Source: Acidobacteriota bacterium
Lineage (GTDB): Bacteria; Acidobacteriota; Terriglobia; Acidiferrales; UBA7541
DNA length: 41,595 bases
Reading direction: 5' to 3'
NCBI GenBank assembly: GCA_003223255.1
Contig: QHYJ01000057.1
Location: 1 to 41,595, forward strand
Positions 1 to 41,595 of this stretch are shown here, one piece after another. Numbering within the stretch: position 1 is the stretch's first letter; each line of letters opens with the position of its first letter. The notes beneath the pieces are model-generated. The model ran no database searches, was not told the DNA's origin, and saw only the letters and a list, made by a program, of their open reading frames with translations. Made by a program: the position numbers and the translations under genes.

Positions 1-543
1 TTCCTGCGCGCACGAATTTTCACGCCGCTCAAGATGCATCACACGAATGTTTACCAGAAAGGCAGAAACGGAGTAGTGAATCGCGCGTTCGGCCATTCCA
101 AAGAGAATGAGGCATTCAAAGAAACCGATCAAAGCTCAACTTCGGCGACGCTAGGCGATGGCGGCATCTATTCGAATCTTGAAGATCTAGCCAAGTGGGA
201 CGACGCTTTGCGAAATCATATGCTGCTCAGTGAAAAAGAAATGCAGCCCGCGCTAACGCCCGTCAAACTCAAGGACGGCTCCGAACCGCACTGGCCCAAA
301 GAGCCCAAAGACGATAATCTCCTTCCTGGCAAGCCCGTATCCTACGGCTTTGGGTGGTTCCTTGATCCTTACAATGGCCACGCGCGCATGTGGCACACGG
401 GATCGACGATGGGCTTTCGCACCGTGATTGAACGCTTGCTCAACGAAAATCTCACCTTTATCATCCTGTCGAACCGCACCGACCTCGATCCGGAAAAACT
501 GTCGTTGCAAGTCGCGGATTTGTTGCTGTCGACAAAAAATTGA
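1..543 (+). CDS. Serine hydrolase (beta-lactamase family), C-terminal part
   Basis: The open frame runs in from the left edge without a start, so the 180 residues seen are only the C-terminal part of a protein that is normally 350-500 residues long. The first visible residues include a FTPLKMHHT segment, which is typical of the class C beta-lactamase/esterase family (PF00144). The middle has the GGIYSNLEDLAKW block, and near the end WHTGSTMGF supplies the HTG triad that replaces the KTG of true beta-lactamases. Such proteins are usually secreted or periplasmic esterases or peptidases; the substrate cannot be told. The catalytic SxxK serine would lie outside the window. The gene converges on ffh with about 50 bp between the stop codons. 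Confidence 0.85.
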   Translation, partial: FLRARIFTPLKMHHTNVYQKGRNGVVNRAFGHSKENEAFKETDQSSTSATLGDGGIYSNLEDLAKWDDALRNHMLLSEKEMQPALTPVKLKDGSEPHWPKEPKDDNLLPGKPVSYGFGWFLDPYNGHARMWHTGSTMGFRTVIERLLNENLTFIILSNRTDLDPEKLSLQVADLLLSTKN

Positions 544-594
544 ATTCTGTCCGCGAAGAGTGAATCTTTCTCTTGCAGCAAGCAGGATTCCTGC

Positions 595-1938
595 TTAGGA
601 CAACCCCGAGAGTTTGCCGAGGCCTTTCATCTTGCTGCGTGCCATCATGCCCCCGTACTGCTTCATCATGGTGCGCATTTGAAGGTATTGTTTCAGGACG
701 GTGTTGACGTCTTGCACAGTGGTGCCGCTGCCCTTGGCGATGCGCTTGCGCCGTTTGCCGTCGATGACGTTATGATCGCGGCGTTCTTCGTTGGTCATCG
801 AATTGATGATGGCTTCCACCTGCTTGAGTTTTTTCTCGTCCACAGCGGTGTTTTTCGGCAGATTGGCGAGCGGTCCCATTTTCGGCAGCATGTCCACAAT
901 CTGCTCGAGTGGCCCCATCTTGCGCACCTGGCGGAGCTGATCGCGGAAATCTTCGAGCGTGAATTCCGATTTGCGGAGCTTGCGTTCGAGCTCCTCGGCC
1001 TCCTTGCGGTCAACGGCTTGCTCGGCGCGCTCGATGAGCGACAGGAGGTCGCCCATGCCCAAAACCCGCGAAACAATACGCTCCGGATAAAAGCCTTCCA
1101 GGGCGTCGTATTTTTCGCCAAGACCCACGAATTTGACGGGTGCGCCCGAGACTTTGCTGATGCTGAGCGCTGCGCCGCCGCGCGCGTCGCCGTCGAGTTT
1201 CGTGAGAATCACTCCGGTGAGGCCCAAGCGCTTGTGAAATTCGCCAGCGGATCGCACGGCGTCCTGGCCGATCATGGCGTCTGCGATGAACAGGATTTCG
1301 CTGGGCTGCAATTCCTTTTTGAGCATACTCAGCTCGTTCATCAGCTCATCGTCAATGTGCAAGCGGCCCGCGGTGTCGACGAGGATGACATCGCTAGCGG
1401 AAAGCTTCGCTTCCTTGATGGCGCCTTTCACGATTTCCATGGGCTTGTCGGTGCCCGCCCCTGGCCAGATCGCCGTGCCAATCGCCTTGGCTACCTGGGT
1501 GAGCTGCTCGCGCGCGGCGGGGCGATACACGTCCGTGGAAACGACGATGGGCCGGTGGCCATGCAGCGAAAGCCATTTGGCGAGTTTACCGGTGGTGGTC
1601 GTTTTGCCGGAGCCTTGCAGGCCGACGATCATCCACACCGAAGGCGGTTTGGAGGCGAAGAGCGGCTTCGCGTGTTTTCCCAGGAGCGCGGTCAGCTCGT
1701 CGCGTACCACTTTGACGACCTGCTGGTCGGGCGAGAGTTGCAGCATCACTTCGCTGCCGATGGCCTTCTTGCGGATGTTGGCCAGGAGTTCGTCGGCCAC
1801 GCCCACATTGACGTCACCTTCAAGCAGCGCTTCACGGATTTCACCAAGCGCCGTGTCGAGGTGCTCCTCGGTGAGCTTCCCCTGGCCGCGCAGGTTCTTG
1901 AAGACGCGTTGCAGTTTCTCGGTCAGATTCTCAAACAT
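595..1938 (-). CDS. ffh: Signal recognition particle GTPase Ffh
   Basis: This 447-residue protein is the SRP54/Ffh GTPase, which binds signal peptides and SRP RNA and delivers nascent membrane proteins to FtsY. The N domain occupies about residues 1-90. The G domain shows the P-loop GLQGSGKT (106-113), DTAGR (188-192) and TKLDGDARGG (246-255). The Met-rich M domain follows from about 325, with the RRKRIAKGSGT RNA-binding segment and a C-terminal run of MMKQYGGMM. Length and domain order are those of a complete housekeeping Ffh. The ATG start at 1938 has only weak Shine-Dalgarno-like sequence. rpsP or trmD, common neighbours, are not present here. No SRP RNA was recognised in the upstream gap. 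Confidence 0.98.
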   Translation of the reverse strand: MFENLTEKLQRVFKNLRGQGKLTEEHLDTALGEIREALLEGDVNVGVADELLANIRKKAIGSEVMLQLSPDQQVVKVVRDELTALLGKHAKPLFASKPPSVWMIVGLQGSGKTTTTGKLAKWLSLHGHRPIVVSTDVYRPAAREQLTQVAKAIGTAIWPGAGTDKPMEIVKGAIKEAKLSASDVILVDTAGRLHIDDELMNELSMLKKELQPSEILFIADAMIGQDAVRSAGEFHKRLGLTGVILTKLDGDARGGAALSISKVSGAPVKFVGLGEKYDALEGFYPERIVSRVLGMGDLLSLIERAEQAVDRKEAEELERKLRKSEFTLEDFRDQLRQVRKMGPLEQIVDMLPKMGPLANLPKNTAVDEKKLKQVEAIINSMTNEERRDHNVIDGKRRKRIAKGSGTTVQDVNTVLKQYLQMRTMMKQYGGMMARSKMKGLGKLSGLS

Positions 1939-2431
1939 GATGGGCGCAAATCCTTCGTCGATTTTCTCCTCAAGAATAGCATTCGGAAACAGAGTGGTAA
2001 CACGGCACGGGGCGGCAAGTTAACCATAACTTGGCCTCATCCCCAGGTTTCGCGTAAGTGCGGATTCTAAAGGCAGATAGAGTCCTTTGCTTTGAAACAC
2101 TCCTGCAAGTGTTGATTCTGCGGGACTTATGAACTTTATTATCGGACTCTAATCCTTGGCCAGCGCTGGCGCAGGCTCCGCATGCCTTCAGGGTGGGAAA
2201 GTGACTGGGAGCAGAGAAACGCGAGTCCAGGAATCGGAGACGAAGAGGGCAGCGCTGGGAAGGGGCAAACACAAAATAAGATAGCACGGGAAGAGGCTGT
2301 CTGTCTCATACAAAGTTGAAATTACGAGATGGCAATCCGAATCTGCTGTGAAAATTCTTCGACGTATGGACGCAAGAAACAGCTTGCGCGAGCATCCGCG
2401 ACTCGCTATTCCATGGCGTCCTAACTTCCTC
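1939..2431. other. Intergenic region upstream of ffh
   Basis: About 490 bp lie between the ffh start and the stop of the esterase gene. I see no credible coding frame, tRNA or SRP RNA core motif. The ffh promoter must be in its left part or further upstream, but no clear -35/-10 pair stands out. Confidence 0.5.
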
Positions 2432-4120
2432 TCAGTAATGCCACTGTTTCAAATCGTCTCGACCCGCGTTTTTCTCCACGTGCTCCGCCATGCGCCTAAC
2501 CAGATTTGCGGTCGTGACCGGCTGCCATCCATGTCCCTTCTTGGGCCGGCCATAAGCAAACTCACACTCGCACTCCGGATCTTTCAAGGTCCTGGTCATT
2601 TCCTCAAACTGGTACACCGCCAAATTCAAATAAAAATTATCCATGTCCCCAACATACACGTGAATCTTGCCTTTTAACTTCGGCCCTAACGTCGCCCAAT
2701 TGGTTCTTACGTTGTAACTCAAGTCGTACCCGTGGTCACGCATGTGGAGCGCGACGCTGTGGTCGATCTTGCCCGTTCGCTTGTCCCACAACGGTTTAGG
2801 ATAGCCGTCGTCCCCTATCGGTCCATAGGCCGCGTCCCAAATCTCAATCTGCTCCCCCGACCTTCCGCGATTGCCCAGCACAGCCTCCATCTCGCTGTAC
2901 TGCTGAACCGTAATTTCGTCCTGCCCTTCCGCCGTGCGCATGATGAACCGCGGCACCTGCACCCAGTTGTGCCCCGGCTCGAAAAACGCGTTGTCGTCGT
3001 CGTAGATATTGACTGTCCCATAGCGGCGGAAATCAATGGAATCCGGATAGAGCGTCCAAGTCCCCCCAAAAAAGTCTGGATAAAAAATCTGTGCGCCGAG
3101 AGATTCCCATCCGCCGGTGGACCCTCCGGTCAGCACTCGCGCGTAGGGTTTCGGGATCATGCGAAAGTGCGCCTCCAGATACGGAATCATTTCTTTCACT
3201 AAGGCATCCCCGTATGGCCCGTTGTTCACCGAGTTCACCGCATAGGAGTCGTCGTAGTAAGGCGTCGGATGTTGAAATGTCACTGCGATCATTCGAGGAA
3301 AACTCTCCGAGGTCCACGCCTGGTAAAACTCCCTCCCCGTCTCGAGATTTAAGTCCGCCAGCCGCGCTCGTGTCTCCGGACTTACCGGATTGTCTTCTTC
3401 GGTAAATCGCAGCGGGGGCCGCAAATTAAAGTGGTTCTGTTCATAAATCACCGGATAGTGCGCATTCGGGTGCTCGTCATACCCTTTTGGTAGAAGCACA
3501 ATCGCCCCGATATACATCGGGCGTCCCCAGAACTTCGTCAGCAACTCGCTCTGAATCTTGATGTGCTTTACCCATGGCGTATCCGGAGGCATCTGCACGG
3601 GCGGAATCACTTTGGTCAAACTTAGCTTGATTTCATATCCCGCGGCGGGATCCAAGTGCACCTTTTGCACCTCGCTATACAGATTCCCAGGTGAGCGGTT
3701 GAAGTGCTGGCCCTCCCACTGATCCATGTGCAGCCAGACGGTATGGCCATCCGCACGATGAAACTCCGTGTAAATGTTGAGGATAGCCTGCACGTAGTAA
3801 TCGCCCGGGGGAATATCGCGCAGGCTGTGCAGCGGCACGCCAAAGGTGCTCGAATCAATCACCGCCGGCTGTTCCGGCGTCAAGGCGGCTACGTCCACCC
3901 CGTAGAACGACTCCGACTCCCACCAATTCCCCGCCATCAGCCGCGGCTCCGGCGAATCTGTCTTTGCAATCATGACAAATACCCGCGCCGTAATGGCCTC
4001 GGTATGCACTGCCGCGGGAAACGAGATCTCGAACTTCTGCGCCGCTTGCGCACCTGGCGCAAGCAATAAAACCGCCAGGCAAGCCAATGCGCTTAAAAAT
4101 CCCCGCGAAGGTATGCTCAT
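2432..4120 (-). CDS. Secreted putative esterase (alpha/beta hydrolase, esterase D-like)
   Basis: The 562-residue product starts with a signal peptide (hydrophobic residues 7-22, likely cleaved after AQA near 26). About 180 residues of beta-rich sequence come before an alpha/beta-hydrolase domain of the PF00756 esterase type. The nucleophile elbow is GGSTGG with Ser334 in a GxSxG context. A GHGW segment near residue 533 is a good candidate for the catalytic His, and one of several Asp residues (for example in YVGDMDNFY) would complete the triad. The start is supported by GGGAGG upstream of the ATG. The product should be periplasmic or secreted. The substrate is unknown; relatives act on acyl esters of carbohydrates or on siderophores. 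Confidence 0.8.
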   Translation of the reverse strand: MSIPSRGFLSALACLAVLLLAPGAQAAQKFEISFPAAVHTEAITARVFVMIAKTDSPEPRLMAGNWWESESFYGVDVAALTPEQPAVIDSSTFGVPLHSLRDIPPGDYYVQAILNIYTEFHRADGHTVWLHMDQWEGQHFNRSPGNLYSEVQKVHLDPAAGYEIKLSLTKVIPPVQMPPDTPWVKHIKIQSELLTKFWGRPMYIGAIVLLPKGYDEHPNAHYPVIYEQNHFNLRPPLRFTEEDNPVSPETRARLADLNLETGREFYQAWTSESFPRMIAVTFQHPTPYYDDSYAVNSVNNGPYGDALVKEMIPYLEAHFRMIPKPYARVLTGGSTGGWESLGAQIFYPDFFGGTWTLYPDSIDFRRYGTVNIYDDDNAFFEPGHNWVQVPRFIMRTAEGQDEITVQQYSEMEAVLGNRGRSGEQIEIWDAAYGPIGDDGYPKPLWDKRTGKIDHSVALHMRDHGYDLSYNVRTNWATLGPKLKGKIHVYVGDMDNFYLNLAVYQFEEMTRTLKDPECECEFAYGRPKKGHGWQPVTTANLVRRMAEHVEKNAGRDDLKQWHY

Positions 4121-4278
4121 CTTCCCTCCCGCTCGCCCGCGAGACTACTACACGTCGTTCGGTGTTTCAAAACGTTGCCGAGCGCAATGCGGCGAATCCA
4201 ATTGCTTCAGGCTGTGTGTGCTTGCCTACCCGTAAGGCAGGCCAGAGGCCCACGACTCATGGAACGGCGGAAATAAGC

Positions 4279-5373
4279 TCAGGGGTCTTCGTCGGAGATA
4301 TCCATGGTTTGCAGGGACGCGGCGACCCGCTGCAATTCGTCGGAGGAATAGGCATAGACTTCCATGGTAAGGAGATAGTCGCCCGCAATGGTTTGGACCA
4401 TCGATTGGTACATGTGAACGGCGCCAACGCTGCGGTCGAAATCGGCACGCACAAAAGGATGTTTCTTCACGCGGAACTCGACCGGAGGGCCGGTGAGTTG
4501 GAGGCCGGAAGCCGCGGACATTTTCTCGACTATCTGCTGGAAGGTGTCCAGATTCACGGCATCCAGGCGCGAGGACACCGCGCTGATGCGAATGGAGGGG
4601 ATGTCCAAGTGCTGACCATCCCACTGGCCTTTGCGGGAGGCGTAAAAAACCGTTTTGGGCATGGCGATGGGAACTGATTCGCGGCACGGCGGGCACCAAG
4701 TACCCCAGAAATCCATAAGCACGACTTTCCCGCGAAGCGAAGCGTTAGAGATTTCCTGATTGTCCTGCGTCGTAAAGGAAAAGTTGGGCGCGAAGGGCAG
4801 GCGGGCGCGAATCGGATTGGCGATTACCAAGCGCGTTTCCGCCACAGTGGCCGGATTCGCACCTGGCGAGGCAATGTAAGTATTTAGTTCGGGGATCCCT
4901 TCCGCATCGCGTTCCTGGCGAAGCAGGATCATTCCCAGATCGAGATGGGTCACTGGATTGGCAGCATCCAACGCCAATGCCTCGCGTAACTCCGCTTCCG
5001 CTTCCTTCAGCTTTTTGTCCGTGGGTTTGCCGGCCATTTGCGCCAGCAGCCCCGCGCGGAACTGGAGCACTTGGAGGTTCACGGCTTTATTGTCGCTAGC
5101 GGCTTTGATGGCTTTTCTGGCCTCCTCCAGCGCTTCGGAGAAAGCTCCGGCCTTCTTGTCGATGGTGGCGATTTTCAGGAACGCCGCGGCGGAAGTGTGA
5201 TGCGCGAGTTTGTCGGCTTTGTGATAGGCGTCCAGCGCCAACTCGTATTTGTGTTTCGACAGGTAAAGATCGCCTTGCGAGAGGGCTTGAGCAACCGGAT
5301 CGGAACTTTCTTGTGCTGCGCCTTGCAAACAGAAGAGAATGGCAAAGAACACCGGAAGAATTACTCGAGACAC
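4279..5373 (-). CDS. TPR protein with truncated TlpA-like thioredoxin domain fused to an unrelated tail
   Basis: The 364-residue exported protein has a signal peptide (about 1-20), several TPR-like helical repeats (about 25-170), then the opening of a TlpA/redoxin domain ending in DFWGTWCPPCRES (CPPC at 227-230). In a normal thioredoxin fold about 100 residues with the cis-Pro loop follow the CxxC. Here the sequence changes within about ten residues to a different tail (about 236-364, from PKTVFYASRKG to the end). It therefore looks like two neighbouring genes joined by a deletion near 4665-4675. The GTG at 5373 is preferred because AGGAGA lies about 10 nt before it; the nearby ATG at 5380 is out of frame. 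Redox activity is doubtful without the rest of the fold. Confidence 0.75.
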   Translation of the reverse strand: MSRVILPVFFAILFCLQGAAQESSDPVAQALSQGDLYLSKHKYELALDAYHKADKLAHHTSAAAFLKIATIDKKAGAFSEALEEARKAIKAASDNKAVNLQVLQFRAGLLAQMAGKPTDKKLKEAEAELREALALDAANPVTHLDLGMILLRQERDAEGIPELNTYIASPGANPATVAETRLVIANPIRARLPFAPNFSFTTQDNQEISNASLRGKVVLMDFWGTWCPPCRESVPIAMPKTVFYASRKGQWDGQHLDIPSIRISAVSSRLDAVNLDTFQQIVEKMSAASGLQLTGPPVEFRVKKHPFVRADFDRSVGAVHMYQSMVQTIAGDYLLTMEVYAYSSDELQRVAASLQTMDISDEDP

Positions 5374-5500
5374 GGGACATTTCTCCTGGGGACTCGGTTG
5401 GTTTCAAGGACTATACCATTACTTCGATGGAGGAGGAATGAGACAGGGGCGGCCCTGTATTACAACTGCGGTCCTCATTAGGAGCAAAATCGGGGTTGTT

Positions 5501-5677
5501 ATGAGTCCAAGCCTCGTAGAAATCCCGCCAGCAGCGGGAAAACCGGGCGAGACGACAGCACAGGAAGAAACTTTCAATATTATAGAAGAGGCTTCCCGGG
5601 AATCTTTCCCCACCAGTGACCCGCCTGCCTGGAATTTCCGAGGCGCCACCGAGCGACCATCGACAAGCAAAGCATAG
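5501..5677 (+). CDS. Small acidic protein with ESFPTSDPPAW motif
   Basis: This 58-residue frame starts at ATG 5501; an in-frame upstream extension to 5339 overlaps the neighbouring gene's start and is unlikely. The core EEASRESFPTSDPPAWN matches a short motif (D/E-EASxESFPASDPPxW) that I recognise from small conserved proteins of unknown function in many soil bacteria. The product is soluble and hydrophilic, with no membrane segment. An AGGAG lies about 16 nt upstream, which is far, so the ribosome site is only fair. It is divergent from the TPR chimera and convergent with the receptor gene that follows. Confidence 0.6.
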   Translation: MSPSLVEIPPAAGKPGETTAQEETFNIIEEASRESFPTSDPPAWNFRGATERPSTSKA

Positions 5678-5719
5678 CGTAATTGCGTCGTCTTAGCGAC
5701 CGCTGAGCAGTACTCTCCG

Positions 5720-8677
5720 TCAAAAGCTGAGCTTGAGGCCAAGTTGGGCGGCAAAGGGAATGCCTACGGTCGTGCCAGATCCGAAGAAGTCGCCGAGCGC
5801 ACCCGCGGGCGTGCGGAGTTGGCTGAGGCTGGTAATGGGCTGGGTTTGAGTGCAGGCAGGGTTGAGACAAAAAGCTGTGGCATTGGCAGTATTGTTCACC
5901 GGCATGGGCAAGGCGGAAATGTCCGGGACGTAATTGTTGCCCGGATTCTGCCGGTTGAACAGATTGAAGAATTCGACGAAGGGCCGGAGCATGGCGCGCT
6001 CGCCAAGAATAAAGTTCCGGCTAAGGCGCAAATCCACTTGATAGAAAGGCGAGCCGCGGAATTCGTCGAGCGTGGTCTGCATGCCATTGACGACTGCACG
6101 GTCGTTGGCGACACCGTCCCCGTTGATATCGGAGGGCGTGGTGATGGTGAACGGACGCGCGCTCTCAAATTGCGAAATTGTCGAAGCCTCCAGGTGCCAG
6201 GGGAGTTGTAAGACGCCGGCGAGCACAAAGCGATGCCGAATGTCCTCGCCGGAAGGGCCATGGTCTCCGGGGCCAAAAGGGTCATGAACGTTGGAAACGC
6301 CGTTCACGTAATCGAACAGTTCGCCAACGGTGGCGCCCCAGGTGGTTGCATGCGAAAGCACATAGTTCGCCGTGAGTTCAAAGCGCTTCGCGAAGCTATG
6401 CTGCATCTGCACGGAGAGACCGTTGTAGATGGAGCGGTTATCACTGCGGAAGAGGGAAAATCCCGGATATTCGTAACGCCGGTATTGATGCACCCCCTGT
6501 TGGTGCTCGTAGCTCACGCTGAGCCGCCAATCATTGCGGAAAACATGCTCGAAGGCGGCGCTGGCCATCAGAGCGTACGGTGTGTGGTAGTTCGGATCGA
6601 TCAGAGCAGCAGTGCGCGTGCCGTTCGCGAGATTGAATTTGTTGACCGCGGTGAAGGCGTCCACCCAACCGTTCTGCGCCAAGTCGTTGTAATACATTCC
6701 AACACCAGCGCGCAGAACGGTCCGGTCCGATCCATGAGGCGCGACGGCTACACCCAGCCGCGGTCCAAAAGCCTTGCGGTAATCGTGCGGAATCCCGGAA
6801 ACAACGCCGTTGCCCGCGAGCGCCGGATTCACGCTTTGATCGTGGCCGGAGGCGATAAACAGGCCAAAGGTGGTGTCGTAACGCAAGCCTGCGTTCAAGG
6901 TAAATGATGGAGTGACGCGCCAGGAATCTTCCGCATATAGACCCAGGCGCCGGATGCTTTGCGAAAAGGAACCGTCCGCTGGCCCTGTAGTTTGGATGGC
7001 CGGACAATTGGGATCTGGATTTGAAGATGAGCAGGTCGCGAGAACGCCCGGATTTGAAACGTAGAAGGTCGGATCTTGCGGGTAAGTGAAAACGGTTTCG
7101 GGGTTGCCGGTAAGCTCCCCGCGAAGAACAGGTTCGTGAATGAGGTTGACACCGAACTTGACGGCGTGGCGGCCAGCGACCTGCGAAACGTCATAGCGGA
7201 ATTGGTATTTCTGCTGGTCGCGCTGGATCGGGAAAGCGGCGATGGCGGTGGCAAACTGATTGTCGCCGAAAGTTTCGAGCCCTGAGGTCGTGAGAAAACT
7301 CACGGTGAAGGGGAAGTTGAACGCCTCGCCAATCTCGGAATTGCGCACTTTGGTGTGATGAAAACCGCTGGCCTCCAGAGTGAGCGTGCCGAGCAAAGAA
7401 GTCGAGAATTGCAGTTGGTTATTCACCAAGGAGTTGTAGTAGTTCGAAGTGGTTGTGGCCCCGGTGGACGGCAGCGCCCCTTGTTGCAGCAGATCGTTTT
7501 GCGTATGGTTGCGGTCGAGCGAGCCGCGAACGAACCATTGCGATCGCAAGGACTGCATCCAATCGGCGCGCGTGGAAAAAAGCGTGTCGCGGAAGGGCAC
7601 CGGCACAGCGGATGGAATCGCACCAATCGATGAAACGCCGGGTAAATCGCCGGCTGCGGCCATTTGCGCAAGTGCATTGAATTGGGAAAGGGAGTTCGCG
7701 CTATAGGCGACGCTCGAATTTTCATCGATATATTCGTAGGAGGTGAAGAACCAGAGTTTCTTGGCTCTGATGGGGCCGCCGAGCGTGGCGACTCCATTCT
7801 GGCGAGAAAACGGCTGTTTGGGATTTGGTTCAGGATTGTCGAGGGCATTTCTCGCGTTCAAGCTGCTGCCGCGGTAATAGTAGGAAGCGCTGCCGTGCCA
7901 GTCGTCGGTGCCACGGCGAGTGGAGATAATCACGCTTCCGCCATTGGTCCGGGAAGTATCGGCGCCGAATTGCGACGTCCGCACCACGAATTCTTGCATG
8001 GCCTCCGGCGAGAAATTCTGCAAAAACCCGCCAATGTAGTCGTCGTTGTTATCGCCACCGTCCACCGAAAGATCGACGTTCAAGCCGGAGCTGCCGCCGA
8101 AAGAAACGGCGGTGATGCGCGCCTTGGTAGGGTCTGAGGGTTCCACGGGAGCGGTGAACGGCGCGAGATAAGAAATGTTGGCGAAACTCCGCGCAGAAAG
8201 CGGCACCTCGTCAAGGTCGGACGAAGTAATGACCGTTTTTATGGTGCTGCTGGTAGTCTCAATGGGTTGGCTGGCGAGCGATGGGCCGCGGTCGCGCACT
8301 TCCACCGATTCCTCTACGGTTTCAGGTTTCAGGGTTACCACCAGAACGGGCTGGCTGCTTACCGCAACGACCACCGCGGTGGTTTTTTCTGCGAAGCCGG
8401 TAGCGCTCACTGTAACTGTATAGCTTCCGGGTTGCAGCGCCTCGAATCGTGTTTCGCCCTGCGCGTCAGCCTTGCCTGTTCGCGATATCGCAGATTTCTC
8501 TTGCGCTACCGAGACATCTGCCCCCGCGACTCTGGCGCCACTGGAATCTTGCACCGCGACGAGAAGCGAGCCACTGGGGTTCTGGGCCTGCGCGGCAAGA
8601 GGGAAGCGCGCAATAGCGGCAACACAGAAGAAGGAAGTTGCCATTAGGACAGTGCGCCTTCGAGCTGCATTCTGCAT
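5720..8677 (-). CDS. TonB-dependent receptor, Oar-like, with carboxypeptidase-regulatory-like domain
   Basis: This outer-membrane protein is about 985 residues long. After the signal peptide (ending near AAQAQ) comes a beta-sandwich carboxypeptidase-regulatory-like domain (about 30-120, with ALQPGSYTVTVSATGF). A plug domain follows (VPLSARSFANISYLAP, then GGDNNDDYIGG), then a long beta-barrel ending in the aromatic-terminated strand AAQLGLKLSF, as the BAM machinery requires. The frame is open to a TTG at 8740, but I prefer the ATG at 8677: it gives a normal signal peptide and has AGGTGA upstream. This is the acidobacterial class of large receptors, probably for oligosaccharides or other polymers; the ligand is unknown. 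A long inverted repeat lies 84-147 nt upstream. Confidence 0.9.
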   Translation of the reverse strand: MQNAARRRTVLMATSFFCVAAIARFPLAAQAQNPSGSLLVAVQDSSGARVAGADVSVAQEKSAISRTGKADAQGETRFEALQPGSYTVTVSATGFAEKTTAVVVAVSSQPVLVVTLKPETVEESVEVRDRGPSLASQPIETTSSTIKTVITSSDLDEVPLSARSFANISYLAPFTAPVEPSDPTKARITAVSFGGSSGLNVDLSVDGGDNNDDYIGGFLQNFSPEAMQEFVVRTSQFGADTSRTNGGSVIISTRRGTDDWHGSASYYYRGSSLNARNALDNPEPNPKQPFSRQNGVATLGGPIRAKKLWFFTSYEYIDENSSVAYSANSLSQFNALAQMAAAGDLPGVSSIGAIPSAVPVPFRDTLFSTRADWMQSLRSQWFVRGSLDRNHTQNDLLQQGALPSTGATTTSNYYNSLVNNQLQFSTSLLGTLTLEASGFHHTKVRNSEIGEAFNFPFTVSFLTTSGLETFGDNQFATAIAAFPIQRDQQKYQFRYDVSQVAGRHAVKFGVNLIHEPVLRGELTGNPETVFTYPQDPTFYVSNPGVLATCSSSNPDPNCPAIQTTGPADGSFSQSIRRLGLYAEDSWRVTPSFTLNAGLRYDTTFGLFIASGHDQSVNPALAGNGVVSGIPHDYRKAFGPRLGVAVAPHGSDRTVLRAGVGMYYNDLAQNGWVDAFTAVNKFNLANGTRTAALIDPNYHTPYALMASAAFEHVFRNDWRLSVSYEHQQGVHQYRRYEYPGFSLFRSDNRSIYNGLSVQMQHSFAKRFELTANYVLSHATTWGATVGELFDYVNGVSNVHDPFGPGDHGPSGEDIRHRFVLAGVLQLPWHLEASTISQFESARPFTITTPSDINGDGVANDRAVVNGMQTTLDEFRGSPFYQVDLRLSRNFILGERAMLRPFVEFFNLFNRQNPGNNYVPDISALPMPVNNTANATAFCLNPACTQTQPITSLSQLRTPAGALGDFFGSGTTVGIPFAAQLGLKLSF

Positions 8678-8760
8678 GGATCTGGATTCGGTTGCTTCAC
8701 CTTTCTGCAACAGAGTAAGAATCGCCGTCAGATTGGTCAACAGGGTGGCCTAAAAAGCAC

Positions 8761-8824
8761 GGTGGCCGGGCCGACGCTGGATTGACTAGGAGATGGAGTT
8801 ACTCCCCTTAAAAGCCCGGCCACC
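8761..8824 (-). promoter_or_regulatory. Candidate structured RNA leader upstream of a receptor gene
   Basis: On the minus strand GGTGGCCGGGC (8824-8814) pairs perfectly over 11 bp with GCCCGGCCACC (8771-8761). The enclosed 42 nt contain GGGGAGTAACTCC with a small inner hairpin, and a TTTTT run lies just beyond the 3' arm. The element sits in the leader of the receptor gene. The GGGGAGTA string resembles the conserved loop of the yybP-ykoY manganese riboswitch, but the loop is too short for a full copy, so this may be a different RNA or simply a terminator-like stem. Confidence 0.4.
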
Positions 8825-8944
8825 TCGATAAGCAGCCAACACACGCGCTTGCCCATGAGACGTGGCGCATGCCTAGCAGGTTTCAGAACGGAGCTGGCCA
8901 AGCGTACTCCGCTGTTGCTGCGCTGCAAGCGCCGGCTTTCGAAC

Positions 8945-8974
8945 AAAAAAGGCGAGCCAAGGCTCGCCCCTTTT
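8945..8974 (-). terminator. Rho-independent terminator (probably bidirectional)
   Basis: GGCGAGCC and GGCTCGCC form an 8-bp perfect stem around a 2-nt centre. On the minus strand it is followed by TTTTTT and lies about 30 nt past the stop of the DUF6159 gene. AAAA/TTTT on both sides would let it work in either direction. Confidence 0.85.
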
Positions 8975-9000
8975 GCGCGGAACAGCCCGAAATTAGCTCT

Positions 9001-9855
9001 TCAGGCTTTGGCGGTCCAGATGGATTTGACCAGGTTTGCATCAAAGGCGGCCGGCACTTGTTTGAAGCACGCGTAACGGTAGAGCGCGGCGTTGAAGATG
9101 CCCTGCACGGCGGACATCATCACCGAGAGCATCAGGACGTAGAGAATCAGCAAGGCGAATCCGGCGAGCATGCCTTTGATCCCGGCTACGAAGATCGCCA
9201 TGAACCACAGGCCGAAGGCCGGCAGCATCAACACGAAGGAGACCAGGCTGAAGCTGAGGCCGCCGATGACTTTTTCGCCCCAGGTGTCGCGAAAGAGCTT
9301 CGAGGAACGTTTGATGGCCGCAACGGGCGAGAGGTCTTCAAATGCCAGCACCGGCACGACAAAGTAGCAAGCCAGCGTCCAGGCGATGCCGATGATGCGC
9401 ATCACGATGCGGCCGATTAGGCCCATGCGCTCTTCCATCGTGCGAAGAATCATGCCTACCGTGGCCGCCACGAATGCCCACTGCAGAATCGTGCCCTTGC
9501 GCGCCCAGGCCAGCTCGATGCCATCGCGGAACGTCCAGTTCCCGCCCATCAAGCGGCTATTCGCTACGCCCACCAGCGCCACGTTGAAAAACACGATGAC
9601 GAAATAATTGGCCACGTACAGCGTGAACATGCCGAGCAGAAACAGCGGCGACTGATGGCGTTGAAACGGCTGGCCGTTGGCGGCGGCCGAGACCATCGCC
9701 GGCATCATTACCAGCGTGCCGCCCGTGGCGATCATTGCCGTCACAATCAGGCAACTGATCGCCGAGAGAATCGGGAACAGCATCAGCTGTTTGTCGGAAC
9801 GAAGAATGACAAAACTCTGCTTGACCAGTTCCCAAGTACGAGAAAACTTGCCCAT
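9001..9855 (-). CDS. DUF6159-family integral membrane protein
   Basis: The 284-residue product is a polytopic inner-membrane protein. It has a short amphipathic N-terminus (MGKFSRTWELVKQSF) and about six hydrophobic segments, including LMLFPILSAISCLIVTAMIA near 24-43, two around 75-125 and a closely spaced set around 190-255. The N-terminal SWxLLKxSWxVLRxDK-like pattern and overall layout match the family annotated as DUF6159, whose function is unknown. The gene stands alone between two receptor genes and has its own terminator just downstream, so it is probably a single transcription unit. Confidence 0.75.
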   Translation of the reverse strand: MGKFSRTWELVKQSFVILRSDKQLMLFPILSAISCLIVTAMIATGGTLVMMPAMVSAAANGQPFQRHQSPLFLLGMFTLYVANYFVIVFFNVALVGVANSRLMGGNWTFRDGIELAWARKGTILQWAFVAATVGMILRTMEERMGLIGRIVMRIIGIAWTLACYFVVPVLAFEDLSPVAAIKRSSKLFRDTWGEKVIGGLSFSLVSFVLMLPAFGLWFMAIFVAGIKGMLAGFALLILYVLMLSVMMSAVQGIFNAALYRYACFKQVPAAFDANLVKSIWTAKA

Positions 9856-10080
9856 TGCACCCTCCTACGATTTCTCAAACTGCGGAATTTGGCCTGCCTT
9901 GATTTTGCAAGAAGGGATTGCGAGGCACCAATAGTACCTCAGACGCAAGTCTTAAGGGCAGTTAACGGCTAAGGTAAATTAAAGGCCTCTGGGTATATGG
10001 ATGTAACCCATTGATTCGAGAATGGTCCCACTGCTTTGTCGGCGGAACTCTTGGCTTGCACTGGAGGGTGCAAGGACGTC

Positions 10081-10272
10081 TTAGAGCCGTTTGTGGCTGC
10101 TTGGGACGGGGTCGATATGGGAGCGATGCAGTCCTTGCCACTCCTGCTCGTCGCGAAAGTGCTGTTTGGCGGTGACTACATCAATTCCGGGATCCAAGGA
10201 GGCCCAGCGGAATAGCCCATAGAGGGAAAGCAGGACGGCGGCTGCAATCGAAAGCAACACCCACCAGTGCAT
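10081..10272 (-). CDS. Small single-pass membrane protein, hypothetical
   Basis: The 63-residue frame has one clear transmembrane segment (WVLLSIAAAVLLSLYGLF, about 4-21) followed by a charged, His-containing tail. This is a plausible layout for a small membrane protein, but I do not recognise a family. The possible ribosome site (GGATGG) is weak, and the frame lies alone in a 690-bp space between two larger genes. It may be real or a chance frame. Confidence 0.35.
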   Translation of the reverse strand: MHWWVLLSIAAAVLLSLYGLFRWASLDPGIDVVTAKQHFRDEQEWQGLHRSHIDPVPSSHKRL

Positions 10273-10544
10273 GTTGATCCATCCGCGAGGTTCTCGTTGC
10301 TACCTTAGTTCGTTCCAACCTATACGCCAAACCCATGAGCATTTCGAAAGAGAACGTTTGACGCGTCCGGCTGACACGTAAGTAGGGACCCCAGGAGTTA
10401 CGACCAGGTAGCATCTCCCAATTCCATCACCAACACAATTAGCCAAACAGGTAATATTTTACAAATAGGACTTTTCGTTCTTGTGCATATGAATTTCTGC
10501 GTCAGCAGGTGAGACACGCCGCACCGCCATGAAAGAACTCCGTG

Positions 10545-13500
10545 TTAGAACCGGAACTCAGCACCGAACTCCGCGCGGAAAGACTTTGGCACGATTACGC
10601 CACTCGGTGTGATGAATCCGGTGTGCTGTAAGAACTGGCTACTGCGGATGTTCCCGCCGAAGTTGTTGCCAAAATTGGCGCGATTGAATAGATCAAAGAA
10701 TTGCGCAAGAAGTTGCAGATTCATTTTCTCACCCAACTCGATGTTCTTGGCCGTGCGTAAGTCCATGTTGACGAACGGGGATCCCCGGAACTTGTCAAAG
10801 CCAACAGCCCGGCAGGTATGAGTATTAAAAAGGCAGTCCCGCAGGTCAGCGTTTGTCAGGCCCGTTTGGCCAGTGGTTGGGGAGACCGTTGTAAGTGACC
10901 AAGTGTAGTTAGACGGGGCGTTGGTCGGCACAACGATGTTGTAGTTGCCCCGACCGCTTCCGATGCCAAGTACGTCGCTTCCTTCTATGCCATCGTACGG
11001 CCTTGCGGATGCGGCTTGAAAAATGGGCGCGAGCTGAACTCCACCCGGCACCTCAAAGACGCCGGAAAATACGAAGCGATGCCTTTCGTCGGTGGGCACA
11101 GGCCCAAAGTCGATCGGATTAAAAGGATCTCTCGGGTCCGATGGCCGGTTCCTGAACGCGGCGGCATTACCTTTATAAGCAAGGCCTCTCGATAAAACAT
11201 AGCTCGAGTTGATGCTCAGGTGGTGCGATAGGCGACGCCGGAAGGCCACGTTCAGGCCATCATAGCGCGAGCGCCCGATAGCCTCTTCGTTGTCAATTCG
11301 GCTGGGAACTGGCAATCCTTTCGCAGAAAACGCGGCGGAGAGGGGGCGCGTGCCGGTCGTTACATCGACTGGATTGATGTTAATGGTTTTGGACTCATGG
11401 ATTGCGAGTTCATGAATGTAATCCACTTCAATTGCGCTGACCGAGCCGAGTGCCCACGTAAACCCGGCGTTCCATTGCTCGGAATACGGATTACGATACT
11501 TGGGGTCCATGAGTCGACCGACCGCCCCATTGGCCAGCTGTGACGCCGGAGGTGGATTTGTTGGCATGGGATCCACTCCGAACTGCCATTGGCTGAGGGG
11601 AATGTTCGTGCCTGGAACAGTGCAAGCGCTACACGGCTGGCCTGGACCGTTTCCGGTGATGGCGAACGTCGTGTTGAAGATCGTTGCGTTGGCCTGCTGG
11701 AGCATGAAAAGCGGAATGTTTTCGAAGGTCTGGCCGAAGTAGAAGCCATACCCAGCCCGAAGAATATGCCTGCCCTTTCCAGTGAGGTCATACGCGAAGC
11801 CTACGCGCGGGCTGAAATCCTTGTTGTCATCGTGTGGGAGAGAGGCTGCGTGGGGATCGCCGATGGCCAACAATTCCTGATAGGTTCGGCTGTTTCCCTG
11901 GTCGCCGCCGCCGATCAAGTTAAAGTCCTTGTCCCAGCGTAGACCGAGATTCAGAGTGAGTTTTCGCGATACTTTCCAATCATCCTGAAAATAAAGCCCA
12001 AGCATCTTGGCCCCGTTCTTTAGGAAGAAGTGGGGATCGCCCGCGGTGTCCGACATTCCACTTACAGCACCAGGGGTCGCGAATCCCTGGGGATATTTTG
12101 TGGTATTGGTCGTTATGACGCTAGGATCATCAAAAAAGTCGATTTCAAGCGTGGGATTGAACTCGAAGAAACCACCAAGCTCCGGTTCCCAAACATAATC
12201 GAAGCCGGTCTTAAAGCTATGATGCCCCTTGATGATTGAGAGATCATCGCGCAGTTGCCATTTCTTCTGAATAGACTGTTGGGGGACGTTGGTGTTGGTG
12301 CCAAAGCTGATGGGAGTACCGCTGCTCCCGGGAAAGGTAAAAGTAGGAACTTTGTTCTTGGAATCAATCAGATTGTTCCAATACTGGTAGCCTACAGTCA
12401 AAGCATTGACGAGCCGCGGAGTCAGCACGGAGTTCACGGTGGCGTTGCTGATGATGAGATGGTTGGTCGTGAAGTTCCCCGCCGTTAAGTCGTTGGAGCT
12501 GGTGGACTGGTCGTTGTCTCCCGTGTTTTCTTGCGCACTATAGCTGACAAACAGGCTCTCTTGACCATTGAAGCGGTGGTCGTACCGGCCGCTGTACCGC
12601 CAATCAAAGTAAGGCGTAGGAATTGTGGTGGCGGGATCCGGAGTCATCAAGGGATTGTTGGCGTTCTTGACTATGGTTAGCTCCTTGAATGCGGTTGCGT
12701 CCACCGGAATCGAAGTCTGCTCCCTCTCTCGCTCCAGGGCAAAAAAGAAGAAGTCTTTGTCGCGCCGGATAGGTAAGCCGACATTGCCGCCAAACTGCTG
12801 ACGTGAGAACTGAGGCGTGGGGGCTTTATTCTCTTTGGAGATGGCATCGTTGGCGTTAAGCGCCGTCTCGGTGTCGTAGTAATAGAGACCACCGTGCCAA
12901 TTGTTTGTCCCGGCTTTTGTAATCACGTTAACGGCCGCGCCTTCGCTCCGGCCGTTAGCCGCAGAGAAGCGCTGCGTGGAAATGTTGAATTCTTCCACTG
13001 CCCCGAGCGGTAATTGCATAACGGGTCCGCCGACAGTGTTGTCCTTGTTGTCGATGCCATTTACGGTGACGTTGACGTTGCGACCACTAGAACCGTTGAT
13101 CCCAAAGACCGCGATGCGGTTCTTGGTGGGGTCGTAGGAATCTACGGGCCGGGCTCCGGGAGCCAAGTAGGCCAGGTTCCCGAAATCACGTCCATTGAGG
13201 GGCAGGCTATTAACGTCGTTCGGGGTGATCTCAAGGCCGACCTGAGTCTTCTCAGTGTCCACGACCGGTGCCTGCGCGGAAACTTCTATGGTTTCCGAGA
13301 CTTGGCCCGGCTTTAGTTGAAAGTCAAGCGTTGTGGTTTGACCGACCAGGAGCTCAGCGCGGTCGACGCTGGCTGAAGCAAATCCAGTATGCGTTATCTT
13401 GAGTGAATAAAACCCGGCTGGAAGCAACTCAAATCGATAAAGTCCCGTATCGGTGGTAGTCGTTGTTCGCGCCCACCCCTGATCTTTGCTCGTGATGGTA

Positions 13501-13646
13501 ACCGTGGCCCCTCCAACCACGGCGCCGGTTGGATCCGTGATCGTTCCCTGAAGAGTCGCGCTGGCCGTGGCCTGGCCAAACGCGTTGCCGCTCCCCAAGC
13601 TCAATAGCACGACTCCCGTGATCAACAAATATGCCAATTTTCTCAT
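10545..13646 (-). CDS. TonB-dependent receptor, Oar-like, with carboxypeptidase-regulatory-like domain
   Basis: This complete 1033-residue outer-membrane receptor has a textbook signal peptide (MRKLAYLLITGVVLLSLGSG, cleavage near AFGQA). A carboxypeptidase-regulatory-like domain follows (about 28-115, with GTITDPTGAVVGGATVTI and LLPAGFYSLKITHTGF). The plug has LPLNGRDFGNLAYLAPGARP and GIDNKDNTVGGP, and the beta-barrel ends in FRAEFGAEFRF with a terminal Phe. The ATG is preceded by GGGGAGAAG. Although built like the 5720-8677 receptor, it differs in sequence throughout, so the two are not a recent duplication. The ligand is unknown. No TonB, ExbB or SusD-like partner is in the window. Confidence 0.93.
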   Translation of the reverse strand: MRKLAYLLITGVVLLSLGSGNAFGQATASATLQGTITDPTGAVVGGATVTITSKDQGWARTTTTTDTGLYRFELLPAGFYSLKITHTGFASASVDRAELLVGQTTTLDFQLKPGQVSETIEVSAQAPVVDTEKTQVGLEITPNDVNSLPLNGRDFGNLAYLAPGARPVDSYDPTKNRIAVFGINGSSGRNVNVTVNGIDNKDNTVGGPVMQLPLGAVEEFNISTQRFSAANGRSEGAAVNVITKAGTNNWHGGLYYYDTETALNANDAISKENKAPTPQFSRQQFGGNVGLPIRRDKDFFFFALEREREQTSIPVDATAFKELTIVKNANNPLMTPDPATTIPTPYFDWRYSGRYDHRFNGQESLFVSYSAQENTGDNDQSTSSNDLTAGNFTTNHLIISNATVNSVLTPRLVNALTVGYQYWNNLIDSKNKVPTFTFPGSSGTPISFGTNTNVPQQSIQKKWQLRDDLSIIKGHHSFKTGFDYVWEPELGGFFEFNPTLEIDFFDDPSVITTNTTKYPQGFATPGAVSGMSDTAGDPHFFLKNGAKMLGLYFQDDWKVSRKLTLNLGLRWDKDFNLIGGGDQGNSRTYQELLAIGDPHAASLPHDDNKDFSPRVGFAYDLTGKGRHILRAGYGFYFGQTFENIPLFMLQQANATIFNTTFAITGNGPGQPCSACTVPGTNIPLSQWQFGVDPMPTNPPPASQLANGAVGRLMDPKYRNPYSEQWNAGFTWALGSVSAIEVDYIHELAIHESKTININPVDVTTGTRPLSAAFSAKGLPVPSRIDNEEAIGRSRYDGLNVAFRRRLSHHLSINSSYVLSRGLAYKGNAAAFRNRPSDPRDPFNPIDFGPVPTDERHRFVFSGVFEVPGGVQLAPIFQAASARPYDGIEGSDVLGIGSGRGNYNIVVPTNAPSNYTWSLTTVSPTTGQTGLTNADLRDCLFNTHTCRAVGFDKFRGSPFVNMDLRTAKNIELGEKMNLQLLAQFFDLFNRANFGNNFGGNIRSSQFLQHTGFITPSGVIVPKSFRAEFGAEFRF

Positions 13647-14237
13647 TTTTGCTTCTTCTCCCCTGATGCAGCTAAGCTGCGATCATCCCTCTTTTCTTTT
13701 CCTTAGAGAACGAACCGACGCCTGGCCCACTTTCTCTCGGCAAAACTGGAAAGCACTTTCGCGCTTACAAAGCACAGGACGAACCGCTGAACACACCCCC
13801 AGGTGCACTCAGAAAGAAATGCTAGCTTGGCAAGCTCTTATGTGGGCCGCCCTAAACCGCCGGCTGGGTACCTAAACTCAATTCCCTGTCAATTGAGCTC
13901 GAAGGTAGAACTGCGACATTATCCGTCGCAATTACCGTGCCACCACTTCAAGGATGTAACATGTTGAAATACAGGGACATTCTCGGAAAAGGCGATAAGT
14001 TTATCAAAAATATAGAAGCGGTTGACCATGAATATACAAGATTCCATAGCTCGAGGATTCATCCTGCTTACGTAGCGAAAGCTTCTCCAGAAAACCCCGG
14101 GTCTGCTGCTATTCTCCTTGCGGGAAAGCGGTCCTGCTGGTTCGCAGACAGCTTCATTGAATCAAAGCCGCCTCGGCAGGCGGCCAGCGGCTCGGTTTTC
14201 TTCCGCCGTAGCGGGACCGGGAAAGAGATTCGCTGAC
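13647..14237. other. Intergenic region with small inverted repeats
   Basis: About 590 bp separate two divergent genes, a receptor on the minus strand and an epimerase on the plus strand. I see no convincing gene. Three inverted repeats stand out: GCAGC/GCTGC at 13668-13680 just upstream of the receptor start, CTCAATT/AATTGAG with a 7-nt loop at 13877-13897, and GCCGCCT/AGGCGGC with a CGGC loop at 14167-14184 in the epimerase leader. An open frame at 13937-14236 runs into the epimerase but has no recognisable features. Confidence 0.45.
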
Positions 14238-15287
14238 GTGAAGGTACTCGTTACGGGAAGCAGCGGCTTGATCGGTTCGCAAGCCGTGGAACATTTTGAC
14301 CGCCACGGCCACGAAGTGACCGGTGTGGATAACAATATGCGCCGCGAATTCTTCGGTCCCGCGGGGGACACGCTGTGGAACCTGGAAAGACTGAAGGGCG
14401 CGACAAAGCGCTTCACGCACGCCGCGCTGGATATTCGCGATCGCGCGGGGGTCGAAGAACTGTTTCGAACACAACGTTTTGACTTGATTGTGCATTGCGC
14501 AGCGCAGCCTTCGCACGAGAAGGCCAGAGAGATTCCATTGCTGGATTTCGAGGTGAACGCTTTGGGAACCGTGAATCTACTCGAAGCGACCCGGCAACGT
14601 TCGCCGGACGCGGTCTTTGTGTTTCTGAGCACGAACAAGGTTTATGGTGATGCGCCCAACGAGATTCCGCTAAAAGAACTCGAGAAGCGCTACGATTACG
14701 CGCGGCCGGAAGATTATGACGGGATCGATGAAACTTGCCGGATCGACCGCACGTTGCATTCACTTTTCGGCGCGTCCAAGGCGGCGGCAGACCTCATCGC
14801 GCAGGAATATGGGCGGTATTTCCGGATGAAAATCGGCGTGTTTCGCGGCGGGTGTCTGACCGGCCCGGCCCATTCCGGCGTCGAGCTCCACGGTTTTTTG
14901 TCGTACCTGGTGAAGGTCACACTGGGCGGCGGCACATACTCTGTTTTTGGCTACAAAGGCAAACAGGTGCGCGACAACATCCACAGCTATGACGTGGTTC
15001 GCGCCATCGAGGAGTTTGCGGTGAATCCACGGCCTGGCGAGGTCTACAACCTCGGCGGCGGACGCGAGAACAGCATCTCGATGCTGGAAGCGATCGAGCG
15101 CATCGAGCAGATGAGCGGCAAGAAATTGAAGTGGCAGTATGTCGACGAGGCCCGGAAGGGCGATCACATCTGCTACATCTCGAACTTCGGAAAATTCAAA
15201 AGGGATTATCCCAATTGGAAAATCACGCGCGGGCTGGACATGATTCTCGAAGAGATTATCGCGTCGCAGCGGGAGCAGTTGAAGTAG
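14238..15287 (+). CDS. NAD-dependent epimerase, CDP-tyvelose/paratose 2-epimerase-like
   Basis: The 349-residue product is an extended short-chain dehydrogenase/reductase that most resembles CDP-paratose/CDP-tyvelose 2-epimerases, which invert a sugar carbon on a nucleotide-activated deoxysugar for surface polysaccharide. The nucleotide-binding motif is GSSGLIG (7-13). VHCAAQPSH (85-93), STNKVYGD (131-138) and RGGCLTGP mark the family. The YxxxK site reads HSLFGASK, with Phe177 where classical enzymes have Tyr; I recall this Phe from close family members. The GTG at 14238 is chosen because it places the Rossmann strand at the N-terminus; the longer upstream frame adds an unlikely Arg-rich stretch. 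It leads a degraded polysaccharide island. Confidence 0.85.
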
Positions 15288-15320
15288 ACAACTGGTGCGG
15301 GAAGCAAGTGCAGGCAAGAC

Positions 15321-15489
15321 TTGCTCACGTTCTTCATCACCGCAAAACCCTTCCGTGGACACGATGGGATCATCGGAGCGAAATGCGCTGAAGAGTTGAA
15401 GGCGGCTTCACGCCGATGTCGAAGTGATTCTATTCGGCGACGCCGAAGAATCGGCCGAAGTTGCGCAGGAGTTGGGGCTTCGCCACGAA
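15321..15489 (+). pseudogene. Remnant of a polysaccharide-locus protein (N-terminus only)
   Basis: The frame opens with MLTFFITAKPFRGHDGII. It then continues in another frame as RNALKS, a TGA where a Trp codon is expected, and RRLHADVEVILFGD, ending near ELGLRHE. I recognise this as the beginning of a protein family found beside glycosyltransferases in polysaccharide loci. Here it carries at least one indel and one nonsense change (TGG to TGA inferred) and stops after about 55 residues, running straight into a second gene's remnant. It cannot be functional as read. Confidence 0.6.
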
Positions 15490-15504
15490 TCCCCTACGAC
15501 AAAA

Positions 15505-16416
15505 AAATCAATTACGCCCACTACGTAGAGGAAGCGGTGTCGAGCGTAGATGACGGTTCGGCCGACAACACGGCGTCCCGTTTGCGCAGATTCGGAAACG
15601 CTACTCGCTACTTGTACAAGCCGAATGGCGGACAAGCTTCGGCTTTCAACTACGGATTCCAACACGCACGCGGCGAAGTCGTCGCTGTGCTCGATGCCGA
15701 CGACGTGTGGTTGCCAGAGAAACTTGCGCGCATTTCGCGAGGCATTCGAACGCCACCACAGTGCCGGGATGGCCTACCACCGCATGTATTGGTGGGACGG
15801 CGCAAATGAAATCGAAGCGGACCGTAATTTTCATTGCCGTTTCGGGGCGGGTGCCGGAAAACCGCAGCGCGCTCCTGCAATATCCCATGACCAGCACCTC
15901 GTGCCGCGCCTTCCGCCGCGCCGCGCTTGAGAAATTGCTACCGGTACCACAAGGATTGCGCTCGCAGGCTGATGCCTTCCTGACTGCACTGGTCATGTTT
16001 ATTGCTCCTGTCGTTGCCGTGCCGAATTACCTCGGCAAATATCGCCTGCACGGCGCAAATTTGTTTTAAGCCGAAGGGAACCCACGTTTGCCAAAGCAAA
16101 TGCAGCATTGCATGGCTATGCGCGCCACGCTGCTGGTTGAGATTTAACAGCGGCTGCAAAGGAACGGCCATGATGTTTGCTCGGCTGATCTGCGCGCCTA
16201 TCTGACGCAATGGAAGAAAGCGCAGAAACGAGATTCATTCGCGCTCCAGGCTCCAGGGCGCTGGAAATACTTCGGCCACCTGCTTGGCTATCCTTGGACC
16301 ACGGCGAGATTATGACCGCCCGGCACCAGGTTTACAGTTACACGAGGGCTTGCGCAGCCTGGTCTTGAGCTATCATCATTTGCATCTGTTTGAGGATGCC
16401 CGGAGGAAACTTTTGG
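15505..16416 (+). pseudogene. Degenerate family 2 glycosyltransferase
   Basis: Pieces of a single GT2 (GT-A fold) protein can be followed through several frames. NYAHYVEEAVSSV joins directly to DDGSADNTASRLRRFG, so the beta-strand normally between them is missing. YLYKPNGGQASAFNYGFQ and VLDADDVWLPEKLARI then give the DxD region. HHSAGMAYHRMYWWDG follows in a second frame, and LPVPQGLRSQADAF with YLGKYRLHGANLF in a third. After a stop at about 16070 the tail goes on in other frames (RWKYFGHLLGYP, GEIMTARHQVYSYTRA) and ends at SYHHLHLFEDARRKLL. At least four frame changes, internal stops and one internal deletion mean it is dead unless the sequence is badly wrong here. Confidence 0.75.
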
Positions 16417-16487
16417 TGGCTGCCGCTGCCTTTATTTTCACCGCCACCATGGTCTTTGCGGAGGAAGAAGCGATGTTGGGCCTGTGC

Positions 16488-16800
16488 CTTGGGAAACCTT
16501 TTGCCAGCGTACTGATCGACACCTACAACCATGAGAGTTTCATCGAGCAGGCGATTGTCAGCGTGCTCGAGCAGGATTTTCCTTCGTCTGACCGGGAGAT
16601 CGTTGTCGTTGACGATGGCTCGACCGACCGCACGCCCGAGATCGTGCGCAAGTTCGAGCCGCACGTGCGACCGCTGGCAAGCAGAACGGGGGACAGGCGT
16701 CCGCTTTCAACGCGGGCATCCCTGAATGCCAGGGCGAAATCGTCGCGTTTCTCGACAGCGACGATTGGTGGGGAAACTCCAAGCTGTCGGTCGTCGCGGC
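16488..16800 (+). pseudogene. Second degenerate family 2 glycosyltransferase (N-terminal part)
   Basis: GKPFASVLIDTYNHESFIEQ and VVDDGSTDRTPEIVRKFE are the classic opening of a GT2 enzyme. The frame then shifts, and in the new frame QNGGQASAFNAGIPECQG and VAFLDSDDWWGNSKL follow, including the metal-binding DSD. The reading ends there, about 105 residues in, where the domain should continue for 150 or more. The next recognisable sequence is from a different family (carbamoyltransferase), so this is a 3'-truncated fragment. Its 5' side is fused in frame to the tail of the preceding glycosyltransferase remnant. Confidence 0.75.
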
Positions 16801-16814
16801 AGCGCGGCGCAATA

Positions 16815-17046
16815 CCCGCCGTGACGCATGTGGACGGAGCGCGCGCCCTCAAAACGGTGGAGAAAGAGGGTCTATTGGCGGCTCATCGATGAGTTCGGAA
16901 AGCGCACCGGCATCCCTGTCATCATGAATGCGTCTTTTAATTTGCGCGGAGAAGCCATTGTGCATAGCCCAACCGAGGCGATTCGCACTTTCTTCGGCTC
17001 CGGCATGGACGGGCTGATTATTGGGAAATTCCTCGTCGAAAAATGA
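16815..17046 (+). pseudogene. Carbamoyltransferase C-terminal fragment
   Basis: PAVTHVDGARALKTVEKE in one frame, continued after a shift by YWRLIDEFGKRTGIPVIMNA, SFNLRGEAIVHSPTEAIRTF and GMDGLIIGKFLVEK, is the C-terminal domain of NodU/CmcH-type O-carbamoyltransferases (PF16861). These enzymes carbamoylate sugars and secondary metabolites. Only the last 75 residues or so of a 550-residue protein remain, and even these contain a frameshift. It lies directly against the next, intact glycosyltransferase gene. It indicates that the original locus made a carbamoylated surface glycan. Confidence 0.75.
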
Positions 17047-17056
17047 GCACTCGCGA

Positions 17057-18178
17057 ATGATCCGGCAGGGCGTCATCGCACTTTTGGGGCGAGCCGACTC
17101 TCCTACGGACGCCGTCGAAGAATATTGCAAGTACCTTGGCGAAGCCCTTCGCGACAGAGGGATCAGTCTGGCCATCGAGCGCCTCGCCTGGGCAGAGCGT
17201 GGATGGCGCCGCGCCTTGCGCTCGCTCCGGCACCGGGCCAAAGCTTGGAAAGATACCTGGGTCTTGGTGCAGTACACCGCGCTGGCCTGGTCCGCGCGAG
17301 GCTTCCCGCTACGATTTTCCAGCGTACTAGGAACACTGCGAAGAGCAGGCGCGCGCGTCGGCGTCGTCTATCACGACGTCGAGCCATTCCCCGGAACTCG
17401 CCCCATCGACCGGCTGCGCCGGCGGACGCAACTGCGCGCCATGCGCCACGCGATGCACCTCTGTGATGTGGCCGTCTTCACCGTCCCCATGGAAAAGCTC
17501 TCGTGGGTCAAACCGCAATACTCTCATTCGGTTTTCATTCCCGTGGGTGCAAATCTTCCCGTCGCCAGAGAATCCGTCTCCCGAAAGGGCACTGCGAGCG
17601 ACGGCAAATTGAATGTTGGCGTCTTTAGCGTGACTGGCGGAAGCGCCACGCAAAGGGAAATCAGTGAGATCGTCGAAGCCGTCCGGTTCGCCTCTTCTCA
17701 GGTCAAGAATCTAAAGCTGACCATTCTCGGCCGTAATTCAAAAGAAACCGAAGGGGAATTCCGCAAGCGTTTGAACGGCATTCCCGTTGAGCTTCGAGTG
17801 CTTGGCGTGCTTTCCAGTGAAAATGTGGTGCGAACCCTATTCAGTGGCGATGTGCTGCTTTTTGTACGCGGGCCGATTTCCACTCGCCGAGGCAGCGCGA
17901 TCGCCGGAATCGCTTGCGGCTTGCCGGTGATTGCTGCCGAAGGGCCAGAGACTTCTTCGTTCATCAAAGAAGCCGGGGTCGCTTTTTACTCGCCGCAGAA
18001 AAAGGGGGATCTGGGAGAAGTGTTGCTTCACGTCCTCCAGGACGAGCACTATCGCGCTTCTTTGGCACAGCGAAGCTGGATTGCGCAACAGCACTATTTT
18101 TCATGGAACGTGATTGCCGCACGTTACGCGGAATTTCTCGGGACTCCTCAAACCCCATCCGCCGCTCCTACGGAATGA
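17057..18178 (+). CDS. Glycosyltransferase (GT-B fold, family 4-like)
   Basis: The 373-residue protein has a two-domain layout typical of GT-B glycosyltransferases. The N-terminal half includes GARVGVVYHDVEPFPGTR and a DVAVFTVPMEKLSW segment. The C-terminal half starts with LNVGVFSVTGG and has the family-4 donor-site pattern SGDVLLFVRGPISTRRGSAI, then GIACGLPVIAAEGPETSSFI. The acceptor and donor sugars cannot be told. The ATG at 17057 is chosen over the open frame back to 17021, which overlaps the end of the carbamoyltransferase remnant. It is the last gene of the polysaccharide island and appears intact, though most of its partners are broken. It converges on the M42 peptidase gene. Confidence 0.75.
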   Translation: MIRQGVIALLGRADSPTDAVEEYCKYLGEALRDRGISLAIERLAWAERGWRRALRSLRHRAKAWKDTWVLVQYTALAWSARGFPLRFSSVLGTLRRAGARVGVVYHDVEPFPGTRPIDRLRRRTQLRAMRHAMHLCDVAVFTVPMEKLSWVKPQYSHSVFIPVGANLPVARESVSRKGTASDGKLNVGVFSVTGGSATQREISEIVEAVRFASSQVKNLKLTILGRNSKETEGEFRKRLNGIPVELRVLGVLSSENVVRTLFSGDVLLFVRGPISTRRGSAIAGIACGLPVIAAEGPETSSFIKEAGVAFYSPQKKGDLGEVLLHVLQDEHYRASLAQRSWIAQQHYFSWNVIAARYAEFLGTPQTPSAAPTE

Positions 18179-18192
18179 GGCGCCCGTGTACC

Positions 18193-20378
18193 TCACCAAC
18201 TCTTGGCCAGTACCGAAATGATCTTGGACAGCGCGTCGAGGTCGCGCGTGTCGATAACCTCCCCTGGCGAATGCGAATAGCGCAGCGGCCAGCCTAGTGG
18301 AATATTCACCGAGCCATAGCGCGTAAAGACCGCACCGTCGTTGCCGCCGCCGGTCACGCCGTATTGAGCGCGTATGCCATTGTCACGCGCGAGGTTCACG
18401 ACGCGATCTACGTATTCGCGCGAGGTGATATTGGAATTGTCTACCGCGCGCACGACGAATCCTTTGCCAATCTCGGCGTCGGCGATGCGTTTCGATTCGA
18501 GCGGCGAATCCGAACTGACGAACGTGTCGATGGCAAAGACAAAATCAGGAGCGTGGCCTTCTTTCGCCATGCGCTCGGCAGCTGCCGCCGCGCCTTTCAG
18601 GCCGACTTCTTCTTCCGTGGACCAGATAAACGTGACATCGCGCCCAGGCAGATCTGGGCCAAGCGCCCGCACCGCTTCGATGAGCGCGGCGCACCCCACA
18701 CGATCATCGAAGCTGCGCGCATTTGCGCGCTTTCCCAGCAGCGAGCGATATTCCTTGGGAATGGTGACCCAGTCTCCGACTTTGATCCCGAGCTGCTCCG
18801 TTTCTTTTGCAGAATGCGTTCCGACGTAAACCTGCACGGGCTCGTCCATCGAGCGCGGCCCATGTGGCCACTCGAACCCTGGCTGATCCCAGCCTGCGGG
18901 CAGTTCCAGCGCGCCGCCCGTCGCAGTTCCGTCGGCCTTATGAACCAGCGCGACGTGTCCCAGAAAATATTCCTGATATCCGCCTCCGAGCACCGACACC
19001 AATAAGCGGCCATCGTCTTCAATCTTTTTGACTTCGTACCCGATCTCGTCCATATGCGCAACAAATGCAATTCGCGGTGTCTTTCCTTCCCTTTTCTCAT
19101 CGCCGAGATGCAAGATCAAATTTCCTGCCGGATCTGTCTCTACTCTTTTTTGTAACCTCGCATCCAAACGACTCAACACCGCTTTGCGGACATTCTCTTC
19201 GTGCCCGCTGGCCCCATACGCCTCAACAAGCACCTGAAGGACAGAAGTCTCGGTGACATCCCGTCCCCCCGCGCCTTCGCCGCGGCGGGAGGCTGGTTTT
19301 GGAATCTGCAAATACGCTTCCAGCAATCGTTCCAGGTTTCCCCTGTCATTCCACGAGATGGATTCTCCTGGCGTCACAGGCCACAATGTAGGAATCTCGA
19401 GTTGTGCGAATCGTTCCGGAAACGCGTTCGGCTTTGCATAACCCGCCATGCGTGGCGGAGATGCATTCACCAGAGTCAATCGTTCGCCATCAGCGTCAGC
19501 AATGGCTTTGATTTCAGCAGAAAACCCTTTCAATGGGGCTGAAGCGTCCTCGACTGCGAGAAGAATTCCATCTCCAGGAACAAGCACTGGGGCGCTACTT
19601 TTCGTTGGGCCTTTGCCAGTCGCTGCAACGCGACCAACGAAAATCATTTCGTCTGCTTTTATTTCTTCCAGCAAACGGTTCAAGCCGCGCCCTCCGGTCC
19701 ATTGTTGCGTCACAAATGCGACGGTCGTTGTGCCTTTCGCTTTGCTATCCTTGATCCGCTCGAGCAATTGCAGCAGCGCCGTACACCCAAAGCGATCGCC
19801 TGTGGCTGGCCCAACATCTCCGCTCGATCCCACCGGAATCCATCGCCGCTGAATGGCGATAGGATCGAGGACGTCCACGCCAGCCGCACGCACATCGGCG
19901 GCGCTGGTGGCCCCGATGTCCACGTACATTTCATCGGGATGATTCATCTTCGGCGGGTTCACGCGAGCAGGCTGAAGATGGACGCTGAGTCCAGCGAAAA
20001 CTCCGGGAACCTTCTTTCCCGAACGCGTCATGACCCAAACCGGCTGCGCAAAGTGCAGCGTGTCAAATACCGGGTTGGGCGCGGCTTGCGGCAGCCGCTG
20101 GACGCGCAAAAAACCCTCAGGAGTAATATCGCTGACCAGGTATCCTGGCTCATCGACCGGCGTAACCAACAAGCGATGTGGCGAGCCGTTTCCAAAGCTG
20201 ACCCAGAGATTGCCGAGATTGTCGGTCTGGGGAGAAAAGTCGCGAAGCTGACTGCGAAACCCGAGACAGCAGGGAGCTCCGCAAGACGAGACACGAGAAG
20301 GGGCACCTGCGCCTTTGCAGAAGAAACAAATAGCACTAGCACAGTAGCCAAATTGAGAGGGCCAAGCGGCCTCTTCAT
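18193..20378 (-). CDS. Secreted M42-family metallopeptidase with two tandem M42-like halves; -1 frameshift near the start
   Basis: The body is an exported aminopeptidase of family M42. In the C-terminal half all expected zinc and catalytic residues are visible: VAHMDEIG (His about 442), SFDDRVGC (Asp 559), STEEEVGL (Glu 589/590), AIDTF (Asp 618) and SHSPGE (His 703). The N-terminal half repeats the same plan but has lost most of them: VTPVDEPGY, GDRFGC, QQWTGGRG and PVTPGESI, so it is probably a catalytically dead copy. The real start is the ATG at 20378, with AAGGAG 8 nt upstream and a signal peptide (MKRPLGPLNLATVLVLFVSS). It is in a different frame from the body; a -1 shift near 20256-20262 joins them. 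The longer frame back to 20427 has no such signals. Last gene of an ABC-transporter operon. Confidence 0.8.
20256..20262 (-). other. Frameshift site, G GGT TTC heptamer
   Basis: In the frame of the signal peptide the codons read TCG GGT TTC. The seven bases G GGT TTC fit the X XXY YYZ pattern for tandem -1 slippage. Slipping gives GGG TTT CGC AGT, which is exactly the frame of the peptidase body. A one-base deletion or a sequencing error would look the same. Confidence 0.5.
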
Positions 20379-20417
20379 AGGTAATTCTCCTTTGGATAAA
20401 TGAAACCGGGGTTGCGA

Positions 20418-22070
20418 TTATCGGCACAACGCTTCGATCAGCACTTCTTTCTTTTGCTCCGCCACGCGCGACAACGCATCAAGCGACGCAAAATATCCGC
20501 CCACCGCTGCCACGGCTAACAGCGCAAAAGCTTCCGCGGGCAGCCAGCGGTTTCCCGTCCACCGCCCGCTGAAAAGAACCACCGCCGAAATTCCTCCGAA
20601 CACAAGTTGCGCGGCAAAGGCCATCAGCACGGCCATGCCCGACTGCCGCTGGCCGCGCATTTGGCCAAATCCCAGCTTGCGCGGAAAGCTAAGCGAAGAC
20701 CAGTTGGCCAGACTCAACTGTCCAACAACGGCAAATACGATCGCCGTCAGCGTAGCCACAAAGACCGGCGGCGAGGGCAAGCCCAACCGCCAGGCGAGCA
20801 TGATCAGAGACAATCCCATCTCCACCGCCAGGACCGACAGGAGCATGAGATTTTTGCCGAGAAACACCTCGCGGAAGCGCAGCGGCGCCATGAAATACGT
20901 TTGGATGCCGCGGCCTTCGAAAGCAAAGCAGTTGTAGGCAGGCCCCATTAGAATCAAGACTAGGTAGGCCATGATGCCCGGAAAAAGCATCTCCGGGGAA
21001 ATCGGATGCTCGTTCAATGGGGCGTGTTTTCCAGAAAACTGCGCGCTGAAGATAAGAACCAGCGCGGGCGGCATGATCAAGGTGAAAAAGGAAAAGCTGT
21101 TGCGCGTGAGATAGCGGAATTCTTTGCGAACGACCGCAGCCACTTGCGGTGATAGCGCGCTCAAATGATCGGAAGTCTCTTCTACTCGTGCTACACGGTG
21201 AGCGGTCACAGCCGCAGGCGCAGCCGTTTCGCTCATCTCCTCTCCTCGATATTGCGCCGCGAAACGGCGCCAAAGAAGAACACTAAACACTCCCGCATAA
21301 AGCAGGAGCCCAACCGAGCCCAATACCAGTCCCCCCAAGTGAGCCTGCGCAGCGGCGGCAATGGCTCGGCCCGCCAGTGAAGGCGGAAACCACGCAAAAT
21401 ACCGGCCGATTCGCTCCGCCAATGGGCGCAACAACGCGCCATAGCGATTCACAATCGGATTGATCAGATTCAGAGAAACCATCGCCAGAATGAACAGAGC
21501 AAAAAACAACTCCCGGGTCCTGCGCCGCGACAACACCCGCTCCAACCACGACCCAACAAGGCGCTCCAACGTGACGTTAAGCAACAAGAACAGTACCACC
21601 ACCATGGACATTGCGGGCAATACCGCCAGCTTTGCTACCGCCACAGCTAGGGTCATGGATGCAAGCCAACAAACTGAGGCGACAGCGGAAAAATCCGCCA
21701 GGCCGTAGGCCAGACCAATGATGTAGAACGCTGTGCGATTCAGCGGAAAACGCAGCATCGTGCGGAACTCAAAGCTGGCTCCGAACCCTGCTGCAAATAG
21801 GGGAAAGAGCTGCCAGAAAGCAAAAATGGCCCAGAAAAGCAATGCCATCCAAACTGGCCGGCCATCGGCGAGAGCAGCATAAGCCCCAGCAAAAAAAGCG
21901 AAGCATAACCCCAGGATGAAGATGCCGCTTAAAATTCCACCAAGCACCATGCCGAGAACATGAAGGCGATGGCTCTCCTTGCGCATGCTGTTACGAAGAA
22001 TGCGCCAGCGGAGTCCCGCTACAGCGCGAATCTGCGTCAGAATTCCAATAGAGCCGGCTACATCAGCCAC
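20418..22070 (-). CDS. ABC-2-type transporter permease
   Basis: The 550-residue protein is polytopic, with two groups of hydrophobic segments (about 40-260 and 335-535) separated by a hydrophilic stretch of about 60 residues after residue 270. It thus resembles a fused pair of six-helix ABC-2 permease units. A KEFRYLTRNSFSFF segment starts the second unit, as in ABC exporters of this type. It overlaps the upstream ATPase gene by 13 bp, so the two are translationally coupled and form one exporter. The substrate is unknown. The M42 peptidase gene follows after 39 bp and may share the transcript. Confidence 0.8.
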   Translation of the reverse strand: MADVAGSIGILTQIRAVAGLRWRILRNSMRKESHRLHVLGMVLGGILSGIFILGLCFAFFAGAYAALADGRPVWMALLFWAIFAFWQLFPLFAAGFGASFEFRTMLRFPLNRTAFYIIGLAYGLADFSAVASVCWLASMTLAVAVAKLAVLPAMSMVVVLFLLLNVTLERLVGSWLERVLSRRRTRELFFALFILAMVSLNLINPIVNRYGALLRPLAERIGRYFAWFPPSLAGRAIAAAAQAHLGGLVLGSVGLLLYAGVFSVLLWRRFAAQYRGEEMSETAAPAAVTAHRVARVEETSDHLSALSPQVAAVVRKEFRYLTRNSFSFFTLIMPPALVLIFSAQFSGKHAPLNEHPISPEMLFPGIMAYLVLILMGPAYNCFAFEGRGIQTYFMAPLRFREVFLGKNLMLLSVLAVEMGLSLIMLAWRLGLPSPPVFVATLTAIVFAVVGQLSLANWSSLSFPRKLGFGQMRGQRQSGMAVLMAFAAQLVFGGISAVVLFSGRWTGNRWLPAEAFALLAVAAVGGYFASLDALSRVAEQKKEVLIEALCR

Positions 22071-22846
22071 GAAAGTTCTTCCAAGCGCGGGCGCTCTGTG
22101 CCGTCTTGACCAACAATCGAGAGAAAAATTTCCTCAAGCGTGCTTTTGCTACCCGCTTCACCGGAAATGCCCGCGCGCAATTCTTCGAGCGAGCCCTGCG
22201 CCACAAGCCTGCCTTTGTGAATGATGGCCACGTGGCTGCAGAGACGTTCGACGATTTCCAGGACATGGGAGGTCAGGAAAATCGTCGTGCCGCGCTCGGT
22301 CATGCGACCAAGAAGAGCTTTGAGCGCGCCCGCGGCAAGAGCGTCGACCCCTTCGAACGGCTCATCCAGAAACAAAATCCGTGGCCCGTGAATGACGGCG
22401 GCAGCCAGCGCGAGTTTCTTCTGCATCCCATGCGAATAATCCGCGATCAGAGTTTTCGGTCGGTCCGCGAGTTGCATGAAGTCCAGCAGTTCGTTCGCGC
22501 GCCGTTGCGTCGTTGCGCGGTCCAGCCCGTACATCCGCCCGACGAATTGCAAGTATTCCGAGCCGGTAAGCCGTTCGAGAAGCCCCATGCCTTCCGGCAC
22601 CACCCCGATCTGGCGCTTGGCTTCGACGGGATGCGCCGCGAAATCCAGTCCGAGGAGCTGCATGCTTCCTGATGTCGGTGAAAGCAAGCCCGTTAGCATC
22701 TTGATCGTCGTGGATTTCCCAGCGCCGTTCGGCCCCAGGAAGCCGAAGAACTGGCCGGCAACAACCTGGAGATCGATGCTGTCGACGGCCACAAGGTTCC
22801 CGAATCTGCGAGACAGTTTTTGCGTGTGAATGGCAATTTCCGACAT
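22058..22846 (-). CDS. ABC transporter ATP-binding protein
   Basis: The 262-residue protein is a complete ABC ATPase of the ABC-2 exporter group. Walker A is GPNGAGKST (38-46), the signature is YSHGMQKK (137-144, a YSxGM variant common in this group), and Walker B is ILFLDEP (157-163), followed by FEGVD and the switch His in LTSHVLE. The C-terminal 50 residues are short and variable. It overlaps the permease gene and should form the exporter with it. The gap of about 100 bp to the histidine kinase gene upstream may hold a promoter. Confidence 0.93.
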   Translation of the reverse strand: MSEIAIHTQKLSRRFGNLVAVDSIDLQVVAGQFFGFLGPNGAGKSTTIKMLTGLLSPTSGSMQLLGLDFAAHPVEAKRQIGVVPEGMGLLERLTGSEYLQFVGRMYGLDRATTQRRANELLDFMQLADRPKTLIADYSHGMQKKLALAAAVIHGPRILFLDEPFEGVDALAAGALKALLGRMTERGTTIFLTSHVLEIVERLCSHVAIIHKGRLVAQGSLEELRAGISGEAGSKSTLEEIFLSIVGQDGTERPRLEELSWLM

Positions 22847-22945
22847 CCCGGCTCTCTTTCGACGCTCGCTCTGAGAACGGAAAACTTTAACACGACTCGC
22901 GCACGCTTTCGCGAAGGGACGTAGAACCCAAGAGCAATACGACGA

Positions 22946-24763
22946 TCAGTTAGGCTTGCGGGGATTAGATCCTTGCGTGGTGAGCTGCTGCAATTCCTTG
23001 GCGGGGAAGGCTGCCAAAACGGCCGGCAACTCCACCCGGAAAACGGCACCGCCCTCCTGGCGGTTATAGCAAAGAATTTTTCCGCTGTGCTCTTGGATGA
23101 TTCCAAAGCAGATGCTCAGACCAAGGCCCGTGCCCTTGCCGACCGGCTTCGTGGTGTAAAACGGATCGAATACGCGATGCGGCTCCTTGATGCCGGGACC
23201 GGTGTCGGAAAACAAAATGACCACGTTGCCGCGGTCGCGTAGCGTCTTGATGGTCAGCACGCCGCCTTTGTGTGTTTCCATGGCGTCAATGGCGTTACTG
23301 ATGAGATTGAAAAAGACCTGCATGAGTTGATTCCCGTCTCCGCGCACTCCCGGCAGCACGGATTCGAGTTGTTGTTCGATGCGTGTGGTGGTAGAGCGCA
23401 GATCGAGCGCGCGAAGCTGCACGGCATTATTCACCACGGTATTGATATCGAGGAGCGTGCGCTCCGGAGGAACCTGCCGGGCGAAGCTGAGCAAATTCCC
23501 CACCAGCGTCTTCGTTCGGCGGGCCTGTTCGCGGATTTTGGAAGCTGTAGAGCGCGCTTTTTCGGGCAGAGTTTCGTCATCGGCCAGGAGATCTGAAAAA
23601 CCGAGAATGGCCGCAAGAGGATTGTTGATTTCATGAGCCGCGCCGGCAGCCAGTTGCCCGAGCGAAACAAGTTTTTCCGTTTGCACGAGCTGTGTCTGAA
23701 GGCGTTTTAGATTTTCCAAGGCCTGTTCCGATTGCACGAGCAGCCGCCCGCGATCTTTCTCCGCGAAATGGCTGCGCACGAAAATCAGCCCCGCCAGGGG
23801 CAGCGCCGCCACCATCGTCGTTACCAGCCGGAAATCACGAACAGCCGGCTCCGCATGGTCAAACTGCAGACTATACAGTGCGAGGAGCGGCAAGGAGATG
23901 ACCGCCGCCATGGCCAGCCGGCTGGACCAGCCGTGGACACCAGGTTCGGTATCGTTGCCGGAATCGAAAGATTCTGCAGATTGAGCCGCGTCTAATTGCG
24001 CGCTATTCAGGTAGGCAATCAAACCGGCAAAGGCAAACCAGAAAAAGGAAGAAATGAGCGGCAGGTCGTACAGACTCCCTGTGTAGTAGATGCCGACGTC
24101 ATTTTGCACATCGACGACCAAAGAAGCCAGCATGTAAACCACGGAAGCACCCAGCAAATGGAAGTACACGTTTTTCCAGGCGCCCTTGCTTCGAAGCCAC
24201 AAAAGGATCAGTCCGACTACGATAATGGCATTTTGCGTGTCGGTGATGACGTTGAAATTGTGATTGTAGAGCGCAGATGTAGGCGCGGCATAAATCCAGG
24301 GCAGAACAAAAAAGACGTAAACGAAAGTCCACCAGGTCAATAACAAGCCAAAGTCCAAATACCCAAGACGGGCGTGCACTTCGCCGCGTTTTCGGTGCGG
24401 CTGCAGGGCAAGGGCAGCCATGAGCGGGACGCCATGAAGGAAGAACAAAATATCGCCAGGATATAGCCCCGGGAGCGGCTCATGAAGATAAACCTCGTAG
24501 TAGGTCCATTGAAACTGTCCAACCATCCATAGCGTGCAGCTTAGGGCGAGCAGCATCCAAAAGATATTGCGTCGCCAATAGGGTGTGCCCGCGTTCAGGA
24601 GCAATCCGGCGTTGGCAATCAGCGGAACGATGCATTGCACGACATTTCCGAACGCGACCAGCGTCTGAGAACCTCGCGGATGCGTCAGGGACATGCCGGC
24701 GTAGAGCGCAAGGACGATCAGCCAGATTCCAATGGACCAGGTGATCGCGCGGGAAGCAGTCAT
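22946..24763 (-). CDS. Membrane histidine kinase with seven or more transmembrane segments
   Basis: The 605-residue sensor kinase starts with a polytopic membrane region (about residues 1-330 in eight to ten hydrophobic segments). A short coiled linker then leads to the HisKA dimerisation domain with LGQLAAGAAHEINNPLAAIL (phospho-acceptor His 377). The ATPase domain shows NLISNAIDAM (N box, about 488-497), DTGPGI (520-525) and GTGLGLS (544-550). There is no PAS or HAMP domain and no response regulator gene next to it, so it may be an orphan. I choose the ATG at 24763; the longer frame to 24922 overlaps a tRNA-like sequence. A TATAAT box 15 nt before this ATG and the lack of a Shine-Dalgarno suggest a very short leader. 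Confidence 0.88.
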   Translation of the reverse strand: MTASRAITWSIGIWLIVLALYAGMSLTHPRGSQTLVAFGNVVQCIVPLIANAGLLLNAGTPYWRRNIFWMLLALSCTLWMVGQFQWTYYEVYLHEPLPGLYPGDILFFLHGVPLMAALALQPHRKRGEVHARLGYLDFGLLLTWWTFVYVFFVLPWIYAAPTSALYNHNFNVITDTQNAIIVVGLILLWLRSKGAWKNVYFHLLGASVVYMLASLVVDVQNDVGIYYTGSLYDLPLISSFFWFAFAGLIAYLNSAQLDAAQSAESFDSGNDTEPGVHGWSSRLAMAAVISLPLLALYSLQFDHAEPAVRDFRLVTTMVAALPLAGLIFVRSHFAEKDRGRLLVQSEQALENLKRLQTQLVQTEKLVSLGQLAAGAAHEINNPLAAILGFSDLLADDETLPEKARSTASKIREQARRTKTLVGNLLSFARQVPPERTLLDINTVVNNAVQLRALDLRSTTTRIEQQLESVLPGVRGDGNQLMQVFFNLISNAIDAMETHKGGVLTIKTLRDRGNVVILFSDTGPGIKEPHRVFDPFYTTKPVGKGTGLGLSICFGIIQEHSGKILCYNRQEGGAVFRVELPAVLAAFPAKELQQLTTQGSNPRKPN

Positions 24764-24778
24764 ATACGTAACGATTCC

Positions 24779-24784
24779 ATTATA
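24779..24784 (-). promoter_or_regulatory. Possible -10 box of the histidine kinase gene
   Basis: On the minus strand a perfect TATAAT lies 15 nt before the ATG at 24763. The expected start of transcription would leave a leader of only about 8-10 nt. No good -35 box is seen, so support is limited. Confidence 0.35.
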
Positions 24785-24868
24785 GGCAAGCGAAGTTTTT
24801 AAAGCGTCTGGAAATTTCCCGGATTGGCCAGACCGTAAACCAATTCCAAAGGAATCCGGGGAGAACGT

Positions 24869-24957
24869 GGATTTCTGGCGGAGTCGAACCCCCGAGACCC
24901 TTTCGAGCCTAAAGGTTTTCAAGACGGGTGGTTGCGCTCTGGCTCGCCACTAAGTTG
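24869..24957 (-). tRNA. Degenerate tRNA-Ser-like sequence (TGA anticodon), probable pseudo-tRNA
   Basis: On the minus strand the sequence has a D-arm-like GTGGCGAGCCAGAGCGCAACC, an anticodon loop CTTGAAA (TGA, serine), a long variable arm CCTTT/AAAGG, and a T-arm GGGGGTTCGACTCCGCC. This order matches class II tRNA-Ser. However, the anticodon stem (CCCGT against ACCTT) keeps only two pairs, the T stem has one mismatch, and no acceptor stem can be formed with the flanks. I think it is a decayed copy, perhaps a scar of an integrated element. A covariance-model search would settle this. Confidence 0.4.
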
Positions 24958-25178
24958 TTGAGAACTAAAGGCACGGCTCGGCCCGCTCTGGACGGTTTGG
25001 GCACGGATTTCAGCGTATTGGGATAAGTTAGCATAAAGGCTATTACACGTCTGTGACAGCCAACTTGCGAGCCTGTGAGGCCGCGGTTTAGCTAAGAGTC
25101 GGGAGACTTTTGCGAACGGGAAAAATTAGGGCCGAAAGAACGGCGCGGCGATGCGGCTCACGTCACCGTTTCGCTGGC
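24958..25178. other. Intergenic region between the tRNA-like sequence and the GntR remnant
   Basis: With the adjoining leader of the histidine kinase this makes about 415 bp without an intact gene. The only other structure noted is a weak stem AAGAGTC/GACTTTT with a GGGA loop near 25095-25112. Its tail is not a clear T-run. Confidence 0.35.
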
Positions 25179-25935
25179 TCAACGGAACCGGCGAATCACC
25201 AGATTGTGCCGGTCGGAGCGATAAAAACCCAGCACGTACATGACGGCATTGCCCCTCGTTGAATAAATGACCTGGCGAATGCGCAGTAGCGGTTCGCGGC
25301 GCGGGATGGCGAGAAGCTCGGCGATGCGCGGATCGGCGGCGGTGGCGTCGACTTCTTCGTCATAGCCCAGATCCACTTTGTAATCGCGCTCGAGAATGCC
25401 AAAAAGCGATTCGCACTCGATGGGCGATTCAAGCAAGCCGGGAAATTCGGCGGCGCTGAGATAGCAGGTTCGAGCGCGAACGGCTCGCCGGATGCGTGCC
25501 GTAGGCGTTCGAGCTTGATGATGCCGCTATGGGGAGGAAGCGAAAGGCGCGCGGCGGCATCGTTTTCATTGTCGACGATTTTGGCAAAGAGGACCTTCGC
25601 TCCGGCAGCAAGCGTGCGCGCTGCCATCTGCTCGCTGTAGCTCATGAGCCTGTTGAAATGGATTTTCGGCGGCGCGACGAACGTCCCGATGCTGCTGCGG
25701 CGCTCAACGAGACCTCGCGTTCGAGGAACGCCAGGGCGTGGCGAGCGGTCATCAGGCTGACATGATGCGTGCGCGCAAGGTCGCGTTCGGAGGGAACCGC
25801 GTCGCCGGGCTGGAGCTGCCCAGAATCGATGCACTTGCGAATGACGCTCTGAATGCGCTGATAAGCAGGCACAGCGCTTGAGACGCGGGCGGTGAAGCGC
25901 TCGAGAGCGGCTAGAGTTTTTTTGTTCGAAGCCAT
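25179..25935 (-). pseudogene. GntR-family regulator with UTRA domain, two frameshifts
   Basis: Three frames together spell one regulator of about 250 residues. The DNA-binding winged helix (YQRIQSVIRKCIDSGQLQPG, DAVPSERDLARTHHVSLMTA) is in the first. LVERRSSIGTFVAPPKIHF and the front of the UTRA ligand-binding domain are in the second. TCYLSAAEFPGLLESPIECE to IYSTRGNAVMYVLGFYRSDR is in the third. One base is missing near 25710 (CGCGAGGTCTC, where CGCGAGGGTCTC would read on), and one near 25470 (CTCGAACCTGC). UTRA domains usually sense sugars or sugar phosphates. The gene is divergent from the receptor cluster and is its likely repressor. Two independent one-base losses mean either true inactivation or locally poor sequence. 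Confidence 0.8.
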
Positions 25936-26025
25936 CCGTTGCCCCTTTTTCCGAGCGAAAGGAACGCCGAAGGAAGCGACGCCTTACATCGTCCCACCCG
26001 TTTACTCCTATAGGGCCATCGACAG

Positions 26026-26039
26026 CCGCTATAGAGCGG
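26026..26039. promoter_or_regulatory. Inverted repeat CCGCT-ATAG-AGCGG
   Basis: Five-base arms surround ATAG in the space between the GntR remnant and the receptor gene. A second CTATAG lies 20 bp to the left. It may be part of the operator region; its role is not known. Confidence 0.35.
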
Positions 26040-26044
26040 TCAAG

Positions 26045-26056
26045 TACCAATTGGTA
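26045..26056. promoter_or_regulatory. Perfect palindrome TACCAATTGGTA, candidate GntR operator
   Basis: This 12-bp perfect palindrome lies about 50 bp upstream of the receptor's -35 box and 110 bp upstream of the GntR start. Position, symmetry and an AT-rich centre are what one expects of a GntR/HutC-type operator, but no binding data are available. Confidence 0.5.
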
Positions 26057-26074
26057 TCCCTGAACACCCGCGAC

Positions 26075-26092
26075 TCTCGAGAATCTCGAGAA
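26075..26092. repeat. Two direct copies of TCTCGAGAA
   Basis: The 9-base unit is repeated without a gap, and each copy contains the palindrome TCTCGAGA. The pair ends 11 bp before the TTGACA box of the receptor cluster, a position suited to a regulator site. Confidence 0.5.
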
Positions 26093-26103
26093 TCTTTATC
26101 TTC

Positions 26104-26132
26104 TTGACAAGCAACGATTTGTGCTATATAGC
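26104..26132 (+). promoter_or_regulatory. Sigma70-like promoter of the receptor cluster
   Basis: A perfect TTGACA (26104-26109) is followed after 17 bp by TATAGC (26127-26132), or after 15 bp by TATATA. The -10 region lies inside the palindrome GCTATATAGC (26123-26132). It is about 115 bp upstream of the receptor start. Confidence 0.6.
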
Positions 26133-26247
26133 TAATCGCCAATCGAACTTATAGCAGTTTAGCGTGCCCATTACCAGTCGAGGAAATTCGGTCGGTTAGG
26201 GGAGAGGCAGGTTGGACGGCCAGCCGCTTCAAGCCGGAGGAGTGAAT

Positions 26248-29200
26248 ATGAGAAAGATGCAGTACCTGGGGCTGGGAGCAGTGCTGTGTGCGCTGGTGCT
26301 GTTGCTGGCAAGCGCAAATGTGGTGTGCGCGCAGGAAGTTACCGCTACGATCACCGGAACGGTGACGGACTCAACCGGGGCCGCGGTTGCAGGAGCGACG
26401 GTTACGGCGAAGTCCGTGGAGCGGGGTACAGTCTTTAAAGACGTAACCAACGAGGTGGGAATTTACCGGATCACGCAGCTTCCGGTCGGCAATTACGATC
26501 TCCGCGTGGAAAAGGAAGGCTTTCAGACCGCGCTGTTTCCGTCCTTCACTTTGGTGCTGAACCAAATCGCGCGTATAGATGTTGCGTTGAAAGTTGGCCA
26601 AGTGAGCCAGGCGATTGAAGTGACGGGCGCTGCGCCCGTTCTTAAAACCGAAACTACGCAGGTAGACACCATTATCAACGCGGCCACCAATGAGGCGATT
26701 CCCTTGGCGACGCGCAACTATGTGGAGTTGACGTTGCTGGCCCCCGGCACAGTCACGACGGATCCCCACAGCCTAAACACCGGTGATAACACCGGCAGCG
26801 GCGGCCGGCCGCTAATTAATGGGAATCGCGAGCAATCCAACAATTTCCTGCTCGATGGAATGGACAATAACCAGGTTTCGGACAACCTGCCAGGTTTCGG
26901 ACAACCTGCTTGGATACACACCCGCCCCTGACGCCTTTGAGGAATTCAATCTCATCACCAATAACGCCTCCGCCGAGTTCGGAAACTTCGAAGGCGGAAT
27001 CGTCAGCGTCAGCATCAAGTCTGGCACGAATAGCTACCACGGCGACGTCTGGGAATTCTTTCGCAATGACAAATTGAATGCGAACAGCTGGTCCAATAAT
27101 TTCAGCGGAACGCCCCGAGACAAGCTGCGGTGGAACATGTTCGGAGGGACTCTCGGCGGACCGGTCTTCAAGAATAAGCTCTTCTTCTTTGTTGACTACC
27201 AGGGACAGCGTTTTGACCACCCCAGCTCGACGAGCCCGATCACGGTGTTCACGACCGCTGAGCAAGCTGGTGATTTTTCCCAGCTGCTAACTCAAAAGGG
27301 CATTCAACTTTACAATCCCTGCGCTGCCGGTACCGGAATCAACGGCGTACCCTGCGCGGCAGCCGCGGTTCGCCAGCCGTTCGTGAACAACCAGATTCCG
27401 ATCGGCATGATCAGCTCGGTCGCAAAGGCTCTATTCGCTTCGTCGCTATACCCGACCACCATCAACAATAACTTACAGCAGAACGCTCTCAATACGACCA
27501 CCTCGTTGTTGAATTCAAACCAAGGCGACATCAAGGTGGACTATCAGTTCTCCGATAAAGATCGCGTGTCGGGCCGCTTCACGCGGGCCTATCAGAACAA
27601 TCCCAGTACAAACTCGCAGCCGCTCATCGGCAACGGCTCTTCGACGGCCCCGATCTGGAACACTGTGGTTGATTGGACTCGCACCATCAATCCGAGTCTG
27701 GTGAATGACGCACGATTCGGCTGGAGCCATATCACTCTAAACACCGGCTCAAGCTTCGTTTCGGGGGTTGGCGCATTTGGAAACTCAATCGGAATTGGGA
27801 ATGGAAATCCTAACGGACTGAATGGATTACTCGCTCTCAACGTCGGAAATATCTTAAATGCCGGGAGTGGCAACGCAAACGGGTTGGGCAACAGCCTGGT
27901 CACGCAGAGCTTTGACGACCATGTCTGGCAGCTGGACGATTCGGTCATTTACACGCGCGGGCGGCATTCCATTAAGTTCGGCTTCCAGTACTGGGATGAG
28001 CCCATTAAGACTTTTTATTCGGGCAACAACGGTGAACTAGGGCTCATGGACTTCACGAGTAATTTCACCGCTTCTGCTGCCACCAATCCGTTAACCAATT
28101 CGGGCGAGGGCATGGCTGACTTTTTCCTTGGCCTTCCCACGGAGTTCGGGCGCGGCCTGAGCACGGGGCGAACTTGGGAGCAATCGTCCAAGATCTTTGC
28201 CGGATACGCCCAGGATACCTGGCGGCTCACGGATCGGCTGACGGTGAATGTTGGCTTGCGCTACGAGGCGCATACGCCTTGGGTGGAAACCAATAACCAG
28301 CAGGTGAATTATGACCTCAAGACTCAACAGATCGTGTTCGCGAACCAGAATGGAGCAAGCCGGGCCCTCTACAATGGGGTCTATGGAGGCAAAGACTTCC
28401 AGCCCCGGCTTGGTTTTGTATGGACTCCCGCGATGCTAGGCGGGCACACGGTCGTCCGCGGAGCGTTTACCATTTCCTCCTATCTTGAGGGAACGGGTAC
28501 CAACCTGCGCTTACCGATTAACCCACCCTTCAATCCTGCGGAGCTGGACGTCCCCTACCACGGCGTGGTTCCACATCAACCGGAACGAGTTGCCCGAACT
28601 ACTCCTGCTTCGCAGGTGCGCTGCTGCGTGTCTGGGATCCAAATGTGCAGCCTGCCCTGTCTGATCAGTGGAACCTGACCGTGCAGCACCAGTTCTGGGG
28701 CAATACGACGTTTCAGATTGGCTATGTGGGTCAACGGGGAACCCACTTGATGGTGCCGTTCTCTTATTCACAGCGCCAACTGCTTACGCCAAGCGCATCC
28801 TGCCCTGCTCCATGTACAGCTCCGAGCCCGTTCTTCGCGAACAATCCTGCGCTCCTGAGCACTATATCCCCGTTCACCTCCGGAACTCAGTCCAACGGCA
28901 ACATGACGTACAACGCGTTGCAAGCCGTGCTGCAAAAGCAGATGAGCAAAGGCTTGCAGTACCAGGTGGCATACACCTACTCGAAGTGTATGACCGACAA
29001 CAGCGGCTACTATGGATCTTGGGGAGCCGAAGCCACAACCGCTTCACCGTATTGGCAGAATATCTACAACCCCAAGGCCGAATGGGCGCCATGCTATTAC
29101 GATGCGACTCATGTTCTTTCATCCTACGCGATTTATGAGTTGCCCGTGGGCCGCGGCAAGGCCTATGGAAAGGATATGAATAAGGCAGCGAACGCCGTCG

Positions 29201-29661
29201 TGGGGGGGTGGACTGTCAGCCCGATCCTTTCTCTGCGTAAGGGTTTCTCGATGACTCCCTATGGCAGCGGCGACCAGTCTGGCACAAATTCTCGCAGTTC
29301 CCGTCCTGATTGTGACTCCATCGCGAAGGTTCAGGGCAGGGTGGCAGGCACTGGATTCAACGGCATCCAATGGTTTACCAACAACGGCAATTTCAGCGTT
29401 CCGGCGGTCGGCACATTCGGGACCTGCCCTGCTCAACTCGGCTGGTTGCGCGGTCCGGGGTACGCTGATCTCGACCTAAGCCTGCAGAAGAACTTTCAAC
29501 TTACGGAACGGTACAAGCTTCAGTTCCGTAGTGATTTCGTGAACGCCTTCAATCGCGTCAATCTCAACGCGCCAGATATGAACCTTGGAGCTACGATGGG
29601 ACAAATCACCGGAGCGCAAGACCCCAGGAACATCCAGTTTGCGCTGAAGTTTTACTACTAA
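26248..29661 (+). pseudogene. TonB-dependent receptor, Oar-like, interrupted by a 19-bp duplication and a one-base loss
   Basis: The parts add up to an outer-membrane receptor of about 1130 residues. It has a signal peptide (MRKMQYLGLGAVLCALVLLL), a carboxypeptidase-regulatory-like domain (GTVTDSTGAAVAGATVTAKS), a plug (NNFLLDGMDNNQ) and a long barrel ending in IQFALKFYY. The ATG at 26248 has GGAGGAG at ideal distance. The frame breaks at 26871-26908, where a 19-bp sequence is present twice in tandem; removing one copy restores QVSDNLLGYTPAPDAFEEF. It breaks again near 28574, where one base is missing between GVVP and STGTSCPNYSCFAG. If both are real only the plug half is made. It leads the TPR/CRTAC1 cluster behind the promoter and palindromes. 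Confidence 0.85.
26871..26908 (+). repeat. Perfect 19-bp tandem duplication inside the receptor gene
   Basis: The unit ccaggtttcggacaacctg occurs twice with no gap (26871-26889 and 26890-26908). The extra copy adds 19 bases and shifts the frame by +1. Confidence 0.95.
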
Positions 29662-29681
29662 CCTCTCAGTGCAGTAGCATG

Positions 29682-29720
29682 TGGGGCAGGGGGACAACCA
29701 CCTGCCCCATTTTGATTTTT
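29682..29720 (+). terminator. Rho-independent terminator after the receptor gene
   Basis: TGGGGCAGG and CCTGCCCCA form a 9-bp perfect stem with a 10-nt loop, followed by TTTTGATTTTT. The T-rich tail ends exactly at the ATG of the TPR gene, so it should limit read-through from the receptor gene. Confidence 0.85.
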
Positions 29721-30749
29721 ATGAAGCTCATTCGACACGCAACTACATTTCTCCTCTTTGGATTGATCGCAAGCCGAGTGGCGGTCGCTCAGACCCCACA
29801 GAAGTCGCCTAGAGCGGCAGGCAAGGCGTCAGGGGTTGATCCCGCAACGGCCGTGAAGCAGAGTCTCTCGCTGGCAGAGCACGGCAAGTGCAAGGAAGCA
29901 CTACAATTTTTGAAGAAGACCTCGCCTACTGCCGACAAGGAGCTAAAGCTCAAAGCAGGCGTAGCCACGGTGCGCTGCGCCATCAACCTCGATCAAAGAG
30001 GCGCCGCGACCGAAGCCATTGAGCTGCTCAATCGGGAATTCCCGCACGACCCGGAAGTCCTCTACATTACGACGCACGCGTACTCCGATCTTTCGACGCG
30101 AGCGTCGTTGGAACTGGCGAGAACTGCTCCGAATTCTTATCAGGCCCACGAGATGAATGCTGAAGCGCTGGAGATGCAGGGCAAGTGGAACGACGCGGCT
30201 AAGGAATATCAAACGATCCTGCAACAATTTCCCAGCGTTCCAGGGATCCACTTCCGTATGGCTCGCCTTTATCTTTCGAAACCGGACGCTGGACCGGACG
30301 CCGGCGAAAAGGCCAAAAAAGAATTGGAGGCGGAGCTGGAGATCGACCCAAAGAACGGGGACGCAGAGTATTTGCTCGGCGAATTGGCGCGCGAGGCGGC
30401 GCAGTGGGACGAGGCCGTCGGTCATTTCTCGAAAGCAACAAAGCTAGAGCCGAATTTTCCCGACGCGTTTCTGGGGCTAGGGATGGCGTATGTGGGAGCG
30501 GGCGAGTTTGCGCAAGCGATAACGCCCTTGGAGACTTACGTGAAAAGGCAGCCGGCAAATCCTGCGGGCCATTATCAATTGGCCGTAGCCTATAGCAAGA
30601 CCGGACGGATGGAAGAGGCCAAGCGAGAGGCAGCGTTGCAAAAAGCGGCTGCCCAGAAAATCGAGCAGGAAAAACAAGAAATAGCAGATCCCGGTCAGAA
30701 ACCGGCAGCGGGGCAGGAAGCGCAAAAGCCGGAATTGCGGCAGCAGTGA
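29721..30749 (+). CDS. Exported TPR-repeat protein
   Basis: The 342-residue protein has a signal peptide (MKLIRHATTFLLFGLIASRV, cleavage near AVAQ). A helical domain of about seven tetratricopeptide-like repeats follows (for example LEMQGKWNDAAKEYQTIL, LARE..QWDEAVGHFSKATK and LGLGMAYVGAGEFAQAITPL), then a charged Gln/Glu/Lys-rich C-terminal tail from about 300. TPR proteins act as scaffolds; in this setting it could organise the receptor and the two FG-GAP proteins on the periplasmic side. The ATG at 29721 directly follows a terminator's T-run and has no Shine-Dalgarno. It is therefore either translated from a leaderless message or dependent on read-through. Confidence 0.8.
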   Translation: MKLIRHATTFLLFGLIASRVAVAQTPQKSPRAAGKASGVDPATAVKQSLSLAEHGKCKEALQFLKKTSPTADKELKLKAGVATVRCAINLDQRGAATEAIELLNREFPHDPEVLYITTHAYSDLSTRASLELARTAPNSYQAHEMNAEALEMQGKWNDAAKEYQTILQQFPSVPGIHFRMARLYLSKPDAGPDAGEKAKKELEAELEIDPKNGDAEYLLGELAREAAQWDEAVGHFSKATKLEPNFPDAFLGLGMAYVGAGEFAQAITPLETYVKRQPANPAGHYQLAVAYSKTGRMEEAKREAALQKAAAQKIEQEKQEIADPGQKPAAGQEAQKPELRQQ

Positions 30750-30795
30750 CCTTTTCTATGACGGCATGGAGAGCTGTGCTTAACCAAATGTGGGC

Positions 30796-32561
30796 ATGAG
30801 TTCTGCAGGGTCCCGGCGACAGCGAGTGAGAGAGAACATTCAACGGTTCCCGCCGAAGGACGTCCACTTCAGGCCGAAGTTTGCGATTGTCTCTTTTGTC
30901 TCGCCTTGTCTAGTTTTGCTTTCGCTGGCAATGCTAATGGCCATCGCTCGCGTTCATGCGCAGACTGCACAGGTTGGTCCTATCCATTTCACAAACGTCA
31001 CAACAGCGGCAGGAATAAAGTTTGTGCATTTCCGGGGAAACGACGGAATTCCCATCAATCGAGAGATCTTTGGCCCCGGCGTGTGCTTGGCCGACTACAA
31101 CGGGGATGGCTATCAGGACATTTATTTTGTGAACGGCCGGGATCTTTATCGTCGCGGCATCGCCGCCGCCCGCAACGCGCTATACCGGAACAACGGTGAT
31201 GGCACGTTCACGGACGTCACAGAAACCGCCGGAGTTGCGGGCACTGGGTACGGCCTCGGGTGCATTTGGGGCGACTACGACAACGACGGCTTTCCCGATC
31301 TTTACGTGACGCAATACGGCCGCAACGTTCTATACCACAACAATGAGGACGGGACGTTTACCGACGTCACGGATAAGGCGGGAGTGGCGGGCCTGGAGTT
31401 CGGAACGCAGTTTCATTCCGGCGCGACGTTCTTCGATTACGATCGCGACGGGCGCCTGGATCTCTACGTGGGCGGATACGTGGCCTTGGAGAACGGCCCA
31501 AGGTATTGCAACATCAGTGGCGTGAAAACCAGTTGTCCTCCTGAGGCGTACAAAGGGACCGCTGATATCCTCTACCACAACAACGGCGACGGAACTTTCA
31601 CCAATGTGACGAAGGCCGCCAAGATCTACGAGCCGCAGGGCAAGAATCTCGCGGTGGGGGCGGCGGACTACGACAACGACGGGTGGCCGGATTTGTTCGT
31701 GGCCAACGATGGGCTGAACGCTTACCTCTACCGCAACCAGCGCAACGGAACGTTCGACGAAGTCGGAGTCATCAGCGGAATGGCGCTGACGGTGCGAGGC
31801 AACACCATGGCCGCCATGTGCATTTCGCTTGGGGACTATGACAACGACGGCTGGCTGGATCTTTTCATCACTGATTTTCAGAAGAATTCGGATCATCTCT
31901 GGCACAACGATGGCAAGGGCTCGTTTGACGAGGTCAGCGACCAGGCGGGCATCACCGTGCCGACACGCGACGTGCTCAGTTTCGGCGGAGGTTTTTTTGA
32001 TTACGATAACGACGGCTGGCTGGACTTGTTTATCGCCAATCGCTCTTTCACAACGATGGGATCGGCAAGTTCGTGGAGACCACCAAGATTGCGGGCTCTG
32101 GCTTTGAGACGCCTTACGTGGGGCGGGGCGTTGCTTTCGCCGATTTTGACAACGACGGATTCGTGGACCTGGTCGTCGCCAATAACGGAGACCCGCCGCT
32201 GCTGTTGCGCAACAGCGGCGGCAACGGCAACCACTTTGTGAATGTCAAGTTGGTGGGCCGGAAGAGCAACCGTGACGCGATGGGCGCGCGTATCCGCGCC
32301 GCGGCAGGAGGCCTTCGGCAAATTCGTGAAGTTGCGGGTGGCGGCAGCTATCTTTCTCAAAGCGACCTGCGCGCGCACTTCGGGCTTGGCAAATCGACTC
32401 GAATCGACAGCATCGAGGTGCTTTGGCCGAGCGGGCTGAAACAGGCGTTTCGCGATCTGGAGGCTGACAAGTTCTACAGGATCGAAGAAGGACGGGATGA
32501 AATCGGCCTCCAGCGATTTGCACCTCACTCCGAAACCCCGAAGCGGGATGCGCGACCTTGA
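30796..32561 (+). pseudogene. CRTAC1-like FG-GAP/VCBS protein with ASPIC/UnbV domain, internal deletion
   Basis: The protein (about 590 residues if joined) has an N-terminal membrane or signal segment (FAIVSFVSPCLVLLSLAMLM) and a beta-propeller with seven calcium-binding DxDxDG loops (DYNGDGYQD, DYDNDGFPD, DYDRDGRLD, DYDNDGWPD, two DYDNDGWLD and DFDNDGFVD). The C-terminal ASPIC/UnbV domain contains LVGRKSNRDAMGARI and GGGSYLSQSDLRAHFGLG. The frame breaks near 32040: FIAN is followed at once, in another frame, by LFHNDGIGKFVETTKIAGSG. The conserved segment that normally starts NGH (about 20 residues) is missing. This is a deletion of about 60 nt with a frame change, not a simple base error. 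The TTGA overlap couples it to the next paralogue. Family function is unknown. Confidence 0.85.
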
Positions 32562-34276
32562 GCCGGCCTAAGAACCTGCGGCTTGCCAATGGCATCTCCC
32601 GCAGAGGGTTTCTGCGAGCGCTGGCCGGAGCAGCGGCCGCGCACGGAATTCCATCCTTCGCTTTTCCCGGAAACGAGCAAGGAGCTTTTTTCTCCGAGGT
32701 TCCGGCCTCCGCAAGCGGAATTACGTGGCGACACGTGAACGGGCGCTCGGCGGACATGTATTTGCCGGAGACAACGGGGGCAGGCTGCGGTTTTCTCGAT
32801 TACGACAACGATGGGTGGATGGACATTTACCTGGTGAACAGCGGAGCGTGCGATTTCTACATGCCGCCGGCGCCGCTGCGCAATGCGCTCTATCGCAATA
32901 ATCGGGACGGGACTTTTACGGATGTAACGGAGAAAGCAGGCGTTTCCGGAGGTGGCTACGGGCAAGGCATTGCCGTCGGTGACTATGACGGCGACGGCTT
33001 CCCCGACATCTATTTAACGCAGTATGGCCGCAGCATTCTGTATCACAACAATGGAGACGGCACCTTCAGCGATGTGACGGAAAAGGCCGGGGTCGCGGCG
33101 CCAGGTTGGGCGACCAGCGCGGTGTGGTTCGATTACGACAACGACGGAAGGCTCGATTTGTTCGTGTGCCGGTTTGTGGATTTCAGCAAAGCGAGAAACA
33201 AATGGTGTGGCGACCGGAACACCAATGAGCGATGGTATTGCATTCCCCGCGTGTATGAACCCATGCCGTGTTGGTTGTTCCATAACAATGGCAATGGCAC
33301 GTTCACGGACGTTAGCAAGGAGTTAAGGATCGCAGGATCGATGGCGAAGGCGTGGGGAGTGGTGGCCTGCGACATCAACAACGACGGGTGGATGGACCTC
33401 TTCGTAGCCAACGACACGGAGCCAAATTTTCTGTTTGTCAACCGAAGAGGGAAATTCGAAGAAGAGGGCCTGTTTGCAGGAGTGGCGTATAGCGCATCCG
33501 GCCGAGCGCGCTCGGGCATGGGCGTGGACGCCGCTGATTATGATCAGGACGGATGGGTTGATTTGTTCGTTTCGAACGTAGACCAGGAAATGTTTTCGCT
33601 CTACCACAACAGCAAGAACGAAACCTTCAGCGATTTCGCGATACCCACCGGCATTGGGCCGACCACCAAGTTGATGAGTGGATGGGGAGTCAAGTTCTTC
33701 GATTATGACAATGACGGCGACCTGGATCTGCTGCTGTGCAACGGCCATCCCGACGACAAGATTGACGGGCGCGTGGAAGGCGTGAAATACCTCGAGCCCA
33801 TGCTGCTCTATCGCAACACGGGGAACGGGCTGAAGAATGTCAGCGCGCAGGGCGGCGCCATTTTCTCAAAGCCGCTGGCCGGCCGGGGAATGGCGACCGG
33901 CGATTTCGACAACGATGGCGCAGTGGATGTGCTGATCTCTGTGAACGACGGAGCACCGCTGCTGCTGCGCAACAATGCTGGAAAACAAAACAACTGGCTG
34001 GGCGTGACGCTGGTGGGCAAAAAATCAAATCCGGATGCCGTGGGGACGCGGCTAGCCTATCAAGCGGGAGATTTGAAGAAGAGCCGGATAAAAGTGGGAG
34101 GCGGGAGCTATCTGTCCTCGCATGATCCCCGAATGGTGCTGGGGATCGGCAAGCGCGAGAAGGTGGACCGGCTCGAAGTGAAATGGCCGCTGCCGGGCGG
34201 CGCAACGCAGCGTTTTACAAGCCTGCCCATCAACCGGTACATCACGATCGTCGAAGGGCAAGAGCGGTGGAGCTAG
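32558..34276 (+). CDS. CRTAC1-like FG-GAP/VCBS protein with ASPIC/UnbV domain, Tat-exported
   Basis: The 572-residue protein is the intact paralogue of the preceding one. It starts with a TTG that overlaps the previous stop (TTGA). A twin-arginine signal ([19 protein letters not shown], about 14-32) suggests export of a folded, possibly metal-loaded protein. Seven DxDxDG calcium loops are spread over the propeller ([63 protein letters not shown]). The C-terminal ASPIC/UnbV domain has [15 protein letters not shown] and [18 protein letters not shown]. The NGH segment lost in the neighbour is kept here ([10 protein letters not shown]). No catalytic residues are known for this family; binding of carbohydrate or protein partners is a guess. 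Confidence 0.88.
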
Positions 34277-34704
34277 CCCTGGAAGTTAGGCTAGCCACTT
34301 TGCGTGCGGAAAGGATAAGAAAAAAAGTGATGTGAATTGCAGACTGGCGCGCTATCAATTTGCGCAAAAACGTGCACAGACGTTGCCGTTCACCTCAGGG
34401 AAAGGGAGCCAGCGTGGGTCAAGTGAGCAACCGAACTTGTAGCACAATGGACTCGCGTAATCGCACTCCGACGCGTCTGCAGTGGCGCAAGCCCGATCGT
34501 AGAGTTGTGCGGCATGTGCCCCATCGTTCTCTGACCGAGGTGGACAGTATCTAGCCGGCCGCGTACAGGCGAATCTGGGCGAAAGCACAACGTTAGTCAC
34601 TCAATGAAAAATGCCCGATGCTATTTAAACTGCAAGCTCAGAAATTTTGTCAACGGCAGGCCGACGTAAGATCTCCGTTCAAGCGGATCGCTAGCGCCTC
34701 TTTG
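34277..34704. other. Intergenic region between convergent genes
   Basis: About 430 bp lie between the stops of the CRTAC1-like gene and the PIG-L gene. GCTAGCC (34272-34278) and GGCTAGC (34289-34295) form a 7-bp stem at the CRTAC1 stop codon; it lacks a T-run and is at best a weak terminator. I found no credible gene in the rest. Confidence 0.5.
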
Positions 34705-35496
34705 TTAGAGAAACCGCAAGCGCTGCGTACGCTGGCTTTCGTCTGCCATAAGCGCGACGGCATGTTTAAATCCGGAAACACACCGGCGCATGACCGAAAG
34801 GCTGCCGTAGTAATCGTTGTACCGAAAAAAACCTGTTTGTCCTCGCCACATGGGATAGAAGTCACAAGCCCGGAGCCATTTCTCATAGACAGGGTCGACG
34901 TCGATGTAGGTGTCCGCCACGAAGCGGTTGGCATCCTCCCAGTTGTCCGCGTAGAAAACTTTAGAGACTGAATGGGCGGCGCGGCTCCGCTCGAGAGTTT
35001 CGAGTGCTGCGAAGAAGACGGCATCGCGGACAATCCTATGGCAGTTTCGGTGATCTTTGTGCCAGCTTCCCCCCCAGTGAGTCACTACGATGTCAGGTTT
35101 ATGTTCGCGGATTGCGTCACAAACTCGCAGCGCGCTCTCTTCATTGAATGGGATCTCGCCATCCGGGTAGTCCATGAAGACAGCATCGATGCCGAGGAGG
35201 CGAGCAGCTTTCTCAGTAGCCGCGCGCTGCATTTCGCCGTACTGATTGACGGGGGTGTTCTTCGGAGCTCCCCTCTCTCCCAGCGAAAGGTTCACCAACA
35301 CTGCCGTTCCCCGGCGCTCGGCCTGCTGCGCAAGAAGAGCGCCCATGGTGAAGAGGCCGTCCCCAGGATGAGCTGCAATCGCCATGATCTTGCCTGGATG
35401 AGCAGCTTCCGATGCTTCTGCCGAGAGGGACCTTTTGGGGAACACGGACAACATCGCCGCACTTCCTATCCCTTGAGCGAAGGAACGCCGGTCCAT
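34705..35496 (-). CDS. PIG-L (LmbE) family deacetylase, Tat-exported
   Basis: The 263-residue protein belongs to the zinc-dependent PIG-L/LmbE family, which removes N-acetyl groups from glucosamine-containing molecules. The first motif is AHPGDG (42-47): zinc ligands His43 and Asp46 are kept, but the usual catalytic-base Asp of AHPDD is Gly45. The last zinc motif is HKDH (146-149). LGERGAPKNTPVNQYGEMQR and WRGQTGFFRYNDYYGSL mark its subgroup, where, as far as I recall, the Gly is common. A twin-arginine-like signal (MDRRSFAQGIGSAAML) points to the periplasm. AAGGAGG before the ATG is a strong ribosome site. It is the last gene of the MFS/GH42/SIS set. Confidence 0.85.
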   Translation of the reverse strand: MDRRSFAQGIGSAAMLSVFPKRSLSAEASEAAHPGKIMAIAAHPGDGLFTMGALLAQQAERRGTAVLVNLSLGERGAPKNTPVNQYGEMQRAATEKAARLLGIDAVFMDYPDGEIPFNEESALRVCDAIREHKPDIVVTHWGGSWHKDHRNCHRIVRDAVFFAALETLERSRAAHSVSKVFYADNWEDANRFVADTYIDVDPVYEKWLRACDFYPMWRGQTGFFRYNDYYGSLSVMRRCVSGFKHAVALMADESQRTQRLRFL

Positions 35497-35524
35497 AATC
35501 TTCCTCCTTGCCGTTTGAATACGC

Positions 35525-36697
35525 TTAAGACGGAGCCGAGGGTTTGAGAAGCGCTCGACTCGCGCGCTTGGAAACAGCCGCCGTTAAAGCAGCCACCCCT
35601 ACCGCGGCGAAAATCGGGATCAGCACCACCTGTCTAACGCCATAGGAAGCAATCCAGCCGCCAAGCTTTGGGCCAGCCATGCCTCCCACCAGCGGAACGG
35701 CAATGACAGCCCCGAAGACGGTGCCCGTCTCTTCAGGAAAGCGATCACCGGCCATCCCCAGAGCTGTTGGGAAAATGGCTGACAGTCCCATACCAATGAC
35801 AAGAGCGGCCACGACTGTGCCGAACATTTGATTAGCGGTTCGCATGAGAGCGCCACCCGCGACGACAGTGGCGGTCGAAAACCAGATCGTGTACGTGCTG
35901 CCAAGCCGGCTCAGATAGAGTGCGGCCAGCATCCTGCCGGCGCCGAGCGCGGCGGTCAAGGCAACTAACGCTATGTTCGCGCGGCTCGGGGAAACGCGAA
36001 GCGCATCAGCAGCAATTTTCCCCGTCCAAACGAACATGCAGTTTTCACTTCCAGACTCGAAAAAGAGCAGGGCGGCAAACAACCATATGGCGCGATGGTT
36101 CAGAACGCTAAGAAGCCTCCTCAGCCGAGTGCCAGACTTCGCCGGCGGAGGAAACCGGAGCGAGAGCAAGGCAATCGCGATGACGAGGCATAAAATCGCC
36201 AGGCCATGCAGCACAACAGATGCGGAAAGATTCCCCGCGACCGAAGATAACAGCAGCGGGGCCGAGATTGCACCCAGGCTAAAGAGGAAGCCGAGGAGAT
36301 TAAGCGCGGCTGCGCGCCTCGGCGCGCTTACGTCAGCGACCAACGCATTGGTAGCGGTGTTAAGTCCCCCGCCGCCTAAGCCATAGAGGAAAGCGGCTGC
36401 GGCGAACTCTGAGTACGAGCTTAGGGATGGCATCACGCCAAGCGAAGCGGCAACTAGTCCAAGCGCAACCGCCAATACACCTTTAGCTCCAAACAGGTCC
36501 AGGATCGGGCCGACCAACACAGTCGAAACGAATATACCCGCGAGCGGGAATGATCCGAGATTCCCAGACCGTGAATACGTGAATTGCAGGGAAGGAAGAA
36601 GCGAACCCATGAGCAGCAGCACCACGCCAAACACAAACATGCAAGCATTGGCTGCTGCGAGAAGCGGTACGCGTTGAATGCGGCGCGCGTCAGCCAT
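35525..36697 (-). CDS. MFS transporter, probably for a sugar
   Basis: The 390-residue protein has twelve hydrophobic segments in two halves, joined by a cytoplasmic loop near 185-200 (FPPPAKSGTRLRRLLSVLNH). This is the layout of the major facilitator superfamily. GPILDLFGAKGVLAVALG is the conserved loop between helices 2 and 3. The GGGLNTATNALVAD stretch in helix 4-5 resembles FucP-like and related sugar permeases. It lies 28 bp before the PIG-L gene and 51 bp after the glycosidase gene on the same strand, so import of the released sugar is likely. The ribosome site is weak. Substrate inferred only from context. Confidence 0.8.
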   Translation of the reverse strand: MADARRIQRVPLLAAANACMFVFGVVLLLMGSLLPSLQFTYSRSGNLGSFPLAGIFVSTVLVGPILDLFGAKGVLAVALGLVAASLGVMPSLSSYSEFAAAAFLYGLGGGGLNTATNALVADVSAPRRAAALNLLGFLFSLGAISAPLLLSSVAGNLSASVVLHGLAILCLVIAIALLSLRFPPPAKSGTRLRRLLSVLNHRAIWLFAALLFFESGSENCMFVWTGKIAADALRVSPSRANIALVALTAALGAGRMLAALYLSRLGSTYTIWFSTATVVAGGALMRTANQMFGTVVAALVIGMGLSAIFPTALGMAGDRFPEETGTVFGAVIAVPLVGGMAGPKLGGWIASYGVRQVVLIPIFAAVGVAALTAAVSKRASRALLKPSAPS

Positions 36698-36748
36698 GCG
36701 GCTGCCGCCCGTCAGCCATTCTGCACCACTGTTGCCGCATCGGGAGCC

Positions 36749-39064
36749 TCACGAACCTCGCACCTGAAACACCCAGGTTTCACCTCCGGCCAATCTCTTT
36801 CGAAACAGAGCGCCAGCAGCACTTTTCTCAAAAGGGACGGGTTGATCGTTTTCGAGTTCGCGAACTTGGTCAATTCCCCACGGGAAACGAACTCGCAGCG
36901 TCATATCAGCGGAACCGTCGGCGTGGTTGAACACGAAGATGATCTGCTGCCGCTCGCTGTTGAGCCGCCGCACCTCGACTTGTGAAGTACCTGGCCCGGA
37001 AACTTCCGTATCTGGCGACACTCCCGCTCCCTCGGCTAGAGAAAGGAAGAGATCCCGAATGGCCGGATCGTGCTGTTCCTGGTAGGCGAGCGCCAGGAAG
37101 GATCCGATTAAGACCGCCTTACCCTTGCCTTCTTGGTGCTCCACAATGGCCGGGCTGCCGTCAGAGAAGCGCGCCACCATACTGGCGCCCGGCAATGGAG
37201 AGAGCTGCTCTTCGAAGGCTTCGCCGGCAATCATGGTGTGAGCCGGCAAACCCGGGAGCGCTGGCGACTCTTCTGTTTGAAGTTGTACGTTTTCTGCGGG
37301 GATGATGATGTATTCTCGCGCGCCGAAAACTTCGGCCAGACCCGCGCCGGGAATCACCTCGCTTGCAAAACCCCGGGCGTCATTCCACGCCAGGCGCGCC
37401 TCGGCCACCGCAGTCCCACCACCCTGGACATAGCGTTTAACGCCATCCGCGACATTCTGCGGCAGCATCACCGGGTAAGGAAGAAAAAGAATTTTGTATT
37501 GTTCGAGGTTGTTGGAGGCTACATCTTCGGAACGAACGAAGTCCACCGAAATGTTCTTTTCGAAGAAGACTCTGTAGAGACCCAAAAGCGAGTCGCGCTC
37601 TGCATGCCCCAGCTTGGAAAGTGAAGGCTGCGAGCCGCCCACCATATAGGAGAGGCGATTATAAAGAATAGCGACTTGCGCCTGGGGAGGTGCGGACCGC
37701 AAAAGCTCGGCACCCTGCCGGGTGAAGACGCTTGCCACGTGCCCGGCCGCCCGCGCGCGTTCGGTGAGCGTGCCGTCCAGGTTGATGAGGCCATAACCGT
37801 TGGATTCAAAACCCGAACTCATCGGATACCAGGCATAGACGGCGATTTCCCGCGCCCCGTGCGCGACCACCTGCCACATCCAATATTCTTCATCATGGCC
37901 GTTCACCGGATTCGCGATGCGCATCCCGGTAGCGCCTTGCCCAGCTTGCAGTTCGCCAATCCAAAAGCCCTTACCAAAGCTATGCGCAGCAGAGCGGCTG
38001 AAATCCAGAGCTGCCGCCAACATCACGTAAGACCACGGCTTGCTGGATTCCGAGTGCTTGGGATAAAGCGAGGTGCCGAAGAAGTCCGCACTTTCCGACA
38101 TTTTCCAGTCGTCCGGCTCGCCATAGCCGTCCGTTGGGGAAGTGAACAGCGCCGGAACCGCCGCATGACTCGTGATCGGGTGAGTTTGATCGGCGCTGCG
38201 AACTGCGTCCACTCGCGTCTTCAAATCCTCCGCCAGCTTGTCGTCTATGAACGCACGCCAATCGAGGTAATCCGTATAAGAAAGAATGGTCGGGAAGCGC
38301 GGCGGCTGGACCTGATCCCAAGTTTTGAAGCTGCGATACCACGCGGCGTTCAGCGCCTCAAGACTTTGATATTTCATCATCAGCCATTGGCGGAAGCGGG
38401 CTTCCGTATACGAGCAAAAGCAGAACTCCGGGTTCGCCAAATAGGGAAATTCCGCCCAGTTGATGACGTGGGGTTCGCTCCAAACGTCCCACCCATATAG
38501 CGCCGGGCTTTTGTTGGCATCGCGTGACAGAGCTTGCAAGAATTTGACGATGACCGACCGCACGCCGTTATGGTCAATGCAGTAGCCTGGCGCGGCTTGA
38601 GAATCAATGATGGCGCCGCTGCGGTCAACGAAGCGCGCATCGGGATAATGCTCACCGACCCAATCGGGCGCCGAATCAAGGTAGACTTGTACGATAACTC
38701 GCAAGCCGCGTTCCTGCGCTAGGCGAAGCAGCAGGTCGAGATTCGCGAAATTGTACTCTTTCGGACGCGGTTCCGCTGAGGCCCAATCCACCCAGGTCTT
38801 TATAGTGTTGAACCCATCCGCCTTGATCTCATCCAGGTCTCTGCCCCATCGCCGGGCGCTTGTGGCATCCAAATGTTCAAGCATGGGAGCGCGAACTTTT
38901 CCGCCCCCGTACCATACGGCCACGGGGAAGAAGGATTCAGGGGATCCGGCAGCCCGGCTTTTCTGGAGAGCAGGCATCTTGCGCGCGTGAGAAGCAGGTC
39001 TCATGCCGACTTGCGTTGCCAGCAGAAGCAAAACGGCTACGCCCAACTTGCGGCAGGAATTCAT
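36749..39064 (-). CDS. Secreted GH42-like beta-galactosidase/glycosidase
   Basis: The 771-residue protein has a signal peptide (about 4-20) and a (beta/alpha)8 barrel of the GH42 type: WYGGGKVRAP start, then GFNTIKTWVDWASAEPRPKE. The acid/base Glu197 lies in YGWDVWSEPH, where classical enzymes have WNEP, and the nucleophile Glu371 in FWIGELQAGQ. A trimerisation-like domain with a class I amidotransferase fold follows (about 460-680: ILYNRLSYMVGG, ILFLPYPVMLP, YVQGGGTAVAEARLAW, EHQEGKGKAVLIGSFLALAY). A short beta-domain ends the protein. It should hydrolyse beta-galactosides or similar glycosides outside the inner membrane. Length is slightly above the usual 650-700 because of the leader. Confidence 0.85.
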   Translation of the reverse strand: MNSCRKLGVAVLLLLATQVGMRPASHARKMPALQKSRAAGSPESFFPVAVWYGGGKVRAPMLEHLDATSARRWGRDLDEIKADGFNTIKTWVDWASAEPRPKEYNFANLDLLLRLAQERGLRVIVQVYLDSAPDWVGEHYPDARFVDRSGAIIDSQAAPGYCIDHNGVRSVIVKFLQALSRDANKSPALYGWDVWSEPHVINWAEFPYLANPEFCFCSYTEARFRQWLMMKYQSLEALNAAWYRSFKTWDQVQPPRFPTILSYTDYLDWRAFIDDKLAEDLKTRVDAVRSADQTHPITSHAAVPALFTSPTDGYGEPDDWKMSESADFFGTSLYPKHSESSKPWSYVMLAAALDFSRSAAHSFGKGFWIGELQAGQGATGMRIANPVNGHDEEYWMWQVVAHGAREIAVYAWYPMSSGFESNGYGLINLDGTLTERARAAGHVASVFTRQGAELLRSAPPQAQVAILYNRLSYMVGGSQPSLSKLGHAERDSLLGLYRVFFEKNISVDFVRSEDVASNNLEQYKILFLPYPVMLPQNVADGVKRYVQGGGTAVAEARLAWNDARGFASEVIPGAGLAEVFGAREYIIIPAENVQLQTEESPALPGLPAHTMIAGEAFEEQLSPLPGASMVARFSDGSPAIVEHQEGKGKAVLIGSFLALAYQEQHDPAIRDLFLSLAEGAGVSPDTEVSGPGTSQVEVRRLNSERQQIIFVFNHADGSADMTLRVRFPWGIDQVRELENDQPVPFEKSAAGALFRKRLAGGETWVFQVRGS

Positions 39065-39183
39065 TCCACCGCCTTCCAGTCATGAGTCAGCATGGGAAGA
39101 AAGCGCGGCAGCGGATTGCGGTTCACTTTTTGAAGCCTAGCCTTCCCATTGCCGCCGCAACAGCATCGAGTCTGCTCTCTTTG

Positions 39184-39939
39184 TCATGAGCTTCGGCGCG
39201 TCAAAGTGCGCGTGTACTCCTCGAAGACTCGTTTGTTGTGATCCGGCGACGTGCTCACGTTAGGCGAAACAAAAGTCATCGGGCGTTTCCCGCTCCGCAC
39301 AAGCCCAGCGCCAACTTCAGCAACCAAAGCCATGGCAATCGAAACGGCGGCAATCGTCGAGCCGGCGGCAAACTTTTCCGGGACTCCATCCACGGCTACT
39401 AGGGCGTCCTCCGGCGGAACACAATTGTCAATCGCAATGTCGGAGACGTCCGGGAGCTTCTTTTTGCTGGAGTGCCTCGCCGGAGCCACGCCGTAGTTCT
39501 GATGCGAAGAAACGGAGACGACTTTGGCGCCGTTCTCCCGCGCGGCCATTGCGACTTCTATGGGGACAGCGTTTAAGCCGCCGTGAGAAAAAACCAGAAA
39601 GGAATCGCGGGGCTTGATTTCGTAACTAACTAGGAGGATGCGCGCATATCCCTCCTGCTGTTCCAGCCAAAGCAGTTCTCGGGCTCCGCCAGGGCCTACT
39701 ACGTTGAACCACATCAGGCGAGGATCATAAACAGGATAAAAGCCGACAAAGCTCCCGTAGCGCGGAAAGATGTCCAGCACCGGTATCACGGAATGGCCGC
39801 TGCCAAATAAATATGCCCGTCCGCCACTTGCGATTGAGGCGGCAAGCACCTCTCCCGCAGCAATGATCTTTTCCTTCTGCGTCGTTTGTATTTGGGCGAT
39901 GATCTCCCTAATGCGGCTCAAATATTGCTGCGCAGACAT
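39184..39939 (-). CDS. SIS-domain sugar isomerase-like protein (UPF0309 type)
   Basis: The 251-residue cytoplasmic protein carries one SIS (sugar isomerase) domain, a phosphosugar-binding fold. GGRAYLFGSGHSVIPVLDIF (about 39-58) and FLVFSHGGLNAVPIEVAMAA hold the phosphate loops; GAKVVSVSSHQ follows the second. VDGVPEKFAAGSTIAAVSIA near the C-terminus is typical of the UPF0309 group, often found with amino-sugar genes. AGGAGAACTGAAAG before the ATG gives a good ribosome site. It is the first gene of the minus-strand set and faces the ROK kinase gene across 334 bp. A role as isomerase, etherase or sensor of a sugar phosphate is possible. Confidence 0.8.
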   Translation of the reverse strand: MSAQQYLSRIREIIAQIQTTQKEKIIAAGEVLAASIASGGRAYLFGSGHSVIPVLDIFPRYGSFVGFYPVYDPRLMWFNVVGPGGARELLWLEQQEGYARILLVSYEIKPRDSFLVFSHGGLNAVPIEVAMAARENGAKVVSVSSHQNYGVAPARHSSKKKLPDVSDIAIDNCVPPEDALVAVDGVPEKFAAGSTIAAVSIAMALVAEVGAGLVRSGKRPMTFVSPNVSTSPDHNKRVFEEYTRTLTRRSS

Positions 39940-40273
39940 CTTTCAGTTCTCCTCTTCCTCGGCCAAACCCTCATGCACCATGGTTTGTGCCTCGCCATTA
40001 CTGCGCGGCTTTAATCACTTCCGTTTAGTTCCGCATTCAAATACGCGTCAACTCTCGGCCATGGCGCGCGGTAGGCAACGGGGACCCACGCAGAGCTCCT
40101 TTGAGCAGCAACCAGACTTTCCTGCGCCACCAGCTGTTTTACTCCTCCGCACGTATATGGCGGGACGCGGCGGATGTCAATACAATTTCCCTCAGCGCGA
40201 ACTTCGGGCATGGGGCTCCGATATGCGATACCATCCCCTGCTGCGACAAGAGGACACTGACTAGGATCGCAGA
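39940..40273. other. Divergent promoter region between SIS and ROK genes
   Basis: The 334-bp space between two divergent gene starts must contain promoters for both transcription units. I see no coding sequence and no long palindrome, and cannot name boxes with confidence. Confidence 0.5.
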
Positions 40274-41221
40274 ATGCCTTTGCATGTCTTTGCAGTGGAT
40301 CTCGGCGGCACGAAGTGCTCGGCCGCAATAGTGGATCGCGCCGGCCACGTGCTTCGCTGCCGCACAGTGCCCGTCAACCTTGCTTCGACCTCGGGCCCGA
40401 TTCTTCAGATTTCCCAGCTTGCGAAGGAATTTGCTGGCGGGAAAAGTCCCTCAAAAGCCTTCGCGGCAGCAGGCATCGCCGTGCCTGGACTCGTGCGGCC
40501 GAACGGAACCGTCTGGGCGCCGAATCTTCCAGGCTGGATTCGCATCCCGATGGCCCACCGCTTGAAGCGTCAACTTGGAATTCCTGTAGTGGTAGAAAGC
40601 GATCGCGTGGCCGCCATCCTGGGTGAATCCTGGCGCGGGGCGGCACCGGGCAAGTCAGACGCCATTCTCTTGACGATTGGCACGGGAATTGGCGCAGGCA
40701 TTTTGAGCGGCGGCCATGTCGTCCGGGGAGCTCATGAGCTTTCCGGCTGCGCCGGGTGGGTGACAATTACGCGGGAACATGTTCCTGATGCCGCCAAACT
40801 AGGCGAGCTGGAGTCCTTAGTTACGGGACCTGCCATTGCGCGGATCGCTCGGGAACGCTTGCTGAAGGGAGAGAGGAGCATTCTCTCGCGTTCGCAACAC
40901 GCTCAAATCACAGCTCGGGATGTCGCCGACGCCGCGCGCCAGCATGATCGGCTGGCGCTGGACATTTTCGACCGCTGCGGCAGGCTTCTCGGTTTCGCTG
41001 TCGCTAATCTTGTGAGCCTTTTTGATCCGGAGGTTGTGATTCTCAGCGGTGGAATGGCGGCAGCCAGCGATCTTTATTTAAGCTCGCTACAAACGGCGAT
41101 GTTTGAGCGCGCTCAGCCGCTCGCGGCGAGGCAAGTAAGGATTGTAGTGAGCAAGCTCGGGGCCAAAGCCAACCTGCTAGGTTGTGCGCGCTTGGCTTGG
41201 GCGTCATTAGCGAAAGCCTAG
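40274..41221 (+). CDS. ROK-family sugar kinase
   Basis: The 315-residue protein has the ROK fold. The ATP-binding loop DLGGTKCSAAIVD is at 9-21, the sugar-binding region includes GIAVPGLVRPNGTVWAPNLP, then VESDRVAAILGESW with the catalytic Asp, TIGTGIGAGI, and near the end VVILSGGMAAASDLY. The EIGH-type motif is altered (HELSGCAGWVTI), and the Cys-rich zinc site of bacterial ROK glucokinases is absent, so it is a divergent member. Likely substrates are glucose, N-acetylglucosamine or mannosamine. AGGA stands 7 nt before the ATG. The stop codon lies at the border of the IS5-like element, so the original C-terminus might have differed by a few residues. Confidence 0.85.
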   Translation: MPLHVFAVDLGGTKCSAAIVDRAGHVLRCRTVPVNLASTSGPILQISQLAKEFAGGKSPSKAFAAAGIAVPGLVRPNGTVWAPNLPGWIRIPMAHRLKRQLGIPVVVESDRVAAILGESWRGAAPGKSDAILLTIGTGIGAGILSGGHVVRGAHELSGCAGWVTITREHVPDAAKLGELESLVTGPAIARIARERLLKGERSILSRSQHAQITARDVADAARQHDRLALDIFDRCGRLLGFAVANLVSLFDPEVVILSGGMAAASDLYLSSLQTAMFERAQPLAARQVRIVVSKLGAKANLLGCARLAWASLAKA

Positions 41222-41595
41222 AACCTATTGCAAAACCATCCGCAAGACGATCATAAAGGAGGCGATATGAAAGAACCCACGATAGATGGTGAGCGAACGG
41301 TCGTAGCGCACCACCAGACGACGGTAATTTCCGAGCCAGCCGATGGGTGCGCTTGACGATCCAACGTCGCCGATAGTGGCGCAACTTGCGCCATTTTGCG
41401 TGGCAGAACGAACGCGACTCTTCTTGTGCGGGCAGATCAGCCTGGTCCCCTGCTTCCGCAAACGGAAACGCAGCGGATCACTGTCGTAGCCGCCGTCGGC
41501 GATCACCCGCTCTGGCTTCTGCCGCGGGCGCCCCGCCCGATGTCGTCGACATACGCGGATGGTTTGGAGCGTCGTCTCCGCGAGCCGGATTTCCG
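41222..41595 (-). mobile_element. IS5-family insertion sequence, partial, 3' end of transposase
   Basis: The minus strand encodes the C-terminal part of an IS5-family (IS427/IS1031-like) DDE transposase that continues past the right edge. IRLAETTLQTIRV, RVIADGGYDSDPLRFRLRKQ with an expected catalytic Asp, and WLGNYRRLVVRYDRSLTIYR are clear. Between them the frame slips by -1 near 41385 and back by +1 near 41350, so the middle (RHYRRRWIVKRT) is in another frame. The catalytic Glu position (normally VERT) reads Lys in either case. The copy is therefore probably inactive. The element's left end should be at or just after 41218-41221, where CTAG could be a target-site copy; terminal repeats cannot be verified from one end. 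Confidence 0.8.

Follow-up and report, generated by a model that had tools for sequence, protein, structure and literature searches.

The window, by which we mean the whole stretch of 41,595 nucleotides that was analysed, carries on its forward strand a gene for a TonB-dependent receptor of Oar/SusC architecture (26248..29661; CarboxypepD_reg and OMP_b-brl_4, with Pfam matches for each piece). It is followed by a gene for an exported TPR protein (29679..30749; TPR families in Pfam) and two genes for CRTAC1-type propellers, CRa (30790..32561; FG-GAP_3 and UnbV_ASPIC) and CRb (32558..34276; FG-GAP_3 repeats and UnbV_ASPIC), which share a TTGA overlap at 32558-32561, as already noted in a preliminary description of this DNA. 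A GntR/UTRA regulator gene (25196..26050, identified by its UTRA match) lies upstream on the minus strand. Downstream follow on the minus strand a PIG-L family deacetylase (34705..35496, PF02585) with, by eye, a Tat-like start, an MFS transporter (35525..36697, PF07690), a GH42 family enzyme (36749..39064, PF02449/PF08532) and a SIS-domain sugar isomerase (39184..39939, PF13580; NF002805 over cut-off), and on the plus strand a ROK family sugar kinase (40274..41221, PF00480; the best NCBIfam match, the ROK glucokinase subfamily, is below cut-off). Deacetylase and transporter are kept as neighbours in the related locus L101, where GH42 is absent between MFS and SIS genes. The statement that the cluster has no enzyme gene holds between receptor and CRb only, as deacetylase, GH42, isomerase and kinase lie next door. 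A Pfam scan of the cluster found, as described, no SusD family match.

Several genes are frame-broken. The regulator gene has lost 1 bp near 25470 and another near 25710 (judged against L101, L103, L105 and L203, its paralogue in this genome), and the listed open reading frame covers only part of it. The window copy consists of two GntR-like pieces in which the Pfam scan finds only UTRA; the intact orthologue L102 has both the GntR helix-turn-helix and UTRA domains of the HutC-like class, and NCBIfam gave only sub-cut-off GntR matches. The receptor gene is spread over three frames (26248-26931, queried from 26245 in the Pfam scan, 26819-28678 and 28645-29661); 19 bp are duplicated in tandem at 26891, and indels cluster near 28540-28620. 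It is intact, with 1147-1199 amino acids, in L101-L106. CRa occupies two frames (30790-32241 and 32073-32561) and is intact with 616-677 amino acids in L103-L105. In three same-genus relatives regulator, receptor and first CRTAC1 gene are all intact, and nagB is likewise broken in this assembly. The GntR-flanked receptor described before is there as a pair of genes, both of them frame-broken, and of the two seven-loop calcium propellers only CRb is intact with seven DxDxDG loops, CRa having 6+1 across its pieces. Both the window pieces of the receptor and its intact orthologues combine CarboxypepD_reg with an outer-membrane barrel. Two intact orthologues gave no match to Pfam Plug (PF07715) at E 1e-5; between CarboxypepD_reg and PF25183 they have a further stretch.

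By eye, the TPR protein has a Sec-type signal after an internal ATG at 29721 and CRb the twin-arginine motif SRRGFLRAL, which agrees with the export signals described earlier. A Tat pattern occurs in 28 of 36 CRTAC1 propellers and, by eye, in two more. A lipobox was not seen by eye in the TPR and CRTAC1 copies of the window, and a lipobox-like pattern is present in the first 60 residues of the called reading frame in 3/36 TPR and 1/36 CRTAC1 proteins, where over-long starts could hide some. The AF2 model of the TPR protein (mean pLDDT 81.8) is a plain TPR superhelix, which in a structure search resembles consensus TPR, OGT and MamA folds. FG-GAP_3 repeats with calcium loops and UnbV_ASPIC place the propellers in the CRTAC1/ASPIC-UnbV family, and the best structural match of the CRb model (pLDDT 91.2) is murine CRTAC1 (9etn; Z 41.0, rmsd 2.5, 455 aligned). 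This genome has 72 SusC/Oar-like receptor matches, some of which are fragments of the same gene, and 28 ASPIC matches, hence dozens of such receptors and propellers without assigned function.

The preliminary description took the cluster for a possible uncharacterised uptake system, a reading which depends on recurrent co-localisation of these families in other genomes. Our neighbourhood survey found such recurrence, since receptors and TPR genes are enriched beside CRTAC1 genes and the order receptor-TPR-CRTAC1 recurs in Acidobacteriota; a receptor-linked system is thereby supported. Within 0-1.5 kb of CRTAC1 genes (199 unique proteins) receptor density is 0.120, 0.150 and 0.094 per kb in the own-genome, family and named collections, compared with 0.000, 0.000 and 0.012 per kb at 7.5-9 kb. 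TPR genes, too, adjoin CRTAC1-type genes far more often than they occur at a few kb distance. Consecutive co-directional receptor-TPR-CRTAC1 genes were found for 3/22 own, 11/102 named and 23/75 family CRTAC1 genes, tandem pairs being counted twice. Three sets lie within this genome alone, six same-genus relatives have an intact set, and at 14 of 37 unique intact GntR loci the set is divergent from the regulator. The tandem CRTAC1 genes overlap by 4 bp also in L103, L104 and L105 and are separated by 49 bp in L032. Further sets adjoin GH3 or glucoamylase-type genes, and therefore the module itself is not specific for amino sugars.

Parts of the module also occur apart. A TPR gene upstream and no receptor is the situation of 31/102 CRTAC1 genes of the named collection, and where a receptor gene diverges from GntR (24 loci), it is not followed by a consecutive TPR-CRTAC1 run in 10 cases. 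A contig end truncates four of these ten (L160, L201, L204, L211) but none of the other six (L196, L202, L205, L207, L208, L209), so a receptor can exist without a propeller gene in line; in L196, L207, L208 and L209 no TPR-CRTAC1 genes follow although the contig continues. These loci would fit a receptor which alone performs the uptake within the regulon proposed below, with TPR and CRTAC1 proteins as passengers engaged in adhesion, matrix or periplasmic folding. In view of the recurrent gene order and of the co-variation of the TPR protein with both neighbours (see below) we regard this as unlikely.

Upstream of the receptor gene we found the palindrome GCTATATAGC (26123..26132), a candidate operator which covers the -10 position of the receptor promoter. 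A candidate -35 box TTGACA (26104..26109, plus strand) faces the receptor 13 nt before it, and a site scan gave a second operator-like site, GCTATAGAGC, with one mismatch at 26028..26037. The 6.66-Mb genome contains exactly two exact copies of GCTATATAGC, each upstream of a GntR gene, namely the one at this locus and one at another GntR gene, itself followed by nagB. Among all loci (3.14 Mb) 39 of 44 exact copies, duplicates included, fall into the 22.3 kb of GntR-upstream sequence, and 36/38 GntR-upstream regions have a site within one mismatch, an enrichment counted in the same regions from whose palindromes the operator had been chosen by eye. Exact copies are missing from six of these regions (L003, L165, L198, L212, L214, L215), although in L165 one lies immediately beyond the region; in L212 and L215 even allowing one mismatch yields no site in the region. 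In 12 genomes, 19 of 26 operator sites lie at GntR, nagB or SSS promoters and 7 have no fitting neighbour. An exact operator is found upstream of nagB or a GntR-nagB pair in 10 of 11 genomes with nagB. The exception is G007, the closest relative by CRb, where about 1.1 kb of sequence before nagB contain no site even when 2 mismatches are allowed. In G025 and G032, where nagB is not beside GntR, an operator lies between nagB and the SSS symporter; these sites were outside the discovery set and constitute, together with the SSS site of G328, the only independent support. For the SSS copy of the own genome (C122) no operator within one mismatch was found in the 1.5-kb flanks. A candidate operator common to nagB and transport genes would correspond to a GlcNAc regulon of the NagQ type. 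The receptor gene appears to be under a GntR-type switch that also serves genes of amino-sugar breakdown.

TTGACA (at most one mismatch) is present 6-23 nt before 32/40 exact operators on the side facing away from GntR, compared with 2/40 on the opposite side and a background of 7%; at most GntR-nagB loci inspected the promoter faces a small open reading frame rather than nagB. With TTGACA 13 nt before the operator, as at most sites, TATAGC comes to lie at the -10 position. GCTATATAGC could then be merely a conserved promoter element, and common regulation with nagB would fall away. We consider this very improbable, as the outer GC...GC and the perfect dyad are kept, only two copies exist in 6.66 Mb, five loci (L011, L030, L106, L207, L213) have two or three exact copies each, and the nagB/SSS sites of G025 and G032 have no TTGACA alongside.

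The neighbouring genes point in the same direction as the operator. Of 39 GntR loci (0.72 Mb), 14 have nagB (TIGR00502 over cut-off), 7 a glucokinase-like kinase, 5 SSS and 3 GH20; among 143 CRTAC1 loci lacking this GntR (2.16 Mb) the numbers are 0, 0, 0 and 1; the queries were proteins from GntR-regulon loci, which biases the matches toward such loci. Some GntR-receptor loci include GH20, GH18, exo-glucosaminidase or sugar-kinase genes. L165 has GH18, GH20, an exo-beta-glucosaminidase-type GH2 and ROK around the complete set, and L207 and L208 have GH20 and SSS, while 9 of 24 GntR loci with divergent receptor have no amino-sugar marker within the available stretch. NagA (11/11 genomes) and GH20 (14/14) are over cut-off in all genomes scanned, this one among them in both cases, but control genomes pass as well (7/14 and 4/14), so that neither is rare. 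We suggest that the cluster is probably the outer-membrane arm of an Acidobacteriota regulon for the utilisation of amino sugars (GlcNAc or chitin-type oligosaccharides), with a GntR-controlled receptor, TPR protein and propellers. This amino-sugar link was not part of the preliminary description, whose observations are partly confirmed and whose interpretation is partly supported.

In 33 receptor-TPR-CRTAC1 sets, the window set left out, distances correlate with r = 0.77 (receptor-TPR), 0.69 (TPR-CRTAC1) and 0.53 (receptor-CRTAC1); the partial correlations are 0.65, 0.52 and 0.01. The TPR protein co-varies with both neighbours, and beyond it there is no receptor-CRTAC1 link. Against a tight receptor-TPR pairing counts that between window and G019 the receptor is 92% identical and the TPR protein only 58%. 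The missing direct link bears on two other explanations. The receptor could secrete folded Tat-exported propellers, either onto the cell surface or into the medium, while the TPR protein acts as their chaperone in the periplasm; Myxococcus Oar secretes the protease PopC, its authors state that sequence cannot yet separate secretion from import receptors (PMC6434023), and the propellers are mostly Tat-exported and seldom have a lipobox. We judge this quite unlikely, for the candidate operator connects the receptor with nagB/SSS promoters, sugar genes occur in GntR-receptor loci, and ten of these loci, six of them not cut, have no run behind the receptor. Alternatively, the propeller could cap the receptor from outside and pass the substrate on, as does BtuG, which in vitamin B12 uptake is the seven-bladed propeller lid on the TonB-dependent transporter BtuB (PMC10404256); CRTAC1-type genes also adjoin SusC/SusD in some Bacteroidota. 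This variant of the uptake model is rather doubtful, since BtuG and SusD are surface lipoproteins and the Acidobacteriota proteins mostly have no lipobox.

We propose the following steps for uptake of amino sugars. The GntR/UTRA repressor would bind GCTATATAGC over the -10 position of the receptor-facing promoter and let go once an amino-sugar phosphate builds up. The receptor, judged by its family, would move the glycan across the outer membrane using TonB energy. The TPR protein could dock on the receptor and carry the Tat-exported calcium propellers, which might bind the glycan. The sugars would then pass to deacetylase or glycosidase, inner-membrane symporter, kinase and NagA/NagB. TPR protein and propellers most likely act at the periplasmic face, because lipoboxes are rare in both; action at the surface after further export is the alternative. 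We infer substrate, complex formation and the location of these proteins alike.

New here is the regulatory result, the candidate operator common to the receptor promoter and the nagB-linked GntR gene. Predicted operator, named pathway and partner order turn one receptor/propeller set into a testable system and offer a template for other loci with receptor-TPR-CRTAC1 beside a sugar regulator and glycosidases. Bacterial CRTAC1-type proteins thereby gain a hypothesis for their role. Our findings suggest a chitin-type sugar uptake system in soil Acidobacteriota, similar to the Sus of gut bacteria and yet not Sus.

According to PMC3123361, PVL and cartilage acidic protein have calcium blades like those of integrins. 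GlcNAc lectins of this FG-GAP type (PVL, Agrocybe lectin) follow murine CRTAC1 in the Foldseek search with CRb (ranks 2-4, 6-8 and 15), but are absent among the 50 VIA-align matches listed; the known proteins are an animal matrix protein and fungal lectins. Oar of Myxococcus xanthus has the same N-terminal CarboxypepD_reg extension (PMC6434023), but is developmental, and a Pfam scan found no protease gene in our cluster. In its proposed role CRb would share with BtuG the seven-bladed propeller accessory to a TonB-dependent transporter, but BtuG is a lipoprotein lid for corrinoids (PMC10404256), whereas the FG-GAP/ASPIC propeller is of calcium-loop type and Tat-exported. As in SusC/SusD, a receptor with CarboxypepD_reg extension has an adjacent partner gene, and SusD itself has a TPR core (PMC2954216). 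CRTAC1-type genes accompany SusD in 7/12 Bacteroidota stretches (five genomes; two of the 12 overlap), consecutively after SusC-SusD in L184, L187 and L189, one reading frame further in L190, and next to SusD in L055, L182 and L183. By gene order the TPR protein occupies the SusD position, and both observations weaken the earlier idea that the propellers stand in for SusD. Unlike Sus, the cluster has no SusD-family partner (PF07980/PF12741/PF14322; Pfam scan of cluster ORFs), its partners are seldom lipoprotein-like, the model of its TPR partner shows a plain superhelix, and the receptor barrel is PF25183. Lipoprotein-capped transporters seem, according to the authors of PMC10404256, exclusive to Bacteroidetes. 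We tentatively raise the possibility that outside this phylum partner-assisted TonB-dependent uptake exists in a third form, in which the TPR protein in the place of SusD would hold a Tat-exported, non-lipidated, lectin-like calcium propeller capturing amino-sugar glycans; if true, Acidobacteriota would have a non-lipoprotein solution to such uptake. Finally, GntR-family NagQ controls nagAB in Proteobacteria, the NagR regulon of Xanthomonas includes TonB-dependent receptors, and GlcNAc regulons reach chitin genes (PMC5343134). Our system would resemble the NagQ/NagR/NagC regulons in the proposed GntR control of nag genes with TonB-dependent receptors included, but it belongs to another phylum, its candidate motif is the palindrome GCTATATAGC whereas tandem repeats are described for NagQ, and its receptor operon includes TPR and CRTAC1 genes.

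We read the cluster in the window as the uptake module of an amino-sugar regulon; this is the best reading and, in our judgement, a probable one. The window lies on contig C264 of a draft genome (6.66 Mb, 428 contigs). According to the ORF listing and Pfam, a GntR/UTRA gene (25196-26050, minus strand) is located upstream of and divergent to a receptor gene (26248-29661, plus strand; CarboxypepD_reg and OMP_b-brl_4), and on the plus strand follow a TPR protein (29679-30749) and two CRTAC1-type propellers, CRa (30790-32561) and CRb (32558-34276), both with FG-GAP_3/UnbV_ASPIC. The window holds two more OMP_b-brl_4 receptors with a CarboxypepD_reg extension, at 5720-8740 and 10545-13646 (-). The preliminary description rightly joined CRb through a TTGA overlap, as its start codon is the TTG within this overlap, and rightly gave it a Tat signal: CRb contains SRRGFLRAL, which we take to be a twin-arginine pattern. 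Its seven loops per propeller hold for CRb, with seven DxDxDG loops, but CRa has six plus one across two pieces. It listed no enzyme gene for the cluster, but such genes do adjoin it. Downstream, in the window as well as in the related locus L101, are genes for a PIG-L deacetylase, an MFS protein, a SIS isomerase and a ROK kinase; GH42 is among them in the window only, not in L101.

Not noticed there were the broken reading frames of receptor, CRa and GntR. GntR has two 1-bp losses, near 25470 and 25710; in the receptor 19 bp at 26891 are duplicated in tandem and indels cluster near 28540-28620, and CRa has a break near 32040. Receptor, TPR protein and CRb are all intact in six same-genus relatives; CRa is intact in three of these (L103-L105) and absent from L101, L102 and L106. 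The dN/dS values of the pieces are low, about 0.11 for the receptor (against L105), 0.18 for CRb (against L101) and 0.07 for CRa (against L103), while the TPR gene gave no value because synonymous sites are saturated. In the own-genome loci 7 of 50 receptor, CRTAC1, nagB and GntR genes are split over more than one adjacent ORF, where one of the seven lies at a contig edge and is maybe two genes and the CRTAC1 group of the window counts the separate CRb in. Given the low dN/dS and the other split genes, the breaks look to us either recent or due to faulty assembly, rather than like old decay. Among the six relatives the stretch 26248-34276 is a mosaic: the receptor is nearest to genome G019 (92% identical) and CRb to G007 (91%), and the TPR protein reaches at most 65% (G006; 58% to G019).

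Orthologues of the GntR protein (E 1e-45 or better) are present in 32 of 299 genomes of the class and give, earlier loci included, 37 unique intact GntR loci. A divergent receptor adjoins in 24 of them, directly followed by TPR and CRTAC1 genes in 14; four of the remaining ten end at a contig end (L160, L201, L204, L211). In eight loci (L192-L195, L197-L199 and L203, the second GntR locus of the window's own genome) GntR is followed by nagB instead, with the gene ABH upstream, and in L102, L103 and L105 the receptor module stands between ABH and GntR-nagB. The nagB of L102 is over the TIGR00502 cut-off (293.1 vs 236.9 bits).

Palindromes upstream of GntR suggested GCTATATAGC, in the window at 26123-26132, as candidate operator. 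Two other palindromes of the window, TACCAATTGGTA near 26045 and TCTCGAGAATCTCGAGA near 26075, were discarded as they are absent from the best palindromes listed for other GntR loci. The 38 GntR-upstream regions (22,290 bases) contain 39 exact copies of GCTATATAGC; 36 regions have it within one mismatch and six lack an exact copy. All loci together (3.14 Mb, duplicates included) contain 44, and the five outside copies are found at the 5′ ends of receptors (L011, L165), in L143, a duplicate of L010, ahead of a receptor close to GntR (L212) and at the beginning of a contig (L169). Twelve whole genomes hold 26 exact copies against 51 of the reversed control pattern; thus the palindrome is neither rare nor frequent as such, and its places matter. 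Nineteen of the 26 could be assigned to promoters (GntR 16, nagB/SSS 2, SSS 1), and a fitting neighbour is absent for seven. The window's genome has two copies, at 26123 and at C329:37146, the latter preceding the second GntR gene and nagB. This nagB (C329:38222-38928), the sole one found in the genome, is split in two frames, as are receptor, CRa and GntR in the window.

The strongest point for the operator comes from genomes G025 and G032: their nagB does not adjoin GntR, yet an exact GCTATATAGC is found in the interval that separates nagB from a divergent SSS symporter gene. In G328, where nagB gave no match, it is just upstream of an SSS gene. An exact copy precedes nagB or the GntR-nagB pair in 10 of 11 genomes with nagB; in G007 about 1.1 kb upstream of nagB has no site within two mismatches. 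At 32 of 40 exact sites TTGACA (up to one mismatch) stands 6-23 nt, mostly exactly 13 nt, before GCTATATAGC on the side averted from GntR, compared with 2 of 40 on the facing side and a background of 7%. Where a divergent receptor is present this promoter points at it and GCTATATAGC covers the -10 position, as would be expected of a repressor site. In most GntR-nagB loci without receptor the promoter points at a small conserved ORF of 93-142 aa (HFPATALLTD...TRTF), seen with the same promoter and operator in L192-L195 and L203 (between GntR and ABH) and as fragments in L197 and L199. The nagB/SSS sites of G025 and G032 have no such TTGACA, an argument against reading the palindrome simply as a promoter box. 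Directly beside GCTATATAGC both carry an extra AGTATACT palindrome (L239 4334-4341 and L240 8413-8420 area).

Amino-sugar genes accompany the regulator. Of the 39 GntR loci (0.72 Mb), which include nagB loci without receptor, 14 have nagB, 7 a glucokinase-like kinase, 7 ROK, 5 SSS and 3 GH20; among 143 CRTAC1 loci that lack this GntR (2.16 Mb) the numbers are 0, 0, 2, 0 and 1. The marker queries came from regulon loci and so favour matches there. No such marker is seen, within the stretch covered, in nine of the 24 loci where GntR has a divergent receptor. In L165 GH18, GH20, a GH2 exo-beta-D-glucosaminidase-type protein and ROK surround GntR-receptor-TPR-CRTAC1; in L207 and L208 GH20 and SSS adjoin GntR-receptor, and L030 has the order SSS-GntR / receptor-TPR-CRTAC1 / kinases. 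The window's genome is among those over the cut-off for nagA (11 of 11) and GH20 (14 of 14); since control genomes pass too (7 and 4 of 14), this makes the pathway possible and nothing beyond that. The GntR-receptor locus L209 (1571-8968), with operator, lies beside peptidoglycan-type peptidases (S13, M15 with beta-lactamase, M23) and possibly serves cell-wall amino-sugar recycling.

The anticipated recurrence in other genomes is borne out, receptor and TPR genes being enriched beside CRTAC1. CRb relatives (E 1e-100 or better) occur in 60 of 89 genomes of the family, and gene neighbourhoods were annotated for 199 unique CRTAC1 proteins 450-800 aa long (22 own-genome, 75 same-family, 102 named-collection). 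At 0-1.5 kb there are 0.120, 0.150 and 0.094 receptors per kb, at 7.5-9 kb 0.000, 0.000 and 0.012; TPR genes fall from 0.26-0.32 to 0.036-0.045. Co-directional, consecutive receptor-TPR-(CRTAC1-)CRTAC1 was found for 3 of 22 own-genome, 23 of 75 same-family and 11 of 102 named-collection CRTAC1 genes; each tandem pair enters twice, and the family and named loci, picked by likeness to CRb, are an uneven sample. Tandem pairs (L032, L103, L104, L105, window) are rarer than single copies. Some sets without this GntR adjoin GH3 (L157) or a glucoamylase-type gene (L150), and by eye L150 and L161 have LacI-like starts. The receptor-TPR-CRTAC1 module may serve several glycans.

Sequence shows that the module recurs and where the candidate operator lies, whereas substrate, binding, complex and location are what we infer. 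The CRb model (pLDDT 91.2) matches murine CRTAC1 (9etn; Z 41.0, rmsd 2.5, 455 aligned). In Foldseek GlcNAc-binding fungal lectins rank next after CRTAC1; VIA-align lists seven-bladed propellers of a general kind, so the lectin ranking is no more than a hint. The TPR model (pLDDT 81.8) is a plain superhelix, with consensus TPR, OGT and MamA (3vty; Z 21.3, rmsd 2.7, 178 aligned) as fold matches; SusD is absent from the matches listed, which makes a SusD homologue less likely. An intact receptor orthologue matched no PDB sequence at E 0.1. Over 33 receptor-TPR-CRTAC1 sets, which the window is outside of and departs from, distance-matrix correlations that ignore shared descent are 0.77 for receptor-TPR, 0.69 for TPR-CRTAC1 and 0.53 for receptor-CRTAC1, and partial correlations 0.65, 0.52 and 0.01, a pattern that would suit a TPR protein bridging the other two. 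That lipoboxes are few favours a location in the periplasm, or else another export route. It is possible that the Oar-like receptor secretes the propellers (cf. the accessible part of PMC6434023); such secretion fits the regulon less well than does uptake.

Among the papers listed by a search mainly of freely accessible journals, two of the listings covering 15 of 6,226 and 15 of 229 papers, none describes this module in its title or the opening of its abstract. In the portion consulted of the Solibacter genome paper ASPIC/UnbV proteins stand only in paralogue tables (PMC3174227). From the available text of PMC5343134, NagQ/NagR regulons with nagAB are known in Proteobacteria, those of Xanthomonas including TonB-dependent receptors. 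In Bacteroidota L055 (8788-14054) a gene with a hydrazine-synthase-alpha middle-domain match and one for a YncE-propeller/cytochrome-type protein come after a CRTAC1-type gene, L048 has a run similar by length and start sequence, and such an arrangement is described near anammox-enzyme homologues (PMC12758564, in part). We reject the proposal that the propellers provide SusD's part, as CRTAC1-type genes adjoin SusD in 7 of 12 stretches from Bacteroidota (five genomes; two of the stretches overlap); such relatives, of 1100 aa, turned up at E 1e-150 in just 4 of 60 genomes from that family. In some Bacteroidota the CRTAC1-type protein comes after SusC-SusD, and SusD itself has a TPR core (PMC2954216, as excerpted). 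By position, then, SusD corresponds to the TPR protein rather than to the propeller, whose own equivalent is a third component. BtuG provides an example of a propeller that works with a TonB-dependent transporter (PMC10404256, in part).
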